Shown one piece after another: positions 1 through 64,000 of a stretch of 64,000 nt of DNA (within the stretch, counting starts at the first letter, position 1; every line of letters starts with the position of its first letter). Both the position numbers and the translations under genes were made by a program. The stretch covers positions 124,001 through 188,000 of the forward strand of contig VIRH01000109.1 in assembly GCA_008107755.1 (NCBI GenBank), read 5' to 3'. Under the pieces are notes generated by a model that saw only the letters and a program-made list of their open reading frames with translations, did no database searches and was not told where the DNA came from. This DNA is from Rhodobacterales bacterium (GTDB taxonomy: Bacteria > Pseudomonadota > Alphaproteobacteria > Rhizobiales > Stappiaceae).

Positions 1-244
1 TGCCCGACACGATGACGATGAGCATGCCCAGCGCCATGATGATGATGTAGGAGTTCTGCAGGAGCAGGTTGGTGATGTTGACGGCGCGCAGCAGCGTGCC
101 GTCGGTGACGATCTGGAAGAAGATCATCACTGCGATCAACGCAAACAGGAGGCCGTATTGCCGCAAGTGCGAGGACAGATACTCGCCAATGCCCTTGGTT
201 CTTACCTCCGGCTTTGTTTGGGTATCGCTTTGTGCCAGTTCCAT
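1..244 (-). CDS. Sugar ABC transporter permease, GguB/MmsB type (N-terminal fragment)
   Basis: Only the first 81 codons are inside the window; the gene runs off the left edge. The start is the ATG at 244, opening with MELAQSDTQTKPEV. After a short cytoplasmic leader come hydrophobic stretches (LLFALIAVMIFF, then IIIMALGMLIVIVSG) typical of the first two membrane segments of RbsC/XylH-type permeases, with the conserved MALGM segment. It lies 13 bases after the double ATPase gene at 258-1772 and the ChvE-like gene at 1891-2970, so it should be the membrane channel of the same aldose importer. GguB of Agrobacterium is the natural comparison; the assignment to GguB rather than another RbsC relative rests mainly on context. 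Confidence 0.85.
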   Translation of the reverse strand, partial: MELAQSDTQTKPEVRTKGIGEYLSSHLRQYGLLFALIAVMIFFQIVTDGTLLRAVNITNLLLQNSYIIIMALGMLIVIVSG

Positions 245-257
245 CGGTAATGCTCTT

Positions 258-1772
258 TCACTCGTTGACAATGAGCGACATGATGCGCTCCTGGCTCGCT
301 TCGGCGGCACTGAGCTCACCGACGAGCGCTCCCTCGTTCATGACGTAGATCCGGTCACACATGCCGAGGAGTTCCGGCATTTCCGACGAGATCATGACAA
401 CGCCTTTGCCCTGGTCGGCGAGGTCGTTGATGATGGTGTAGATTTCGTATTTGGCGCCGACATCGATGCCGCGGGTCGGCTCGTCCAGGATCAGCACCTC
501 GGGCGCGGTGAACAGCCATTTGGCCAGAACAACCTTCTGCTGATTGCCCCCGGACAGGTTGACCGTCTTCTGGAAGACCGAGGGCGTGCGGATGGCCAGC
601 GCCTCGCGGTATTTCTCCGCGACCTTTGTTTCCTCGTTCTTCTTCAGGATCGTGCCTGATGAAACGCCCTCGAGATTTGCCAGCGTCGTGTTGAAGCGGA
701 TGGTCTCGTCAAGGACGAGCCCCAGGGCCTTGCGGTCTTCGGTGACATAGGAAATGCCTGCGTCGATCGCCCGATCGACCGTGCCCAGATCCACTTCCTT
801 GCCGTGAAGCCTGGCCGTGCCGGAGATGTTGCGACCGTAGGAACGGCCGAAGATCGACATGGCGAGTTCCGTCCGGCCGGACCCCATCAAACCCGCGATG
901 CCGACCACCTCGCCGGCGCGCACGTTAAAGGAAGCGTTGCGAATGATCTGTCGCTCGGCATGTTCGGGATGCCAGACGTTCCAGTTCTCGATCTCGAACA
1001 GCGTTTTGCCTGGAGAACGCTTATGCTCGGGGAATCGATGTGTCATGTCCCGGCCGACCATGTCGCGCACGATATCGTCTTCACTGAGGCCGGCCTTGGC
1101 ATCAAGTTTTGAAACCGTCGAGCCGTCGCGGATGACGGTGACGCTGTCGGCGACGTAGCGGACCTCGTTCAGCTTGTGCGAGATGATGATGCTGGTGACG
1201 CCCTGCGCCTTCAGCTCCAGCATCAGGTCGAGCAGCTTGCGGCTGTCGTTTTCCTGAAGAGCGGCTGTCGGCTCGTCCAGGATCAACAGCTTGACGTCCT
1301 TCGACAGTGCCTTGGCGATCTCGACGAGCTGCTGCTTGCCGACGCCGATATTGTCGACCTTGGTCGTCGGCGGTTCGACAAGGCCGACCTTGGCGAGAAG
1401 CTCTTCGGTGCGCTGGTTGGTTCTGCGCCAGTCGATGACGCCCTTGCTGGCGCATTCGTTGCCGAGGAAGATATTCTCCGCAATCGACAATTGCGGCACC
1501 AGCGCGAGTTCCTGGTGGATGATGATGATGCCGTGGCGCTCGCTGTCGCTGATGCCGGAGAACCGGGCCGGCGTGCCGTCGAAGACGATCTCGCCATCAT
1601 AATGCCCGTGCGGATAGACGCCGGACAGGATCTTCATCAGCGTGGACTTGCCCGCGCCATTTTCACCGACAACTGCGTGAATCTCGCCCTTCCGGACTTC
1701 AAGATTGACCTTGTCCAGAGCCTTCACGCCAGGGAATGTCTTGGTGATATTCTGCATGGAAAGGAGTGCCAT
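258..1772 (-). CDS. gguA: Multiple-sugar ABC transporter ATP-binding protein (GguA/MmsA type)
   Basis: Cytoplasmic energising subunit of a monosaccharide importer, 504 residues, the usual length for the duplicated RbsA/XylG family. The frame is open further upstream, but the ATG at 1772 ([15 protein letters not shown]) fits the family start and follows AAGGAG-like bases poorly in the longer version. The first domain has Walker [10 protein letters not shown] (residues 36-44), and Walker [12 protein letters not shown]; the second has the usual degenerate P-loop [10 protein letters not shown], signature LSGGNQQKV and Walker [13 protein letters not shown]. It sits between the ChvE-like binding protein and the GguB-like permease, all on the minus strand. 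The symbol is by analogy with the Agrobacterium chvE-gguAB operon. Confidence 0.88.
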
Positions 1773-1802
1773 AGACCCCGTTCTCCAAATTCCGAGGAAA
1801 GG

Positions 1803-1833
1803 CCCGCCCGCAGACCAAAGGGCTGCAGGCGGG
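1803..1833 (-). promoter_or_regulatory. Intercistronic hairpin after the ChvE-like gene
   Basis: CCCGCC-C-GCAG (1803-1813) pairs with CTGC-A-GGCGGG (1823-1833): ten base pairs with one C/A mismatch and a 9-base loop. It lies in the 118-base gap between the binding-protein stop and the ATPase start. No T-run follows it on the minus strand, so it is more likely a 3'-end stabiliser or partial attenuator that keeps the binding protein in excess than a full terminator. Confidence 0.55.
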
Positions 1834-1890
1834 AAGTCGGGATCGCGCGAAGTCGTGGGATCGCGACCCCAGGTGACATCAGGATCTTGC

Positions 1891-2970
1891 TTACTTGATC
1901 TGGTCTTCGGTGTAGTAACCGCTGCCGACCAGGATCTCTTCCCAATTGTCTGCATTCACCGATACCGGCTCCAGCAGATAGGACGGCACGACCTTGACGC
2001 CGTTGTCATAGGTGCTGGTGTCGTTGATTTCCGGCTCGCCGCCTTCCAGCAAGGCATCGACCATGCCGACGGTCACACGCGCCAGTTCACGGGTGTCCTT
2101 GAAGACGGTGGAGTACTGCTCGCCCGCCAGGATGGATTTGACTGAAGGCACTTCAGCGTCCTGACCGGTCACGATCGGCATTTTCTGGTCGCCGGAGCCG
2201 TAGCCGACGCCCTTCAGCGAAGACAGGATGCCGATCGACAGGCCGTCATAGGGGCTGAGAACGCCGTGGATCGGCTTGTCGGTGTAGTGAGCAGACAGGA
2301 GGTTGTCCATGCGGGACTGAGCGACCGCACCGTCCCAACGCAGCGTGCCGACCGTGTCCATGCCTTCCTGGCCGGACTGGATGACGATGGTGCCGTCATC
2401 GATCAGCGGCTGCAGCACCGACATGGCGCCGTTGTAGAAGAAATAGGCGTTGTTGTCGTCCGGAGACCCGCCGAAAAGCTCGACATTGTAGGGGCCGTCG
2501 CCGAAACGTTGCTTCAGACCTTCAACAAGGGACGTCGCCTGCTGAACGCCGACCTTGAAGTTGTCGAAGGTGGCGTAATAATCGACGTTGCCACTGTCGC
2601 GGATAAGGCGGTCATAGGCGATGACCTTGATGCCCGATGCGGCGGCGTTTTCCAGAGCGTTGGAAAGCGTGGTGCCGTCGATCGCCGCGATCACCAGCAC
2701 ATCTGCGCCCTTGGTGATCATGTTCTCGATCTGCGCGAGCTGGTTCGGGATATCATCTTCGGCGTATTGCAGGTCTGTGTCGTAACCGGCTTCGGTGAAC
2801 TGCTTCACCATCGAGTTGCCGTCGGAGATCCAGCGCGCCGAGGACTTGGTCGGCATGGCGATGCCGATGGTGCCCTTGTCTTGTGCCAGGGCCGCGCCGG
2901 AAAAGGCGACGCCGGACATGAGTGTTGCTGCTGCCGCGACCGCGACAAGCGCCTTTGAAACCAATTTCAT
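1891..2970 (-). CDS. chvE: Periplasmic multiple-monosaccharide-binding protein (ChvE type)
   Basis: Sugar-binding receptor of the importer, 359 residues. The ATG at 2970 gives [20 protein letters not shown], a classic Sec signal with likely cleavage after ALA near residue 29; an upstream in-frame ATG would put charged residues before the signal and is rejected. GGAAGAT precedes this start. The mature protein begins [15 protein letters not shown] and carries the periplasmic-binding-protein (Peripla_BP_4) pattern of the ChvE/XylF group, including the [14 protein letters not shown] and IAYDRLI blocks. It is first in the operon chvE-gguA-gguB, divergent from a GbpR-like LysR gene. In Agrobacterium ChvE binds galactose, glucose, arabinose and galacturonate and also signals to VirA; only the uptake role can be inferred here. 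Confidence 0.9.
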
Positions 2971-3090
2971 ATCTTCCTCCCAGACCGGATATCTACCGGC
3001 CTTCAATCAAGCTCTGGCACGCCAAAAAGCGGCGCCGGGGCTAGACATGGATGGAAAACAACATGACGGTCAAATTATTATTCGTTATTG

Positions 3091-3114
3091 CTTCATACCG
3101 AAAATGATATGAAG
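3091..3114. promoter_or_regulatory. Inverted repeat in the chvE/gbpR divergent promoter region
   Basis: CTTCATA (3091-3097) and TATGAAG (3108-3114) form a perfect 7-base inverted repeat with a 10-base spacer, matching the T-N11-A layout of LysR-type operators. It ends 19 bases before the regulator start and about 120 bases upstream of the chvE-like start, so it could serve both autoregulation and activation of the importer. Confidence 0.55.
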
Positions 3115-3133
3115 CTGGGAGTCACGAGGCCTC

Positions 3134-4069
3134 ATGAGCATGGACCTTCTCCGCCGGGGCCTGAAAATCTCGCATCTGCGTCTTCTGGCTGAACTTGCGG
3201 ACCAATCGCGGCTGACGGACGCGGCCGCGGCGCTCGGCATCACCCAGCCAGCAGCCTCGCGACTGATTTCGGAGATCGAGCGGATCACGGAAGCGGAGAT
3301 CTACATTCGAAGCGGCCGGGGAATCGAACTGACGGACGTCGGCACCAAACTCGCCGAACGTTGCGTTCGCATCCTTCAGGAATTCGCCGACGCCGGACGC
3401 GATGTCGAGCAGCACCGCACCGGCGAGCGCGGCCATGTTTCCATCGGTTCGGTGACGGGGCCCGCCATTGAATACGTCCTGCCGGCCCTGCGCCACATCA
3501 GGCTCAGCTATCCGAACATTTCCATCTCGGTCGAGGTCGGTCCGAGTCGCGCCCTTGCGCCGATGCTTCTGGACGGCAGGTTGGACTTCTCCATCAGCCG
3601 GGTGCCGGCCGATGACGACGCCGCGCTGTTCGCCGAGCAGCCGCTGGTACGCGAGCCTGCCTGTCTGGTCGCCCGTCACGGTCATCCGCTGACGCGCAGC
3701 GGCGCGCCGCTTTCGGCAAGTGCCCTGCTCGCGTTCGACTGGGTGCTGCCGCGCGCCGGCTCTCCGATCCGAACCACGACCGAACAGGCCCTGCGCGACC
3801 GCGGTCTCACCCTGCCCTCCCGCATCCTGACGACTTCGTCCTTCCTGTTCACTCTGGCAACAATCCAGCAGACCAACGCCATCGCACCCGTCGCCCAATC
3901 GGTTGCGGCCAGTTTTTCAGGAACCGTGATCACGCTGGACACCGAACTGCCGCTCTCGGTCGAGACCTATTCGTTTATCACACGCAAGGGACAGGTGCTG
4001 ACGCCAGTTGTCGACATTGTTGCAAGGGAGGTTCTAAGGGCCGTCACCGGGCGGCAGGAATTCCCGTAG
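3134..4069 (+). CDS. gbpR: LysR-family regulator of the sugar importer (GbpR-like)
   Basis: Transcriptional regulator, 311 residues, normal LysR length. The N-terminal winged helix-turn-helix is visible at residues 16-75 (LRLLAELADQSRLTDAAAAL then ITQPAASRLISEIE). The C-terminal two-lobe effector domain starts near residue 95 (HVSIGSVTGPAIEYVLPAL). It is transcribed away from the chvE-like gene across a 163-base region with a LysR-style inverted repeat, the same arrangement as gbpR-chvE in Agrobacterium, where GbpR with sugar activates chvE. The symbol rests on that synteny and on the overall sequence character; the ligand is not deducible. A second ATG three codons in is possible. Confidence 0.82.
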   Translation: MSMDLLRRGLKISHLRLLAELADQSRLTDAAAALGITQPAASRLISEIERITEAEIYIRSGRGIELTDVGTKLAERCVRILQEFADAGRDVEQHRTGERGHVSIGSVTGPAIEYVLPALRHIRLSYPNISISVEVGPSRALAPMLLDGRLDFSISRVPADDDAALFAEQPLVREPACLVARHGHPLTRSGAPLSASALLAFDWVLPRAGSPIRTTTEQALRDRGLTLPSRILTTSSFLFTLATIQQTNAIAPVAQSVAASFSGTVITLDTELPLSVETYSFITRKGQVLTPVVDIVAREVLRAVTGRQEFP

Positions 4070-4088
4070 GCTTCCTCGCTGCCGCAGC

Positions 4089-4589
4089 TCAGATGTGCGA
4101 AGAAAGCAGCGATACCGCCCAACCGGTCAGGATCGGAACAGGCAGCGCGAGAACCGCCCGAAAGAAAATGAAATTCGCCCCCATGATCGGCAGCTCCCAG
4201 ACAAGGGTGCGGTTGAACGACATCAGCAGCCAGCCGACGACGAAGGCAATCACCGGCCCCATGCCTGCCCCGGCCTCCAGGGCAGCCGCGGCAACAGCGA
4301 AGGCAACCACGGGACCCCCGGGGATCAGCACTCCCACGATGGAAGCAGCAAGAAGCCCTGGGAGACCGGAGCCGGCGCCGAGATAGGTGCTGACCAGTTC
4401 TCCGGGCAGAAGCTCTGCGACGAACCCCGCACCGAGGATGCCGACGCAAAGGCGCGGCGTGATGAAGACAGCCTCGCGGGCGGCGTCCCTGAGACCCGAG
4501 GTGAAAGTGCCGTCGTTCTTCTGCCAGGCGATGGCGCCGAGCAGGATCGTTGTCGCCCACAGAAAGACCGTGAAGAGGATCAGCGCCAC
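4089..4589 (-). CDS. Half-size membrane permease-like protein, copy B
   Basis: Integral membrane protein of 166 residues with about four to five membrane segments. The core reads VGVLIPGGPVVAFAVAAAAL, then FNRTLVWELP and LPVPILTGWA; the GVLIPGGP block followed by a run ending EAGAG resembles the DUF318/ArsP-type predicted permeases, which normally have two such halves in about 300 residues. It overlaps its upstream neighbour (4580-5203) by 10 bases and is clearly homologous to it: both have PGGP, EAGAGxG, NRT(L/I)VWE and CLPVP/ALPVP blocks. The two probably form a heterodimer equal to one full permease. Substrate unknown. Its 3' end faces gbpR across 19 bases. Confidence 0.7.
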   Translation of the reverse strand: MALILFTVFLWATTILLGAIAWQKNDGTFTSGLRDAAREAVFITPRLCVGILGAGFVAELLPGELVSTYLGAGSGLPGLLAASIVGVLIPGGPVVAFAVAAAALEAGAGMGPVIAFVVGWLLMSFNRTLVWELPIMGANFIFFRAVLALPVPILTGWAVSLLSSHI

Positions 4590-5203
4590 CTTGTCACCTT
4601 TTCAAGAAGATCCGGGCGGTGACGCTCGATCAGTTGCGCGATCCAGGCAAAGAGGAACGGCACAGGCAGACAGACGAGTAGACGGAGCGCCACGATGTGA
4701 TAGTCCAGAAAGGCCATCTCCCAGACAATGGTGCGGTTGGCCCCCAACAGCATCCAGGACGACAGGAAGGCGACCAGTACGCCGAAGCCGGCACCGGCTT
4801 CAAAGAACGCAAGGGCAAGCGGAAAGGCCGTCATCGGGCCGCCGGGAATGATGATGCCGACAAAGACTGCCAGCGACAGCCCCCTGAAGCCCTGACACCC
4901 GCCAAAATGACGACCGATCTTCTCGCGCGGCAGCAACCGGCGCAACCAGGCGGCCAGCACCACCGCGGCCATGACCTTCGGCCCGATACTGACGAGAAGA
5001 TCCGCCCCGTCGCCGAAGATTTCCAAGACGCGGGTCCAGCCCTCTTTCCGGTAGACCAGAAAACCGGCGATGAGCGCGACAGAGAGCACCGTCAGAAAGC
5101 CGCCATCCACCATGCGCCGTCTCGGCGCACTCGGCCGCCTGCCCGAGCCATCGTCGGGCACAAGCTGGCTGTTGGGATCAGGCTGGGAGGGATGGACTGA
5201 CAT
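4580..5203 (-). CDS. Half-size membrane permease-like protein, copy A
   Basis: Membrane protein of 207 residues; a polar Pro/Gly-rich N-terminus of about 30 residues precedes a first membrane segment (FLTVLSVALIAGFLVY). The conserved half reads FVGIIIPGGPMTAFPLALAF, FEAGAGFGVLVAF, NRTIVWEMAF and LLVCLPVPFLFAWIA, matching the smaller partner at 4089-4589 block by block. The ATG at 5203 is preceded by GAGG at a normal distance. The pair forms a two-gene operon with a 10-base overlap, which favours co-translation and assembly. The permease family (ArsP/DUF318-like) is recognised by its PGGP and EAGAG pattern only, so transport of a metal, oxyanion or other solute is a guess. Confidence 0.7.
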   Translation of the reverse strand: MSVHPSQPDPNSQLVPDDGSGRRPSAPRRRMVDGGFLTVLSVALIAGFLVYRKEGWTRVLEIFGDGADLLVSIGPKVMAAVVLAAWLRRLLPREKIGRHFGGCQGFRGLSLAVFVGIIIPGGPMTAFPLALAFFEAGAGFGVLVAFLSSWMLLGANRTIVWEMAFLDYHIVALRLLVCLPVPFLFAWIAQLIERHRPDLLEKVTRWR

Positions 5204-5321
5204 GAAGCCTCGGTGGGAACCACCAATTCATATCAGCTTCACCGGAACAACGGCAATGCAAACCGCAAAAATTGCTTCGAAAGCAATTGCTTGTGTCCGG
5301 GCATCTTGAGTTTGGGGAGAG

Positions 5322-5397
5322 TGGTGCCCAGAGCCGGAATCGAACCAGCGACACGCGGATTTTCAATCCGCTGCTCTACCAACTGAGCTATCTGGGC
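5322..5397 (-). tRNA. tRNA-Phe (GAA)
   Basis: A 76-base cloverleaf read on the minus strand: acceptor GCCCAGA pairs with TCTGGGC before the encoded ACCA end; D-loop AGCTCAGTTGGTAGAGC; anticodon stem CGGAT/ATCCG around TTGAAAA, giving anticodon GAA; T-arm GGTTCGATTCC. The CCA end is encoded. In many rhizobia this tRNA lies next to yacG; here a nucleotidase gene separates them. Confidence 0.97.
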
Positions 5398-5756
5398 GTC
5401 TTTCGCATCGTGGCGGGGCGAGCCCCGTTCGCTGAAAGCCCGGTCCTTATAGAGGCTCGTTTTGGGCTTGTCCAGCACCCCGGCGAAGTTTTTTGTCTCC
5501 CGACAGAGCCAGACCTGGGGAAAACTTTCAATGCCCCTTCAAACTGAAAAATGCCCGTTTTTCAGTAATTTATTGTTGGCACGGCATCTTGAGCCGGAAC
5601 ACCTGACCAACTCCCTGTTGCCGGCGCCGGGCAACGAGGTCCGCAAGACACCGCGCTCGTCTTTTTCGCCCCCCTGCCTGCCGGCGCATGACGCGTCGAC
5701 ATCCCGGCCTCCACCGACACCTGTCGTTCGCAATCCAGCGCCTCCAACAAACAAAA
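5398..5756. other. Intergenic region upstream of tRNA-Phe
   Basis: No convincing gene on either strand. It must hold the tRNA-Phe promoter on its left side and the 3' trailing region of the nucleotidase gene on its right. The short open frames here have no ribosome site and no family resemblance. Confidence 0.5.
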
Positions 5757-5786
5757 AAAGCGCGCCCCGCAGACGAGGCGCGCTTT
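5757..5786 (-). terminator. Rho-independent terminator of the 5'-nucleotidase gene
   Basis: AAAGCGCGCC (5757-5766) and GGCGCGCTTT (5777-5786) form a perfect 10-base stem with a 10-base loop; on the minus strand it ends in a T-run (complement of the A-run 5753-5759). It begins 26 bases after the stop codon of the gene at 5812-7419. Confidence 0.88.
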
Positions 5787-5811
5787 CCTGAAAACGGGAA
5801 TCAACAGGATC

Positions 5812-7419
5812 TTACTTTGCGGTAATTCTGTCGTCCGTATAAGGCGTATAGCCGTTGTGAGCGGCAAGAAATTCCGCGACGACATCCGCAAGATCCGGAC
5901 CGAAGTCATAGGCGTTCATGCCGTTGGTCTCGAAAATCTTGTAACCGTCGCCACCGCCGCGCATGTAGTTGTTGGAGACCACCAGATAGGTCTTGTCCAG
6001 ATCAAGCGGCGAAAATTCCTCGCCTTCCTTCACCATGACGTCGGAAATGCGCTCGCCGGCCGGTTTCGATGCGTCGAAGGTGAACTTCAGACCCGCCACC
6101 TGCGGGAAACGCCCTGCGCCTTCCTCGATCTGGCTGACACCGTTTTCCAGGGCTGCGATCACGTCCGAGCCCTTCAGCTCGAATGTTGCAAGCGTGTTCT
6201 GGAACGGCAGCACCGTCAGGACCTCGCCCATGGTCACCTCACCCTCGTCGATGGATGCCCTGAGGCCGCCGCCGTTCTGGATGGCGATCAGGGCCCCCTG
6301 ATCCTTGACGCGGTCGAGCATGGCATCCGCAACCAGAGTGCCCATCGAGCATGCGCCGCTGCGGCAGGTGTTCCGGTCGCCGTCGATGACCGCGTCGGAA
6401 GAGGCAATGACCTTCGTCTTCAGCTCTTCGATGGGAGCACCGAGTTCTGCAACGCGCCTGGAGACGTCTTCGTCCGGCGTTACCGATGCATCAAGCAGGA
6501 TCGGTTCGCCTTCCGCCTTGATCACGTTGCCGTCGTCATCCCAGGTGACATCGACTTCACCAAGAAACTTGCCGTAGGCATAGGCCTGAACGATGGGAAC
6601 ATCGACACCGTCCGGGTTCTTGACGATGACCGGATACGGACCTTCCGCACCGTCCTGCGTGTTGGACAGAAGCGTATGCGAGTGACCGCCGACGATGATG
6701 TCGATCCCCGGTACCGCCGCCGCAATCTCCTTGTCGCGCGGCAGGCCCATATGCGTGAGGGCAATGATCTTGTTCACCCCGGCTGCCTCAAGCGCTTCCA
6801 CGGCGCCCTTGAGATAGTCTTCCCCCTGGATGAAGCGGACACCTTCTCCCGGGGAGGACGTGTCGACGGTATCTTCGGCAAGCGCGGAGATGATGCCGAT
6901 CTTCTCACCGCCCTTTTCGACGATCAGCACACCGGGAACCTTTCCCTTCAGAAGGGGCTCGCCGTTGACGTCGATATTGCCGGAAAGAACCGGGAACTCC
7001 GCCTTTTCGAGAAAATTGGCGAGACCGGCCGGGCCATCATCGAATTCATGGTTGCCGACTGCCATGGCGTCGAAGTCCATTGCATTCATGAACTCGACAG
7101 CCGCATCGCCCTTGTAGGTCGTGTAGAAGAGAGAACCCTGAAACTGGTCGCCGGCATCAAGTGTCAGCACGTTCTTGCCTTCTTCATTCAGCGTCGACCG
7201 CCGCTCGTCGAGCTTCGTCTTGATTCGGGCGATGCCGCCAAAGCACTTGCCTTCGCCTTCGGATTCCGCGTCGCAAGTCGAGTCGTACTTGTTGATCGAC
7301 TCGATGCGGGAATGAAGATCGTTCAGGTGGAGTATCGTCAGTGAATAGTCGGCATAAGCTGCCGTCGACAGCGCCGTCGTCACGGACAGCACTGCGGCGC
7401 TCAGAATACATTTTTTCAT
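5812..7419 (-). CDS. Secreted bifunctional metallophosphatase/5'-nucleotidase (UshA family)
   Basis: Periplasmic enzyme of 535 residues that should hydrolyse nucleotides to nucleosides and phosphate. The ATG at 7419 has GAGGG in front and begins a Sec signal (MKKCILSAAVLSVTTALSTA, cleavage near AYA-D). The N-terminal metallophosphoesterase domain shows the metal ligands in LHLNDLHS, DAGDQFQGS, GNHEFDDG and GGHSHT; the C-terminal 5'_nucleotid_C domain follows from about residue 320, with QNGGGLRASI and VVSNNYMRGGGDGY, the latter lining the base-binding site. The single-gene unit has its own terminator. Upstream lies a long AT-richer region, but no PHO box could be recognised. UshA, NucA or YfkN-type specificity cannot be separated by eye. 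Confidence 0.92.
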   Translation of the reverse strand: MKKCILSAAVLSVTTALSTAAYADYSLTILHLNDLHSRIESINKYDSTCDAESEGEGKCFGGIARIKTKLDERRSTLNEEGKNVLTLDAGDQFQGSLFYTTYKGDAAVEFMNAMDFDAMAVGNHEFDDGPAGLANFLEKAEFPVLSGNIDVNGEPLLKGKVPGVLIVEKGGEKIGIISALAEDTVDTSSPGEGVRFIQGEDYLKGAVEALEAAGVNKIIALTHMGLPRDKEIAAAVPGIDIIVGGHSHTLLSNTQDGAEGPYPVIVKNPDGVDVPIVQAYAYGKFLGEVDVTWDDDGNVIKAEGEPILLDASVTPDEDVSRRVAELGAPIEELKTKVIASSDAVIDGDRNTCRSGACSMGTLVADAMLDRVKDQGALIAIQNGGGLRASIDEGEVTMGEVLTVLPFQNTLATFELKGSDVIAALENGVSQIEEGAGRFPQVAGLKFTFDASKPAGERISDVMVKEGEEFSPLDLDKTYLVVSNNYMRGGGDGYKIFETNGMNAYDFGPDLADVVAEFLAAHNGYTPYTDDRITAK

Positions 7420-8053
7420 AGGACCCTCGCCCTTTGGATAGGTTGTTTCGGCCGGTCGGATCTGACCTTGGGCCGCTTTTCCCGGCTTCTTGTGGCTCCC
7501 GCGCCCTCGTTCGTGATCTGACCGTGGGGACAGACCCTGAATGCGACCGGACCGGGAACGCCGGTATAGGGCAATCTTGGTGCAGTTTTGCGACAGCCGC
7601 AAGCACCGAGGGCTGGTGAAACTGAAAAAATTTTTGCCGGGTAAATATTTTTGCACTTTGCCTGAGAAGCAGTCACAACCGACGTCAGACGCAACGGCAG
7701 TCAAACGATTGACTCTGCAGAAAAAGCGGCAAATCGGCGAGACCGTTCCCCGATCCCGGTCTCGCCACTTCGCGTCGAACTGCCATGACAAGGGAAAGGA
7801 TCGAGATCGCCGCAATGAAGGCTTCGCAAAAGGCGGAACCTATCGCGTGTCTTGGCAGAGTTGGAAGGTCTCCACCCGACCCTGCAGCTCTTGCAAGGAA
7901 TGGATCCCCGATCAGGTGGGGATGAGGCCGTGCCGTGAGGCCAATGCCGGGATTTCCGGTCGAATGTCCTGCAACGCCATCTTGTCAGTCACGACGTGCA
8001 GAGGAACAAGACGGAAGCGGTTCTTCGGCCCGAACAATGGATGCCGGCAGCAC
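7420..8053. other. 634-base non-coding region before the nucleotidase gene
   Basis: No supported gene. Notable structure: an AT-rich stretch around 7624-7655; a perfect inverted repeat AGTCAA-N4-TTGACT at 7699-7714, a possible operator; and a hairpin ATCCCC-N8-GGGGAT at 7904-7923 that resembles the dispersed GC-rich palindromes common in these genomes. Open frames crossing the region show no family pattern and no ribosome site. Confidence 0.45.
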
Positions 8054-8254
8054 CTACTCTTCGGGAAAGTCGCTTTCGTCGATATCGTCGGTCTCGACGA
8101 CCGGAATCGTGTAGCCTTCGGTGAACCAGCGGTTCATGTCGATCTTCGCGCAGCGGTCCGAGCAGAAGGGATAATCCTCCTGGGTGGACAGCTTGGAGCA
8201 GATCGGACAGGGGCGCATGCGCCGTTCCGGTTTTCCAGCCTGGGAATTGCTCAT
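8054..8254 (-). CDS. yacG: DNA gyrase inhibitor YacG, zinc-binding
   Basis: Small zinc protein of 66 residues, the family's usual size. Four cysteines in CPIC (16, 19) and CSDRC (31, 35) form the zinc site, followed by the conserved AKIDMNRWFTEGYTIP segment and an acidic tail (DDIDESDFPEE). YacG of E. coli binds GyrB and blocks DNA binding. It follows maf by 46 bases in the order infA-maf-yacG, a standing order in Hyphomicrobiales. Confidence 0.95.
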   Translation of the reverse strand: MSNSQAGKPERRMRPCPICSKLSTQEDYPFCSDRCAKIDMNRWFTEGYTIPVVETDDIDESDFPEE

Positions 8255-8300
8255 CGTTCGCCTCCCGTGTGAGGTAAGGATCGCCGTGCGTCGACCAAGT

Positions 8301-8927
8301 TCACGCCGCAGCTGTCGCCCAGCCGCCGTGGACCGGGTATCCGGCCGCGCTCAGCAGATTGGTCGTTTCGACCAGGGGCAGGCCGACGACAGCCGGATAG
8401 GAGCCCATCAGCTTGACGACGAAGCTGCCTGCAAGGCCCTGAATGGCATAGCCGCCCGCCTTGCCGCGCCATTCGCCGGACGCGAGATAATCGTCCATGT
8501 CCTTTCGGGACAGGCGCTTGAAACGGACCCGCGTTTCGACCAGCTTTGAGCGAACCTTGCCGTTCGGCTCGGCAACGGCGACGCCCGTGAAGACACGGTG
8601 CCCCCGCCCCGACAGAAGCGACAGGCACATAAGTGCCTCGTCCGTCAGCTCCGCCTTGGGCAGAATCCGCCGCCCGACCGCAACCACCGTGTCCGCAGCC
8701 AGAACGACGCTGTTCTGCATCTCTTCGGTCGCGTCGGTCGTCTGCCGGACGGTCTCCGCCTTCGCACGCGCCAGCCGCATCGCGAGGCTGCGGGGCGTCT
8801 CGTGCTTTTTCGGCGTCTCGTCGATATCGGCAGGCATGAGATGGTCTGGCTCCAGCCCGATCTGCTGCAACAGCGCAAGTCGGCGCGGAGACGCGGAAGC
8901 CAAAATCAGCGATGGGGCATTCGTCAT
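8301..8927 (-). CDS. maf: Maf-family nucleoside triphosphate pyrophosphatase
   Basis: House-cleaning NTP pyrophosphatase of 208 residues. The N-terminal [14 protein letters not shown] is the Maf signature that holds the phosphate-binding Ser-Arg-Arg; [16 protein letters not shown] carries the metal-binding Asp; [14 protein letters not shown] is the conserved C-terminal block. Family members act on dTTP/UTP or on modified nucleotides; the subgroup is not decided here. It lies 40 bases downstream of infA and 46 upstream of yacG on the same strand, so it is likely co-transcribed with both. Confidence 0.95.
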
Positions 8928-8967
8928 GAAAGCGAGAGCCTTGCAGCCGGCGCCACCCTGGGGCCGC

Positions 8968-9186
8968 TTACTTGAAGCGGTAGGTGATCCGCCCCTTGGT
9001 AAGATCGTACGGGGTCATCTCGACAAGCACCTTGTCGCCTGCGAGGACGCGAATACGGTTCTTGCGCATACGCCCTGCGGTGTGGGCGATAATTTCGTGA
9101 TCATTTTCCAGTTTTACCCGGAACGTCGCATTCGGCAACAGTTCCGTTACGACGCCCGGAAACTCCAGAGCTTCTTCTTTTGCCAT
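8968..9186 (-). CDS. infA: Translation initiation factor IF-1
   Basis: Essential 72-residue S1/OB-fold factor that binds the A site of the 30S subunit. The sequence [20 protein letters not shown] and the end [12 protein letters not shown] are near-invariant in Alphaproteobacteria. The start has AGGA eight bases upstream. The leader contains a hairpin (GCGGGC at 9204-9209 with GCCCGC at 9213-9218) just above the ribosome site, which could influence expression. First of the infA-maf-yacG run. Confidence 0.98.
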
Positions 9187-9300
9187 TGTGTATCCTGAAT
9201 GAAGCGGGCCCTGCCCGCGGGTGCGGGGGAAACTAACGGATTAGTTGCCGAAAGTGAACCTTTCTTTCGACGTCATTTCAAAGAAAACCGGCAATCCCCG

Positions 9301-9753
9301 TCAGCCGCTCGGCGGCGGTGCCCAGTCGAGGCGTTTCTTGATGCGCAGCATCAGCTGATCGCGCACCGCGCGGTATTCATTCAGGATCTGTTCGCGGCTG
9401 CCGGTGGCCAGCGTAGGGTCCATTGTCGGCCAGTATTCCACGTCGACCGATTCCGTTCGGGTCTCATCCAGTGCCTTGTGATGTGCTTCCGGGGCCAGGG
9501 TAACCACGAGATCGAAGCCCGACTCGTCCAGTTCCTCGAACGTCTTGGGGTGATGGCGCGCCATGTCCACGCCGATCTCGGCCATGACGGAATCGACGAA
9601 GGGATCAACCTTGCCCGCGCGGACACCCGCAGAGCGCACGTAGACCTGGCCTGGAAACAGCATTTCCGTCAGGGCTTCGGCCATGGGGGAGCGTACGGAG
9701 TTCATCCCGCAGACAAATAAAACCGCAGACGGACGCAGGCCCGGCCCGGTCAT
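9301..9753 (-). CDS. Low-molecular-weight phosphatase family protein
   Basis: Cytoplasmic protein of 150 residues with the CX5R phosphate loop Cys15-Gly-Met-Asn-Ser-Val-Arg21 right after the first strand (AVLFV) and a late Asp-Pro in YWPTMDPTLATG acting as general acid. This is the fold of low-Mr protein tyrosine phosphatases and of arsenate reductase ArsC; the normal Ser after Arg is kept. It is five bases downstream of the UPF0262 gene and part of the hisD operon, a fixed neighbourhood in rhizobia, which argues for a housekeeping role and not arsenic resistance. True substrate unknown. Confidence 0.88.
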   Translation of the reverse strand: MTGPGLRPSAVLFVCGMNSVRSPMAEALTEMLFPGQVYVRSAGVRAGKVDPFVDSVMAEIGVDMARHHPKTFEELDESGFDLVVTLAPEAHHKALDETRTESVDVEYWPTMDPTLATGSREQILNEYRAVRDQLMLRIKKRLDWAPPPSG

Positions 9754-9758
9754 GTCTC

Positions 9759-10262
9759 TCAGCCCTTCCAGTGGAGAGCGTAGACGAGTGTGAACAGACG
9801 GCGGGCGGTTTGCATGTCCACCTCGATCTTCCCCTCCAGGCGCTCCATCAGCACGGTGGAGCCTTCGTTGTGGACACCCCTGCGGCCCATGTCGATCGCC
9901 TCGATCTGACTGGGCGTGGAATGGCGGATCGCCTCGTAATAGCTCTGGCAGATAAGATCGTAATCCTTGACGATCTTGCGCAGCGGCGACAGCGACAGGA
10001 CATGCGTCACCACCTCCGCACCGTCCTCCGTCCTGATCTGAAGAACAAGCTTCTTCTCGATCACCGACAGGTTAAGGATATAGTTGACCGCCGGATGCCC
10101 AACCGGCTGGAACCGGTTTTCCTCGATCAGGTCGTAGATCGCCACCGCACGGTCGTGCTCCACTTCCGGGGTCGAGCGGGAAATGGACGCTTCATCCAAA
10201 ACGACATCGACCAGCTTGCCGCCGGGCGTTTGTCGCTCTGTGTCCGGGTCCGCATCGCTCAT
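9759..10262 (-). CDS. UPF0262 family protein
   Basis: Conserved protein of unknown function, 167 residues from the ATG at 10262; a GTG four codons earlier is possible but the AAGGAAG ribosome site overlaps it. The block [20 protein letters not shown] followed by [16 protein letters not shown] is typical of UPF0262, found almost only in Alphaproteobacteria and nearly always after hisD. No catalytic motif is visible. It sits between hisD (32-base gap) and the low-Mr phosphatase gene (5-base gap), so these three are likely one transcript. Confidence 0.92.
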
Positions 10263-10294
10263 GCTCGGAAGCACCTTCCTTGTTCTTGACCTCG

Positions 10295-11602
10295 TTAGAG
10301 GTTCAGCCTGATGGAAACAGAGCGCGCGTGCGCCGACAACCCCTCCGATTCACCTAGCGCGATCGCGGCCGGGCCAAGCGCCCGCAGATTATCCGGGTTG
10401 CACTTGAGGATAGACGTGCGCTTGACGAATTCCAGCACGGAAAGTCCGGAGGAAAACCGGGCGGATCGCGCAGTCGGCAGAACGTGGTTGGACCCGCCGA
10501 CGTAATCGCCGATCGCCTCCGGCGTATAATGGCCGAGGAAAACCGCCCCCGCATTGCGCACCTTCTTCAGCAGCGCCTCGGGATCGTCAACGGCAAGCTC
10601 CAGGTGCTCCGGAGCAATCCGATTGGCAAGCGGCATGGCCGCCTCCAGATCATCAACGAGAATGATCGCCCCGAAATCCTGCCAGCTCGCCCGCGCCACG
10701 TCCTCGCGCGGCAAGGTCTGCAGCTGAGCCTCGACAGATTTTTCGACGTCGTCGGCCAGGGTCGCGCTGTCGGTGATCAGGATGGACTGCGCCGCGGTGT
10801 CATGCTCGGCCTGGGCCAGAAGATCGGCCGCGATCCAGTCCGGACTGTTGGCCTCATCCGCAAGGATCAGAACTTCGGACGGCCCTGCGATCATGTCGAT
10901 GCCGACAACACCGAACACCCGGCGCTTGGCCGCGGCAACGAAGGCGTTGCCAGGCCCGACGATCTTGGCCACGGGGGCGATCGTCTCGGTGCCGTAGGCA
11001 AGCGCCGCCACCGCCTGAGCCCCGCCGATCCGGTAGATCTCGGTGACACCGGCAATCTTCGCGGCTGCAAGCACCAGCGGATTCAGGATACCGTCCGGGC
11101 TCGGCACCACCATGACGATCCGTTCCACCCCGGCGACCTTCGCCGGAACCGCATTCATCAGGACAGAACTCGGGTAACTGGCCAGCCCGCCCGGCACGTA
11201 GATGCCGACGGCCTCCACGGCGGTCCACAGGGACCCGAGCTCGACGCCCAGCGGATCGGTGTAGCGGTCGTCCTTCGGCAGCTGGCGGGCGTGATGGGCG
11301 AGGATGCGGTCGTGCGCCAGCTGCAGCGCCTCAAGCGTCTGTGCCGGCACCTCTGCGAGAGCTGCCTCGATCTGTGCTTCGCTGACGGTCAGTTCGGCCA
11401 TGCTTGCGGCCTTCAGCCGGTCGAACTTCGCCGTATAGTCCAGAAGCGCGCTGTCGCCATCCAACCGAACCTTTTCCAGGATCTCCCGGACGATCTGGTC
11501 GACATCCTCCGACACTTCCCGCTTGCCGGCCAGCAATTCCCGGAACTTCTGCTCGAAACCTGCGTCGGTGCTTGCAAGGCGTAGGACCACGTGTTGCTCC
11601 AT
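10295..11602 (-). CDS. hisD: Histidinol dehydrogenase
   Basis: Catalyses the last two steps of histidine synthesis, L-histidinol to L-histidine with two NAD+, using zinc. 435 residues from the ATG at 11602; a TTG directly before it is less likely. Visible family blocks include [47 protein letters not shown], the Asp-Leu-Leu-Ala-Gln-Ala-Glu-His zinc/active region, APEHLEL, and the C-terminal [20 protein letters not shown]. It is downstream of the DUF2948 gene and upstream of UPF0262 as in other rhizobia, away from the rest of the his genes. Confidence 0.98.
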
Positions 11603-11651
11603 CAACTGCGGCGCCGTTCGCGGCGCCTGTTATTCTCGTCTTTTTCCCGGC

Positions 11652-12089
11652 TCAACCGAGGTCGTGCTGCGGCAGGTTCGGTGTCGACCAGGCTGCGCCG
11701 AGATCGGCAAGCTGCGCCTCGATGCATTCGACTTCCAGCATCAGGCTGGCGCCGCCGGCAAAGGCCAGCTGGATGCGGCCGGACGGGTCTTCGCCGGGCT
11801 CAAACGTCACGGCCAGCAGTTCCAGCACGGCGCCTCTGGCCTCCTGCTGGATGTTCTGACCCTTCATGGAGGTGACCCGGGCAAACGACAGGGCGGCGCG
11901 GCGGCGCTCATGCTCCTTGCTCCGCTTGTCGGCTTCCTTGTCCCAGACGAAGCGGTTCATGACAAAGACCGCCTTCTTTTCCTTCGGCAGATAGCGGATA
12001 TCCGCCACGGTCATGACGGCGTCCTGCAGATGCGCGGACAGAACCTCAAGGTCTTCCTGGTCGAGGGCGGCAAGTTTCAGCTGATCCAT
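11652..12089 (-). CDS. DUF2948 family protein
   Basis: Conserved alphaproteobacterial protein of 145 residues from the ATG at 12089 (MDQLKLAALDQEDLEVLSAH). The block DAVMTVADIRYLPKEKKAV and FVMNRFVWDKE are the family hallmarks; the C-terminal half (GGASLMLEVECIEAQLADLG) is also conserved. The frame stays open 21 codons further upstream, but those residues are not family-like. Function unknown. It normally lies between murA and hisD; here a 70-residue membrane protein and a DUF3124 gene are inserted between it and murA. Confidence 0.9.
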   Translation of the reverse strand: MDQLKLAALDQEDLEVLSAHLQDAVMTVADIRYLPKEKKAVFVMNRFVWDKEADKRSKEHERRRAALSFARVTSMKGQNIQQEARGAVLELLAVTFEPGEDPSGRIQLAFAGGASLMLEVECIEAQLADLGAAWSTPNLPQHDLG

Positions 12090-12262
12090 TTGGTGTCGAT
12101 CTGATCCCGTGTGTCGATAAAAGCTAACCGCATGTAGGGCGGGCAACCGCAATTCCCAAGTCCTGCGAGCCCGGTCATGGACCTAAAGCGGATTGACGGA
12201 TTTGGCAATCGGGAAAGCTGCGAATGCCCGGCGTCGCAAGCCCTCCGACCTGATCAGCCGCA

Positions 12263-12475
12263 TCATGGCCCCATGTCCACACGGCCGCGCAGATCCGCCC
12301 TGACCTCGTCAGGTCTCGCGATGCGCATGAACACCCTGCGCCCCAGCCACAGACCTGAGACCAGCATGAAAAAGCCGAGCGACACGCCATAGGGGTGCTC
12401 GACAAGAACCACGAGCGCAATGGCGGCGAATGCGAACGTAGCCTGTATCAGGAAACGGATCGTTTCTGCGCGCAT
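12263..12475 (-). CDS. Small two-helix membrane protein, unknown function
   Basis: Seventy residues from the ATG at 12475, chosen because AGGGGAG stands six bases before it; the frame is open ten codons further but only from a TTG without a ribosome site. Two membrane segments are evident (TIRFLIQATFAFAAIALVVL and VSLGFFMLVSGLWLGRRVF), followed by a charged tail (RIARPDEVRADLRGRVDMGP). Probably an inner-membrane protein with both ends in the cytoplasm. No family recognised. It lies head-to-head with the DUF3124 gene. Confidence 0.6.
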   Translation of the reverse strand: MRAETIRFLIQATFAFAAIALVVLVEHPYGVSLGFFMLVSGLWLGRRVFMRIARPDEVRADLRGRVDMGP

Positions 12476-12624
12476 TTCGTGCTCCCCTGCTTCTGAATCG
12501 GACAATGCCGAACAGATTGCGGCTTACCCTTCCATGACCGTCTCGTCCGGGCAAGCTTGCAATCGCCTGCGGCATTGCCGAAAGTGCCGCCAAACACCTC
12601 TCGTATCCAGCCTTCGGACCTTTC

Positions 12625-13098
12625 ATGCTGACCCGACGCGCCCTTTCCGGCCTGCTTCTCTGCCTGTTTCTGCCGCTTTCCGCCAAGGCCGACGGCAGCC
12701 TCGACAAGGTGCTTGGCGAGACGATCTACGTTCCGGCCTATTCCCGCATCTTTTCGCATCCAAGCCGCTCCGACCTGCTTGCCGCGACCCTTGCGGTTCA
12801 CAATGTCGACCCTGCAACGACAATCACACTGACACGCATCGACTATCACGCCGAAGACGGCAGCGTTCTGCGCGCGCTTCTGGACGCGCCCCTGACGCTT
12901 GAACCCCTGCAATCCCGGACCGTGCTCGTTCCGATCAACGACACCACGGGCGGCGTCGGCGCCAATTTTCTGCTGAAGTGGTCATCCGGCGCCCCGGCGC
13001 TCAGCCCGATCGCGGAAGCGATCATGACCAGCGGCAGCGGCGGACCCGGCCCGTCCTTCACGTCGAGAGGCCGGGTGATCGAGCAGCGGGTGCCCTGA
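12625..13098 (+). CDS. Secreted DUF3124 family protein
   Basis: Exported protein of 157 residues. The N-terminus MLTRRALSGLLLCLFLPLSA followed by KADG is a Sec signal. The mature part (GETIYVPAYSRIFSHPSR, LAVHNVDPATTITLTRIDYH, and NDTTGGVGANFLLKW) carries the pattern of DUF3124, small periplasmic proteins of unknown function with an immunoglobulin-like beta fold. It is monocistronic and points towards the murA terminator. Distribution of DUF3124 is patchy, so it is an accessory insertion into the murA-hisD block. Confidence 0.8.
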   Translation: MLTRRALSGLLLCLFLPLSAKADGSLDKVLGETIYVPAYSRIFSHPSRSDLLAATLAVHNVDPATTITLTRIDYHAEDGSVLRALLDAPLTLEPLQSRTVLVPINDTTGGVGANFLLKWSSGAPALSPIAEAIMTSGSGGPGPSFTSRGRVIEQRVP

Positions 13099-13311
13099 TC
13101 GGACAGTCCTGCTTGTTGTTTCGGCGGCAGGGCCGGATTTCATCTGCAGCCTTGCGAACCTGCGCTCCTCTCCTTCTTTCAGGAAGAAAGATCAGAGATC
13201 GCAACAGATGGGCTGTGCCTTTCCGGTGACAATGCGGTTGCGTGACGCCGCTTAGCCGCGCCCGATTTGAGTTTCCAGTCCGAGACAGGCCTTCAAGCCT
13301 ATAAGAAACAA

Positions 13312-13344
13312 GAGCCACGCCCTCGTTGCGCGAGAGCGTGGCTC
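13312..13344 (-). terminator. Rho-independent terminator of murA
   Basis: GAGCCACGC (13312-13320) pairs with GCGTGGCTC (13336-13344), extended by CCTCG/CGAGA-like pairing in the inner part; on the minus strand it is followed by a T-rich run (TTGTTTCTT). It starts 24 bases after the murA stop codon. Confidence 0.85.
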
Positions 13345-13368
13345 GGGAACTCGGTAATCTGGCTGTTC

Positions 13369-14658
13369 TCAGCCCGAAATACGCTCGATCTGCGCACCGC
13401 AGCGGGTCAGCTTGTCTTCCAGGCGCTCGAAACCGCGGTCGAGGTGATAGACGCGATTGACCATGGTCTCGCCCTCGGCGGCAAGGCCCGCAATGACCAG
13501 CGACACCGACGCCCGCAGATCCGTTGCCATGACCGGCGCCCCGCGCAGGGTCGACACGCCATCAATCGTGGCCGTGCGGCCGTCCACATGGATCTGGGCG
13601 CCGAGACGCGCCAGTTCCTGAACATGCATGAAGCGGTTTTCGAAAATGGTCTCGGTGATCCGGCTGGTGCCGCCGGCGCATGTCATCAGCGCCATGAACT
13701 GGGCCTGAAGGTCGGTCGGGAACCCTGGGAACGGCTCTGTCGTGATATCGACCGGCTGAATGCCGTTGCCGTTCCGGTAAACCTTGATGCCCTGGTCGGT
13801 CTGCGTGATCTCGGCGCCGGCCTGGCGCAGGGTGTCGAGCGCGTTTTCAAGAAGGTCGGCGCGCGCGCCCTGCAGAAGCACATCGCCGCCGGTCATGGCA
13901 ACCGCCATGGCATAGGTACCGGTCTCGATCCGGTCCGGCACGACGGCATGGCGAGCGCCATGCAGGCGCGGGACGCCCTGGATGCGGATGGTCGAGGTGC
14001 CCTCGCCCTCGATTTTCGCGCCCATGGCCTTCAGGCACATGGCAAGATCGACCACTTCCGGTTCGCGCGCGGCATTGACGATTTCCGTCTCGCCCTTCGC
14101 CAGCGTTGCCGCCATCATGATGGTGTGGGTCGCGCCCACGGAAACTTTCGGAAACTCGACCCGCGCGCCCTTGAGGCCGCCCGGCGCCTTGACGACGACA
14201 TAACCGGCCTCGATCTCGATGTCGGCGCCGAGGGCAGCCAGACCATCGATGAAGAAGTCGACCGGCCGGGTACCGATGGCACAGCCGCCCGGCAGCGAGA
14301 CCCGCGCCTCGTGGCAGCGGGCGAGCAGCGGACCGACCACCCAGAAGCTGGCACGCATCTTGGAGACGAGTTCATAAGGCGCGGTGGTGTCGACGATTTC
14401 GCGTGCCGTCAGGTTCAGGGTCTGGCCGGCCAGCTGATCCTGGCCACTGCGCTTGCCGTTGACCGAATAGTCGACGCCATGGTTCGAGAGGATCTGCATC
14501 AGCTGCGCCACGTCGCGCAGACGCGGCACATTTGTGAGCGTCAGCGTCTCGTCCGTCAGAAGCGATGCGATCATCAACGGGAGGGCTGCGTTCTTGGCCC
14601 CCGAAATCGGAATGACCCCGTTCAGCGCGCCGCCGCCGATCACCTTGATGCTGTCCAT
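13369..14658 (-). CDS. murA: UDP-N-acetylglucosamine 1-carboxyvinyltransferase
   Basis: First committed enzyme of peptidoglycan synthesis: transfers enolpyruvate from PEP to UDP-GlcNAc. 429 residues from the ATG at 14658 ([20 protein letters not shown]). Catalytic Lys22 is in [10 protein letters not shown] and the fosfomycin-target cysteine, about residue 126, in [13 protein letters not shown], so fosfomycin sensitivity at the target level is expected. Asp/Arg family blocks near the C-terminus ([17 protein letters not shown]) are intact. It has its own terminator and a 179-base gap to the small gene upstream. Confidence 0.98.
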
Positions 14659-14837
14659 GTTGTTCCCCGTAGCCTCCAACCCGAACGGGCGCGGCCGATC
14701 CCGAATGATTTCACGTCGAAGGAGCGATCTACACGCAACTCTTGCCCCGTGCAAGGCAGGGCTATTGGGTGGATCTGGCTATTTAAAGGCAAATGTCCAG
14801 CTGCGACAGAACAGGGGGACGGATACGCGCCCCGCCC

Positions 14838-15029
14838 TCAGCCGTCCTTGCGCGCCTTGGCCGCGCTCTTGCGGCGGCGAAGGTTCGCCCTCAGGGCTTC
14901 GGCAAGCCGATCTTCCTTGCTTTTGGCAGGCGCCTTGCGCGCCCCCGCCTCGCCTGCGGGCCCATCAGCACCGTCCGGCGCTCCGGCCGATTGCTCAAGG
15001 CTCTGGTCTGTCTTGTCTTTTTCGCTCAT
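14838..15029 (-). CDS. Small basic conserved protein upstream of murA
   Basis: Sixty-three residues from the ATG at 15029 (MSEKDKTDQSLEQSAG). The N-terminal half is acidic and Gly/Ala-rich, probably disordered; the C-terminal half is strongly basic and helical (EDRLAEALRANLRRRKSAA), a pattern seen in small unannotated proteins of many Hyphomicrobiales. Possibly nucleic-acid or ribosome associated, by charge only. The longer open frame upstream lacks any family resemblance and is not used. Confidence 0.55.
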   Translation of the reverse strand: MSEKDKTDQSLEQSAGAPDGADGPAGEAGARKAPAKSKEDRLAEALRANLRRRKSAAKARKDG

Positions 15030-15482
15030 GACGGTCTGGTTCGTTTGCTGGCGCCAGTGCCATCCATAGCAACCGCACGGGGTTCTGAAAAGCCCGGCCC
15101 CGCCGCCTCTGCGCCGCGCCTCCGCCGAAAGCCACCTGCCTTCCTGGCGGGTTCCTCCATTTCGTTCGGGCAGCTCACGCCGCCCCCCAGCCCGCTTCCT
15201 GAAGCGTCCGTCTGCCGACAATATCCACAGGCCTGAAACTCCACAACTTTCAAGGCCTCAAGCGGCAACGGCCCACCGTTTCGGCACATCGCTTGCAAGC
15301 CGCTGCAAAAGCCCTTCAAAAAAAGCAAATCACAGCTTGCGTCCCGCAAGCTCTTATGGCAAAAGCCCCCTCATTCCGGGCGGCATCGCCGTTCGGCACC
15401 CGTCCACGCGACCCAAACGACCGCTTTTCACGATGGTCTGTTTCGCGCAAGGAAAGTCTCCTAGTAAAGCGAGACACCGGAC
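15030..15482. other. Intergenic region before tRNA-Thr
   Basis: No gene is supported. The right end must contain the tRNA-Thr promoter. An open frame on the minus strand overlaps the start of the 63-residue gene by ATGA, but its codon use and composition do not look coding. Confidence 0.45.
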
Positions 15483-15557
<75 letters not shown>

Positions 15558-15965
15558 TTTAAGTCAGCAATAAATCAATCTCTTAGACGTATTACGTACA
15601 GTATGATCTCTGTTTAAGTTTGTATGTTTTGCCTCCAGTTCGCGCACACGGACTCATACCGACGGGAAAGCAATACATTCAGATCCAGGTATTGGCTCCT
15701 TGGAACCGATTGTCGTTTCTATCTTGCGCGTCGGCGCGTGTACCCGAGTGTTCCACCAATCTGCCGTAGGCTGGCCGTTTGCCGTCAGGGACGATGGCGA
15801 ACAAAAGCGATAAATGCTTCAAGCCTCAATCGCACATGCCAGCCCGAGCTGCATGGTTTCCTTGAAGGCACAGCGGTTTGTGGAAACACGTCCCTTCGTT
15901 GCAGCGGCCAACGGATAGCTGAAAAGAGTAACGAAGTGGCATCCGGTGCTCACCATGATTTCCGA
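15558..15965. other. Region after tRNA-Thr with no recognised gene
   Basis: Base composition is visibly more AT-rich than the surroundings. A plus-strand open frame spans part of it but its translation is rich in Arg/Ser/Cys with no domain, no signal and no ribosome site. No integrase fragment and no second copy of the tRNA 3' end were seen. Confidence 0.4.
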
Positions 15966-16154
15966 TCACTGCTCGCGACAGAATTGCAGATCGTTCCAAA
16001 ATCCTCCGAAGGTCCGAAACGCGAACGCTTTGCGGTCAGGCTGCTGACGCCATACTGAAGTGCCTGCTGCGTGAGCGACAGATCCGTAGAACTGTACTGG
16101 AACTGCCGCTGAAGGCCAGTGCACCGACGCCAAGGCCAAGATCAATGCCAGCAA
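15966..16154 (-). CDS. Possible small exported protein, same frame as the orphan gene upstream
   Basis: A 62-codon frame from a TTG at 16154 opening with LLALILALASVHWPSAA, which looks like a signal or membrane segment, then a polar part with two Cys-free Trp/Phe-rich runs (GTSVWRQQPDRKAFAF). It is in the same frame as the orphan at 16179-16595, separated from it by one TAG and eight codons. No ATG or clear ribosome site. It may be a second short cistron, a decayed 3' part of a longer gene, or chance. Confidence 0.2.
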   Translation of the reverse strand: MLALILALASVHWPSAAVPVQFYGSVAHAAGTSVWRQQPDRKAFAFRTFGGFWNDLQFCREQ

Positions 16155-16178
16155 TCGAAAAACCAGTCCAGCTTGATC

Positions 16179-16595
16179 CTAAGCAGCAGCTGTGAGGCTC
16201 GCTTTTATCTTCTCTTCGATTTCTGGCATTGCCGCAGACGGAAGAGGTCCGCCGAACAGAGTATTTTTGAAAAGGTAGTCGGGTCCCATGCCGTGTCCAC
16301 TGAGCGACGCCGTGAGCTTGAAAGAAATATCGGTGCTTGTGAGATGCCAGTCGGCGATCTTGACATCGATGGAAATTCCATGAGGCAAATTATCGTGCTG
16401 ATGGGTATCTCCGGAAACCGGAAACGTCTTGGAGCCTGAACCCTTGGCGATACCCTTGTACTTAAAGTGTACCAAGCATTGAAACTTCCCGCTTCCGACA
16501 TCTGTTTCCTGCAAATAGACTTTGGCCGAAACCTTGATGAAGCCGAAAGCTCCCATGGTTGTACTTCCGCTGTGAGAGCAAATATTGATGGCCAT
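16179..16595 (-). CDS. Orphan protein of unknown function in the tRNA-Thr islet
   Basis: 138 residues from the second ATG (16595), which has AAGGG at the right distance; the ATG two codons earlier overlaps that site. The translation (MAINICSHSGSTTMGAFGFI) has no signal peptide; the middle is beta-rich with alternating polar residues (VYLQETDVGSGKFQCLVHFK) and a His-rich patch (SGDTHQHDNLPHG); the end is Pro/Ala/Lys-rich. No family is recognised. Codon use is less GC-biased than in the neighbours, and it lies directly behind a tRNA gene, both signs of transfer. Confidence 0.55.
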   Translation of the reverse strand: MAINICSHSGSTTMGAFGFIKVSAKVYLQETDVGSGKFQCLVHFKYKGIAKGSGSKTFPVSGDTHQHDNLPHGISIDVKIADWHLTSTDISFKLTASLSGHGMGPDYLFKNTLFGGPLPSAAMPEIEEKIKASLTAAA

Positions 16596-16979
16596 AATCA
16601 TCCCTTTCTCAAATCGTGTTAATCCGAGAGTCTCACTCCATCCCGTAGCTCTTCAGGCAGTTCGCCGAAATCGCGTATCGACTTGAGCGCCTCTAAACCA
16701 CGCACATCTTAGGATGCATGGCGCACATAAACAATCATAGGTAGTTTTACATCACATTTAGACCGCCCCCTGGGATAGCGCGGCCTCTCCGACGGCATCG
16801 TGTTATTTTCCAAGGCTCAGTTGCGAGCTGAAAAGGCTTATGGAAATGGAGAGCTTATGAGCCTTGCCTAGCTGCCTTTCGGCAGAAACTGATACCCTGA
16901 CGTATTTCACGACAAAGCAGAGCGCGCGCGGTGTCTGGTGATCCGCAGACGTTTCGCCCAAACGTCTTCCCCCTCCTTA
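16596..16979. other. Intergenic region between orphan and TetR gene
   Basis: Nothing recognised. The left part must carry the orphan promoter; the right part receives the 3' end of the tetR-like gene. Confidence 0.4.
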
Positions 16980-17606
16980 TCACCCCTCCCCGATCCCGAA
17001 CGACATCAGGAACCGGTCCACCGCCCGCGTGATTGCTTCGGAGGGGTCGTCCGGGCATGGGGTTCGGTAGATGTGCTGGCGGATACCGATGTAGACGATG
17101 CCGCCGTGGAGGTTCCAGATGTCCTCCATCACCGGAGACGCGCCGGATGTGGCCGCATGCTCGATCTCGCCGAGGAGCGGCTTCAGGATGACGTCGCCGA
17201 GGTGCTTGAGATAACGGCGGTTGAGTTCGGCGCCGTAGAGGCCGGAGAACATGAAGATCCGCATCCACTCGTACTCGAAGATGAGCGTGCTGTATTCGGT
17301 GTAGAAATCGAGCAGGCGCCGGCGCAGCGGTACGGAGCGGTCGGTGAGGCGCTCTGGCCAGTCGGGCGAAAGGCGGCCGAGATAGACCTTCTCGTAGACG
17401 GCCTCGATCAGGTCGTCCTTGGTGGCGAAATAGTTGAAGAGCAGCGACTGCGTGACGCCGATCCGCTTGGCAAGGTCGCGCGTGTTGCCGTCGAGGCCGA
17501 CCTCGGCGAAGAAGGCCACCGCCCCGTCGACGATCTGCCGGCGGCGCTCTGAGGGCGGAAGCCTGCGGCGGCTGGAGGTTTCCCCCGTTTCGGCGGCGTC
17601 GGTCAT
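16980..17606 (-). CDS. TetR-family regulator
   Basis: Repressor-type regulator of 208 residues from the ATG at 17606, which has AAGGGG about ten bases upstream; an ATG eleven codons earlier is also open. The N-terminal TetR helix-turn-helix is clear: RRRQIVDGAVAFFAEVG, NTRDLAKRIGVTQSLLFNYF, KDDLIEAVYEK. The ligand domain (residues 75-208) has no recognised subfamily. It is transcribed away from the molybdenum-hydroxylase operon across 155 bases that hold two perfect palindromes, so it probably represses that operon until an effector, perhaps the substrate, binds. Confidence 0.88.
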   Translation of the reverse strand: MTDAAETGETSSRRRLPPSERRRQIVDGAVAFFAEVGLDGNTRDLAKRIGVTQSLLFNYFATKDDLIEAVYEKVYLGRLSPDWPERLTDRSVPLRRRLLDFYTEYSTLIFEYEWMRIFMFSGLYGAELNRRYLKHLGDVILKPLLGEIEHAATSGASPVMEDIWNLHGGIVYIGIRQHIYRTPCPDDPSEAITRAVDRFLMSFGIGEG

Positions 17607-17680
17607 TCCATTCAGGCCCCTTTTTCGAGCATCCCTCATACGGCAGAAAATAATCTACTTGCAATCTTCCGATTTTTATA

Positions 17681-17715
17681 GATCATTTGATCAATAAAGT
17701 TGAGCACATGCTCAA
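17681..17715. promoter_or_regulatory. Twin palindromes between tetR-like gene and hydroxylase operon
   Basis: GATCA-TT-TGATC at 17681-17692 and TTGAGC-ACAT-GCTCAA at 17700-17715 are both perfect inverted repeats, lying 47-81 bases upstream of the first hydroxylase gene in an AT-rich stretch. They differ in sequence, so one may be the TetR operator and the other a site for a second factor or a promoter element. Confidence 0.5.
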
Positions 17716-17761
17716 TAAGCAATGCTGGAGGGCATTGCCATAATAGTCGGGAGGAGAGGCC

Positions 17762-18595
17762 ATGAAGGCATCGGCGGGCGGATATGCCCGGGCATCCAGC
17801 TTGCGCGACGCGCTGGAAATGCTGGCGGCGAGCGACGGCAGCGGCCGTGTGCTCGCGGGCGGCCAGAGCCTGATCGCGGCGATGAACCTCAGGCTTTCCG
17901 CCGGCGACTTTCTGATCGACATTTCCCGTGTGGGAGAGCTTGCCGGCGTCAGCGAGACTGCGGACAGCCTCAGGATCGGCGCCCTCACCCCGCATGCCGA
18001 AATCGGCCGCAACCCACTCATCCGCCACCATGCCACGCTTCTTTCGCAGGCGGTGGAGTTCATCGCCCATGCCGCAATCCGCAACCGTGGCACCATCGGC
18101 GGCGCACTGGCCCATGCCGACCCGGCCGCAGAATTCCCGGCTTGTGTGCTGGCGCTCGGCGCGACGCTGCATGTGGAGGGACTGAACGGCACGCGGGACA
18201 TTCGAGCAGAAGATTTCTTTCAGGACATTTTCGAGACCGCCATAGAAGACGGTGAGATCCTGACCGGTCTTTCCGTGCCGAAGGCCGGAGCGGACGAGCG
18301 GCAGGTCATCGAGGAGGTGGCGCGCCGGTCCGGGGACTATGCCCTTGCGGGCGTATGCCTGGTGAAGCGCACCGGTGGACACAGAGTGTCGCTCTTTTCC
18401 GTCGGGCCGAAACCGATCCTCGCCAAAAACGCCATGGCGGCGCTCGATCGGGGCGACGTGGAGGGCGCGGTTGAGGCACTCAAGGCGGAGATCGATCCGC
18501 CGTCGGACACACAGGCGAGCGCTGCCTACCGCCGCCATCTTGCCGGCGTTCTGCTGCGCCGTGCCGCCGCCAGGATCGAGGGAGGAAACGCATGA
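17762..18595 (+). CDS. Molybdenum hydroxylase FAD-binding subunit (CoxM/XdhB type)
   Basis: Medium subunit, 277 residues, normal for the CO-dehydrogenase/xanthine-oxidase FAD subunit. FAD-binding loops are visible as AGGQSLIAAMNLRL (residues 32-45) and the TIGGALAHADPAAE block (about 112-125), with RNRG preceding the latter. The C-terminal CODH_flav_C part ends with YRRHLAGVLLRRA. It moves electrons from the 2Fe-2S subunit to FAD and on to an acceptor. The stop overlaps the next start by ATGA, and the order medium-small-large is that of coxMSL. It is cytoplasmic: no signal is present. Confidence 0.92.
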   Translation: MKASAGGYARASSLRDALEMLAASDGSGRVLAGGQSLIAAMNLRLSAGDFLIDISRVGELAGVSETADSLRIGALTPHAEIGRNPLIRHHATLLSQAVEFIAHAAIRNRGTIGGALAHADPAAEFPACVLALGATLHVEGLNGTRDIRAEDFFQDIFETAIEDGEILTGLSVPKAGADERQVIEEVARRSGDYALAGVCLVKRTGGHRVSLFSVGPKPILAKNAMAALDRGDVEGAVEALKAEIDPPSDTQASAAYRRHLAGVLLRRAAARIEGGNA

Positions 18596-19092
18596 ACGAG
18601 ATGTTCCGCGACAAGATCGACATCAGCCTGACCGTCAACGGCGAGCCGGTCGAGGGACGGGTTCCGGCTGGTCAGCATCTTGTCGATTTCCTGCGTGGCG
18701 CGCTTGGCCTCACCGGTGCGCATGCCAGTTGCGAACACGGTGTTTGCGGCGCCTGCACCATCAAGGTCAACGGCGAGGCCGTGCGCGGCTGCCTGATGCT
18801 GGCCGCCCAGGCGGACGGTGCCGATATCTGGACCGTGGAGGGCCTGTCGGATCAGGGCACGATCAAGGATCTCCAGGACGCCTTCGTTGCGCGCAACGCA
18901 CTCCAGTGCGGCTTCTGCACACCCGGCATGCTGGTTGCCATCGACGAGCTACTTGGCAAGGAAGGCGTGCCGTCGCGCGCGGAAATCCGCGAACACCTTT
19001 CCGGAAACTACTGCCGCTGCACGGGCTATGAAGCCATTGTCGATGCGGTGGAAACCGTGGCGCGCGCCCGCGCCCAGAAGGGGGCCGCATGA
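18592..19092 (+). CDS. Molybdenum hydroxylase 2Fe-2S subunit (CoxS type)
   Basis: Small subunit, 166 residues, with two [2Fe-2S] clusters. The plant-ferredoxin-type cluster is bound by CEHGVCGACTIKVNG and a following Cys in VRGCLM; the second, helical cluster by CGFCTPGM and CRCTGYE. It shuttles electrons from the molybdenum centre to FAD. Translationally coupled on both sides (ATGA overlaps with the medium and large subunits), which supports a 1:1:1 complex. ATG at 18592 is used; an internal ATG three codons later would also be possible. Confidence 0.95.
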   Translation: MNEMFRDKIDISLTVNGEPVEGRVPAGQHLVDFLRGALGLTGAHASCEHGVCGACTIKVNGEAVRGCLMLAAQADGADIWTVEGLSDQGTIKDLQDAFVARNALQCGFCTPGMLVAIDELLGKEGVPSRAEIREHLSGNYCRCTGYEAIVDAVETVARARAQKGAA

Positions 19093-21470
19093 GCATCCAA
19101 TTCGGCAATCCGGACCGGCCCAACTCCTATATCGGCAAGACGGTGCCCCGCCCCAACGCCCGGCGCCTCGTGCAGGGGCGCGGCGTTTATGTGGACGACA
19201 TCGTGTTGCCGCGCATGGCGCATGTCGTCTTCGTGCGCTCGCCCTTTGCCCATGCGAAGATCAACCGCATCGACGCCGAAGAGGCGATGTCGGTCAAGGG
19301 CGTTCTTCGGGTTTTCACGGGCAAGGACATCGCCGAGGTCTGCACGCCCTGGGTTGCCGTCTTGGCACACCTGAAGGGACTGAAGTCACCGCCGGAACAC
19401 GCGATTGCCGTCGACCGGGCCTGCTGGGTGGGCGAGCCGGTGGCCGCTGTCGTTGCGACCTCGCGCGCTGCTGCCGAAGACGGCGCGGCGCTGATCGATG
19501 TGGACTACGAGCAGCTCGATCCGGTCGCCGACATGATGAGTGCGCTCGATCCGCAAACGCCGGTGCTCCATCCCGACATGGGAGACAACCTCGCCTTCGA
19601 GCGCCAGCACGAGCAAGGCGACGTGGAAGAGGCCTTCCGCACCGCGCACAAGGTTGTCTCGGCACGCTTCGTCACCGGCCGGCACACGGGCGTCACGCTG
19701 GAGCCGCGCTCCATCCTGGTCGACTGGAACCCGGCCGAGGAACAGATGACCGCCTGGCACGCGACGCAGGCGCCGCACATGATCCAGACGGTACTCGCCA
19801 AGCACCTCGATCTGCCCGAAAGCCGGGTCCGGGTCATCTGCGAGGATGTCGGCGGTTCCTACGGCATCAAGGTGCATGTCTATCCGGACGAAGTTGCAAC
19901 GGCTGCCATCGCGAAGATCATGAAACGGCCAATGAAGTTCATCGCCGACCGGCTGGAGAGCTTTTCCAGCGACATCCACGCCCGCGACCATGAGATCGAG
20001 GCGAAGATCGCCGTTGGCGAAGACGGCAAGATCCTTGCCATGGATGTCGACGACTGGACGGCCATCGGTGCCTATTCGGTCTATCCGCGCACCTCCGCCA
20101 TTGAGGGCAACCAGGTGGTGAACCTCTGCGGCGGGCCTTATGATTTTGCGAACTACCGGGCCAAGACCACCGTCGTCTTCCAGAACAAGACGCCGACCTG
20201 CCAGTACCGGGCCGTCGGCCATCCCATCGCGGTCGCGATCACCGAAGGACTGGTGGACATGGCGGCGGCCGAACTTGGAATGGACCCGGTGGAAATCCGC
20301 CGGCGCAACATGTTCAAGGACGATGCCTATCCGGTAACCTCCCCGGCCAACATGCGCTTCGAGGGCCTGTCTCATCATGCCTCGCTGGACAAGCTGCTGG
20401 AGCTGATGGACTACGAAGCCCTGCGCAGCGAACAGGCGGAGCTGCGAAAGAAGGGCATTCACCGGGGCATCGGCATCGCCAGCTTCATCGAGCTCACCAA
20501 CCCCTCGCCCTTCATGTACGGCATCGGCGGCGCGCGCATTTCCGCGCAGGATGGCTGCACGGTGCGCATGGACCCGGACGGTTCGGTCGTGGCCCTGTCC
20601 GGCGTCACCGAGCAGGGCCAGGGTACGGAGGCGATGCTGAGCCAGGTGGTGGCCGAGGGGCTGGGGGTTTCTCCGGCACGGGTGCGCATCATCACCGGCG
20701 ACACGCAGGTGACGCCCTATGGCGGCGGCACCTGGGCATCTCGCGGGGCCGGTATCGGCGGCGAGGCCGCGCTGCAGGCGGCACGGGCCTTGCGCGATTC
20801 CATTCTCGAAGTCGCAGCCGCCATGCTTCAGGCGGACCAGACGAAGCTCGACATAAGAGACGGCGCCATTGTCGATGCCGCATCGGGCGAGGCCCGCATG
20901 CCACTGGAGGAACTGGGCCGGATCGTCTATTTCCGCGGCGATACGCTGCCGAAGGGCCTGCCGCGCGAACTCGTGCAGACCCGCCACTACATCACCTCGG
21001 ATTATCCCTTCGCCTTTACCAACGGCGTGCAGGCCTCCTATCTGGAAGTCGATACGCAGACAGGGATCGTCAGGCTCCTGAAACACTGGTGCGTCGAGGA
21101 TTGCGGGCGGGTGATCAATCCGCTTCTCGTCGATGAGCAGATCCGCGGCGGCATCGTCCAGGGTCTCGGCGGCGCTCTGTTCGAGGAAATCCACTATGAC
21201 GCCGACGGGCAGCTACTCAACGGGTCGATGGCGGACTATCTGGTGCCGATGGCCGCCGAAATGCCGGACATGATCATCGGTCATGTGGAAACCCCGACGC
21301 AGGAAAGCCTGCTCGGCGCCAAGGGCGCTGGAGAAGCCGGCACCGCCGGGTCTCCGGCCGCCGTCATGAATGCAATCAACGATGCCCTCAGACCCATGGG
21401 GGCGCAGGTGACCGAAATGCCGTTCACGCCCGAACGGATATTGCGGGCGCTCGGAAGCTTGAAAGACTGA
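19089..21470 (+). CDS. Molybdenum hydroxylase large, molybdopterin-binding subunit
   Basis: Catalytic subunit of 793 residues, the CoxL/XdhC class. Molybdopterin-binding loops include GGSYGIKVHVYPDE, GQGTEAMLSQ and the C-terminal GAKGAGEAGTAGSPAA that holds the catalytic Glu. The active-site loop reads CQYRAVGHP. CO dehydrogenase has AYRCSFR there, with the Cu-bearing Cys; that Cys is absent, so this is not a true CO dehydrogenase. The Phe of purine oxidases is also not kept, suggesting another substrate such as an N-heteroaromatic, aldehyde or aromatic acid. The neighbouring TRAP transporter, which carries organic acids, supports an acidic substrate (inference). Confidence 0.9.
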   Translation: MSIQFGNPDRPNSYIGKTVPRPNARRLVQGRGVYVDDIVLPRMAHVVFVRSPFAHAKINRIDAEEAMSVKGVLRVFTGKDIAEVCTPWVAVLAHLKGLKSPPEHAIAVDRACWVGEPVAAVVATSRAAAEDGAALIDVDYEQLDPVADMMSALDPQTPVLHPDMGDNLAFERQHEQGDVEEAFRTAHKVVSARFVTGRHTGVTLEPRSILVDWNPAEEQMTAWHATQAPHMIQTVLAKHLDLPESRVRVICEDVGGSYGIKVHVYPDEVATAAIAKIMKRPMKFIADRLESFSSDIHARDHEIEAKIAVGEDGKILAMDVDDWTAIGAYSVYPRTSAIEGNQVVNLCGGPYDFANYRAKTTVVFQNKTPTCQYRAVGHPIAVAITEGLVDMAAAELGMDPVEIRRRNMFKDDAYPVTSPANMRFEGLSHHASLDKLLELMDYEALRSEQAELRKKGIHRGIGIASFIELTNPSPFMYGIGGARISAQDGCTVRMDPDGSVVALSGVTEQGQGTEAMLSQVVAEGLGVSPARVRIITGDTQVTPYGGGTWASRGAGIGGEAALQAARALRDSILEVAAAMLQADQTKLDIRDGAIVDAASGEARMPLEELGRIVYFRGDTLPKGLPRELVQTRHYITSDYPFAFTNGVQASYLEVDTQTGIVRLLKHWCVEDCGRVINPLLVDEQIRGGIVQGLGGALFEEIHYDADGQLLNGSMADYLVPMAAEMPDMIIGHVETPTQESLLGAKGAGEAGTAGSPAAVMNAINDALRPMGAQVTEMPFTPERILRALGSLKD

Positions 21471-21518
21471 ACCGGTGGGGCCCGGGAGGAAACGGCCCCG
21501 AATTCAGGGAGGAACACC

Positions 21519-22574
21519 ATGAAATTCATTCAACTGGCAACCGCCACGGCCATGCTGGCCTCATCCGCCGGCTTTGCAGCCGCGCAGGAGACGATCACCG
21601 TCAACATCGGTTCGTCGCACCCGGAACAGAACATCTGGGTCTATGCGATGAAGAACACCTTCCAGCCGGAGGTGAACCGCATCCTGGAACAGGCCGGCGA
21701 ATACAAGATCGACTGGGTGGAGTCCTACGCGGGCACGCTCTACAAGTTCACAGACACGCGCGAGGCCGTCATGGACGGCATCGTCGACGTCGGCATGGTC
21801 GGCACCGTCTGGGAAGGCGCCAACATGCCGCTCCAGAACGTGACCTATTTCACGCCGTTTGCCACCGAAGACCACAAGATGATCATCGAGATCTTCGACG
21901 ATCTTTCGCAGAACCTGCCGGAGCTGCGCGACAGCTGGGCGGAAAACGGCATGGTCCACCTGTCGTCGCTGATCACCGACAGCTATGACATCTATGCGAC
22001 CTTCCCGGTCACCTCCATGAAGGACCTGGAAAACCGCAAGCTGAACGCGCCGGGAACCTCGGCCAACTGGCTGCGTGGCACGGGCGCGACGCCGGTCGAC
22101 GGTGCGTTGACGACCTATTACACCAACATCCAGACCGGTGTGACCGAGGGAACGCTGTCCTTCGCCTCCGGCATCCTGCCGACCCGCGTCTATGAAGTCG
22201 CGCCGGAACTCACCCGCGTCGGCATCGGCTCGATGTATTTCGGTGGCATCGCTGCCAACAAGGACTTCTTTGACGCTTTGCCGGAGCCCGTCCAGGCCGC
22301 CTTCAAGGAAGCCGCCAAGGCGACCTCCGCAGCTCATGGCCAGTATGTCGAGGATCTGGCAGCGCGCGCCTTGAAGGAAATGCAGGAAGCGGGCCTGACG
22401 ATCCACGAACTTCCGGAGGCCGAGAAGGCCGCCTGGGTGAACGGCCTGCCGAACATCGTGGAGCCCTGGCTGGAACAGACGGGCGATTCAGGCCGCGTCG
22501 TCCTCAAAGCCTATTTCGATGCCCTGCGCGAACGCGGCGCCGAGCCCCTGCGGTCCTGGGACAAAGGTCTCTGA
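21519..22574 (+). CDS. TRAP transporter substrate-binding protein (DctP family)
   Basis: Periplasmic receptor of a TRAP importer, 351 residues. Signal peptide MKFIQLATATAMLASSAGFA with cleavage near AAA-QE; GGGAGG-type ribosome site upstream. The DctP fold is shown by TINVN-like start VNIGSSHPEQN, the DIYATFPVTSMKDLENRKL motif with GTSANWLRGTGATPVDG (the Arg loop that pins carboxylates in the family), and ADVGMVGTVWEG-like block. It begins 48 bases after the hydroxylase large subunit, pointing to uptake of that enzyme's substrate. The receptor is followed by a strong hairpin and then by the two membrane subunits. Confidence 0.92.
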   Translation: MKFIQLATATAMLASSAGFAAAQETITVNIGSSHPEQNIWVYAMKNTFQPEVNRILEQAGEYKIDWVESYAGTLYKFTDTREAVMDGIVDVGMVGTVWEGANMPLQNVTYFTPFATEDHKMIIEIFDDLSQNLPELRDSWAENGMVHLSSLITDSYDIYATFPVTSMKDLENRKLNAPGTSANWLRGTGATPVDGALTTYYTNIQTGVTEGTLSFASGILPTRVYEVAPELTRVGIGSMYFGGIAANKDFFDALPEPVQAAFKEAAKATSAAHGQYVEDLAARALKEMQEAGLTIHELPEAEKAAWVNGLPNIVEPWLEQTGDSGRVVLKAYFDALRERGAEPLRSWDKGL

Positions 22575-22597
22575 AACAGGTTCTGGCTGACACCTTT

Positions 22598-22623
22598 CCC
22601 GCCCGGCATCCTGTCCGGGCGGG
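22598..22623 (+). promoter_or_regulatory. Intercistronic hairpin between dctP- and dctQ-like genes
   Basis: CCCGCCCGG (22598-22606) and CCGGGCGGG (22615-22623): a perfect 9-base stem, 8-base loop, then ATTTTCG. It could partially terminate and stabilise the upstream message so that the receptor outnumbers the membrane subunits, as described for stem-loops after dctP in Rhodobacter. Confidence 0.7.
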
Positions 22624-22650
22624 ATTTTCGAGATCGAACTGGACGCGACG

Positions 22651-23214
22651 ATGACAGACGACAGCAGAGCCGAGGCGGGCGACGCCTATGTTCCCGCTTT
22701 CTCGGAGGCCCCCTTCGGCGCCGTCCTTGGCAGCATCGCTGCCATCATGTCCTCCGTCGGCACGCTCGCCATCGGTGCGCTCATGGTGCTGATCGTCGCC
22801 GATGTGCTCGGCCGCAATTTCTTCAACGCGCCGATCACGGGCGTTGCTGAAATCGCAGGGCGAACGGTCGTTGCCATCGTCTTCCTGCAGGTCGCAGCGG
22901 CCATCCTGCAGAAGCGCCTGACGCGGGCCGATTTTCTGGTCCGGCGCCTCGAAGGCGTCTCACCGAAAGGCGTCTGTCTGATCGAGGCGCTCTTTGCCCT
23001 TTGCGGCGTCATCGTCTTCGCCCTGATCCTCTGGGCTTCCTGGCCGAAATTCGCCAGCGCCTGGGCCACGTCCGAGTTCTTTGGCGTCCAGGGCGTCTTC
23101 ACCATTCTGACCTGGCCCTTCCGGGGCATCACGGTGCTCGGCTGCGCGGTCGCGGTGCTGGCTGCCCTCTACCGGGCACAGGATGAAATCCGTACCTTCC
23201 GGAGCCTTCCATGA
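22651..23214 (+). CDS. TRAP transporter small permease (DctQ family)
   Basis: Membrane subunit of 187 residues with four membrane segments (SSVGTLAIGALMVLIVADVLG; TVVAIVFLQVAAAIL; LFALCGVIVFALILWASW; FRGITVLGCAVAVLAALYRA). The conserved motif with DVLGRNFFNAPITGVAEIAG after segment one is the DctQ signature. Partner of the large subunit, with which it overlaps by ATGA. An N-terminal polar stretch of 30 residues is slightly longer than usual. Confidence 0.92.
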   Translation: MTDDSRAEAGDAYVPAFSEAPFGAVLGSIAAIMSSVGTLAIGALMVLIVADVLGRNFFNAPITGVAEIAGRTVVAIVFLQVAAAILQKRLTRADFLVRRLEGVSPKGVCLIEALFALCGVIVFALILWASWPKFASAWATSEFFGVQGVFTILTWPFRGITVLGCAVAVLAALYRAQDEIRTFRSLP

Positions 23215-24539
23215 CGACGTTGACCATCGGCCTCCTGCTCGTCGCCGCGCTGATCGCTCTGGTGCTCGTCGGCATGCAGATTGCCTATGCGCTGGTTCTG
23301 GTGGCATTTGCCGGGATCTGGATCATCCGCGGCAATATCGATCTCGCCTTCAGGATGCTGGAGCTGACCGCCTACAGCGGCATCGCGGATTATCTCTTCG
23401 CCACCATTCCCCTCTTCGTGCTGATGGGGCTGCTGGTCAGCGTTTCCAACGTCGGACGCGACACCTTCGAGGTGGCAGAGGAACTGCTGCGCCGGGTCGT
23501 CTGCGGCCTCGGGGTTGCGACCGTAGCAGCCAACACGATCTTCGCCGCCGTCACGGGAGTCTCGATTGCCTCCGCGGCGGTGTTCACCCGCGTCGCCGTG
23601 CCGGAGATGGAGCGCCACGGCTATCGTCCGGCTTTCGCGGCCGGAACGGTCGCAGGCTCATCGGTGCTCGGCATGCTGATCCCGCCGAGCCTGCTGCTCA
23701 TCATCTACGGCGTGCTGGCGGAGGTTTCCATCGGCGGCATGTTCATCGCAGGCATCGTGCCCGGACTGTTGCTGGCGGGCGGTTTCGTGGCCATGCTTGT
23801 GAGTGTAACCGTTCTGTTTCCGGGCTTCGTCCTCACCGATCCGGCCGCCGCGAAAGAGCGCCGTCTCGACCGCGACTTCGAGCGCATGCCGCTTGGCCGG
23901 ATGCTTTCCAAGCTGGTCCCCATCATTCTGCTGGTGATCCTGGTGCTCGGCGGTCTCTACACAGGCTACTTCACCCCGACGGAAGCCGGCGGCGTCGGCG
24001 CTTTCGGTGCCTTGCTGGTCGCCCTGTCGCGGCGCTCCCTCAACCGCCATAACCTGTGGCAGGTGATGAAGCAGACCGGTGTGATCTCGGTGTCGATCCT
24101 GCTGCTCCTGATCGCGGCGAGCTATTATTCGCGCATGCTGTCGATTGCCGGGCTGCCCAATGCCATCGCGGGCCTCGTCAACGATACCGGCCTCGGCCCG
24201 ATGGGCTTCATGGTGGTGTGCTCGGCGCTCATTCTCGTCATGGGCATGATCCTCGACAGCACCTCGATCCTGCTGATCATGGTGCCGATCGCCGCGCCCA
24301 TCGCGCAGCACATGGGCATCGACCTCAGCCAGTTCGGCATCGTCATCGTGATCGCGGTGGAAATCGGGCTGCTGACGCCCCCCTTCGGCATCTCGGTCTT
24401 CACGGTGCACAACACGCTCAACGATCCGGATGTTTCCGTCGAACAGATCTTCGCGGGAACCCTTCCCTTCATCGGCGTGATGCTGTGCATCCTTGCCATG
24501 GTGATCCTCATTCCGGGGATCACGTCGATCTTCCTCTGA
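23211..24539 (+). CDS. TRAP transporter large permease (DctM family)
   Basis: Sodium-coupled transport subunit of 442 residues with about twelve membrane segments. Family motifs: IPLFVLMGLLVS, AAVFTRVAVPEM, GSSVLGMLIPPSLLLIIYG, LGGLYTGYFTPTEAGGVGAF, and the C-terminal GMILDSTSILLIMVPI and GLLTPPFGISVFT. It closes the operon coxM-S-L-like/dctP-Q-M. Its 3' end meets the convergent sugar permease gene after 23 bases, with no clear terminator. Confidence 0.95.
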   Translation: MTTLTIGLLLVAALIALVLVGMQIAYALVLVAFAGIWIIRGNIDLAFRMLELTAYSGIADYLFATIPLFVLMGLLVSVSNVGRDTFEVAEELLRRVVCGLGVATVAANTIFAAVTGVSIASAAVFTRVAVPEMERHGYRPAFAAGTVAGSSVLGMLIPPSLLLIIYGVLAEVSIGGMFIAGIVPGLLLAGGFVAMLVSVTVLFPGFVLTDPAAAKERRLDRDFERMPLGRMLSKLVPIILLVILVLGGLYTGYFTPTEAGGVGAFGALLVALSRRSLNRHNLWQVMKQTGVISVSILLLLIAASYYSRMLSIAGLPNAIAGLVNDTGLGPMGFMVVCSALILVMGMILDSTSILLIMVPIAAPIAQHMGIDLSQFGIVIVIAVEIGLLTPPFGISVFTVHNTLNDPDVSVEQIFAGTLPFIGVMLCILAMVILIPGITSIFL

Positions 24540-24562
24540 AAAGCGCCCGATCCTGGTTACTT

Positions 24563-25579
24563 TCAGGCGGGGTTGGAACTCTGCTGCGGCTGCGGTGTTG
24601 GTGCTGTGGCTCTGGCGAGGGCGTTCGCCTGGCGTCTTGCGTCGCGGTGGCGGGCGATCTGGGTGTCGGCGATGACGCCGATCAGGATCACGCTGCCCAT
24701 GACCGCGAAGTTGAGCGACGAGGGGATGCCCAGAAGGTTGACCAGGTTCTGCAGCATCTGGAGCAGGATGACGCCGAGCACCACGCCGAAGATCGAGCCT
24801 TCGCCGCCGCGCAGGGAAAAGCCGCCGAGAACAGCTGCGGCAATCGCATAAAGCTCATAGAAGTTGCCGTGGGACGCCGGGTGGATCGAGCGGGTATACA
24901 TGGCAAAGAAGATCGCCGAGAGCCCGGTCAGCACCGCGCAGATGACATAGGCGGCCATGATCACCCGCTTTGTGTTGATGCCGGAGTAGCGGGCGGCTTC
25001 CGCGTTCTTGCCAACCGCGTAGAGATGGCGCCCGAACACGGTTCGGTGCAGCACGAACCAGGCGATCACTGCCACCACCGTGAAGGCGAGGATGGAATGG
25101 GGCACGCCGCCCGTTCTGCCGGAGACGAGCCATTCGAGAACCGGAAAGTCGTCGCCGAAGGAAAAGCCTGCCGTGCCGTCCTTGGTGTAGAAGCGCGCGA
25201 CGCCGCGATAGATGAGAAGCCCGCAGAGCGTGACGATGAAGGGCTGGAGATTGAGCCGGGTTATCAGCCAGCCATGGATGAGGCCGAAGACGCCGCCGAG
25301 CGCGAGCACGACCAGAACGGCGAAGGGCCAGGGCACATCGTGGGTGACGATCAGGTCGACGAAGATCACGCCGAGAAGGGCAATCACCGATCCGACCGAA
25401 AGCTCGATGCCGGCAGTAACGATCACGAAAGCCTCGGCGAGAGAGAACAGTCCGAAGAGGCCGATCAGGTTGGCCGTGTTGGCGAGATTGATCGGCGACA
25501 GGAACCGCGGATTGATAAGCGCCACCACCGCGCCCACGACGAGAACCAGCACTGCCAGCCCGATATCCTTCTTCTGCAT
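24563..25579 (-). CDS. Sugar ABC transporter permease (RbsC/XylH family)
   Basis: Membrane channel, 338 residues from the ATG at 25579, which follows GGGAGGAAG; the longer frame upstream is not used. Family landmarks: ALINPRFLSPINLANTANLI, AFVIVTAGIELSVGSVIALL, GLIHGWLITRLNLQPFIVTL and YSGINTKRVIMAAYVICAVL with AAAVLGGFSLRGGEGSIFGV near the end. Last gene of the minus-strand operon receptor-ATPase-permease (28201 to 24563). The C-terminus is extended by about 25 polar residues (RRQANALARATAPTPQPQQS). Confidence 0.92.
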   Translation of the reverse strand: MQKKDIGLAVLVLVVGAVVALINPRFLSPINLANTANLIGLFGLFSLAEAFVIVTAGIELSVGSVIALLGVIFVDLIVTHDVPWPFAVLVVLALGGVFGLIHGWLITRLNLQPFIVTLCGLLIYRGVARFYTKDGTAGFSFGDDFPVLEWLVSGRTGGVPHSILAFTVVAVIAWFVLHRTVFGRHLYAVGKNAEAARYSGINTKRVIMAAYVICAVLTGLSAIFFAMYTRSIHPASHGNFYELYAIAAAVLGGFSLRGGEGSIFGVVLGVILLQMLQNLVNLLGIPSSLNFAVMGSVILIGVIADTQIARHRDARRQANALARATAPTPQPQQSSNPA

Positions 25580-25669
25580 TCTTCCTCCCAGATCGTCCTC
25601 AAGACATGTACGATGGCGCGCCGCGTTCTCTCGACCGGACGACACCGAGCCGGACGCCGGCTCCCGGTC

Positions 25670-27172
25670 TCAGCCGACGGCCAGCCGCAGGATGTTTTCC
25701 TCGGTCAGATCCTGCTGCGTCAGGGTGCCCGCGATCTGTCCCTGGCGCATGACCGCGACCCGGTCGGACACGCCGATGACTTCTTCCATGTCGCTGGAAA
25801 TCATCAGGATGGCGACGCCGGCATCGGCCAGTCCCTGCATCAGATGATAGACTTCCGCCTTCGCCCCGACGTCGATGCCCCGCGTCGGCTCGTCGAAGAT
25901 GATGATCTTCGGCTCGGTCGCGAGCCATTTCGCGAGCACCACCTTCTGCTGGTTTCCGCCGGAAAGCTCGGCCGCCGCTCCGTTGAGCGAGGCGGCCTTG
26001 ATCGTCAGGTTCTGCCGGGAGCGTTCCGCGAGCTCCCCTTCCCGCTTCCGGTCGACAATGCCATGGCTCGACAGCCTTTCCAGGCACGGCAGGGCGATGT
26101 TCTGGGAAATGGCGAAGTCGAGCAACAGGCCCTGCTCCTTCCGGTTTTCCGGAACGAGAGAAATACCTTTCAGGATGGCCTCCGGCACCGACCCGGGCTG
26201 CAATTCCTCACCGTTCACAATAACGGTGCCCCCCAGCGCGCGGTCGATGCCGAAGATGGTCAACGCAAGCTCCGTCCGGCCGGCGCCGATAAGGCCGGCA
26301 AGGCCGAGGATTTCGCCTGCGTGAAGTGTCAGATCCACCGGAACGGCGGGATAAGCCGGGGTCCGGACGCCCCTCAGTTCGAGCACCGGGCGTCCCGCGT
26401 AATGGCGTGTTTTTTCGTAAAAATGCTGCAGGTCGCGGCCGATCATCATGCGCACCATCGTGTCCTTGTGAATGGCCTCGCCGGCCACTTCGCCCGCGTT
26501 CTGCCCGTCACGCAGGCAGACGACGCGGTCAGCGACCTCCTCCACCTCCGACAATCTGTGGCTTATGAAGAGGATGGCGGCGCCCCGGCCCCGCAGGTCC
26601 TTCATCACTTCCAGCAGCCGTGCCGTTTCCGACAGGGTGAGACTGGAGGTCGGCTCGTCGAGGATCACCAGCCGGGCATTCATGGAAAGCGCCCTGGCAA
26701 TTTCCAGAAGCTGCTGGTCCGCCAGAGACAGGGAGGCTACCGGATCGTCCGGTCCGAAGCGGGTGCCCAGCATCGACAGGATGGGCGCGACCCTGGCTGA
26801 CATCGCCTTCCGGTCGAGCAGCCGAAAGGGCCCGTGCGTCATTTCCCGGCCCAGCAACACGTTGGCCGCGACATCCAGATTGGTGAAGGGGTTCAGTTCC
26901 TGGTGCACGAAGGCGATGCCGAGGTCGGCAGCGGCGGCGGGCGTCAACCCTTCGACCTTCTTGCCATCAATGAAGATCGCGCCGCCGTCTGGGGCGACCG
27001 CGCCGCCCAGAACCTTCATGAGCGTTGATTTTCCCGCGCCGTTTTCGCCGATCAGCCCGACGATCTCGCCCCCCGAGATCTCCAGATCGACATCCTGGAG
27101 CGCGACGACACCTGGATAAACCTTGGTCACGCCCGAAAGGTGAAGGGAAATCCTGCTGATATCCGGATACAA
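25670..27172 (-). CDS. Sugar ABC transporter double ATP-binding protein (RbsA family)
   Basis: Energising subunit of 500 residues. The first domain has GENGAGKST (Walker A), LSLADQQLLEIARAL in place of the standard signature, and LVILDEPTSSLT; the second has the degenerate [25 protein letters not shown] and [14 protein letters not shown]. The start seems to be TTG at 27172 (GGGG seven bases before); no ATG fits the frame near the N-terminus. A weak start would help lower synthesis relative to the receptor. It lies between receptor and permease genes; sugar specificity unknown. Confidence 0.9.
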   Translation of the reverse strand: MYPDISRISLHLSGVTKVYPGVVALQDVDLEISGGEIVGLIGENGAGKSTLMKVLGGAVAPDGGAIFIDGKKVEGLTPAAAADLGIAFVHQELNPFTNLDVAANVLLGREMTHGPFRLLDRKAMSARVAPILSMLGTRFGPDDPVASLSLADQQLLEIARALSMNARLVILDEPTSSLTLSETARLLEVMKDLRGRGAAILFISHRLSEVEEVADRVVCLRDGQNAGEVAGEAIHKDTMVRMMIGRDLQHFYEKTRHYAGRPVLELRGVRTPAYPAVPVDLTLHAGEILGLAGLIGAGRTELALTIFGIDRALGGTVIVNGEELQPGSVPEAILKGISLVPENRKEQGLLLDFAISQNIALPCLERLSSHGIVDRKREGELAERSRQNLTIKAASLNGAAAELSGGNQQKVVLAKWLATEPKIIIFDEPTRGIDVGAKAEVYHLMQGLADAGVAILMISSDMEEVIGVSDRVAVMRQGQIAGTLTQQDLTEENILRLAVG

Positions 27173-27202
27173 ATTGATGCCCCGCCATAAAACAGACGTT
27201 GG

Positions 27203-27230
27203 CCGCGCGCGCCTGCATCAGCGCGCGCGG
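27203..27230 (-). promoter_or_regulatory. Intercistronic hairpin after sugar receptor gene
   Basis: CCGCGCGCGC (27203-27212) and GCGCGCGCGG (27221-27230) form a perfect 10-base stem with an 8-base loop (CTGCATCA), 24 bases after the receptor stop and 31 before the ATPase start. No T-run follows. Likely message stabiliser or attenuator. Confidence 0.65.
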
Positions 27231-27253
27231 AACGACTTCGAGCCAGGACCGGA

Positions 27254-28201
27254 TCAGCCCTTGATCCGCGCCTTCAGTTCCGTTTCGAAGGCATCGACGC
27301 TGGAGGCGTCGATGACCTTCGTCGGAACGATGATCAGGCCGTCACCGGGAATGCCGGACCTGTCCCCTTCCAGGAAATCCGCCATCAGGTGCATGCCCTG
27401 ATAGCCCCACTGGTAGGGATCCTGAACCACCGTTCCGGCAAAACTGCCCTCGCGCACGGCACCAAGGGTGATCGGGTCCTCATCGAATGCGATGACAGTG
27501 ATTTCTCCCAGCTTTCCGGCGGCCTGGAGCGCTTCATAGATCTTGGGCGGATTGTAGGAATAGAAGCCGACCATGCAGTCGATTTCCGGGTTGGCCGCCA
27601 GAACGTCATCGACATTCGACCGGGCCTTGGCAAAATCGACGTCATCACCGCGGACATCAACAAGCTCGATGCCCTTCGGGCCCGCAACTTCCTTGAAGCC
27701 GGCGATGCGTTCCTTGGCGTTGTCCGCCCCAAGGAACCCGACGAAGCCCATGCATTTGGCCCCGTCCGGCAGCGCCTTGACGGCAATTTCCCCCGCCTGG
27801 TTGCCTGCCAGCGTGTTGGACGATCCCAGATAGGCGATGCGATCACTTTCCGGTGCGTCGCTGTCCGTGGTGAACAGCGGCACCTGGGCCGCGATGCGGT
27901 TGAATGCGCCGATCGATGTCTTGGGGTCCACAGACGAGATCATGATCGCGTCCGTTCCAGCTGCAACAAGATCATCCATGAGTGCGTTTTGCAGTGCGGC
28001 CGTTCCCTGTGCCGGATAGCGGAACTGGAGCTCGTAGCCTGGCAGTTCGGCCTGGGCGTCATTGACGCCCGCCTCCGCAAGTTTCCAGAAGTCGGACGCC
28101 GCGTTGACGACAAACGCGAGCTGCGGCTTCTCCTGAGCATGGACCGACGAGGTGACGAAGGCGGCAAGTGCCGCTGCGTAAAGCAGTTTTCCTGATTTCA
28201 T
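27254..28201 (-). CDS. Periplasmic sugar-binding protein (Peripla_BP_4 family)
   Basis: Receptor of 315 residues from the ATG at 28201 preceded by GGGAGGAAAAA. Signal peptide MKSGKLLYAAALAAFVTSSV, cleavage near VHA-QE. The mature start QLAFVVNAASDFWKLAEAGV and blocks GTDAIMISSVDPKTSIGAFN and VPLFTTDSDAPESDRIAYLG are typical of ribose/galactose-type receptors; the Asp pair in TDSDAP likely contacts sugar hydroxyls. First gene of a three-gene importer operon, with an AT-rich palindrome about 45 bases upstream. Sugar not known. Confidence 0.92.
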   Translation of the reverse strand: MKSGKLLYAAALAAFVTSSVHAQEKPQLAFVVNAASDFWKLAEAGVNDAQAELPGYELQFRYPAQGTAALQNALMDDLVAAGTDAIMISSVDPKTSIGAFNRIAAQVPLFTTDSDAPESDRIAYLGSSNTLAGNQAGEIAVKALPDGAKCMGFVGFLGADNAKERIAGFKEVAGPKGIELVDVRGDDVDFAKARSNVDDVLAANPEIDCMVGFYSYNPPKIYEALQAAGKLGEITVIAFDEDPITLGAVREGSFAGTVVQDPYQWGYQGMHLMADFLEGDRSGIPGDGLIIVPTKVIDASSVDAFETELKARIKG

Positions 28202-28243
28202 TTTTTCCTCCCTGACGTGCAGGCCGAAGCCGAGCTTCGACAA

Positions 28244-28260
28244 TTAATATTAGTAATATT
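28244..28260. promoter_or_regulatory. AT-rich palindrome upstream of sugar receptor operon
   Basis: AATATTA-G-TAATATT (28246-28260) is a perfect inverted repeat; with the two preceding bases the element reads ATTAATATTAGT, matching 11 of 12 bases of a palindrome at 30555-30566. In this GC-rich sequence such a run stands out and probably marks promoter plus operator. The rest of the 28261-28452 gap holds no recognised gene. Confidence 0.5.
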
Positions 28261-28452
28261 ATTATCCATTCTCAAGTTATATTCGATCGATTTAGGCCCT
28301 CAGCGGTGCTGCACCGCATCATCAGAGCGCCCTGTCGAGACAATCGAAACGCGACGACCAGCCCGACCCGCGTCAGGCCAGGGACAGTCTCGAGACCTTC
28401 TGTTCGGATCACTTGCGAGGCCACCAGAAGTGCGCCCCGCGTCCAGCCTCCC

Positions 28453-28492
28453 AAAAAAGAGCCGCCGAACCCAATGCGCAAAGTCCGGCGGC
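28453..28492 (-). terminator. Rho-independent terminator after second sugar receptor gene
   Basis: GCCGCCG (28461-28467) and CGGCGGC (28486-28492) form a stem; on the minus strand it is followed by TCTTTTTTGG (A-run at 28453-28459). It lies 17 bases after the stop of the gene at 28509-29501 and separates the two minus-strand sugar operons. Confidence 0.8.
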
Positions 28493-28508
28493 CAGAGGAG
28501 ACTGTCGA

Positions 28509-29501
28509 TCAGTTCTCGGCGCAGAAGCCGGGATCTTCCTGATTGCAGACATCAAGGCCCGTGTAGAGCGGGTCTTCGACGCTTTCGTTGTTGATCAGCT
28601 GGATCATGACATCCGGTCCGCGGTAGCCCATTTCAAACGGACGCTGACCGACCTGCGCGTGGCTGCGCCCTTCGCGGAACGCCTTGGTCTGCGGAGGCAG
28701 GGTGTCGCCGGCGATGATCACGAGATCCTTGGACTTCAGCTTGTCCATCACCTGATCGGTCACCTGGGTATAGGCTTGCGGGGCGAACTGGGCCCAGCCA
28801 CCCACCAGGATGAAGGCATCGAGATCGGGATTGGCGATGAAGGTGTCGGCCATCTGCTGGTTTGCAAGATCTGCCTGGTCGTTGGTGAACACCGGGCAGC
28901 CCTCGATTTCAGTCCATCCGTTCTGGCCCGAGAGGCGATCGATATCCTTTTCGCCGCCCGCCGTATCCCGGAAACCCTGGGCACGTGCATTGATGTTGTC
29001 CGCCGCCACGTTGCCGAGCTGCAGGCAAACGGTACCACCATCCGGCTTCAGCTTGGCCGCTTCCTCGGCCATCTTCACGCCCATGAGATAGTTGTCGGTA
29101 CCGAGATAGGTCTTGCGCAGGTCACGGTCTTCGGCAAGGAAGTCCGCGTCGATCGTCATGACCGGCACGCTCGGCGCGATCTGGCGGATGCGGTTCGCCA
29201 TGGCTGGCGCGTTGGATGGCGAAATTGCGATGGCCGCGACGCCCTTGGTCAGGAGATCATCGACGATCTGCACTTCGCCCGCCTCGTCGGCGGAAGAGGC
29301 CGGACCGGTGTAAAGGCACTCGAACTCGCTGTCCTTGTTCTCGGACATCCATTTCTGGCAGCCCAGATTTATCTGTTCGAAGAACGGGTTATCCAGCCCC
29401 TTGACCACGATCGCGAGGGTTTTCTTGTCTTGCGCCGGCGCGGCTCCCACCTGCATTGCGAGCACGATTGCCGTGCCGAGCATAACGAATGTATTCTTCA
29501 T
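28509..29501 (-). CDS. Periplasmic sugar-binding protein, FrcB-like
   Basis: Receptor of 330 residues from the ATG at 29501 (AAGGGAG eight bases upstream; a GTG three codons earlier is the alternative). Signal MKNTFVMLGTAIVLAMQVGA, cleavage near APA-Q. Blocks LAIVVKGLDNPFFEQINLGC, GVAAIAISPSNAPAMANRIR and PVMTIDADFLAEDRDLRKTYLG mark it as Peripla_BP_4; Asp in TIDAD binds sugar in relatives. Two cysteine pairs (CQKW...CLYTG; late CNQEDPGFC) could form disulphides. No ATPase or permease follows on this strand; the likely partners are the FrcA/FrcC-like genes divergently encoded at 30711-32462. Confidence 0.88.
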   Translation of the reverse strand: MKNTFVMLGTAIVLAMQVGAAPAQDKKTLAIVVKGLDNPFFEQINLGCQKWMSENKDSEFECLYTGPASSADEAGEVQIVDDLLTKGVAAIAISPSNAPAMANRIRQIAPSVPVMTIDADFLAEDRDLRKTYLGTDNYLMGVKMAEEAAKLKPDGGTVCLQLGNVAADNINARAQGFRDTAGGEKDIDRLSGQNGWTEIEGCPVFTNDQADLANQQMADTFIANPDLDAFILVGGWAQFAPQAYTQVTDQVMDKLKSKDLVIIAGDTLPPQTKAFREGRSHAQVGQRPFEMGYRGPDVMIQLINNESVEDPLYTGLDVCNQEDPGFCAEN

Positions 29502-29540
29502 GCGTATCACTCCCTTCTGGTTGTCCTGGCCCCGGAAGTG

Positions 29541-30524
29541 TCAGCCCGGGTACCAGATCTTGCGGGGATCTTTTGCGTCCCTTCTATAGTTCCACGCGCG
29601 GTCGATCAGAGCTTTCAGACCGACCGCGGGTTCCCAACCCAGCTTCTGGCGCGCCTTGGAATTGTCGAGCCAGTTGCCGTACATGCCGGTTGGAATTTCG
29701 GCGATTTCGAACGACCGGGTTTCGGCGAGATAGCTGGCGGCCTCGCCGTAATCGACCGGTTCGTTCATCGAGATATTGAAAAGCTGGCCCTTGGCTTCGG
29801 GCGCATCCAGCGCCGCCAGGGCCGCGCTCACGAGATCGTCGACATGGACGAAATTCCGCTTCAGCGGCCGCCCGTCCCTGTCGTTGAGCTGGGGCACGAA
29901 GTTTCCGGCCTCGAACCTGCGCAGCTCGTCCGTTGCCAGCAGATCCCGCCACAGCGGACCGCCGAACTGTTCAGAGCCGAAAGCGAGCGCATACCTGAAA
30001 TCGTCCTTTTCCATGATCCATGGCGCGCGCAGCACACAGCCGTTGATGCCGTACTGAAAGCCGTATTGCTCCAGCATCACCTCTTCCAGGACCTTGGTGA
30101 GGGCGTAGCAGCCCGGATAGGCCTTGCGCTCGGACGTCTCTGTGACCGGACCCGGATAGGGCTGGAAGGCATGACCAACCGCGCAGTCACCGCTGATCAG
30201 GAGGAACTGCCTGCCCTGCCTGAGGCCGCGAAAAGCCTCCAGAAGCACGAACATGCCCTTGACCGAAACATCGATCGCCAGATCGGGAGATTCCTTGACG
30301 GCCGCCATGTGTAGGACGTGCGTGACACCCTCCATCGCACGGGCAACAACGGCTGCATCCGCGATCGAGCCCTGCAGCACCTCCACCCGATCGCCACCTT
30401 CGATCATCCGATTGTTGCACAGGGCAATGACCTGCCAATCCCGAAACCGTTCCGAAGCCAGAAACGCCGGAAGAAAGTTCTGTCCAACCTTTCCGGACGC
30501 ACCGGTCAGAAGTAGCTTCATCAT
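29541..30524 (-). CDS. NAD-dependent epimerase/dehydratase (extended SDR)
   Basis: Cytoplasmic sugar-modifying oxidoreductase of 327 residues. The Rossmann motif TGASGKVG is at residues 7-14 and the catalytic Tyr-X3-Lys in CYALTKVLEE; VLRAPWIM and FVHVDDLVSAALAAL are extended-SDR landmarks. The substrate could be a sugar acid, lactone or nucleotide sugar; uronate dehydrogenase-like or NAD-sugar epimerase activity cannot be told apart. It is the first gene of a two-gene unit with the FrcB-like receptor (39-base gap) and divergent from the FrcA-like gene. Two ATGs in tandem (30524, 30521); the second has better spacing to GGGGG. Confidence 0.82.
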   Translation of the reverse strand: MMKLLLTGASGKVGQNFLPAFLASERFRDWQVIALCNNRMIEGGDRVEVLQGSIADAAVVARAMEGVTHVLHMAAVKESPDLAIDVSVKGMFVLLEAFRGLRQGRQFLLISGDCAVGHAFQPYPGPVTETSERKAYPGCYALTKVLEEVMLEQYGFQYGINGCVLRAPWIMEKDDFRYALAFGSEQFGGPLWRDLLATDELRRFEAGNFVPQLNDRDGRPLKRNFVHVDDLVSAALAALDAPEAKGQLFNISMNEPVDYGEAASYLAETRSFEIAEIPTGMYGNWLDNSKARQKLGWEPAVGLKALIDRAWNYRRDAKDPRKIWYPG

Positions 30525-30543
30525 CTCCCCCTTGCTTTTATTA

Positions 30544-30566
30544 AATATTATTTATTAATATTAATT
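30544..30566. promoter_or_regulatory. AT-rich palindromic operator region between divergent sugar units
   Basis: AATATTA-N5-TAATATT (30544-30562) and the overlapping perfect palindrome ATTAATATTAAT (30555-30566) lie 20 bases upstream of the dehydrogenase start. The core ATTAATATTA is shared with 28244-28253 before the neighbouring receptor operon, suggesting one regulator for both; the LacI protein at 32758 is the obvious candidate. Confidence 0.5.
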
Positions 30567-30710
30567 AGTCAAGCGTTGATAAAGCACCCGCAAAGGTGTG
30601 TCATGCGCATGGGAGGCACAGACGGCGATCACCAAGAATTGCCGCGACAGGCCTCGAACTCCGGCACCGGCCAACTCCGGATGCAGGAACGAGCGGGAGG
30701 GAAAGCAGGA

Positions 30711-31451
30711 ATGTCGAGACTCAGTCTGAGGGGAATCTCAAAGAGCTTCGGAGCCATCCAGGCACTCAGCGATGTATCGCTGGACATTGCGCCGGGGGAA
30801 GTCCTCGGCCTGATGGGCGACAACGGCGCGGGCAAGTCCACTTTGGTCAAGATCGTCGCCGGAAATTTCAGACCATCGCAGGGCGCGATGTCCATCGACG
30901 GCGACCAGGTCGACTTTCACAAGCCGCTTGATGCCCAGCGAGGGGGTGTGGAAGTCGTCTACCAGGATCTGGCTCTGTGCGACAACCTGACGGCAGCGTC
31001 GAATGTCTTTCTCGGGCGCGAGCCTCGGCGCTCCCTCGCGGGCATCCCTATCCTCGACTACGCGACCATGCATCGGCGCTCAGCGGAGCTTTTCGCCTCG
31101 CTCAAGTCCGAGACCCGACCGCGCGACCTCGTCAAGCGCATGTCAGGCGGGCAGCGCCAGGCCGTCGCCATCGCCAGAACGCTGCTCTCCAACGCGAAGA
31201 TCGTCCTCATGGACGAGCCGACGGCGGCGATTTCCGTACGGCAGGTGGCAGAAGTTCTGGACCTGATCCACAGGCTCTCGGACCAGGGGATCAGCGTGGT
31301 GCTCATCAGCCACCGCATGCCGGACGTCTTTGCGGTCTGCAGCCGCATCGCGGTCCTTCGCCGTGGCAAGCTGGTGTGCAGCAAACCCGCAAACGACAGC
31401 TCGCCGGAAGAGGTGACCGGCCTGATCACCGGCGCCATCGAGATGGCGTGA
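30711..31451 (+). CDS. Sugar ABC transporter ATP-binding protein, single domain (FrcA-like)
   Basis: ATPase of 246 residues, a single nucleotide-binding domain as in fructose-type FrcA, unlike the double-domain RbsA proteins elsewhere here. Walker [12 protein letters not shown]-loop VEVVYQDLALCDNL, signature MSGGQRQAVAIARTL, Walker B IVLMDEPTAAI and the switch His in LISHRMPD are all present. The ATG at 30711 (MSRLSLRGISKSFGA) follows GCAGGA; the frame is open upstream to 30576 but that part is not family-like. Sixteen bases before the permease gene. Confidence 0.92.
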   Translation: MSRLSLRGISKSFGAIQALSDVSLDIAPGEVLGLMGDNGAGKSTLVKIVAGNFRPSQGAMSIDGDQVDFHKPLDAQRGGVEVVYQDLALCDNLTAASNVFLGREPRRSLAGIPILDYATMHRRSAELFASLKSETRPRDLVKRMSGGQRQAVAIARTLLSNAKIVLMDEPTAAISVRQVAEVLDLIHRLSDQGISVVLISHRMPDVFAVCSRIAVLRRGKLVCSKPANDSSPEEVTGLITGAIEMA

Positions 31452-31466
31452 GAGGAGCTTGCCACC

Positions 31467-32462
31467 ATGACAACCCTTGAACAGGCAATCGGCCACAGCC
31501 AGCATCATTCCCCGGTTTCCCGGATCGTGAATTCCCAGATCTTCTGGGTCTTCGCCGCTGCCGTTCTGGCCTGCATCGCCCTGTCGCTGCTGACGGATTC
31601 CTTCGCCACCCAGCGCAACCTCTTCAACGTCACACGCAACTTCGCCTTCGTCGGCCTCATCGCCATCGGCATGACCACCGTCATCGCCTCCGGCGGCATC
31701 GACCTCTCGGTCGGCTCCTCGGTGGTGCTGGCGGCGATGGTCATCAGCGTTCTGATGTCTGCCGGCCATCCGTTCTGGATCTCGGCGATCGTGGCTCTGG
31801 CGGCGGCGGCGGCCGTCGGCTTCACCAACGGCATCCTGATCGCCTATGTCGGAATGCCCGCCTTCGTGGTGACGCTCGGCATGCTGTCGGCGGCCAGGTC
31901 GCTGGCCATGGTGCTGTCCAACAACAAGATGATCTGGGAATTCGGACCAGATCACGACCTCCTTCTGTGGATCGGTGGCGGATCAACCCTCGGCCTGCCG
32001 CATCCGATCTACGCCCTCGCCTTACTGACAATCGTGATGAGTGTCGTCTATCGCTGGACCAGATGGGGCCAGTATGTCTTTGCGATCGGCGGCAACGAAC
32101 ACGCCGCAACCCTGACCGGCATCCCGGTGAAACGGATCAAGGTATCGATCTACATGTTCTCGGCGCTGACGGCCGGCGTCGCCGGTATCCTCATGGCCGG
32201 CTGGCTTGGCAGCGTCACGACAAACCTTGGCCAGGCAATGGAGCTGACAGTCATTGCCGCCGCTGTCATCGGCGGCGCCAATCTTGCGGGCGGTCAGGGA
32301 ACGGCGCTCGGGGCCGTCATCGGTGCCCTCCTCATCGAAGTGATCCGGAATTCCCTGATTCTCCTCGGCATCTCGACTTTCTGGCAGGGCATGTTCATCG
32401 GCTGCTTCATCATCATCGCCGTTGCTTTCGACAGAATTCGCAACCTGGGTTCGCAAGACTAA
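31467..32462 (+). CDS. Sugar ABC transporter permease (FrcC-like)
   Basis: Membrane channel of 331 residues of the BPD_transp_2 family. Landmarks: FAFVGLIAIGMTTVIASGGI then DLSVGSSVVLAAM, YVGMPAFVVTLGMLSAARSL, AIGGNEHAATLTGIPVKRIK and AAAVIGGANLAGGQGTALGA. The preceding gene supplies the ATPase; the receptor gene is missing on this strand and probably is the FrcB-like gene at 28509. GAGGAG ribosome site before the ATG. Confidence 0.93.
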   Translation: MTTLEQAIGHSQHHSPVSRIVNSQIFWVFAAAVLACIALSLLTDSFATQRNLFNVTRNFAFVGLIAIGMTTVIASGGIDLSVGSSVVLAAMVISVLMSAGHPFWISAIVALAAAAAVGFTNGILIAYVGMPAFVVTLGMLSAARSLAMVLSNNKMIWEFGPDHDLLLWIGGGSTLGLPHPIYALALLTIVMSVVYRWTRWGQYVFAIGGNEHAATLTGIPVKRIKVSIYMFSALTAGVAGILMAGWLGSVTTNLGQAMELTVIAAAVIGGANLAGGQGTALGAVIGALLIEVIRNSLILLGISTFWQGMFIGCFIIIAVAFDRIRNLGSQD

Positions 32463-32518
32463 CGCAACGCTCAACAGCCTTGCGGGGGCGCTTAGGTCTC
32501 CGCAGGGCCTTTACGATT

Positions 32519-32534
32519 TTTCGCAATTGCGAAA
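32519..32534. promoter_or_regulatory. 16-base perfect palindrome upstream of lacI-like gene
   Basis: TTTCGCAATTGCGAAA is fully palindromic, followed by GGAAG and a four-codon mini-frame (ATG AAA ACG TAA at 32542-32553). The 295-base gap between the permease and the regulator gene otherwise holds nothing recognised. The element fits the size of a LacI-family operator and may serve autoregulation. Confidence 0.45.
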
Positions 32535-32757
32535 GGAAGCCCATGAAAACGTAACGGCAGTGCACAACGAGACCTGGGACAGGTGGCTGAGCTCACGTGA
32601 TCAAACCAGGCTACCGCTGCGGGATTTTCCCCATGAACCAACCCGAGCGAAGGCTCCGGACAACCTCGAATACGTTGATTTGATGAAGTAATCCGGATAG
32701 TCAATTTCCGGATCAACAGCACGATCCGCCCCATCGGACGAGGAAACTCGAGACAAC

Positions 32758-33822
32758 ATGACAAGGAAACGCCGTCTCAAGAAAGACAGACGTCCCACGA
32801 TGATGGACGTCGCGGCAACGGCCGGTGTCTCGCAGGCAACCGTCTCTCTTGTCCTCAACGGCAGCCCGGGCGCCAAACTGAGCGACAGCACCCGCCGCCG
32901 CGTCCAGGAGGCCGCCCGTGAACTCGGCTACACACTCGTGCGGCGCGGCGCCAAGACCGTTCCCGAGGACCGGTCGAACATCGTTTTCATCGCCGATGAA
33001 ATCACCACGGACCCCTGGATGGCGATCGCCTTCGAAGGCGTGCGTGACAAGGCCTATGAGTATGGTTTCAATGTCAGCCTGGCCGTCAGCCATGGCGACG
33101 AGGAAACCGAGAAGATGATCCTGACGCAGATGAGCCGCCTGCCGCTGCTTGGCCTCATCTACGGCACCATCCTGACCCGGCGCGTCGATCTTTCCCCGGC
33201 CTTCCGCGACCAAAACACGGTGCTCCTGAACTGTTACAGCGCTGATCGTACCCTGCCCTCCGTCGTGCCGGGTGACGTTCTGGGCGGGCGCACGGCAACA
33301 GATCATCTCATCAGGGCGGGTTATCACCGCATCGCGCTGATCAACGGTCAGCAGGGCGTTGATGCTTCGCGGGACCGTCTGAAGGGCTACCGGCAGGCGC
33401 TCTCGAGCCACGACATTCCCTTCGACGCCGCGCTGGTCAAACCCGGCAACTGGGAGCCGCTCTCGGGCTATGAGCACACGCACGCCCTGATGGAGCTTCC
33501 CGACCCACCGGACGCGATCTTCTGCGGCAACGACCTGATGGCCCTCGGCTGCTATGACGCGCTGAAGGAGCGCGGTCTCAGCGTTCCCGAGGACATCGCC
33601 GTCATCGGCTTCGACAACCGGGAAATCTCCAAGAGCATGCACCCGCCACTCTCGACGCTGGTGCTTCCCCATTACGAGATGGGCGAAATCGCCTTCGAAC
33701 TCCTGCTCGACAACGCCAACGGCCGCCAGGCAGGCCCGGCGCAGATCAAGGTCGAGTGTCCGCTGGTGGAGCGCAGTTCGGTGTCGGCCGAGGCAGCTGC
33801 GGGCTACTCCGCGGCGGTTTGA
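32758..33822 (+). CDS. LacI-family sugar-responsive regulator
   Basis: Regulator of 354 residues. The LacI helix-turn-helix with hinge reads MMDVAATAGVSQATVSLVLN followed by a hinge helix with TRRRVQEAARELGY; the C-terminal periplasmic-binding-like domain contains AIFCGNDLMALGCYDALKER and IAVIGFDNREISKSM, with STLVLPHYEMGEIAFELLL. The N-terminus has an extra basic stretch (MTRKRRLKKDRRP) before the DNA-binding part. Position at the end of the FrcA/FrcC-like unit suggests control of the two sugar systems to its left. Effector unknown. Confidence 0.92.
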   Translation: MTRKRRLKKDRRPTMMDVAATAGVSQATVSLVLNGSPGAKLSDSTRRRVQEAARELGYTLVRRGAKTVPEDRSNIVFIADEITTDPWMAIAFEGVRDKAYEYGFNVSLAVSHGDEETEKMILTQMSRLPLLGLIYGTILTRRVDLSPAFRDQNTVLLNCYSADRTLPSVVPGDVLGGRTATDHLIRAGYHRIALINGQQGVDASRDRLKGYRQALSSHDIPFDAALVKPGNWEPLSGYEHTHALMELPDPPDAIFCGNDLMALGCYDALKERGLSVPEDIAVIGFDNREISKSMHPPLSTLVLPHYEMGEIAFELLLDNANGRQAGPAQIKVECPLVERSSVSAEAAAGYSAAV

Positions 33823-33887
33823 AGCTCGCCGATCCGGTCTCTTTCCCGGCAGGCTCTGAGATCAGGTCGAAACGCCGAAAACCGACT

Positions 33888-34034
33888 TCAGTGGCAATGA
33901 TACGGCTTGCTGCCAGCGTGACAACATTGTCCTTGGGGACTGCTTTTACGGCAGCCACCCCCATGCGCGTAAGCTGACGACACAGCGCCCAAGATCGCCG
34001 AAAAGGCGACTGCCAAGACAACCAAATTCCTCAT
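33888..34034 (-). CDS. 48-residue secreted Cys/His-rich protein
   Basis: A short gene not usually called: ATG at 34034 with GGAGAG five bases upstream, TGA at 33888-33890. The first 23 residues (MRNLVVLAVAFSAILGAVSS then AYA) are a clean Sec signal; the 25-residue mature peptide is HGGGCRKSSPQGQCCHAGSK followed by PYHCH. Four cysteines and four histidines resemble the Gly-Cys...Tyr-His-Cys-His endings of small secreted proteins seen in many Proteobacteria, perhaps a metal or disulphide-stabilised motif. Convergent with the lacI-like gene (65-base gap). Function unknown. Confidence 0.7.
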   Translation of the reverse strand: MRNLVVLAVAFSAILGAVSSAYAHGGGCRKSSPQGQCCHAGSKPYHCH

Positions 34035-34538
34035 AGCACTCTCCAAGCATAACTTTTCGCAATAATTTTTTATTTTTCAATTTCTAGTTTAGCTTGAGAT
34101 AACTCGGAATCGAATTCGATATTTAAACTAAAATGACTTAGAGTTATTTTACATTGGCAAAGTTACAGATGCGCTTGGGTCTCACTAAAGGCATGGCTCA
34201 TGAGGTCAGAAAGCGGCTCTCTTCCGGATGAATGCCTGGATGGATGGTATCGCGAGCAACGGCCAAGTGTTTCGATCGGAAGCAATGTTGGCTGAGCCGA
34301 AGGTTCAGGGAATGACCCGGGCGATGACGTAGCTGCGGCTCGCGTCGCCGGGTCAGATGCCTATGAATTGACTGCTAAATGAAGGCATGGAATTTCAGCA
34401 GTTCGGCGAAAAATGAACCGGTCTGCGTAAACGGATGCAGCGTCTGCCCTAACGCCAAACTCTTCAGTCAGACAGATGACGGGACAGGAGTGATTGCCGA
34501 CGTCTCAGCGAGGCGGTTAGTGACACCGGAACGCTATT
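34035..34538. other. Non-coding region between the small secreted protein and fdsD
   Basis: The left part (34055-34165) is strikingly AT-rich and should contain the promoter of the 48-residue gene. The right part receives the end of the formate dehydrogenase operon. No terminator hairpin with a T-run and no further gene could be recognised. Confidence 0.45.
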
Positions 34539-34763
34539 TCAGCTCGCCGCCTTGACCGGACGGATGTTCTCCGCCGCTTCCTTGACCAGCGGGTCCAGGC
34601 CACTTCCGCCCTCGGCGAGCACAGCAAACAGCTGACTGCGCATCCGCGGTTCCCAGAACTTGCTGATATGGTCCGCGACACCGGCGACGGCCTCGTCGTG
34701 GGGGCGGCTGTGGAAGAAACCCGCGATCTGGTTGGCCATGTAGGTGAGCTTTTCAGGCGACAT
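34539..34763 (-). CDS. fdsD: NAD-dependent formate dehydrogenase delta subunit
   Basis: Small subunit of 74 residues from the ATG at 34763 (MSPEKLTYMANQIAGFFHSR). The family pattern is the MANQIA..F run, the later VADHISKFWEPRMR and the end DPLVKEAAENIR. FdsD is part of the soluble molybdenum FDH in Ralstonia, Rhodobacter and rhizobia and helps complex maturation or stability. It overlaps the fdhD stop by 11 bases and closes the operon. The longer open frame upstream is discarded because it runs inside fdhD. Confidence 0.92.
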   Translation of the reverse strand: MSPEKLTYMANQIAGFFHSRPHDEAVAGVADHISKFWEPRMRSQLFAVLAEGGSGLDPLVKEAAENIRPVKAAS

Positions 34764-35568
34764 CTTGCAGCGTTCTCCCGATGATCCGGTGCGGATGGGT
34801 GAAGAGTTCGAACCCGTCGTCCCTGGCGCAGGCAACGAGGGTGATATTGGCCTTGTCCGCCTCGGCGACCGCGAGCGCGGTCGGGGCGGAGACCGCGATC
34901 AGGATGCCGCAGCGCGCGGCTGCCGTCTTCTGGATGAGTTCGATCGACAGGCGGCTGGTCATGACGACCGCGCCCGACGACAGATCCGCATCGGACCGGC
35001 TGAGCGCACCGATGAGCTTGTCGAGTGCATTGTGCCGGCCGACATCCTCGCGGATCGCGACCAGCCCATTTTCCGGATGATAAAAGCCGGCAGCGTGGAC
35101 CGAACGTGTCCTGAGGTTGAGCGCCTGCGCCCGGCTCATGGCGCGGACCGCGTCCTGCACCTTTTCCGCCCGCAGGCGCGCCTCGGAAGTGACGGGCTCA
35201 AGGTCGCGCATTGCGGCGTCGAGGCTTTCGATGCCGCAGAGACCACAGCCAACCGGGCCGGCAATCGCCCGGCGCCGGTCCGCCAGCTTGTCCGCCGCAT
35301 CGTCGGCAAGCCGGATCTGCACGTCGAGGCCCTTCTCGACTTCAACGACCTCGACCGTCTCGATGTCTTGCCGCGTTCCGGCAATGCCTTCGCTCAGGGA
35401 GAACCCCACGCCAAGATCTTCAAGGTCTGCGGGCGTTGCCATCAGCACGGCATAGGTGGACCCGTTGTAGCTGATCGCGACCGGCACCTCGTCCGCAAGT
35501 TCCCGCTGCGACGGCGCAAAGCGCCCGTCGCGGTAGGAAAGCGGAGCGGAAGGCAGGTGCGTCTTCAT
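34753..35568 (-). CDS. fdhD: Formate dehydrogenase accessory sulfurtransferase FdhD
   Basis: Also called FdsC. Moves sulphur from a cysteine desulfurase to the molybdenum cofactor before insertion in FdsA. 271 residues from the ATG at 35568 (MKTHLPSAPLSYRDGRFAPS). The key CxxC is in GPVGCGLCGIESLDAAM; AGFYHPENGLVAIREDVGRH and NALDKLIGAL and SSGAVVMTSRLSIELIQK are family blocks. It begins two bases after the fdsA stop and overlaps fdsD. All neighbours are FDH subunits, so its client is clear. Confidence 0.95.
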   Translation of the reverse strand: MKTHLPSAPLSYRDGRFAPSQRELADEVPVAISYNGSTYAVLMATPADLEDLGVGFSLSEGIAGTRQDIETVEVVEVEKGLDVQIRLADDAADKLADRRRAIAGPVGCGLCGIESLDAAMRDLEPVTSEARLRAEKVQDAVRAMSRAQALNLRTRSVHAAGFYHPENGLVAIREDVGRHNALDKLIGALSRSDADLSSGAVVMTSRLSIELIQKTAAARCGILIAVSAPTALAVAEADKANITLVACARDDGFELFTHPHRIIGRTLQDVA

Positions 35569-35570
35569 CG

Positions 35571-38441
35571 TTACTCGGCCACCTCGATCCGGCGCGCCTG
35601 GACGGAGAACCCCTCGTATTTCTCCTGCCAGTCGGTTGGCCCGTTGGAGGGCGAGATCTGCACCGCCGTCACCTTGTATTCCGGGCAATTGGTCGCCCAG
35701 TCGGAATAGTCGGTGGTGATGACGTTGGCCTGGGTGCTTGGGTGATGGAAGGTCGTGTAGACGACGCCGGTCGAAACCCGGTCGGTGAGTTTCGCACGCA
35801 GGGCCGTCTCGCCGGAGCGGCTGGCGAGCTTCACCCAGTCGCCGTCCTTGATGCCCCTTGTTTCCGCATCGTGCGGATGGATTTCCAGCACATCTTCCTC
35901 GTGCCAGACGACGTTGGCCGTGCGTCGGGTCTGGGCGCCGACGTTGTACTGGCTCAGAATGCGGCCGGTGGTGAGGAGAAGCGGGAAGCGCGGCCCCGTC
36001 TTTTCGTCCGTCGCGATATAGTCGGTGCGGATGAACCGTCCCTTGCCGCGCACGAAGCTGTCGACATGCATGATCGGCGACCCGTTCGGCGTCTTGTCGT
36101 TGCAGGGCCATTGGACGGAGCCCTGCTCCTCCAGAAGGTCATAGGTCACATTGGCGAAGCTCGGCGTGGTCGCCGCGATCTCGTCCATGATCTCGGAGGG
36201 GTGACTGTAGGACCAGTTGCCGCCCATGGCATTTGCAAGCAGCTGGGTGACTTCCCAGTCGGCATAGCCGTTCTTCGGCGCCATCACCTTGCGCACCCGG
36301 TTGATTCGGCGCTCGGCGTTGGTGAAGGTGCCGTCCTTTTCCAGGAACGTGGAGCCCGGCAGAAACACATGGGCGTAATTGGCAGTCTCGTTCAGAAAAA
36401 GGTCGTGAACGATGACGCAGTCCATGGCGGCAAGGCCGGCGGAAACATGTTTGGTGTCCGGGTCGGACTGCAGAATGTCCTCGCCCTGGCAATAAAGCCC
36501 TCTGAAGGTGCCGTCGACGGCCGCGTCCAGCATATTGGGGATGCGCAAGCCCGGCTCGTCGGAGATCTCGACGCCCCAGGCCTTTTCGAAGATGTCGCGC
36601 GCTTCCTGACCGTTGACATGGCGGTAGCCTGGCAGCTCGTGCGGGAAGGAGCCCATGTCACAGGAGCCCTGCACGTTGTTCTGGCCGCGCAGCGGGTTCA
36701 CGCCCACACCCGGCCGACCGATGTTGCCGGTGAGCATGGCGAGATTGGCAATGCCGATGACGGTGGTCGAGCCCTGGCTGTGCTCGGTAACGCCAAGGCC
36801 GTAGTAGATCGCACCGTTGCCACCGGTCGCGTAAAGCCTCGCCGCCGCACGCATTTCGGCTGCGGGGACACCGGTCAGGTTTTCGACCGCCTCCGGGCTG
36901 TGCGAGGGGCTGGCGACGAAGTCCACGTAGTCCTGGAACTCGTCCCAGTCGCAGCGCTCGCGGATGAAGGCTTCATCGAAAAGGCCTTCGGTGACGATGA
37001 CATGGGCGAGCGCAGTCACCACGGCGACGTTGGTGCCGGGCCGGAGCGCGAGATGATGGGAGGCCTTGACGTGGGGCGTCTTGACGAGATCGATCCGGCG
37101 CGGGTCAATCACGATCAGCTTTGCGCCGTCCCGCAGACGCTTCTTGAGGCGCGACCCGAAGACCGGGTGTCCGTCGGTTGGGTTGGCGCCGATAACGACA
37201 ACCACGTCGGTCTGTTCGACGCTGTCGAAATCCTGCGTGCCGGCGGAGGTGCCAAAGGTCTGGCCAAGACCGTAGCCGGTCGGGGAATGGCAGACGCGGG
37301 CGCAGGTATCCGTGTTGTTGTTCCTGAAGACCGCGCGCGCCAGCTTCTGGACCAGATAGGTTTCCTCATTGGTGCAGCGGGACGACGTGATGACGCCGAT
37401 GCTGTCCTTGCCGTGCTCGTACTGGATGGCGCGCATCCGGTTGGACGCAAAGGACAGCGCCTCCTCCCAGGAGACTTCTTTCCACGGGTCGGTGATCTTG
37501 TCGCGGATCATCGGATTGAGGATGCGGTCCTTGTGGCTGGCATAGCCATAAGCGAAGCGGCCCTTGACGCAGGAGTGGCCGTGATTGGCCTTGCCGTCCT
37601 TGTAAGGCACCATGCGCACGATCTCGCCGCCGCGCATTTCCGCCTTGAAGGAGCAGCCGACGCCGCAGTAGGCGCAGGTCGTGACCTTGGAGTGCTCGGG
37701 CTGGCCGATCTCGATCACGGATTTCTCTTGCAAGGTCGCCGTCGGGCAGGCCTGAACGCAGGCGCCGCAGGAAACGCACTCGGAGTTCAGAAAGTCCTCG
37801 TGCATGCCGGGAGACACGCGCGATTCAAAGCCCCTGCCCTCGATCGTCAGCGCGAAGGTGCCCTGCACCTCGGCGCAGGCGCGCACGCAGCGCGAGCAGA
37901 CGATGCACTTGGACGGATCGTAGGTGAAATAGGGGTTGCTCTCGTCCTTCGGCATGAAGCGGGCGTTCATCTCGCCGACGCCGTTGCGCGACTTCACATG
38001 GTTGCCGCCGTCATAGCCGTAGCGCACGTCGCGCAGGCCGACAGCCCCGGCCATGTCCTGCAGTTCGCAGTCGCCGTTGGCGGCGCAGGTCAGGCAATCA
38101 AGCGGGTGATCGGAGATATAGAGCTCCATCACGCCGCGGCGGATGTCCTTCAGCCGGCCCGTCTGGGTGTGAACGACCATGCCCTCTTCCGCCGGCGTGG
38201 TGCAGGAGGATGGCGTTCCGCGCCGGCCTTCGATCTCCACCAGGCAGAGCCGGCAGGACCCGAAGGCATCGACCATGTCGGTGGCACAGAGCTTCGGGAT
38301 CTCGATGCCGGTCTCCATGGCCGCGCGCATCAGCGAAGTGCCTTCGGGCACCGTGACGTCGAACCCGTCGATGGTCAGGGTGACCGTCTTTTCCGACTTG
38401 GAAGCTGGCGTTCCGTAATCCGTTTCCTTGATCAGGGACAT
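35571..38441 (-). CDS. fdsA: NAD-dependent formate dehydrogenase alpha subunit
   Basis: Catalytic subunit of 956 residues. From the N-terminus: a NuoG-like [2Fe-2S] domain (CRLCLVEIEG with upstream ATDMVDAFG), His/Cys cluster HPLDCLTCAANGDCELQ, two 4Fe-4S ferredoxin motifs (CIVCSRCVRAC, CVSCGACVQAC), the CAYCGVGCSFK cluster, then the bis-MGD domain with catalytic Cys in TCARVCHSPTGYGLG (no selenocysteine) and a C-terminal dinucleotide-binding domain. It oxidises formate to CO2 and passes electrons to FdsB. ATG at 38441; four bases after fdsB. Cytoplasmic, no signal. Confidence 0.96.
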   Translation of the reverse strand: MSLIKETDYGTPASKSEKTVTLTIDGFDVTVPEGTSLMRAAMETGIEIPKLCATDMVDAFGSCRLCLVEIEGRRGTPSSCTTPAEEGMVVHTQTGRLKDIRRGVMELYISDHPLDCLTCAANGDCELQDMAGAVGLRDVRYGYDGGNHVKSRNGVGEMNARFMPKDESNPYFTYDPSKCIVCSRCVRACAEVQGTFALTIEGRGFESRVSPGMHEDFLNSECVSCGACVQACPTATLQEKSVIEIGQPEHSKVTTCAYCGVGCSFKAEMRGGEIVRMVPYKDGKANHGHSCVKGRFAYGYASHKDRILNPMIRDKITDPWKEVSWEEALSFASNRMRAIQYEHGKDSIGVITSSRCTNEETYLVQKLARAVFRNNNTDTCARVCHSPTGYGLGQTFGTSAGTQDFDSVEQTDVVVVIGANPTDGHPVFGSRLKKRLRDGAKLIVIDPRRIDLVKTPHVKASHHLALRPGTNVAVVTALAHVIVTEGLFDEAFIRERCDWDEFQDYVDFVASPSHSPEAVENLTGVPAAEMRAAARLYATGGNGAIYYGLGVTEHSQGSTTVIGIANLAMLTGNIGRPGVGVNPLRGQNNVQGSCDMGSFPHELPGYRHVNGQEARDIFEKAWGVEISDEPGLRIPNMLDAAVDGTFRGLYCQGEDILQSDPDTKHVSAGLAAMDCVIVHDLFLNETANYAHVFLPGSTFLEKDGTFTNAERRINRVRKVMAPKNGYADWEVTQLLANAMGGNWSYSHPSEIMDEIAATTPSFANVTYDLLEEQGSVQWPCNDKTPNGSPIMHVDSFVRGKGRFIRTDYIATDEKTGPRFPLLLTTGRILSQYNVGAQTRRTANVVWHEEDVLEIHPHDAETRGIKDGDWVKLASRSGETALRAKLTDRVSTGVVYTTFHHPSTQANVITTDYSDWATNCPEYKVTAVQISPSNGPTDWQEKYEGFSVQARRIEVAE

Positions 38442-38445
38442 GTCG

Positions 38446-40002
38446 TTACTCCGCCGCTTCGGCTATCGGCTTGGGATTGAAATCCTCGGGGAAATGCGTC
38501 AGCGCGCTCATCACCGGATAGGGCGTGAAGCCGCCAAGCGCGCACAGCGAGCCGAGCTTCATGGTGTTGCAGAGATCCGTCAGAAGATCGATCTGCGCGT
38601 CCGGACGATCCCCGGCCGCGATCTTGTCGACGGTCTCGACGCCGCGCACGGCCCCGATACGACACGGCGTGCACTTGCCGCAGCTCTCCACGGCGCAGAA
38701 CTCCATGGCAAAGCGGGCCTGCTTCAGCATGTCCGCCGTATCATCGAAGACCACGATGCCGGCGTGGCCGATGAGACCGTCGCGGGCGGCAAAGGCCTCA
38801 TAGTCGAAGGGCGTGTCGAAGAGGTCCGGCGGGAAATAAGCCCCGAGCGGCCCGCCGACCTGAACGGCCTTCACCGGCCGCCCGCTGGCCGTACCGCCGC
38901 CGATCTCGTTGACCAGTTCGCCAAGGGTGATGCCAAAGGCGACTTCGTAGAGGCCGCCGTGCTTGATGTTTCCGGCAAGCTGGATCGGCATGGTGCCACG
39001 CGAGCGGCCAACACCGTAGTCCTTGTAGAACTCGGCTCCCCGGTCGAGGATCACCGGTACGGAGGCGAGCGACAGCACGTTGTTGACGACGGTCGGCTTG
39101 CCGAAGAGGCCTTCCAGCGCGGGCAGAGGCGGCTTGGCGCGCACGATGCCGCGCTTGCCTTCCAGGCTGTTCAGGAGCGAGGTCTCCTCTCCGCAGACGT
39201 ATGCCCCCGCCCCTTCGCGCACGTCCATGTCGAAGGCATGGGAAGAGCCCAGCACCGACCGCCCGAGAATTCCCGCCTTGCGGGCGATCTCGATGGCCCG
39301 GCGCATGGTCGCGATGGCGTGGGGGTATTCGGAGCGTGTGTAGAGATAGCCCTTCGTTGCACCGGTCGCGATGCCGGCAATCGCCATGCCCTCAATCAGG
39401 ACGAAGGGATCGCCCTCCATGATCATGCGGTCGGCGAAGGTGCCGCTGTCGCCCTCGTCGGCGTTGCAGACAATGTATTTCTGATCGGCTTGTGCCTTCA
39501 GCACCGTGTTCCACTTGATGCCGGTGGGAAAGCCCGCCCCGCCACGGCCGCGCAACCCGCTATCGGTCACCTGGCTGACGATATCCGCCGGCTGCATGGC
39601 AACGGCGTTTTCCAGGCCCTTGAGGCCCTTGTAGTGGCGGTAATCCTCAAGTGACAGCGGATCGGTGACACCGCAGCGCGCGAAGGTCAGCCGCGTCTGG
39701 TTCTTCAGGAAAGGAATGTCCTTCGTCTCGCCATGGAAGAGCGGATGGTCCGCCCCTTCCAGGAAACCGGCGTCGAAGAGACCGGGAACATCGGAGGACT
39801 TAACCGGACCGTAGGCAACGCGCTTGTGACCGGTGCGCACCTCGACCAGCGGTTCCAGCCAGTGCAGACCACGCGAGCCGTTTCGGACGAGATCGGCTTC
39901 AATGCCGCGCGAAGTGAGTTCCGTCTCGAGAGCCTTGGCGACACGGTCGGCGCCGACGGCAAGCGCGGCGGCATCGCATGGAACGAAGATCACCGGTTTC
40001 AT
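38446..40002 (-). CDS. fdsB: NAD-dependent formate dehydrogenase beta subunit
   Basis: NADH/FMN subunit of 518 residues, homologous to NuoF. A thioredoxin-like N-terminal part of about 110 residues precedes the flavoprotein core: NADH loop GLRGRGGAGFPTGIKW, FMN loop YIVCNADEGDSGTFADR, GYLYTRSEYP, and the 4Fe-4S site CGKCTPCRIGA. It receives electrons from FdsA and reduces NAD+. ATGA overlap with fdsG. ATG at 40002 (MKPVIFVPCDAAALAVGADR). Confidence 0.96.
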   Translation of the reverse strand: MKPVIFVPCDAAALAVGADRVAKALETELTSRGIEADLVRNGSRGLHWLEPLVEVRTGHKRVAYGPVKSSDVPGLFDAGFLEGADHPLFHGETKDIPFLKNQTRLTFARCGVTDPLSLEDYRHYKGLKGLENAVAMQPADIVSQVTDSGLRGRGGAGFPTGIKWNTVLKAQADQKYIVCNADEGDSGTFADRMIMEGDPFVLIEGMAIAGIATGATKGYLYTRSEYPHAIATMRRAIEIARKAGILGRSVLGSSHAFDMDVREGAGAYVCGEETSLLNSLEGKRGIVRAKPPLPALEGLFGKPTVVNNVLSLASVPVILDRGAEFYKDYGVGRSRGTMPIQLAGNIKHGGLYEVAFGITLGELVNEIGGGTASGRPVKAVQVGGPLGAYFPPDLFDTPFDYEAFAARDGLIGHAGIVVFDDTADMLKQARFAMEFCAVESCGKCTPCRIGAVRGVETVDKIAAGDRPDAQIDLLTDLCNTMKLGSLCALGGFTPYPVMSALTHFPEDFNPKPIAEAAE

Positions 40003-40478
40003 CGGCCCGCCTCCCGGACAATTTCGTTCATGGCTTCGTCATCCAGCCGGCCGTGGAGTTCGCCGTCGAACATGGCGGCGGGTGCGCAGGAGCAGAGCCC
40101 AAGGCAGAAGACCGGTTCCAACGTCACCTTGCCGTCCGGTGTCGTCTCGTGCCAGTCGATGCCGAGCGCCTTGCGCACGCCCTCGGCAAGCTCGTCGCCG
40201 CCCATGGACTGGCAGGCTTCCGCCCGGCAGATCTTGAGGACATGGCGGCCTGCGGGTTTCTCACGGAAATCGTGATAGAAGGTCATGACGCCATGGACGT
40301 CGGCCCGGCTGAGGTTCAGCCTGTCGGCGATGATGCGCAGGGAGGCTTCCGGCACGCAGCCAAGATCCTTCTGAACATCATGCAGGATCGGCAGAAGCGG
40401 GCCTTCGCTCGCCAAATGATCTTCGACAATTGCGGAGGTCCGTTCTGCGACCTCCTGCGCCGGCATTTGCAAGGCCAT
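39999..40478 (-). CDS. fdsG: NAD-dependent formate dehydrogenase gamma subunit
   Basis: NuoE-like 2Fe-2S subunit of 159 residues. The four cluster cysteines are in CRAEACQSMG and CLGLCSCAPAA; the helical N-terminal half carries LGCVPEASLRIIADRLNLSR then ADVHGVMTFYHDF. First structural gene of fdsG-B-A-fdhD-fdsD. Ninety-one bases separate it from the LysR gene upstream; that gap should contain the promoter. Confidence 0.95.
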   Translation of the reverse strand: MALQMPAQEVAERTSAIVEDHLASEGPLLPILHDVQKDLGCVPEASLRIIADRLNLSRADVHGVMTFYHDFREKPAGRHVLKICRAEACQSMGGDELAEGVRKALGIDWHETTPDGKVTLEPVFCLGLCSCAPAAMFDGELHGRLDDEAMNEIVREAGR

Positions 40479-40569
40479 GCGGAATCTCCCTCAGTCGCGC
40501 TGGACTTGAAGATGTCACAGCGCAGGGAAACCGATCAATATCGCGGTTCCGTTGAGCGATTGCACATTC

Positions 40570-41475
40570 CTATAGAGGAGTATCCGACTCCACTTTTGGC
40601 GCCTCCATCCGCTTTGCCAGGCGCAGCATGGCGGCGATCATCGGCGCATGCGGTTCTCGCCGCGTGGCCACCAGCCCGACCATCGTTCCCGCGTCCGGTT
40701 CGGTGATCGGAATGGTCCTGAGCGTTCCTCCCGCGAACGTGTCTGCGAGCGTCTTCGGAACGATGCTGGCCCATTTTCCCGTTCTGACGTGGGCGAAAAG
40801 CGAGACGATGGAGTCCGATTGAAGCGTCGGCGCCACGTCCGTGCCGGCCCTTGCCAGGATGTTGTCCACGATCCTCCGGTTCTGCATGCCCTTGGTCAGG
40901 AGACACAGCGGAATTTGGCTGACCTCCCGCCAGCTCACCTTGCCCCGGTCCGAAAGCGGTGCGCCTTCGCTGGTGACAAGACAATAGGTTTCCCGGTAGA
41001 GCGGGATCTGGACAACCTTGCCGACCGGTTCGTTGCCCAGATACGTGATGCCGACATCGATCTCGAGGTTTTCCAGAAGGGACAGAATTTCGGTGGACGA
41101 GCGCGACAGCACCGAGAAGGTCACCCCCGGATTCTGATCGGCAAAGGGCGTCGTCAGTTCCGGAACGAAGGTCAGAGCAGTCGGAATGGTGCCGATGCGC
41201 AGATGTCCGCTCAGGCCGTCGCGCACGGCTTTCAGTTCCTGCTGCATGGTGCGCGCGTCGGCCACCAGCCGCCTGGCCCATTCCAGCACCCGCTCGCCTT
41301 CGGGCGTCAGCCCCTGGAACCGCGAGCCGCGCAGTACCAGCAGAACGCCGAGTTGTTCTTCCAGCTGTTTTATGGTCGCCGAAAGGGTCGGCTGGGTCAC
41401 ACCGCACTCCTCTGCGGCGCGGCCGAAATGCTTCTCCTGCGCCAGGGCAATGAACATTTCCAGCTTGTCGATCAT
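40570..41475 (-). CDS. LysR-family regulator adjacent to formate dehydrogenase operon
   Basis: Regulator of 301 residues from the ATG at 41475 (MIDKLEMFIALAQEKHFGRA). The helix-turn-helix reads RAAEECGVTQPTLSATIKQL; the effector domain starts near residue 92 (LRIGTIPTALTFVPELTTPF). It is co-oriented with and directly upstream of fdsG, the common position of an FDH-linked LysR regulator (FdsR in Cupriavidus responds to formate). The frame upstream of the chosen ATG is open but runs through the pot terminator and lacks homology. Confidence 0.88.
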   Translation of the reverse strand: MIDKLEMFIALAQEKHFGRAAEECGVTQPTLSATIKQLEEQLGVLLVLRGSRFQGLTPEGERVLEWARRLVADARTMQQELKAVRDGLSGHLRIGTIPTALTFVPELTTPFADQNPGVTFSVLSRSSTEILSLLENLEIDVGITYLGNEPVGKVVQIPLYRETYCLVTSEGAPLSDRGKVSWREVSQIPLCLLTKGMQNRRIVDNILARAGTDVAPTLQSDSIVSLFAHVRTGKWASIVPKTLADTFAGGTLRTIPITEPDAGTMVGLVATRREPHAPMIAAMLRLAKRMEAPKVESDTPL

Positions 41476-41674
41476 GTATTCCGCCCGGACGGCAGTGCCG
41501 CTCTTCCTAGTCTGCAAGACAGGGCTCAGAGAACCCGCTTCATCCATAACACGGAATCGGGAATTTTGCCGTCTGGAGCCGGCGCAGTCTGGCGCGGATC
41601 CGCCGCGGGCAAGCCTGTTGAAAAACGGCTGGGCTTTCCGTGGGTGTTGCGGAACCGAAACTGCACCATGAACG

Positions 41675-41710
41675 AAAAAAGGGCTGCGCCGTAAAAACCC
41701 GGCGCAGCCC
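41675..41710 (-). terminator. Rho-independent terminator of the ten-gene cluster
   Basis: GGGCTGCGCC (41681-41690) and GGCGCAGCCC (41701-41710) form a perfect 10-base stem with a 10-base loop, followed on the minus strand by TTTTTT (A-run 41675-41680). It starts 40 bases after the stop of the potA-like gene and defines the 3' end of the long minus-strand unit. Confidence 0.92.
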
Positions 41711-41749
41711 GTTTCAATCAGCGAAGATGTCTTGCGACAGTGAAAGCAA

Positions 41750-42856
41750 TCAGTCCCTGAGGACGGCCATGGCCTCCTGCGACCAGCTTGCCCAGACCGG
41801 AGCCTCGCCGAGGCCTTCCGCAACGGCGGTGTCGACATAGGCACGCATCGCAACGTCCGGCGCGTCTTCCACCCTGAGTTCCAGCTCCGTCCGGCTGCCC
41901 TTGAAGATCCGGCCGGATACCCGGACCGGAACCGTGTTGGGTTGGTCCTGCGGCTTGTCGGGAGACAGTTTCAGGCCTTCGAGACGGATCGAGGCGGCAA
42001 CGCTATTGCCTGTCTGCAGACCGCCGGAAACCGGCGGCCGTCCGGCCAGCTTGATGCCGCGCCAGTCGAGTGTGACATCTGCCCCGTTGACCGCATCGAC
42101 ACGCCCTTCGATCAGGTTGGTTTCACCGACGAATTCGGCAACGAAGCGCGAAGACGGGTGGAAATAGAGTTCTTCCGGCGTTCCGTCCTGTTCGACGACG
42201 CCCTTGTTCATCACGACGATGCGGTCGGACATGGTCAATGCCTCGTCCTGGTCGTGGGTGACGAAGAAGAAGGTCTTCGACGTCCGGCGCTGGATCGACT
42301 TCAGCTCCGCCTGTACCTGGCCACGCAGCTTGGCATCGAGTGCGCCGAGCGGCTCGTCGAGAAGCAGAAGAGCCGGATCCGGCGCTAGGGCACGTGCCAG
42401 TGCGACGCGCTGGCGCTGACCGCCGGACAGCTGATCCGGCAACCGGTCGGCCAGGGCCGATAGCTCCAGAAAGCTCATCAGTTCATCACAGCGGCGGGCG
42501 ATTTCGCTCTTGCCGAGGCCCTTCAGCTCCAGCCCGAACGCGATGTTGCGGCGGACGGTCATGTGAGGGAACAGGGCATAGTCCTGAAACACCATGTTGA
42601 CCTTGCGCTTGTTGGGCGGAAGCTTCGTCACGTCCTCGCCGTCGACGATCACGCGACCGGACGTCGGTGTTTCGAAACCGCCGAGAATTCTGAGCGTCGT
42701 GGATTTCCCGCAGCCCGACGGGCCGAGGAAGGTAACGAACTCGCCTTCGCGGATGGTCATGCTCAGGCTCTGCAGCGCCTGGGTATCGCCGAACCGCTTG
42801 CTGACCTGATCCAGACGGACGATTTCGTTGGACGACTTATCCTGAATGCCTGTCAT
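41750..42856 (-). CDS. Spermidine/putrescine-type ABC transporter ATP-binding protein (PotA-like)
   Basis: ATPase of 368 residues. Walker A GPSGCGKST, Q-loop MVFQDYALFPHM, signature LSGGQRQRVALARAL, Walker B LLLLDEPLGALD and switch FVTHDQDEAL are complete; from about residue 240 a TOBE domain follows (FVGETNLIEGRVDAVNG), as in PotA and FbpC. Partner of the permeases at 42862-44642 and the receptor at 44915. Last gene of the long unit. Putrescine, spermidine, other amines or ferric complexes are all carried by relatives; the substrate here is open. Confidence 0.92.
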   Translation of the reverse strand: MTGIQDKSSNEIVRLDQVSKRFGDTQALQSLSMTIREGEFVTFLGPSGCGKSTTLRILGGFETPTSGRVIVDGEDVTKLPPNKRKVNMVFQDYALFPHMTVRRNIAFGLELKGLGKSEIARRCDELMSFLELSALADRLPDQLSGGQRQRVALARALAPDPALLLLDEPLGALDAKLRGQVQAELKSIQRRTSKTFFFVTHDQDEALTMSDRIVVMNKGVVEQDGTPEELYFHPSSRFVAEFVGETNLIEGRVDAVNGADVTLDWRGIKLAGRPPVSGGLQTGNSVAASIRLEGLKLSPDKPQDQPNTVPVRVSGRIFKGSRTELELRVEDAPDVAMRAYVDTAVAEGLGEAPVWASWSQEAMAVLRD

Positions 42857-42861
42857 TGTTC

Positions 42862-43644
42862 TTATCCTTTTTGCAGCCGGCGCATGGACCGTTCGGCCCA
42901 GATTCCGAGAATGGCAGTCATCGCGAGGACGACGGTTGCGATCGCGTTGATCTCCGGTGACATGCCGGAGCGAAGCTTGGCGAAGATGAGCACCGGAAGG
43001 GTCGGCTGGTAGCCCCCCAGGAAGAAGGAACGCACGAAATCGTCGAAGCTGATCAGCATGCAGAAGACACCGCCGCCGATGAGCGCCGGACGCAGATAGG
43101 GCAGCGTGACCCTTGCAAAGGCGATCAACGGATCGGCTCCGAGGTCGCGGGCCGCGTCCAGGTAGCTCGTCGGCAGGGTGCTGAGGCGGGCGGAGACGAT
43201 CAGCACCACAAAGGGAACGTTATGCACCGCGTGACACCAGATGATCGCGCCGGTTCCCGGCGGTATCCCCCAGAGCTGGGCGTAGATGCGGAACGAGATC
43301 GCCGAGATGATGCCCGGAATGAGCGCCGGGAGAAGCGTCAGCCCGAAGATGACGCCCTTGCCGATGAAGCCCCGCCCGTTCAGCAGGACCGCGATCCAGA
43401 CGCCGACGATGAGAGATACCAGGGTTGAGGAAAAGCCGATCAGCATGGAATAGCCGAACGCGCTCATCACCTCGGTGTTCTCGAAGACGCTCATGTACCA
43501 GTCGAGCGTCCAGGACCGGATCGGGAAGCCGATGAACTTGGAGTCCTTGAACCCCATCATGACCATGAGCGCCAGCGGAACGAAGATGTAGAGAACGAAT
43601 GCCCAATAGAGGATGGACATCACGATGCGAGTGTTGCGGGTCAT
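42862..43644 (-). CDS. ABC transporter permease, PotC-like
   Basis: Membrane subunit of 260 residues from the ATG at 43644 (MTRNTRIVMSILYWAFVLYI), overlapping the PotB-like stop by ATGA. Six membrane segments; the EAA loop that contacts the ATPase reads YLDAARDLGADPLIAFARVT. The usual PotC length is about 260. The following ATPase begins five bases later. Confidence 0.93.
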   Translation of the reverse strand: MTRNTRIVMSILYWAFVLYIFVPLALMVMMGFKDSKFIGFPIRSWTLDWYMSVFENTEVMSAFGYSMLIGFSSTLVSLIVGVWIAVLLNGRGFIGKGVIFGLTLLPALIPGIISAISFRIYAQLWGIPPGTGAIIWCHAVHNVPFVVLIVSARLSTLPTSYLDAARDLGADPLIAFARVTLPYLRPALIGGGVFCMLISFDDFVRSFFLGGYQPTLPVLIFAKLRSGMSPEINAIATVVLAMTAILGIWAERSMRRLQKG

Positions 43645-44642
43645 TTGCGCACTCCCTTGCTCAGCCAGGTCATGAAACGTCCGAAGCCGAGGCTGATGGC
43701 CAAGGCCGTCACGAACATCAGGCACGCAAAGGCCGCACCTGTCGGCCATTCGTCACCGGCGGCATGGAAAAAGCCGGCGATGGTTTCGGCAAAGACCGTC
43801 GTCGACGGGCCGCCGAGGAGAACCGGGGTTGCGTAGAAACCGGTCGAGATCAGGAAGACGAGCGTACAGCCGGAGGAAATGCCCTCGAGCGACAGCGGCA
43901 GCGTCACCCGCCAGAACCGGGTCCAGGGACCGGCACCCAGATCGGCCGCGGCATCGGTATAGCTGCGCGGCAGTTTCTCCAGCGCGGAATAGAGCGGCAG
44001 AAGCATGTAGAGCGCTGTCAGGTAGACGATGCCGACGGAGATGGAAAAGCCCGTGTACATGAACGGAACCGGGCGATCGACGAGGCCGAGCCACTTGAGC
44101 GCAAGATTGACCGCGCCGTTGTTGCCCAGAAGGATCATGATCGCGTAGGTGCGCACGATTTCCCCGACCCAGAACGGGATGAGGAGCAGCAGCAGGAAGA
44201 TCATCTGGTTCGACCGCTTGACGTGCCTGGCCAGGAAATATGCGACCGGATAGGTCAGGATGAGCGTCGCGAATGTCAGCGTTGCGGCAAAGACCAGCGT
44301 GCGGATGAAAGGCATCAGGAAGATGGAGCTGCCGAAGAACCGCAGATAATTGTCGGTGGTGAAATGCTGCGGGTGATCGGCCGCGACCGGGTACGCATCG
44401 AGAAAGCTGACATAGAACATCTGCGCCATCGGACCCAGGTGCTGGGTGATGATCCAGAGCAGGGGGAAGGCAAGCAGAAGGATGAACTGGCGTCTTGGCG
44501 AACTCAGCAGAGCGTCCGAGAACGCCTGATAGAGCCGCGACCCGGCGAGAGCTCCCCAGAACGAGCGACCGTCCTTCGTCTGGTGATCAACGCTGCTCTT
44601 TCCCGCCAAGGCTGCAGCGCCGGATGGGACCTTTCCAGGCAT
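43641..44642 (-). CDS. ABC transporter permease, PotB-like
   Basis: Membrane subunit of 333 residues, about 45 longer at the N-terminus than classical PotB owing to a polar leader (PGKVPSGAAALAGKSSVDHQ). Membrane segments start at FILLLAFPLLWIITQHLG; the EAA loop is YTDAAADLGAGPWTRFWRVT. ATG at 44642. A strong hairpin lies in the 272-base gap to the receptor gene upstream; the gap otherwise shows nothing recognised. Confidence 0.92.
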   Translation of the reverse strand: MPGKVPSGAAALAGKSSVDHQTKDGRSFWGALAGSRLYQAFSDALLSSPRRQFILLLAFPLLWIITQHLGPMAQMFYVSFLDAYPVAADHPQHFTTDNYLRFFGSSIFLMPFIRTLVFAATLTFATLILTYPVAYFLARHVKRSNQMIFLLLLLIPFWVGEIVRTYAIMILLGNNGAVNLALKWLGLVDRPVPFMYTGFSISVGIVYLTALYMLLPLYSALEKLPRSYTDAAADLGAGPWTRFWRVTLPLSLEGISSGCTLVFLISTGFYATPVLLGGPSTTVFAETIAGFFHAAGDEWPTGAAFACLMFVTALAISLGFGRFMTWLSKGVRK

Positions 44643-44824
44643 TGTTTTTCCTTTGAACAGACAACCTTAGGCCGCTGGCAAGGCCGTGGTTGCGCTAATT
44701 GTAGCAAATCGAGCGTCTGCCGCTTCGCGTTCCGACACATCTCCCCGAAACCCGGAGCTATGAACCCGGATCGCCGGATGTCAGAAAAACGCGAGTCCGG
44801 CCAGGCAGACATCCCGGCAGAACT

Positions 44825-44852
44825 GTCCGGAGCCAGATATCAGGCTCCGGAC
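44825..44852 (-). promoter_or_regulatory. Intercistronic hairpin after the PotD-like gene
   Basis: GTCCGGAGCC (44825-44834) and GGCTCCGGAC (44843-44852) form a perfect 10-base stem with an 8-base loop (AGATATCA), 62 bases after the receptor stop. No T-run follows, so read-through into the permease genes is expected. It probably protects the receptor message from 3' decay. Confidence 0.7.
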
Positions 44853-44914
44853 ACTGGTCTGCTGTCCGCCCATATCACCGGGCGCACCCGTAAGGCGGCG
44901 GCGGTCTGACGGGA

Positions 44915-46021
44915 TCAGGCTGCCTTGATTTCCTCGACGGCCGGGTCAACAAGACCGTACTTCATCTTGTTGGCTTCAGCGCGGAAGAACTTCATGTTGG
45001 CGAGTTCGTCTTCCGGGAAGGTCGTAGACGCTTTTTCAGCATCTGAAAGATACTTGGAAGCGTCCTTGTAGGTAGAGATGAAGCCGGAGGCCTTGGTCAT
45101 TTCCGCACCGATTTGACCGGACGCCAGGATGGCGTTCAGGAAGGTGTAGGCGTTGTCGGCGTTCGGTGCATTGTTGGCGATGTTGTAGGTGTAGACAAAG
45201 CCGTAGCTGCCTTCCTTCGGAATGCTCATCGCGACCGGGAAGCCGTCGTTCATGAGAGCGGCGATCGGGCCGTTCCATGCGCAGGCCATGACGATGTCCT
45301 GGTTGACGAACATCTGCTGCACTTCGGCGCCACCGTCGTAGTACTTGCGCACCAGCGGCTTATTCTCGATCAGGAAGTCACGGGCTTCCGCCACGATCTC
45401 GGCGGCTTTCTCCGGATCATCCAGATAGGCGACCATGTTGCCGTCATAGCCCATCTTCAGCATGACGATCGACATCATGTCCTGAAGCACGTAGGCGCTC
45501 TGGCCGGCGTACTTGTCGGAGAACATCGTGTCCCAGGTCATGGACTCTTCCTTGGACAGCACGTCGGTGTTGTAGGCAAACACTTCCATGCCGGACAGGA
45601 TCGGAGCACCCCACTTGTGGCCGTTGATCGTCGACCAGTCGCTTTCGGAATAGACCGGGTTGATGTTGTCCCAGCTCGTCAGACGGTCGGTGTCGAGCGG
45701 TGCGAGCAGGTCGCTGTCGATGAACTGCAGGAAACGGTGCCCTGCAACAGTCAGGATATCGACCGTCGGGTTGGAGGCTTCGGCCGCCAGCAGGTTGAAC
45801 TGCTTGCCCTGGTCATCGACAAGACGGACATTGACCTTGATTCCGGTCTCGTCCTCGAACTGCTTCTTGAAATCCTCCGGAACGAAGTTGGCATAGGTCC
45901 AGATATTGACTTCGCCGCCTGCGGCATAGGACCGGCGCAGATAGGCCGGCGACGCCAGTACGGCGCCGGTTGCGGCGGCAGTGCCGAGGAACTTTCTTCT
46001 ATTCAAGACAAGCTTCTTCAT
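44915..46021 (-). CDS. PotD-like extracellular solute-binding protein with Tat-type signal
   Basis: Receptor of 368 residues from the ATG at 46021. The N-terminus MKKLVLNRRKFLGTAAATGA contains twin arginines followed by FLG, a Tat signal, with cleavage near SYA-A; Tat export is common for PotD relatives in Alphaproteobacteria. Mature start EVNIWTYANFVPEDFKKQFE; blocks DILTVAGHRFLQFIDSDLLA and YNTDVLSKEESMTWDTMFSD fit SBP_bac_8 amine receptors. The amine-recognising acidic residues cannot be assigned safely by eye. Follows the opine-dehydrogenase-like gene by 75 bases. Confidence 0.9.
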   Translation of the reverse strand: MKKLVLNRRKFLGTAAATGAVLASPAYLRRSYAAGGEVNIWTYANFVPEDFKKQFEDETGIKVNVRLVDDQGKQFNLLAAEASNPTVDILTVAGHRFLQFIDSDLLAPLDTDRLTSWDNINPVYSESDWSTINGHKWGAPILSGMEVFAYNTDVLSKEESMTWDTMFSDKYAGQSAYVLQDMMSIVMLKMGYDGNMVAYLDDPEKAAEIVAEARDFLIENKPLVRKYYDGGAEVQQMFVNQDIVMACAWNGPIAALMNDGFPVAMSIPKEGSYGFVYTYNIANNAPNADNAYTFLNAILASGQIGAEMTKASGFISTYKDASKYLSDAEKASTTFPEDELANMKFFRAEANKMKYGLVDPAVEEIKAA

Positions 46022-46096
46022 ATGGATGCTCCGTTTTTTGTCCGCGTGCTTATTATATCGATTTCGCGGCACAGTCCCCTCTAATCCCGGATCAGG

Positions 46097-47212
46097 TCAA
46101 CCCTGTCCGGTTCCTTTCGGCAGGCGACCGGTCGAGACCGCCTCCCGCAATGCAGTCAAATCCAGCTTCTCCAGGCCCATCGCCTGAAGCAGATCATTTT
46201 CTCCAAAGAAATCACGGCCGTACATGGCCGAGAAGATCTCCACGCCTGCCCGGTGCAGCACCGCCGGACAGCCGGCCATGTCGCCCAGAACCACCGTCAC
46301 CGCCAGACCGAACGGAACGTCCTCGGTCACGTAGCGGCTGTCGCCGGTCGACGGCCCCGTGCCACCGCGCCCGTGCTCGTGCATTTCCTGGTTCATGTTG
46401 CTGATGGACGCCACCGGCACATGAAACGACAGATGGAAATGCTCGAAGATCGTTCGGACAGACAGGCCGAGTTTTTCTGCAATCGCAAGACGTTCCTTGT
46501 CCAGCGCCTCCAGCAGACGGCCGACATTCGGCGTCACGTTCTGCCCCTGGCTCCAGGTCTCGCCCCGCTCCATCCGCGTCATGTTCGCAAGGGCGATGCC
46601 CATGTGATTCTGCGGATTGAGATTGGAGAGCGTGATCGCCAGAAGCCCGTCACGCAGATTGAAACGGTCACCGAACAGCTTTTCGCATAGCGCCTTGCCG
46701 GTATCGGTCGCGGTCTGCGGAATGGTGCACATGTCGATGAGGGAGCGGACCGTATTGACCTGAACGTGATCCGGCGCCTGCCGGCGTCCCGTCACCGCGG
46801 TCGTGCCCCAGGCGGTGATCGGCAGGTCGACACCGCGCTCCGCCAGTCGCTCGGCAAGATAGAGCGCGCCAAAGGCCGCGTGGGAGGAAATAATGACGGC
46901 CTGTGCGTTGCGCAAGTGCGGCACCAGCGCGTCCATCACGGTCTTGTGGCCGTAGCCCGGCACTGCGAGCACGATCACATCGTTGGCTGTCGCAAGTTCG
47001 GCGGCGTCGGCGGCAATCGAAGGTTCGAAGGCCAGTTCGATAGCGCCCGTGGCTTTCAATTCGCGTGTTTCGCGCAAACCTGCGGTGCCTTTGCCGGACG
47101 GCGACCAGAGCATCGGCTCGTGCCCCATCTGCTTCAAAAGCGCCGCGGTCGCAAAGGCGATCGAACCGGCTCCGGCAATTCCGACTTTCATGGAAGGCCC
47201 TGCCACCGTCAT
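46097..47212 (-). CDS. NAD(P)-dependent opine dehydrogenase-like protein
   Basis: Oxidoreductase of 371 residues. The Rossmann motif is VGIAGAGSIAFATAALLKQM; the C-terminal half has the octopine/nopaline dehydrogenase pattern with NPQNHMGIALANMTRMERGE then the catalytic-type HEH run (FEHFHLSFHV and MHEHGRGGTGP). Opine dehydrogenases interconvert an N-(carboxyalkyl) amino acid with amino acid plus oxo acid. The ATG at 47212 overlaps the upstream stop by ATGA; an ATG seven codons in would also suit the fold. Next to an amine-type importer and an aminotransferase, a catabolic role on imported opine-like compounds is plausible but unproven. Confidence 0.82.
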   Translation of the reverse strand: MTVAGPSMKVGIAGAGSIAFATAALLKQMGHEPMLWSPSGKGTAGLRETRELKATGAIELAFEPSIAADAAELATANDVIVLAVPGYGHKTVMDALVPHLRNAQAVIISSHAAFGALYLAERLAERGVDLPITAWGTTAVTGRRQAPDHVQVNTVRSLIDMCTIPQTATDTGKALCEKLFGDRFNLRDGLLAITLSNLNPQNHMGIALANMTRMERGETWSQGQNVTPNVGRLLEALDKERLAIAEKLGLSVRTIFEHFHLSFHVPVASISNMNQEMHEHGRGGTGPSTGDSRYVTEDVPFGLAVTVVLGDMAGCPAVLHRAGVEIFSAMYGRDFFGENDLLQAMGLEKLDLTALREAVSTGRLPKGTGQG

Positions 47213-47793
47213 TCGCTTCCCTTCCGGACCGGATCACCGAGCACGTGCATCAGCCGGTTAGCCCAGCCGAACAGCGACGTGGAGAGAATGAGGTCCAGGA
47301 TCTCGGCTTCATCGAGCCCGGCGTCCCGCAATGCCTTCATCTGTTCCGGGGTTGCCTCGGAGGGCGTCTGGGACAGGGCGTAGGCAAAGTTGAAGATCGC
47401 CCGATCGCGCGGCGACAGATCGGCCTTCAGGCCCTTGGCGAAGAGTTCGTCAGTGACGGTCGTGTCCTTGGCGAGCTTTGCGTGTCGATCCGCATGCACC
47501 GCGGCGCAGTAGATGCAGTGATTGACGATGGAGGCAGCGATCGCACCAAGCTCACGCTCGTCGCGGGACATGCCGCCCTTGTCGTACATGATGCCGTTGA
47601 AGAGCGGCGAGCGCACCTTCAGCGTCTCGACGTCATGGGCCAGGGTCAGCACATAGGCGGAGACCTTGGTGTTGGAAGGCGTGACCTGAAGTGCCTCGAG
47701 CTGCTCGGGCGTCGCGTCTTCCAGCTTGATCGGTTCGACCCGGGGACGCCATGCCGGCACGTTGCGGGTGAATTTCGTGAGGACGTCGCTCAT
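47209..47793 (-). CDS. AhpD-like carboxymuconolactone-decarboxylase-fold protein with CxxC
   Basis: Protein of 194 residues from the ATG at 47793. The AhpD motif reads IASIVNHCIYCAAVHADRHA with the redox CxxC and following His, and the C-terminal helix ends with WANRLMHVLGDPV, typical of uncharacterised peroxidase-related proteins. It could act as alkylhydroperoxidase or thiol reductant supporting the monooxygenase. ATGA-type overlaps link it to the genes on both sides. Function inferred from fold only. Confidence 0.8.
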   Translation of the reverse strand: MSDVLTKFTRNVPAWRPRVEPIKLEDATPEQLEALQVTPSNTKVSAYVLTLAHDVETLKVRSPLFNGIMYDKGGMSRDERELGAIAASIVNHCIYCAAVHADRHAKLAKDTTVTDELFAKGLKADLSPRDRAIFNFAYALSQTPSEATPEQMKALRDAGLDEAEILDLILSTSLFGWANRLMHVLGDPVRKGSE

Positions 47794-48287
47794 GCCGCGG
47801 TCTCCTTCATGAGGCGGATGCCGGCCAGGACACGGACATGGTACGACATGAACGCGTTGATTTCGCAAAGCCGGACGATGTCCGCATCGGCAACGCCGCT
47901 TTCCTGAAGCGCCTTGATGTCACCGGCTTTCACATCACGGGTGTTGGCCGCGACCTTGTCCATGAAATCGCAAACGGCTTCCATGCCCTGCGCCTTTCCG
48001 GACTTGAGCGGATCTGCCAGTTCGGCGACTTCCTTGTCGCCGATGAGGCCACAGTAGCGGTCGACCAGCGCGGTTTCCCCGTTGAGGGCCGCGATGCGGG
48101 CTGCCAGCGCCGCTCGCACGTCATGTGACCAGGCTCCGGTATCCGCGGGTTTCAGGACCGCTTCCTCGGTGACCTGCGTCATGCCGAGAAGATTGGCCCG
48201 CAAGTCCAGGGCACCTGCAATCGGGGTCCCTGCGGGAACGGCGGATAATTCCAGAAGCGTGTTTTTCGTCAATGTATCGGTACTCAC
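47790..48287 (-). CDS. AhpD/CMD-fold protein lacking the CxxC
   Basis: 165 residues from a GTG at 48287 that overlaps the upstream stop (GTGA). The all-helical pattern with RVLAGIRLMKETAA at the end and a middle DADIVRLCEINAFMSYHVRV resembles the carboxymuconolactone decarboxylase fold of its neighbour, but the redox Cys pair is missing; single cysteines occur elsewhere. Perhaps a non-redox partner forming a heteromer with the 194-residue protein, or a lyase. The family call is tentative. Confidence 0.6.
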   Translation of the reverse strand: MSTDTLTKNTLLELSAVPAGTPIAGALDLRANLLGMTQVTEEAVLKPADTGAWSHDVRAALAARIAALNGETALVDRYCGLIGDKEVAELADPLKSGKAQGMEAVCDFMDKVAANTRDVKAGDIKALQESGVADADIVRLCEINAFMSYHVRVLAGIRLMKETAA

Positions 48288-49771
48288 TGTGCTGCCTCGA
48301 CCTTTTCCCCTTCGAATGACGGAAGCGGTGTCGGCGTCCATTCGCTGCCGTCCAGTTCGGGCGACGAATAATCCTGAAAAGCCTGCCAATGGGCGGCAAT
48401 GTCCTCGCGGTAGAGTTCGGCGGCGATTGCCTTGGACAGCCAAACGGCGCCTTCCGAAACGCCCGGGATGTCGCCTGACACCTTGCCGAGGCTGGCCGTT
48501 GCGCCGTAGTTGAAGCAATAGACGTTCGAGAGCCACGGCGCATTGCCCGGCGTCTTTTCGCGGAAGGTGAAGTCGCCGTTCAGATACGGGAAGCAGCCGA
48601 GGTCCCGGTTCTGCTCGTCCGCCGGCGGGGTGTAGACGTCGCTCCACAGAGCGATTTCCATTGCGGCGGGACCGAATTCGGAGCGCGCTTCCGGATCGAC
48701 CGTGAAGCCCGTGCCAAGGATCAGGAAGTCCGGCTCGTAGACAGAATTTTCGCCGAGCGTCATGCGCAGACCGGTTTCGGTTTCCTCCACCTTGCGGACC
48801 GGCAGATCAAAATGGAAATGCGCATTCTCGTGCCGCGAAACCCGGAGGGTCGATCCGTGGGGCGGAGGCGTCTGGGTAACGAAGGAATAATTCATGAAGC
48901 GCCAACGCCATTCGTCCGGCATCGCCCCGTAACCGGCGGTGAAGCCGAAGCTGCCGATGCCCATCATCTTGTTGATGGTCGGCATTTCCTTGCGTCGGAT
49001 AATGTGGCGCACTTCGGCAGCGCCATGCTCGAGCGCTTCGGCGGAGTTGTCGACGGCGGATGCGCCCACACCGATGACGGCGACCTTCTTGCCCTTCAGG
49101 GCATCGAAATCGATCGTGTCGGCGCTGTGCGCCCAGTATTTGCGGGAGATCCCTTCCACGAAGCCCGGAATGTTCGGCACGCCGGTGCCGTCGCGGCCGG
49201 TCGCCATGACGAGCTTGCGCACCAGAATGGATTTCTGCTCCGCACCGGTCAGATGCAGGCGCAGAAGATCGCCTTCCGGTTCGATCAGGTCCAGAGAGAC
49301 GCCGTTCTCGACCGGAATCTCCAGGACCTTGCGATACCATTTCAGGTATTCCATCCACATGGGCCGGGGGATCTTGTCGAGTTCTTCCCAGGCATCGGTG
49401 CCGAACTGGGCCCGGTACCAGGCCTGGAAGGTCAGCGTGCCATGGCCGAAGGCCGGACCGGTCAGTGTCTTGGGCGAGCGCAGCGTTTCCATGCGAGCAT
49501 AGTTGAGCCAAGGACCTTCAAGACCTTCCGGGCTGCGGTCCAGGACGCGGATGTTGTCGACGCCGCCGGTGCGCAGCGACATCCACGCGACCATGCCGCA
49601 CATGCCGCCGCCGATAATGACCACATCGGTGACCGGTTCCCCACCGACCGTCTTCGGCGGAACCCAGGACTTGCCCGGCCAGCACAGGAATTCGAGGTTC
49701 TCCCATACTCTTGCTTCCAGGGTTTCCAGGCCAGCTCCGTCCAGGCGGAACGCGGAACGCGGGTCAGACAT
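48284..49771 (-). CDS. Class B flavin-dependent monooxygenase-like protein
   Basis: FAD/NADPH protein of 495 residues. Two dinucleotide motifs are clear: VVIIGGGMCGM (about residue 50) for FAD and VAVIGVGASAVD (about 230) for NADPH, joined by the FMO-like stretch KYWAHSADTIDFDALKGKKV. Relatives insert oxygen at N, S or carbonyl carbon (FMO, N-hydroxylating and Baeyer-Villiger types). An N-terminal region with FLCWPGKSW is conserved in an uncharacterised subgroup. Located 38 bases after the MFS gene in the long unit. Substrate probably the amine or amino acid handled by its neighbours (inference). Confidence 0.88.
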   Translation of the reverse strand: MSDPRSAFRLDGAGLETLEARVWENLEFLCWPGKSWVPPKTVGGEPVTDVVIIGGGMCGMVAWMSLRTGGVDNIRVLDRSPEGLEGPWLNYARMETLRSPKTLTGPAFGHGTLTFQAWYRAQFGTDAWEELDKIPRPMWMEYLKWYRKVLEIPVENGVSLDLIEPEGDLLRLHLTGAEQKSILVRKLVMATGRDGTGVPNIPGFVEGISRKYWAHSADTIDFDALKGKKVAVIGVGASAVDNSAEALEHGAAEVRHIIRRKEMPTINKMMGIGSFGFTAGYGAMPDEWRWRFMNYSFVTQTPPPHGSTLRVSRHENAHFHFDLPVRKVEETETGLRMTLGENSVYEPDFLILGTGFTVDPEARSEFGPAAMEIALWSDVYTPPADEQNRDLGCFPYLNGDFTFREKTPGNAPWLSNVYCFNYGATASLGKVSGDIPGVSEGAVWLSKAIAAELYREDIAAHWQAFQDYSSPELDGSEWTPTPLPSFEGEKVEAAQ

Positions 49772-49809
49772 TATCAGGTCCTTCTGTTCGCCCTTGCGGG
49801 CGCTTCATT

Positions 49810-51120
49810 TCAGGCATCCCACCGGGGATGCAGGTCATCAATATAAAAGGCATGGGCATGAACCTGCCGTCCGTGACCGACCAGATGCGGATGGTCGGGC
49901 GGCAGATCCGGGTGCGAATGCAGGCGAGATTCCGGATCGTTTTCCGGGAAAATCGCCAGGCCGACAAGGGTTGCCAGCGCGGAGGCCATGCCAAGTAGCA
50001 CAAGCGAGGTTTCGGGGGAAAGGGCTGTGCCGAGCCAACCCGCCAGAGGATAGGCGATCAGCCAGCCGGCGTGAGACAGGGAAAACTGCGCGGCAAAGAC
50101 GGCGGGCCGGTCGGGGTCGGAGGCAGAGCGGGTCAGCACAAGGCCGCCAGGTGTCAGCGTCAAGGTGCTTGCAGCGCCGAACAATCCCCAGAGAAAGACC
50201 AGTTCCGCCAGTGGAACCGGCACGAATATGAGCGGTGTCAGCAAGGCAAAGGAAAGCGTTCCGGCCGCCATGATGCGGCGCTCGGAAAAGACCTTCATGA
50301 GCGACGGCAGGCCAAACGCCATCAAGGCCGCGCCCACACCGAAACCGCCCATCAGCCAGGGATAGACCTCCTCGGCATTGTCGAAGCGGCTGCCTGCGAA
50401 CACGATGGTGTTGACGAGAACCCAGGCCATGACAAGCGACAGGGCAAAGTTCAGGACGAAGAGGCCGCGAAGTCGCGGCGTGCGCGCATAGATCCACAGT
50501 CCATGCAGGGCCCGCTTGCGGAACGGCTCCAGGTGCGAGGCGATCACGTCGACCCTGACATGCGCAAGGAGGATGAACACGGCCGATCCGACAAAGCCGA
50601 GGGCCGCAAGAACGAACAGGTACTGCGGGTTCATGAAGGCGAGCGCGGCTCCGACCAGGATCGGCGTCACGATGCTTTCCAGCGTGTAGGCGATCCGCGA
50701 CAGCGCGAGCGCTTCCGAATAGGCGTCCTTTTCTGGAAGCACGGCCGGGATCATGGACTGGAAGAGAGGGGTGAAGGCCGAGGAGACGGCGAAGAAGACA
50801 AAGGCCAGACCCGCGACCGACCACCAGGACCCGGCAAAGGCGAGCGGGATCATCAGGAGCAACCGGCCGATGTCGAGCCCGATCAATGTCGGCGACCTGG
50901 GCGTGCGGGCCAGGAGCGCCTGGGCAATCGGGGAAAATCCGACATAGGCCACCATCTTCAGGGCGAAAAACAAGCCCAGCATGGGGCCGGCATGAGTTTC
51001 GCCACCCATTCGCCACGCCGCCAGCGACAACCCCGCCGTCATCAATCCGACTCCGGTCAGCGACAGGACCTGCGAGGCGAAAAGAAAACGGAACGTGGGG
51101 TGACGTAGCGGGGTCAGCAT
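49810..51120 (-). CDS. MFS transporter
   Basis: Twelve-segment permease of 436 residues; begins MLTPLRHPTFRFLFASQVLS, a common start of MFS efflux pumps (MFS_3/enterobactin-exporter-like). Cytoplasmic loop between segments 2 and 3 reads LARTPRSPTLIGLDIGR, a variant of the MFS signature; TM6-7 are joined by LEPFRKRALHGLWIYARTPR. The C-terminal tail is His-rich (SHPDLPPDHPHLVGHGRQVH then AHAF), which is unusual and might bind metal. It starts two bases after the aminotransferase stop. Export of a product of the cluster is likely. Confidence 0.88.
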   Translation of the reverse strand: MLTPLRHPTFRFLFASQVLSLTGVGLMTAGLSLAAWRMGGETHAGPMLGLFFALKMVAYVGFSPIAQALLARTPRSPTLIGLDIGRLLLMIPLAFAGSWWSVAGLAFVFFAVSSAFTPLFQSMIPAVLPEKDAYSEALALSRIAYTLESIVTPILVGAALAFMNPQYLFVLAALGFVGSAVFILLAHVRVDVIASHLEPFRKRALHGLWIYARTPRLRGLFVLNFALSLVMAWVLVNTIVFAGSRFDNAEEVYPWLMGGFGVGAALMAFGLPSLMKVFSERRIMAAGTLSFALLTPLIFVPVPLAELVFLWGLFGAASTLTLTPGGLVLTRSASDPDRPAVFAAQFSLSHAGWLIAYPLAGWLGTALSPETSLVLLGMASALATLVGLAIFPENDPESRLHSHPDLPPDHPHLVGHGRQVHAHAFYIDDLHPRWDA

Positions 51121-51122
51121 CT

Positions 51123-52664
51123 TCAGGTCACGGGCTTGTCTGAGACTTTGGCGGAGAACCGACCGTTGGAGACGTCAGCTACATAATCCTGAACGTAGGA
51201 TGCACTTTCGCGGGCCAGACGATCTACCGACTTAATGACGAAGTCGACCTTATCATCGCGCATAAGTGGTGACAGGTTCAACCGGACCCACCCGGGTTTT
51301 TCAATTTCCTGCCCCGCGTCGAGCGCTTTCACGATGTCCGCGGACGCCGCCTGGTCGATGACAAGAAGCGAATGGGCGTATGAGCCGGCACAGGCGCAGC
51401 CGCCGCGAGCCTGGATGCCGTGGATGTCGGAAAGCATGCGCGTGAAGAGCTGGTGATGGACCAGCTTGCCTTCGCTGTCGCGCACCCGGAAGGAAAAGAT
51501 CGGCAGTGCCTCGGCGTCCGGTTTGCCCAGAAGGTCCAGATACGGATTCTGCTTCCAGACCGAAAGCGCGCGCTCTCGCAACTCCTGCTGGCGGGAGGCG
51601 AGCCAGGACGGGTTGAGGGCATCCTTCACCATCATCGCCAGACCTGCGCGGATATCACCGAGCACGTTGGGTGTGCCCCCCTCTTCCCGGTTTTCCAGGC
51701 TGGTGGAATAGACGTGATCCCAGGGCGACACGAAAGAGACGGTTCCGCCGCCCGGAAGCGTCGGTGTCTTGCGCCGGGCTATGGCGTCGCGAACGATCAT
51801 GACACCGGAGCCGCCCGGCCCGCCGGGGAACTTGTGCGGCGAGAAGACGATGGCATCCTTGGCCGCGTCCGTGCCCGCATCGGTGTGCATCGGCACATAG
51901 GGACCGGCGCAGCCGTAGTCCCAGATCGCAAGAGCACCGTATTTGCGCAGAAGACGGGTGACGGCCTTGTCGTCCGTCAGAATTCCGGTGACGTTGGATG
52001 CTGCACCGAAAGCGCCGACCAGCAGTCCGGCATCCCTGTTCTCGGCAAGCAGCGCTTCCAGCGCCGCCATGTCCACGCCGCCGCGGGCACTTTCCGGCAC
52101 CTCGATGACGTCTGCTCCGCTCTCGCGCCAGGGAAGCAGGTTGGAATGGTGCTCGTAGGGGCCGATCAGCACGACCGCGCGTTGCCCGGAGGCAACGACT
52201 GCCGGAATGTCCAGCAGCATCACCAGCCGGTTGAGACCGGCCGTGGATCCCGATCCGGTGAAGACGACCGAATAGCCCTCGCCTGCCCCGACGATGCGGG
52301 CAATCTCTGCCCGGATCTCCATCCGCAGCCGCGTAACGAATGCGCCGCAATAGGATGCCTGCGTGTGGCTGTTGGCGTAATAGGGCAGAACGCTGTCGCG
52401 GATGAAATCCTCGATCTGGGCGAGAGCCCGGCCGGAAGCAACGTAATCGGCATAGACCAGCTTCTTCGGGCCGTAGGGTCCCGGAACCAGGGCATTGTCA
52501 CCGATCAGTCCGCCACACAGCGCCTCAACGAGATCCGGTTGCCGCAGGGCGTCACGGAAGGTGTCCAGAACGGTCTCCTGAACCCCTGACGGTGATGTGC
52601 TCTCGGCGAGATTGGATAAATTGCTCATAAGTGTATTGTTGACATTCAGAACGTATGATTTCAT
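51123..52664 (-). CDS. Class V aminotransferase / cysteine-desulfurase-like PLP enzyme
   Basis: PLP enzyme of 513 residues from the ATG at 52664 (GGA eight bases upstream); an ATG at 52628 is an alternative without ribosome site. The Schiff-base Lys is in IVFSPHKFPGGPGGSGVMI; VFTGSGSTAGLNRLV is the PLP-phosphate loop; near the C-terminus ARGGCACAGSYAH recalls the desulfurase cysteine loop, with two cysteines. It is about 100 residues longer than NifS. Possible activities: desulfurase, cysteine lyase, kynureninase-like or transaminase. First gene of the long unit, divergent from an Lrp-type regulator across 52 bases. Confidence 0.87.
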   Translation of the reverse strand: MKSYVLNVNNTLMSNLSNLAESTSPSGVQETVLDTFRDALRQPDLVEALCGGLIGDNALVPGPYGPKKLVYADYVASGRALAQIEDFIRDSVLPYYANSHTQASYCGAFVTRLRMEIRAEIARIVGAGEGYSVVFTGSGSTAGLNRLVMLLDIPAVVASGQRAVVLIGPYEHHSNLLPWRESGADVIEVPESARGGVDMAALEALLAENRDAGLLVGAFGAASNVTGILTDDKAVTRLLRKYGALAIWDYGCAGPYVPMHTDAGTDAAKDAIVFSPHKFPGGPGGSGVMIVRDAIARRKTPTLPGGGTVSFVSPWDHVYSTSLENREEGGTPNVLGDIRAGLAMMVKDALNPSWLASRQQELRERALSVWKQNPYLDLLGKPDAEALPIFSFRVRDSEGKLVHHQLFTRMLSDIHGIQARGGCACAGSYAHSLLVIDQAASADIVKALDAGQEIEKPGWVRLNLSPLMRDDKVDFVIKSVDRLARESASYVQDYVADVSNGRFSAKVSDKPVT

Positions 52665-52716
52665 CACTTAATTCCATCGTTCAAAGGCTCAAATTCGTTC
52701 ATTCAATCGACATATC

Positions 52717-53193
52717 ATGATAAAATTAGATCAAACTGATTGCCGCATTCTGACGGAACTCCAGCGCGATGCATCTCAGTCGCAACGGGAGCTCGCCGAC
52801 AAGGTCGGGCTCTCCCAGAACGCCTGCTGGCGCCGCCTCAAGGCTCTGGAGGCTGACAACGCCATCCGTCGCCGGACAGTGCTCTTGAACCGCGAGCATC
52901 TCGGTGCCGGTCTTGTCGTGATCATGATGATCCGCACGCGTCATCATTCGCTGAGCTGGCTGACGACATTCCGAAAACACGTCTCGTCAATCCCCGACGT
53001 GGTCGATTTCTACCGGATCGGCGGGGACTACGATTACCTGATCAAGGTCGTGACCAACGACATGGGCAGTTACGACAAGATCTACCAGCGGCTGATTTCC
53101 GAAGTTGAGCTTGAAAACGTGACATCCTATTTCGCCATGGAAGCGATCGAGGAACAGCGGCCGATTCCGCTTTTCCGGACAGACGGAAAATAA
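52717..53193 (+). CDS. Lrp/AsnC-family regulator
   Basis: Regulator of 158 residues. N-terminal helix-turn-helix: DCRILTELQRDASQSQRELA then DKVGLSQNACWRRLKALEAD; C-terminal RAM ligand domain with VVDFYRIGGDYDYLIKVVTN. Lrp proteins respond to amino acids, so this one likely senses an amino acid tied to the divergent ten-gene unit. The short AT-rich intergenic region (52665-52716) must hold both promoters. Start: ATG at 52717. Confidence 0.93.
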   Translation: MIKLDQTDCRILTELQRDASQSQRELADKVGLSQNACWRRLKALEADNAIRRRTVLLNREHLGAGLVVIMMIRTRHHSLSWLTTFRKHVSSIPDVVDFYRIGGDYDYLIKVVTNDMGSYDKIYQRLISEVELENVTSYFAMEAIEEQRPIPLFRTDGK

Positions 53194-53383
53194 GCCGCCT
53201 CAAGCTCTGCCACCAGAGTTAACCAGCCCGCGTCGCCGGTGCAGCAAAGCGCACAAACCGCTAGGTCAAATGCGCCTGTGATGCCTCCCCTGCGCCCGGC
53301 TTTTTCTCGACGTTCCCCTGCCCGCCAGAACATCTCACTCTCTAACGCACCGAATTTGCAGCGACTTTCGTCGCAATTAATAC

Positions 53384-53412
53384 TTGACTCTAAATATCAA
53401 GTTTTAATATCT
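53384..53412 (+). promoter_or_regulatory. Iron-responsive operator (IRO/RirA type) overlapping a promoter
   Basis: TGA-N9-TCA at 53385-53399 matches the rhizobial IRO consensus and sits inside a longer inverted repeat CTTGA...TCAAG (53383-53401). It overlaps a good -35 (TTGACT, 53384-53389) with a 17-base spacer to ATATCT (53407-53412). Binding by RirA in iron-replete cells would block the promoter. The start of the TonB receptor gene lies 115 bases downstream; the rest of 53194-53526 shows nothing recognised. Confidence 0.7.
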
Positions 53413-53526
53413 GTGTCTGACGAAGCGCCGAATTCACGCGCCGTTCGTCAACAGCCAGCCCTCCGCGAGCAAATCACGTCTTGATCCCGGCCAGAGCCTC
53501 GCTCCGGCCGCAGGGGAGTATTTTCC

Positions 53527-55848
53527 ATGTCCGACCGCACGAGGCTGAATGGCCTCAAGCTGGCAACCGCCGTTGCCGGCTGTGCCCTTCTGTGTGCCCA
53601 GCAAGGCGCGCAGGCACAGCAAGCCCAGACAACTCAGCTTCCCGAGACGGAAGCCGCACCTGCCGAAACGCGCCCGCAGGAGACTTCCGCGTCCCCGGCC
53701 GATGAAGGCACTGTTCTGCTTGATACGATCACCGTCGTTGCAGGCCGGCAGCCGACCACCGTTCTCGAAGTTCCCGGCAACGTCACGGTCGTGAGGGAGG
53801 AGGACCTGCAGAAATACGGCATCTACGACATGCAGGAACTCACGCGGTACATCCCCGGCGTGACCGTCGACCGGCAGACGAGCGCGACCGATCCCTTCAA
53901 CACCTTCAATGGCTTCAACATCCGCGGCGTCGGCGGAAACCGTGTGCTGATGCTGTCGGACGGCTCGCGCATCGCTGAAAGCATCACCGACGGGACACGG
54001 GATTACCTCGATTTCAATTTCGTGCGCCAGGTCGATGTGGTGCGCGGTCCTGCGTCGGTGCTCTGGGGCGCAGATGCGCTTGGTGGTGTCGTTGCCGTCG
54101 AGACACTGGACCCGGAAGACCTGCTCCAGGGTCGGACAATGGGCGGCCAGGGACGGCTCGCCTATGACACGTTCAACAAATACGCCAACGCCTCCGGCGC
54201 CGTTGCCTTCCGTTTCAGCGACACGCTGTCCACCATGCTCGCGATTTCGCGTTACACCAACAGCGAGCCAACCCTTTCCAATGCCCGCGCCGATGGCGGC
54301 GTCTACGGGTGTCCGAGGGATTTCTCGGCCGGCCAGTTGCCCTGCAACAAGTTCGATCCGACGCATACGGAAGGAATTCGCGGCCTTGCAAAGGCGGTCT
54401 GGGAACCGACGAATGAACACCGGTTCGAACTGTCTGCGGATCTCATGCAGCGCAACACCGACGTCGACTACACCAACGGGCTGGGTCCCCAGACCAGTGG
54501 CGACTACGTCAACGACTACGACCGTTTTCTCGATCTCAGCCGCAACCGCTATGCGCTGGAACACACCTGGACGCCGGAGTCGCGCCTGCTCGACGAACTC
54601 AAGACGGTCGTCGCCTATGCGCCGCATACATATGATCGTACCGGCAAGAAGTCCGGCCAGACCTCCGGCGGCGACGACTTTCGCACCGATGACCTTCTGA
54701 AATACACCGAGGATTTCTACGAGCTGGATATCCAGGCGACGAAGACCCTCGAAACGGGGCCCCTCGCCCATGAGCTGACCTTCGGCTTTGATGGCGATTA
54801 TACCGCCCTCGATTACAGCCGCATCGATCGGACACTCAATTTCACGACCGGCGTCTCATCGGAAACCCGCGGCGGCGGCTTCAACTTCGCGAATTCGAAC
54901 ACGACGCGGGCGGACGTCTACCTGCAGGATGTCATCGGTCTTTTCGATGATTCACTCGAGATCACGCCGGGCGTGCGCTTTGCCACCTATCGCATCGAAC
55001 CGGAACCGGATGACGACTACCAACTCGTTCCGGGGTCGGAGCCGAGGGTGCGCGAGGACACCGCTTTTCTGAAAAGCCTCAGCGCGCTTTACCGCATCGA
55101 CAACACCTGGTCGATCTGGGGCAAGTACGGTGAAGGCTTCAAGATGCCGACGGCACAGCAGCTCTATACCTCGCTTCCGGGCACTTTTTTCGACCTGACC
55201 CCGGCCCCCGATCTTGATCCTGAACGGGTCAGGAGCGTCGAGGCCGGCGTCCGGGCCCAGATCGACCGGGGCTATGTTTCCGTGACCGGCTTTTACGCCG
55301 ACTACACCGACTTCATAGAGAGCTTCTACAATCCGCCCGGCACGTCGGAATACACCTACCGGAACCTTTCGTCCGTGGAAGTATGGGGCGTCGAGATGGA
55401 GGGTGCATACGAGCTCACCGACACGCTGACCGCGACCGGCCGCCTTTCCTGGCAGCAAGGCGTCGAAAAGGCCTCGGCCGACTCCGATACCGTGCCCCAC
55501 ACCCTGCCGCCGCTGACGGCGATCGTCGGGCTCAGCTACGTGATCCCGGACTACAACCTCAGTTTCGAAGCGGTCACCACACTGGCGAGCCCGGTCTACG
55601 AGGTGTCCGATGCCGACAGCTTCAAGCCCGGCGGATATGCGCTGCTCGATGTGTTCGGCAGCTGGCAGTTCACCGAAATGGCAAGTCTCGACTTCGGCGT
55701 GAAGAACGTTTTCGACACCCGCTATTTCGAGGCTTCAGCCGCCGGGCGGACACTGACGCCGACGAGCAGCGTTGCGCGCCAGAACCCGCTGGAACTTCAG
55801 ACAGGCCCGGGACGGACGTTCTCCGCATCCCTCAACATAAAGTTCTGA
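53527..55848 (+). CDS. TonB-dependent outer-membrane receptor (haem/iron-compound type)
   Basis: Receptor of 773 residues. Signal peptide LKLATAVAGCALLCAQQGAQ with cleavage near AQA-Q; TonB box DTITVVAG near residue 70; plug domain with PGNVTVVREEDLQKYGIYDM and FNIRGVGGNRVLMLSDGSRI; 22-strand barrel ending in Phe (SLNIKF). In the region where haem receptors have FRAP and NPNL it reads EGFKMPTAQQL and PDLDPERVRSVEAG, a recognisable variant of the haemoglobin/haem receptor family. Controlled by an iron box and followed by three coupled genes. Confidence 0.9.
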   Translation: MSDRTRLNGLKLATAVAGCALLCAQQGAQAQQAQTTQLPETEAAPAETRPQETSASPADEGTVLLDTITVVAGRQPTTVLEVPGNVTVVREEDLQKYGIYDMQELTRYIPGVTVDRQTSATDPFNTFNGFNIRGVGGNRVLMLSDGSRIAESITDGTRDYLDFNFVRQVDVVRGPASVLWGADALGGVVAVETLDPEDLLQGRTMGGQGRLAYDTFNKYANASGAVAFRFSDTLSTMLAISRYTNSEPTLSNARADGGVYGCPRDFSAGQLPCNKFDPTHTEGIRGLAKAVWEPTNEHRFELSADLMQRNTDVDYTNGLGPQTSGDYVNDYDRFLDLSRNRYALEHTWTPESRLLDELKTVVAYAPHTYDRTGKKSGQTSGGDDFRTDDLLKYTEDFYELDIQATKTLETGPLAHELTFGFDGDYTALDYSRIDRTLNFTTGVSSETRGGGFNFANSNTTRADVYLQDVIGLFDDSLEITPGVRFATYRIEPEPDDDYQLVPGSEPRVREDTAFLKSLSALYRIDNTWSIWGKYGEGFKMPTAQQLYTSLPGTFFDLTPAPDLDPERVRSVEAGVRAQIDRGYVSVTGFYADYTDFIESFYNPPGTSEYTYRNLSSVEVWGVEMEGAYELTDTLTATGRLSWQQGVEKASADSDTVPHTLPPLTAIVGLSYVIPDYNLSFEAVTTLASPVYEVSDADSFKPGGYALLDVFGSWQFTEMASLDFGVKNVFDTRYFEASAAGRTLTPTSSVARQNPLELQTGPGRTFSASLNIKF

Positions 55849-55852
55849 TGCG

Positions 55853-57610
55853 ATGCGTGTCATCCTGAAGCGGATCTTCACCCTGACGCGTCTTGCCGCG
55901 TCAGGGCCCGGCTCCTGGTACGGCTACTTGCTTTATGCGGTGGTCCTTGCCTTCCAGTTCGCCGAAGTCTGGGTGGCCGTGAAGATGATTGCCTGGAGCA
56001 AGACCTTTTTCGATGCGTTGGAACTGCGTGATGCAGCAACCGCGCTGACGGAGATGGGACATTTTGCAATTCTTGTCGGCGCGTCCTCCGCCTGTCATCT
56101 GGCGAGCGACTGGCTGCGCAAGCGGCTGCTCCTGTTCCTGCGCCAACGGCTGACGGAACGGGTCGAGGATGCCTGGCTCTCCGAGAAGACCTACTGGCAC
56201 CTGCGTCCGGGATATTCCCCCGAACCGGTCGACAACCCGGACCAGCGCATCGCTCAGGACTGTCGCCTCTTCGTGGAGCGCCTGCTTATCGAGACGCTCG
56301 ACCTGACGACGAACATCGTCGCGCTGGTCTCCTATGTCGCCGTGCTCTGGTCGCTGTCGTCGTTTCCGCTGGCCTTTCCGCTTTTTGGCTTCGATGTGGT
56401 CATTCCGCGCTACATGGTCTGGGCTGCGTTTCTCTACGTTGCGCTGTCCAGTGTCGTCACTCATCTGCTTGGGCGGCCGATCAAGAACCTCGTCTTCGCT
56501 CAGGAGAAGCGCGAGGCCAATTTCCGTCACGCCCTGATCCAGATCCGGGAAAGCGCGGACGAAATCGCCCAGGCCTCGGGAGAAACCGCGGAGCGCCGCC
56601 GGCTGGACGGACGTTTCGAAGCCATCCGCCAGAACTGGTTCCGGCTGATCAATGCCGAACTTGTGCTTGGCCTGTTCGTCCGGCCGTATTTTTCGACAGT
56701 CTTGCGGATACCGACCTTTCTGGCCCTGCCGGCCTTTTTCGCCGGAGCCATCACACTGGGCGGTCTGATGCAGCTTGCCTCGGCATTCTCCCGCGTCACA
56801 TCGACCATGAGCTGGTTCATCTTCTCGTATCGGGATCTTGCCGAATTTGCGGCTGTTTCCGAGCGGCTCGATCTGTTGCTGAAGGCTTCAACTGCGCACC
56901 CGCCGACGCCCGATGTGCCGCGCGAGGTTCGGCATGGAAAGTCCGGCACGAAAGGACTGCGGATTTCCGGCCTGACCCTGACCACGCCCCAGGGCAAGAG
57001 CCTTGCGCCGGTTCCCGACGTCCAGCTTTCGCCAGGCGAGGCCCTTTGGGTGGAAGGTCCGTCCGGGATCGGCAAGAGCACGTTCCTGTCGGCCCTGTCC
57101 GGGCTCTGGCCCTATGGCAAGGGCCAGATCGACCTGCCTGAAACGACCCTTCTGGCGCTGCCCCAGGTTCCAAGGGTTTTTCCGGAAGGGCTTTCCCATG
57201 CGGCGACCTACCCGCTGGATCCGGCCTCAGTCGGCCGGGATGCGGTCGAGGCCGCGCTCACCCGGGTTGGTCTGCATCATCGTCTTTCCGCGCTCGATCT
57301 ACCCGAAGCCGAGGGCTACGCCGGACTTTCGGTCGGCGAGCGGCAGCGGCTCGCCCTTGCGCGCGTGCTTGTCGCCCGGCCCGGACTGCTCGTTCTCGAT
57401 GAGGCGACCAGTGCGCTGGATGCGGAGAGCGAGGCCACGCTGCTCGCGCTTCTGCGCCGCGAATTGCCGGAGGCCATCATCGTCTGCGCCGCTCATCGCG
57501 CGCCGGCCGGGCTCGGTACGTTCAAGACCATTTCCCTCGGACCAAAGGAAGCTTCTGCATCTTCCGCAGTCCACCCTTTTCCAACGTTGCAATCTGGAGC
57601 ATTCGCATGA
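55853..57610 (+). CDS. Fused ABC transporter, permease plus ATPase (SbmA/YddA-like)
   Basis: Inner-membrane protein of 585 residues: an ABC_membrane_2-type domain (residues 1-340, with WYGYLLYAVVLAFQFAEVWV and YWHLRPGYSPEPVDNPDQRI then AQDCRLFVERL, the PDQRI block being diagnostic) and a C-terminal ATPase (Walker A GPSGIGKSTF, signature LSVGERQRLALARV, Walker B LLVLDEATSALD, switch His in AAHRAP). Relatives import vitamin B12, peptides or siderophore-like molecules in exporter-fold form. Four bases after the receptor gene and overlapping the next by ATGA, so it probably moves the receptor's ligand onward. Confidence 0.9.
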   Translation: MRVILKRIFTLTRLAASGPGSWYGYLLYAVVLAFQFAEVWVAVKMIAWSKTFFDALELRDAATALTEMGHFAILVGASSACHLASDWLRKRLLLFLRQRLTERVEDAWLSEKTYWHLRPGYSPEPVDNPDQRIAQDCRLFVERLLIETLDLTTNIVALVSYVAVLWSLSSFPLAFPLFGFDVVIPRYMVWAAFLYVALSSVVTHLLGRPIKNLVFAQEKREANFRHALIQIRESADEIAQASGETAERRRLDGRFEAIRQNWFRLINAELVLGLFVRPYFSTVLRIPTFLALPAFFAGAITLGGLMQLASAFSRVTSTMSWFIFSYRDLAEFAAVSERLDLLLKASTAHPPTPDVPREVRHGKSGTKGLRISGLTLTTPQGKSLAPVPDVQLSPGEALWVEGPSGIGKSTFLSALSGLWPYGKGQIDLPETTLLALPQVPRVFPEGLSHAATYPLDPASVGRDAVEAALTRVGLHHRLSALDLPEAEGYAGLSVGERQRLALARVLVARPGLLVLDEATSALDAESEATLLALLRRELPEAIIVCAAHRAPAGLGTFKTISLGPKEASASSAVHPFPTLQSGAFA

Positions 57611-58290
57611 CCACCACCGGAAAACGCGTTCGGCTGACGGCCGACACCTTTTACATTCTCTCCCTCCTGCCGAAACTCGACCGCCTGATGCTGGCGGTGC
57701 GCAAGAACGGATTTCTCTATGAGCGCCTCGGTTTCGTGGACTCTGTCGAGGAGATGGACGGGACCGTCAAGGTGAGCGGCCCCGGCCATGACGCGGAGAT
57801 CAACATCGCGGCGCTGGACAACGTCGAGTACGACACGTGCAACGAGATGCGGGGCAAGATCTATCCGCGGCTGGATTTCATCGGCAAGGATGGCGAGATC
57901 GCCTTTTCAGTTGTCGGTCTGGAGGGGCTGGAGCCTTTTGAGCAATTGCTTTCGACCGAAGAGGCCACTCAAGTGGACAAGAAACCCCGCGCCGCTTCGG
58001 ACGGTGAAGAACCGGATCTGGAAGCCGACCCTGCCGGACCGTATCTGAATTCCCTGCCGGGCACGGGCGATGTGACGGTCCGCGTCACGACAAATGCCGT
58101 AACACAAGCCTGGACCGGCGAAGTGGAGAAGGTGCTGCCCATGGGCGGCTGCTTCAACATCATCACCAAGACCTTCCACCTGCATCTGCCGGGCGGCATC
58201 CTCGCCGGATGGGAAGAGGACGGCGCACGGCATCACGCCAAACTGCCTGGCGGCGAACCGGGCGGTCTCACGGTGGAGCTGCAGCCGTGA
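57607..58290 (+). CDS. Unknown protein of the iron operon, HutX/HemS-like in part
   Basis: Cytoplasmic protein of 227 residues without signal peptide. Residues 20-120 (LPKLDRLMLAVRKNGFLYER then INIAALDNVEYDTCNEMRGK and LDFIGKDGEIAFSVVGLEGL) follow the strand pattern of haem-handling HutX/ChuX/HemS proteins, seen by eye and not proven. A Glu/Asp linker (DGEEPDLEADPAGP) leads to a second beta-rich part with MGGCFNIITKTFHLHLPGGI. Overlaps with both neighbours (ATGA, GTGA) tie it to the ABC and ChaN-like proteins; a haem trafficking or degrading role fits. Confidence 0.55.
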   Translation: MTTTGKRVRLTADTFYILSLLPKLDRLMLAVRKNGFLYERLGFVDSVEEMDGTVKVSGPGHDAEINIAALDNVEYDTCNEMRGKIYPRLDFIGKDGEIAFSVVGLEGLEPFEQLLSTEEATQVDKKPRAASDGEEPDLEADPAGPYLNSLPGTGDVTVRVTTNAVTQAWTGEVEKVLPMGGCFNIITKTFHLHLPGGILAGWEEDGARHHAKLPGGEPGGLTVELQP

Positions 58291-59087
58291 CCCCCGGCAC
58301 ATGGATCGCCCCGCACACCGGCGAACGATTGGATCACGGCGCGGTCATGAAGATGGCGGCGGCCGCGAACGTCGTGCTTCTCGGCGAGCGTCACGACAGG
58401 GCCGCGCAGCACCGTTGGCAGCTGCATGTTCTCGCCGGGCTTCTGGCGCTGAGGCAAGATATTGCCGTTGGATACGAGATGTTCCCGAAACGCCTTGATC
58501 CGGTTCTGGCCCGCTGGAGCAGTGGCGCGCTTGACGAGGAAGCCTTCCTGGATGCTGCCGAGTGGGGCACCGTCTGGGGATTTCCGGCGGACCTTTATCT
58601 GCCCCTCTTCCGGTTCTGCCGCCAGTTCCGGCTCCCGATGCACGGGCTCAATTGCCGGCGGTCACTGGTCACGGAGGTCGGAAAGGATGGGTGGGAGGCC
58701 ATCTCCGAGGAGGACCGGGATGACGTCACGCCGGCCCTGCCGGCGACATCCGCCTACCGCCGGTTCCTGTTCGACTACACCGGCGGCGGCTCTGCGAACC
58801 GGAAAGCGACGAACCCGGACGATCCGGCCTTCGATCGCTTCGTGCGCGCCCAGCAGGTCTGGGACCGAGCCTTTGCCTGCCGGATTGCCGACATCCGGCA
58901 GCGGGAGCGACCGCCCCTTGTTGCCGGCATCATCGGGCGCGGACATCTTGAGTTCGGTCATGGCACGCCGGCGCAGCTCAGGGACCTCGGTGTCGACCGC
59001 GTGGTGGTTCTTTTGCCGCATACGGACAGCCGGCCACCTGCGCCGGGCCTCGCCGACGCGGTCTTCTGCATCGATCCGCAAGAGTGA
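58287..59087 (+). CDS. ChaN-like haem-binding protein (Cofac_haem_bdg family)
   Basis: 266 residues from a GTG at 58287 overlapping the previous stop (GTGA). The family hallmark is VVLLGERHDRAAQHRWQLHV with GYEMFPKRLDPVL and ADLYLPLFRFCRQF, and a late GIIGRGHLEFGHGTP. ChaN of Campylobacter is a haem-binding lipoprotein regulated by iron; this one lacks a lipobox and signal, so it may be cytoplasmic. Last gene of the iron-box operon; its end meets the convergent oxidoreductase gene after 26 bases. Confidence 0.85.
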   Translation: MTPGTWIAPHTGERLDHGAVMKMAAAANVVLLGERHDRAAQHRWQLHVLAGLLALRQDIAVGYEMFPKRLDPVLARWSSGALDEEAFLDAAEWGTVWGFPADLYLPLFRFCRQFRLPMHGLNCRRSLVTEVGKDGWEAISEEDRDDVTPALPATSAYRRFLFDYTGGGSANRKATNPDDPAFDRFVRAQQVWDRAFACRIADIRQRERPPLVAGIIGRGHLEFGHGTPAQLRDLGVDRVVVLLPHTDSRPPAPGLADAVFCIDPQE

Positions 59088-59113
59088 CCGCATGCGCTCC
59101 GGCTGCTGCTGCC

Positions 59114-60112
59114 TTAAAGGTCCAGAAGTCCGATCATCCGTTCCAGATTACTCATGGCCCGGACGCCGTCTTCGATCGTCGGGGCAGCACTCTCCTCTCC
59201 GCGAAGGGCGGCGGCAACGTCACGAATGAGAGCGTTGTAGCCCTTGTGATCCTCGTTGGCCGCTGCCGTGAAATTCGGCGTCCAGCAGAGCGTGTCGCAG
59301 GCGGGGTCAAGCGTTGCCGAAGCGTCGTCCGCCTTGAAGGGTGGATCGCGGTAGAATGCGACATTGATGACGTTGTCGATTTCCACCCGCACATGGTCGC
59401 CCATCACCTGGATCGCCTCCATCGGCGTTCCACGCGACTGCACTGTGCCCATCACGACGGTGCCGATGGCCCCGTTGTTGCAGGTGAAATTCAGGTGGAA
59501 CAGCAGTTTGCCCGGCTGCGGCACAATTTTCCGGACAGACATCTCATCGAAGTCCGCCCTCGCGAACCAGGGTATCAGATCCATATAGTGGACGCAGTGA
59601 TGCAGGAAGAAGCCGCTGTAATCGACCTCGCCGACGAAATAGGTCGGCGCGGTCATGTAGGTGCCGGTCACACCGAGGACCGGACCGAAGTCGCCGCCGC
59701 GCACGATATTGCCGGCGATCTTGTTGCCGGTTGAATAGCGTTTCATGAAGCCGACGAGGACCGGCTTGCCGGCAGCTTTCGAGGCCGCGGCGATCTCGCT
59801 GGCGCCCTCCAGCGTCTTTGCCGGCGGCTTTTCCAGAAAAACGGGCAGCCCGCGCTCGAGCGCCGCAATGGAGGCGACGCGGTGCAGGTCCGGGCCGACC
59901 GCCATGCATACGGCGTCGAGCCCCTTGTGATCGAGAAGCCTGTTGAAGTCGCTATAGGTCGCCTCCGCCCCATACTGCCAGGCGGCAGAGGCGGCGGCGG
60001 CTTCGTTGACGTCGCAGACGGCGGCAATGCGCATGTCGTTGCGGCCGAGCTGCGGCATGAGCATCTGGGTCGCGTGGCGGCCGCAGCCGATCCAGCCGAT
60101 ATTGAGGGTCAT
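59114..60112 (-). CDS. Gfo/Idh/MocA-family oxidoreductase
   Basis: NAD(P)-dependent sugar or polyol dehydrogenase of 332 residues. Rossmann motif [18 protein letters not shown] at the N-terminus; the family EKP motif in [30 protein letters not shown] holds the catalytic-type Lys region and [13 protein letters not shown] the Asp/His motif. Inositol, scyllo-inositol, glucose or 3-keto sugar derivatives are typical substrates. ATGA overlap with the epimerase-like gene; last gene of the right-hand sugar operon. Confidence 0.92.
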
Positions 60113-60996
60113 TGGGAGAGCTCCGCCATGGCAAGGCTGGAGCGGATCAGCGCCAGCCCGTTTTTCAGTTTTTCGCTTTCGTCTTCGCGCGGAGCCCGCC
60201 AGTGGGCGATCGGCAGGCCGACACGCTCATCGTCGCGCCGGAAGGGTTCGAGCGAGATCGGACCGGCGTAACGCACCTCCGCCAGCGCGCGCATGATCGC
60301 GGTCCAGTCGAGATGACCGGTTCCCGGAAAACCGCGGTGGTTTTCATTCGCCTGGAAATGTACCAGCCGGTCATCCGTCATCCGGATCGCATCGGGAATG
60401 GAGCGCTCCTCCATGTTCATGTGGAAGGTATCCAGCATGACGCCGAGGCCTTTGCTCGCCACCGCATCGACGACCTCGATCGCCTGGGCAGTGGTGGAGA
60501 CGATGTCGGTCTCGAAGCGGTTGAGCGGTTCCAGGCCGAAGACGCAGCCGGCGGAATGCGCCACCGGTGCGACCGCGCCCAAACCGTCGATGGTGCGCTT
60601 TGCCCGTTCCGCGATGTCCTCGTCGGTTCGCGGCACCGGCGGTCGGCCTGCGAAGACCATTGGCTCGCCGTAGAGCGGCCCGCCGATGATTTTCGCGCCG
60701 ACTGCATTGGCGACCTCGACGCAAAGCTTCAGGTAGTCGAGCCCGCCCTGACGCGCGGTTGCCTCGCCGCTCGCGATGGAGCGCTGCGGATTGACGCGTG
60801 CGGCGAGCACGACATCGAGGCCGGCGTCGTCGAGCGCCCTGCGGGTCGTGGCGAGATCAAGGTTGTCTTCCGGTTCCGGGACGAGCAGTTCGACGAAGTC
60901 GAAGCCCAGCGCCTTGATCTTTTCGAAGAGTGGCAGATCCTTGCCCGTGAAGGGGCGAATGAACTGCATGGAGATGATGCCGATCGGATTTTTCAC
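60109..60996 (-). CDS. Sugar isomerase/epimerase, D-tagatose 3-epimerase-like
   Basis: TIM-barrel enzyme of 295 residues. The metal-binding Glu-Asp-His-Glu set of ketose 3-epimerases appears as [43 protein letters not shown] and ISLEPF, very close to D-psicose/D-tagatose epimerases (Glu in EPLNRFE, Asp in LDTFHMN). It would convert an imported ketose or 3-keto sugar for the adjacent dehydrogenase. Twenty bases after the permease gene upstream. Confidence 0.9.
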
Positions 60997-61015
60997 GATG
61001 GTTTTCCTAAAGGTT

Positions 61016-61846
61016 TCAGCCCTTGACCGCGCCCTGGGTCAATCCGCTGATCAGGCGCTTCTGGACGATGAGGAAGAGGACGGTCGCCGGCATTGCGCCG
61101 ACGATGCCGCCTGCGGTGAGAAGGCCCCATTCCACTTCGTATTCGCCGATGAGCGTCTGGATCGCGACAGTGATCGGACGGACGTTTCGCCCGCCGAGCG
61201 TGAGCGCATAGAGGTATTCGTTCCAGGCGGTGATGAAGATGTAGATGCCGGTTGCGATGATGCCTGGCGTGCACAGCGGCAGCACAACCCGCCAAAGCGC
61301 ACCGAGCCGGCTGCAGCCGTCGGTCATCGCCGCCTCGTCCAGCGATTTCGGGATGCCGTTCATGTAGCTGGTCATCATCCAGACCGAGAACGGAATCGCG
61401 ACGGTCGCATTGGCAATGATCAGCGCGAGATGCGTATCAAGGATGCCGAGAACCCGCATCAGAACGAATAGCGGCAGGATCAGCAGCACGACCGGGAACA
61501 TGTTGATCACGAGAAACTGCATGAGCAGGTAGCGCTTGCCGCGGAACGAGAAGCGGGAGAAGGAATAGGCGGCGGTCACGCTCAGCGTCAGGCCGACGAT
61601 CACCGTTCCCCCGGCAATGATGAAGGAGTGGATCAGGTTGGTGAGAAAACCGACGGTCGAAAACAGCCGGATATAGTTTTCCAGCGTCGCGCCGACGAGC
61701 CCCGGCCCTTCGGTGAAGAGCCGGCTTTCCGGCGTCACCGATGTGAGCAGCATCCAGAGATACGGACCAAGCGTGAACGTGAGAATCAGGACCATCGGCA
61801 GATCGACGGTCAGGATCCGGCGGAGTTTGGATTTGCGGCCAACCAT
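61016..61846 (-). CDS. Carbohydrate ABC transporter permease (MalG family)
   Basis: Membrane subunit of 276 residues with six segments ([20 protein letters not shown] at the start). The EAA loop reads [20 protein letters not shown]. It overlaps the MalF-like gene by one base (61846) and precedes the epimerase gene. No ATPase gene is seen in the window; one may lie elsewhere or the general MsmK/UgpC-type ATPase may serve. Confidence 0.94.
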
Positions 61847-62751
61847 CAGCTCGTCGCCCTCCCCGTACGGCGCAGATAGACGATCACCAGCCCGAGCAGC
61901 ATCAGCGTGAAGAGCACGGCGAGCGCCGAGCCATAGCCGAAGTCGAGGTTGGTGCGCGCCTTGATGAAGGCATAGAGCGGCAGAGTGTAGGTGGCATATC
62001 CCGGTCCGCCGCCCGTCATCACGAAGATGACGTCGATGGAATTGGCGACCCAGATGGTTCTCAGAAGAACGGCAGTGATCAGCACACCGGAGATCCCCGG
62101 CAGGGTGATGTACCAGAACTGCTGCCAGGCCGAGGCACCGTCGAGGGACGCGGCCTCGTAGTAGCTCTTCGGGATCGACTGCAATCCCGCCAGGATCATG
62201 ACCGCGAAGAACGGAAACCCCTGCCAGGTCAGTGTCAGAATGATGGCGTAGAGTGCGGTGTCAGGATCCGCGAGCCACGGAATCGACGCCTTGAGCAGTC
62301 CCATGCGCAGCAGGAACTCGTTGAGAATTCCGTAGTTGGCGTCGTAGATCCAGACCCACATGAGCGCGATCACCACGCTGGGCAGCGCCCAGGGGATGAT
62401 GATCAGCGCCCTGGCGAGTGCGCGCCAGGGAAACCGCTGGTTCAGAAGCAGAGCCGTCACCAGCCCCAGAAGCATTTGCGCGGGAACGGTCAGCGCAATC
62501 CAGAGAACGGTATGACGCAGCGATATCCAGAAGACTTCATCCTGGAAGGCGGTGAAAAAGTTCTTCAGACCGACGAAGGGGAATTCCTTCGGTTTGAAGA
62601 GAATGTAGTCGTGCAGGCTCATCCAGGCGGCCTGGGCCATCGGAAAGAACACGATGGCGAGCGTTACCAGGACGGCCGGCGACAGGAGCGCATAGGGCAG
62701 AACCTGTCTGGCCAGGGCGCCGCGTCGGATGGGTGTTTCGGAACTTGGCAT
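61846..62751 (-). CDS. Carbohydrate ABC transporter permease (MalF family)
   Basis: Membrane subunit of 301 residues with six segments; the EAA loop is YEAASLDGASAWQQFWYITL. N-terminus PSSETPIRRGALARQVLPYA, then ALLSPAVLVTLAIVFFPMAQ. Lies 130 bases after the receptor gene; only a weak 5-base hairpin (62817-62831) was seen in that gap, unlike the strong ones in the other importer operons. Confidence 0.94.
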   Translation of the reverse strand: MPSSETPIRRGALARQVLPYALLSPAVLVTLAIVFFPMAQAAWMSLHDYILFKPKEFPFVGLKNFFTAFQDEVFWISLRHTVLWIALTVPAQMLLGLVTALLLNQRFPWRALARALIIIPWALPSVVIALMWVWIYDANYGILNEFLLRMGLLKASIPWLADPDTALYAIILTLTWQGFPFFAVMILAGLQSIPKSYYEAASLDGASAWQQFWYITLPGISGVLITAVLLRTIWVANSIDVIFVMTGGGPGYATYTLPLYAFIKARTNLDFGYGSALAVLFTLMLLGLVIVYLRRTGRATS

Positions 62752-62881
62752 GATCGGGGTCCGTCGGGCTGAGCTTGGATCGCCGCCCGTTCGTTTTTCG
62801 GATCGTCTGGTTCAAGCGGTTTCGGGAACCGGGGCCACGGGACAGGTCCGACGCGAACGCCGAACCCGCCCCTTAAAGGGA

Positions 62882-64000
62882 TCAGTTGTTGTAAAGGTCG
62901 TCGATGGCCGCGTTCATCTCGGCGGCAGTAATCTCGCCGGTCAGCGCACGCTGCATGTTCACCGGCCAGACCGTGTTCACGAAATCAGACGTCTCCGGAA
63001 CATTGGGCAGGAGATGGGCGAAGGGCAGCGAATTGACCGTGGCGTCGACGAAGCGCTTGTCGTGCAACGTCCACTCCTTGGAATCCGACTTGGTGACCGG
63101 AAGCTGGCCGGTTGCCTTGTTGAACTCGGCATTGTTGCCCTGACTGGAGAGGAAGGAAATCCACTTCCAGGCGGCGTCCTTGTTTTCCGCGGAGGAGAAG
63201 ACGGCGGTCGATTCATCCCCGAAGGACGTCCAGCGGCCGCCGCCACATTCAGGAACCGGAGCCGCCGAGACCTTGTCGCCCAGCGCCTCGACCATGCCGT
63301 TGGACGAGCCGATGTGGTGGATGGTCATCGCGGTCTTGCCGGCCTTGAAGGCGCCGATCACTTCCTTGAAGCCGTCGTTCGGCGTCGAGGCGGGAAAGAC
63401 CTTGTCCTTCTGGAACAGGTCGACAACGAACTGCGTGCCTTCAACGCCCTTTTCAGAGGTCAGGCTGCCCTTTTCGAAATCAACGCCGCGGGACAGAACC
63501 AGGCTTGCCCAGTGATCGTGCCCTCCTTTGCCGCCGCGAAAACCGAAGCCGTAGACATCCGGCTGCCCGTTATCGTCGGTGTCGCGGGTCAGCTTCATGG
63601 CGACGTCACGGAATTCCTCGCAGGTCTTCGGTACTTCCAGACCGAGTTCCTCAAGCATGTCCTGACGGTAATAGAGATAAAGCACGACATACTGCACCGG
63701 CAGATAGTAGGTCTCTTCATTGGCGGCCTTCGTCAGGTCCAGCAGATTGTCCTGCAGATCCGCCTTGCCGTCCCAGGCATCGATCCGATCGCCGATGGGC
63801 TCGAGTGCGCCCATTTCCACAAGGCGCGGCTGGGCGAACATCTTGACCATGGCCGCGTCGGGGCCATTGCCGGCAACGATCGAGGTGTAGAGATTGTCGT
63901 AATAGCTGTTCCAGGGAACGTTCTCCGCCTCGATCTTGATGTCGGGGTTGGCGGCTTCAAACTTCTCGACGAGAGCCGACATCGGATTGTCAGCGTTGTC
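62882..64000 (-). CDS. Carbohydrate extracellular solute-binding protein (partial)
   Basis: C-terminal 372 codons of an SBP_bac_1-type receptor; the N-terminus with the signal lies beyond the right edge, since the frame continues open to base 64000 (DNADNP precedes the first Met). Blocks: LVEKFEAANPDIKIEAENVP, NGPDAAMVKMFAQPRLVEMG, TYYLPVQYVVLYLYYRQDML and AAWKWISFLSSQGNNAEFNK. Receptor for the MalFG-like permeases that follow. A Glu/Gly-Cys block (VPECGGGRWTSFG) is in the ligand-facing region. Confidence 0.93.
   Translation of the reverse strand, partial: DNADNPMSALVEKFEAANPDIKIEAENVPWNSYYDNLYTSIVAGNGPDAAMVKMFAQPRLVEMGALEPIGDRIDAWDGKADLQDNLLDLTKAANEETYYLPVQYVVLYLYYRQDMLEELGLEVPKTCEEFRDVAMKLTRDTDDNGQPDVYGFGFRGGKGGHDHWASLVLSRGVDFEKGSLTSEKGVEGTQFVVDLFQKDKVFPASTPNDGFKEVIGAFKAGKTAMTIHHIGSSNGMVEALGDKVSAAPVPECGGGRWTSFGDESTAVFSSAENKDAAWKWISFLSSQGNNAEFNKATGQLPVTKSDSKEWTLHDKRFVDATVNSLPFAHLLPNVPETSDFVNTVWPVNMQRALTGEITAAEMNAAIDDLYNN

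Follow-up and report, generated by a model that had tools for sequence, protein, structure and literature searches.

A core similar to that of the locus analysed here is already in print for S. meliloti, where eight co-located genes, SMb20278-SMb20285, share a common, nitrogen-responsive expression pattern and are taken for polyamine uptake in passages of PMC3596328; the importer is termed polyamine-type there and in PMC3484140, in passages that come without a transport test. In E. coli, CyuR is described as a cysteine-activated activator in passages of PMC9040844, and YciW as a CysB-linked cysteine-tolerance protein in passages of PMC10821248. No operon with the gene set described below is named in the open-licence literature searched, and within that literature the view of the initial annotation that the pathway matches no described one was upheld.

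The window, i.e., the whole stretch of 64,000 nucleotides that was analysed, contains all ten minus-strand open reading frames, the terminator and the divergent Lrp open reading frame that had been annotated initially:

52717..53193, plus strand: Lrp/AsnC-family regulator, CyuR/DecR-like (Lrp; Pfam HTH_24 and AsnC_trans_reg)
52668..52716: divergent promoter region in the Lrp/PLP5 gap (TCATATGA palindrome in many relatives)
51123..52667, minus strand: class V PLP enzyme, cysteine-desulfurase-like (PLP5; Aminotran_5, 129.1 bits)
49810..51120, minus strand: MFS transporter, accessory (MFS; MFS_1, 81.8 bits)
48284..49771, minus strand: FAD/NAD(P)-binding monooxygenase-like protein (FMO; Pyr_redox_3, 55.5 bits)
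47790..48287, minus strand: CMD_Avi_7170-like protein without the conserved Cys pair (CMD1; TIGR04029, 63.1 bits, below the cut-off of 100.75)
47209..47793, minus strand: AhpD-type peroxidase-related protein with E...CxxCxxxH (CMD2; TIGR01926, 189.4 bits, above the cut-off of 81.8)
46097..47212, minus strand: opine-dehydrogenase-like protein (ODH; Octopine_DH, 119 bits; 1bg6, 101.9 bits)
44915..46021, minus strand: PotD/F-type binding protein with a TAT-type signal (PotD; SBP_bac_8, 102.1 bits)
43641..44642, minus strand: PotB-type permease (PotB model, 172.9 bits, below the cut-off of 348)
42862..43644, minus strand: PotC-type permease (PotC model, 149.1 bits, below the cut-off of 326)
41750..42856, minus strand: PotA-type ATPase (PotA model, 371.1 bits, below the cut-off of 482)
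41681..41710, minus strand: intrinsic terminator (11-pair stem and T run)

Read from 5' to 3', the genes are spaced by +2 (PLP5-MFS), +38 (MFS-FMO), -4 (FMO-CMD1, CMD1-CMD2 and CMD2-ODH), about +75 (ODH-PotD, assuming the PotD ATG at 46021), +272 (PotD-PotB), -4 (PotB-PotC) and +5 (PotC-PotA). CMD1 starts with a GTG at 48287 that overlaps the FMO stop. The terminator lies 39 nt 3' of PotA and has the highest pair number among 18 terminator-like sites between positions 40000 and 55000 (mean of 12.1 sites in shuffles). Thus, the single co-directional unit proposed initially is supported, including the wider gaps on both sides of the PotD-like gene. The first gene, annotated from 52664, is present, but its longest reading starts at 52667 (GTG), and the title of the initial annotation does not mention the MFS gene or either of the CMD/AhpD-family genes.

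In the genome scan, all eleven genes were found in identical order in 9 of the 40 FMO-bearing loci among the matches listed, all nine belonging to Rhodobacterales by name. The block of ten genes and regulator is common to marine alphaproteobacteria of different orders, and since it recurs in other genera, the arrangement is not due to chance. The block is modular: the gene order, for which a conservation check had been suggested, is intact in Rhodobacterales, but elsewhere the core FMO-CMD1-CMD2-ODH-PotDBCA is also found without PLP5 and the Lrp-PLP5 pair on its own. The MFS gene, present in nine full units among the 40 loci, is absent from three otherwise complete ones (L007, L009 and L123), which weakens export as an essential step, and MFS export was set aside as a core function. 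No PLP5 relative was found at E 1e-80 in three of the four genomes with the rhizobial core form. Among 17 family genomes carrying the close ODH, PLP5 was distant from it in eight, and in one further genome the distance could not be read because the contigs break; in all three fully read loci of the eight genomes, a LysR gene replaces Lrp-PLP5. In several rhizobial loci, CMD1 scored too low for the search threshold, which is not to be taken as absence. A class-wide sample of 385 genomes, including the window's own, yielded PLP5 in 9 (E 1e-110), ODH in 4 (E 1e-100) and FMO in 14 (E 1e-110) and was too thin for use. In some relatives, yghU or OsmC genes were observed near the unit.

As to the substrate, several indications favour a sulfur compound of the cysteine type over a polyamine. 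The equivalents of SufS H123, D200, H225, K226, R359, C364 and R379 are kept in all 64 distinct PLP5 rows of the alignment (65 rows, with the window gene present twice; >38% identity, >380 residues). Among these are K226 and C364, which we take to be the PLP lysine and the persulfide cysteine of a desulfurase. SufS E96 and Q203 are not kept, and PLP5 scored under every curated cut-off of the named NCBIfam groups SufS (110.9 vs. 475.1), CsdA, NifS and EgtE. A Blh-type single-domain sulfur dioxygenase is encoded after PLP5 in 6/8 annotated rhizobial plasmid loci read, among the matches listed. Of 79 PLP5 records, 60 were listed, and by coordinates at least 28 of these show this succession; many come from near-identical strains. 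The R. tumorigenes dioxygenase scored 545.7 bits against the Blh model across its dioxygenase part, and two of the PLP5-Blh-type plasmid loci also carry a TauE-type sulfite exporter gene. In the window's family, an EgtC-like amidohydrolase gene follows stand-alone PLP5 in 17 of 21 such loci among the matches listed. Neither a sulfur dioxygenase, a TauE nor an EgtC-like gene was found inside the window unit. The in-operon PLP5 rows (n = 22), Stappiaceae and Rhodobacterales together, form one side of a branch with a support of 100/94 in a midpoint-rooted tree from which SufS and the duplicate row were omitted. The in-operon label was also given to L074 (G057), the contig of which ends after PLP5 with ODH on another contig, and to L021, which has neither MFS nor Lrp; the tree contains long branches (L138, L137, L021, L116 and L104), some of which meet according to a program warning.

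The regulator was 41% identical to E. coli CyuR (129 bits), compared with 79 bits for E. coli Lrp and 32 bits for AsnC. CyuR is therefore the nearest of the three E. coli paralogues compared, in line with the amino-acid-type regulator annotated initially. The palindrome TCATATGA occurs in 21 of 51 distinct Lrp-PLP5 intergenic regions, compared with a mean of 0.19 in 100 shuffles; no exact copy was found in the window's own Lrp-PLP5 gap.

Among 32 aligned FMO rows, the first of two dinucleotide-binding motifs was found in all and the second, GxGASA, in 30. The fingerprint FxGxxxHxxx(Y/F/W), presumably that of class B flavin monooxygenases, was found in 0/32, by which the assignment as a canonical class B enzyme was rejected. 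One FMO relative (38.7%) lies among urate-pathway genes. Plasmid-borne, more distant relatives (31-48%) have varied neighbours (dipeptidase/carboxylesterase/ABC, urate-type, LLM monooxygenases) that do not settle the substrate. FMO-CMD pairs adjoin importers of two families, Pot-type and amino-acid-type. CMD2 has E81, C93, C96 and H100 of E...CxxCxxxH, which we take to be the AhpD/CMD motif, in 56/56 distinct aligned stretches (>40% identity, >120 residues); CMD1 has this motif in none of 11 aligned and gave no match in a Pfam search. The NCBIfam families of CMD1 and CMD2, scored from their likely starts, also match E. coli YciW, partly under cut-offs; YciW aligned weakly with CMD2 (38.1 bits) and did not align with CMD1.

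By its domains and residues, ODH is an opine-dehydrogenase-like enzyme, as annotated: the Octopine_DH helical domain (PF02317) scored 119 bits against a gathering threshold of 30, with N-terminal dinucleotide-domain matches in addition. The 1bg6 match is to what we take to be Arthrobacter N-(1-D-carboxylethyl)-L-norvaline dehydrogenase (CEDH), and H203, R293 and D298, presumably equivalent to its catalytic His/Arg/Asp, are kept in 55/55 distinct aligned stretches (>45% identity, >250 residues).

The importer did not bear out the amine-type label in the sense of polyamines. None of the Pot model cut-offs was reached, including those of the NCBIfam potA subfamily (335.5 of 355.6) and PotF (61.5 of 636), and the best model for the binding protein was YdcS (85.4 of 725). 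PotF D247 and D278 together with PotD D168 and D257 are, as we assume, the carboxylates of the amine pocket. This set is not preserved, with Pro at D247, Tyr at D278 and a gap at D168 in 50/50 distinct binding-protein rows (59 rows before removal of overlapping-stretch repeats and the second window copy; >44% identity, >280 residues). W244 and F276 are kept, the E185/E171 position is Asp and the D39/E36 position is variable. The pocket and the model cut-offs led us to set polyamine uptake aside.

The unit may be an operon that serves the catabolism of an amino-acid derivative, most likely one with cysteine or a cysteine-type sulfur group, a tentative reading with somewhat less than an even chance of being right. 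Of the import and breakdown interpretation given initially, the co-directional unit, the regulator type and ODH stand, but the amine-type importer in the polyamine sense and the canonical class B FMO do not. The best reading is that a cysteine-type compound with an N- or S-substituent is imported, unmasked by oxidation and then desulfurated; for this scheme, we infer the reactions, their order, the Lrp ligand and the substrate. First, PotD and PotBCA would import the amino-acid derivative. Second, FMO, acting with CMD1 and CMD2, would oxygenate it at S, N or the neighbouring carbon and would handle the resulting thiol or sulfenic product. Third, ODH would remove, or reduce, the N-carboxyalkyl/imine part. 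Finally, PLP5 would desulfurate the freed cysteine through a persulfide, the sulfur of which would be oxidised by a sulfur dioxygenase encoded elsewhere, while the CyuR-type Lrp, probably cysteine-responsive, would switch the unit on.

What the sequence shows directly is gene content and order, catalytic residues, the conserved block and, in other genomes, the sulfur-related neighbours of PLP5. Counted in favour of the cysteine-type substrate were the SufS residues of PLP5, its Blh-type, TauE and EgtC-like neighbours elsewhere, the CyuR-like Lrp, the YciW-family CMDs and the single in-operon PLP5 group. Counted against it were the core without PLP5, the distance of PLP5 from ODH, LysR instead of Lrp-PLP5, the nitrogen response of the S. 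meliloti core as given in the passages cited above, the FMO relative among urate-pathway genes, the lack of an exact palindrome in the window gap, the weak or missing YciW alignments, and a window unit without sulfur dioxygenase, TauE or EgtC-like gene.

The occurrence of kbl-tdh beside ODH and PLP5 points to threonine/glycine rather than cysteine. Sulfur-free catabolism of an opine-like or threonine/glycine-linked secondary amine, in which ODH would cleave the compound into a keto acid and an amino acid, with Tdh-Kbl completing the breakdown of the latter, and PLP5 would be a mere neighbour for cysteine handling, is accordingly possible, if on the unlikely side. The kbl-tdh genes adjoin the Lrp end in 5 of the 12 genome-contig loci holding Lrp, PLP5 and core, two of which could not reveal such a neighbour (L012, cut at Lrp, and L008, with Lrp elsewhere). 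Eight plasmid loci with ODH were read, and in three of them kbl-tdh adjoin ODH, in one case within a unit lacking FMO (L004). In some genomes they adjoin PLP5; the existence of the core without PLP5 also fits. However, Kbl gave no match in four fully read Stappiaceae units (L121, L122, L123 and L127), the Rhodobacterales kbl-tdh genes lie tail to tail with Lrp and are thus not on one transcript with it, and the in-operon PLP5 proteins form one tree group.

A further reading, rather unlikely, is an aerobic sulfur-opine pathway in marine and plant-associated alphaproteobacteria, which would import a cysteine-based opine or a cyclic S-containing imino acid, oxygenate it by an FMO-CMD complex, open it by the ODH-type enzyme and burn the cysteine via persulfide under a cysteine-sensing Lrp; no sulfur-opine nutrient pathway of this kind was found in the open-licence literature searched.

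A detoxification or thiol-stress unit, removing toxic cysteine or conjugates and exporting the product by the MFS pump instead of serving as a nutrient pathway, appears improbable. CyuR and YciW are tied to cysteine tolerance in E. coli in passages of PMC9040844 and PMC10821248, and the MFS gene of the nine full units and the yghU or OsmC genes of some relatives would suit it, but a four-gene importer would be odd for detoxification and MFS is absent from the three units named above. Uptake and breakdown of a polyamine or simple amine, which the Pot labels suggest and the S. meliloti authors assumed in the passages cited, is very improbable: the PotABCD-type architecture and the near-cut-off potA score agree with it, but the pocket substitutions and the missed cut-offs do not, and no amine oxidase, GABA or spermidine pathway family matched among the ten genes. 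Biosynthesis, with an imported amino acid N/S-oxidised and exported by the MFS pump, has an equally small chance, since FMO and MFS share one operon but no ligase, synthetase or carrier family matched among the ten genes, MFS is dispensable and FMO-CMD pairs adjoin importers of two different families.

If the cysteine-type reading is true, a mobile organosulfur pathway of Stappiaceae and Rhodobacterales would be masked by 'polyamine transport' and 'opine dehydrogenase' annotation, a single gene set with regulator and candidate operator would be at hand for substrate screens, and the polyamine label of the published S. meliloti cluster would be put in doubt.

The genes SMb20278-SMb20285, tags that by gene content and numbering probably denote the FMO-CMD-Pot locus, share the FMO-CMD1-CMD2-Pot content with the window unit (with LysR and a PotFHIG-like importer), and in S. 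meliloti R28 (L100) an ODH gene adjoins this set. The S. meliloti cluster differs in having LysR for Lrp, neither PLP5 nor MFS, and another order, and its function was assigned there by similarity only. ODH resembles CEDH over its full length with H/R/D kept, and PLP5 shares catalytic residues with SufS/CsdA but lies outside any Fe-S operon. The pairing of stand-alone PLP5 with an EgtC-like protein is reminiscent of EgtC and EgtE, presumably ergothioneine biosynthesis proteins; PLP5 scored 40.1 bits against the EgtE model, but it and the EgtC-like protein are both under curated cut-offs (400 and 218.65). E. coli cyuPA/cyuR resembles the unit in combining a cysteine-type Lrp-family regulator, an importer and a cysteine-degrading enzyme, with a threonine pathway as neighbour, according to passages of PMC9040844. 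Unlike the window unit with its PLP enzyme, ABC importer and oxygenase-type proteins, the E. coli system has CyuA, a desulfidase sensitive to oxygen, and CyuP as single importer.

The block comprises ten minus-strand ORFs spanning 52667 to 41750, and the following features flank it:

41710-41681, minus strand: terminator at the end of the ten-ORF run
52717-53193, divergent from the ten-ORF run: Lrp gene

The ORFs encode a class V PLP enzyme (PLP5), an MFS pump, an FAD/NAD(P) monooxygenase-like protein (FMO), two CMD/AhpD-family proteins (CMD1 and CMD2), an opine-dehydrogenase-like enzyme (ODH) and the importer proteins of PotD, PotB, PotC and PotA type. Four of the nine junctions are 4 nt overlaps, one each measures +2, +5 and +38, and the widest lie either side of PotD (about +75 and +272). 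Searches of the window's genome gave one match each for ODH (E 0.001) and PLP5 (E 1e-60).

Past the terminator and on the same strand (38446-41476), a LysR-type gene and NuoE/NuoF-like genes were found (LysR_substrate 124.3, 2Fe-2S_thioredx 148.1 and Complex1_51K 151 bits), which we take to resemble the opening genes of an operon for NAD-linked formate dehydrogenase. After the Lrp gene, the plus strand carries a gene for a hemoglobin/transferrin-type TonB-dependent receptor, which scored 329.6 bits (cut-off 323.75), together with an ABC exporter-like gene (53527-57610); the two are probably a separate iron/heme unit. Inspection of the ORF list by eye placed Gfo/Idh-type, sugar-isomerase/epimerase-type and sugar ABC transporter genes at 59114-63982 on the minus strand.

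Scanning genome contigs with an FMO alignment yielded at least 40 loci, and their gene content was determined by tblastn. The order FMO-CMD1-CMD2-ODH-PotD-PotB-PotC-PotA was present in 17 of the 40 loci listed. In 10 the Pot genes preceded FMO and ODH lay no more than about 10 kb away, and in 13 ODH was not found in the fetched stretch, some contigs being short. All eleven genes, with Lrp divergent, occurred in 9/40 (L010-L014, L016, L017, L019, L042), all Rhodobacterales by name; L007 and L009 had all but the MFS gene, and in L008 Lrp sat at the opposite end. Within Stappiaceae, the family of the window, a search of 87 genomes at E 1e-30 detected ODH in 22, with at least 61% identity in 17 of them (window's genome counted); CMD and PotD genes adjoined ODH in all 17. 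PLP5 relatives were more widespread (72/87 genomes at E 1e-60).

Several signs in the aligned proteins and their gene neighborhoods point to PLP5 as a thiol enzyme. All 64 distinct PLP5 rows had the residues matching SufS H123, D200, H225, K226, R359, C364 and R379; those matching E96 and Q203 were not conserved. A single-domain Blh-type sulfur dioxygenase gene started less than 50 nt after the PLP5 match in six of eight annotated plasmid loci read, and by coordinates the same neighbor followed in at least 28 among 60 PLP5 records listed of 79, many of these records being near-identical strains. The R. tumorigenes dioxygenase scored 545.7 bits over the dioxygenase part of the Blh model (full-length cut-off 625), and a TauE-type gene then lay downstream in two of the PLP5-dioxygenase plasmid loci. 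On rhizobial plasmids (L098, L099, L161-L164), Lrp was divergent from PLP5, which was followed by the Blh-type gene; this set is a candidate cysteine-to-sulfite operon.

The unit is modular with respect to PLP5. Among the 17 family genomes with close ODH, it lay inside the unit in eight and at a distance in eight, and in one (G057) the two were split by contig ends. In three of the distant-PLP5 genomes, fully read (L124-L126), a LysR gene stood in the place of Lrp-PLP5, and 3/4 genomes carrying the rhizobial form of the core (FMO-CMD1-CMD2-ODH plus importer) had no PLP5 relative at E 1e-80. In a midpoint-rooted tree of 64 PLP5 rows, run with long-branch warnings, the 22 in-operon rows formed one side of a branch (100/94); these labels include L074, whose contig ends after PLP5, and L021, without MFS and Lrp. 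This side took in rows from Stappiaceae and Rhodobacterales plus a single MAG named Deltaproteobacteria; stand-alone PLP5 from the same genus fell outside it. The simplest account would be that PLP5 was united with the core once and that the block was transferred between lineages afterwards.

The window's Lrp was closest to E. coli CyuR/DecR (41% identity, 129 bits, vs. 79 bits for Lrp and 32 bits for AsnC). CyuR is described in PMC9040844 as an activator that is itself activated by cysteine. Exact TCATATGA occurred in 21/51 distinct Lrp-PLP5 intergenic regions (100 shuffles: mean 0.19, maximum 2), and in 35/51 with one mismatch allowed (shuffles: 2.95, maximum 7); since the 51 regions include near-relatives, these counts do not equal independent events. 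The exact motif was not found in the window's own Lrp-PLP5 region.

ODH matched CEDH (1bg6) along its length (101.9 bits), and H203, R293 and D298 were present in 55/55 distinct aligned stretches. CMD2 retained E81, C93, C96 and H100 in 56/56 aligned stretches, and the cysteine pair was absent from CMD1 in 11/11 aligned rows. E. coli YciW hit the same NCBIfam CMD families under their cut-offs; aligned directly, it matched CMD2 weakly (38.1 bits) and gave no match to CMD1. FMO carries two dinucleotide motifs, and the FMO fingerprint was found in 0/32 sequences. Against the PDB, a single-sequence search at E 0.001 found no FMO relative, and a profile search gave weak ones (best 39.5 bits, partial coverage). 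FMO-CMD sets were also seen next to ABC importers of the amino-acid type; ODH accompanied one such set, and for three others the stretch read contained none. FMO relatives in L130 and L132 (37-39%) adjoin purine-catabolic genes (uraD/uraH; 8-oxoguanine deaminase) and possibly have a different oxygenase role.

The unit may take up an N- or S-substituted cysteine-type compound and unmask it oxidatively, with desulfuration following, the favored reading though tentative and somewhat short of probable; we infer the first pathway steps, the substrate and the Lrp ligand. Alternatively, the freed amino acid may be threonine or glycine, or the surroundings merely an amino-acid island, given the Kbl and Tdh genes that adjoin the Lrp end in 5 of 12 listed loci with Lrp, PLP5 and core, ODH in 3/8 ODH-bearing plasmid loci read, and PLP5 in one Paracoccus plasmid. 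A Kbl match was absent from four fully read Stappiaceae units. The window's genome encodes Blh-type (47%) and Kbl (58%) relatives elsewhere, and therefore the end of either route would be available to the cell.

Searches of open-licence papers found no publication naming this gene set. In PMC3596328, the eight co-located S. meliloti genes SMb20278-SMb20285 are reported to share an expression pattern that changes in glnD and glnBglnK mutants, and their importer is interpreted as one for polyamine uptake; PMC3484140 lists SMb20284 as possible polyamine uptake, such systems then being called unstudied. For this nitrogen response, cysteine is no better a fit than other amino acids. A simple polyamine is an unlikely importer substrate, judging from the predicted pocket, because PotF/PotD pocket residues are changed. 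In 50 distinct binding-protein rows, including that of the window, compared with E. coli PotF and PotD, all had Pro at PotF D247, Tyr at PotF D278 (the column of PotD D257), a gap at PotD D168, Asp at PotF E185 and an unchanged W244; the D39 position was variable, with an acidic residue retained in 20/50. No window importer protein reached a Pot model cut-off, the potA subfamily coming nearest (335.5 vs. 355.6). The binding protein could still hold a single amino group.

For an amino-acid island, PMC9040844 offers a parallel in E. coli cyu and tdc. For the thiol reading of PLP5, a further sign comes from its stand-alone form (L077-L097, 21 loci listed from the 72 matching family genomes). There, Lrp was divergent from PLP5 in all 21, and an EgtC-like amidohydrolase (one member: 182.7 bits vs. 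cut-off 218.65) followed PLP5 in 17, a pair reminiscent of EgtC/EgtE.
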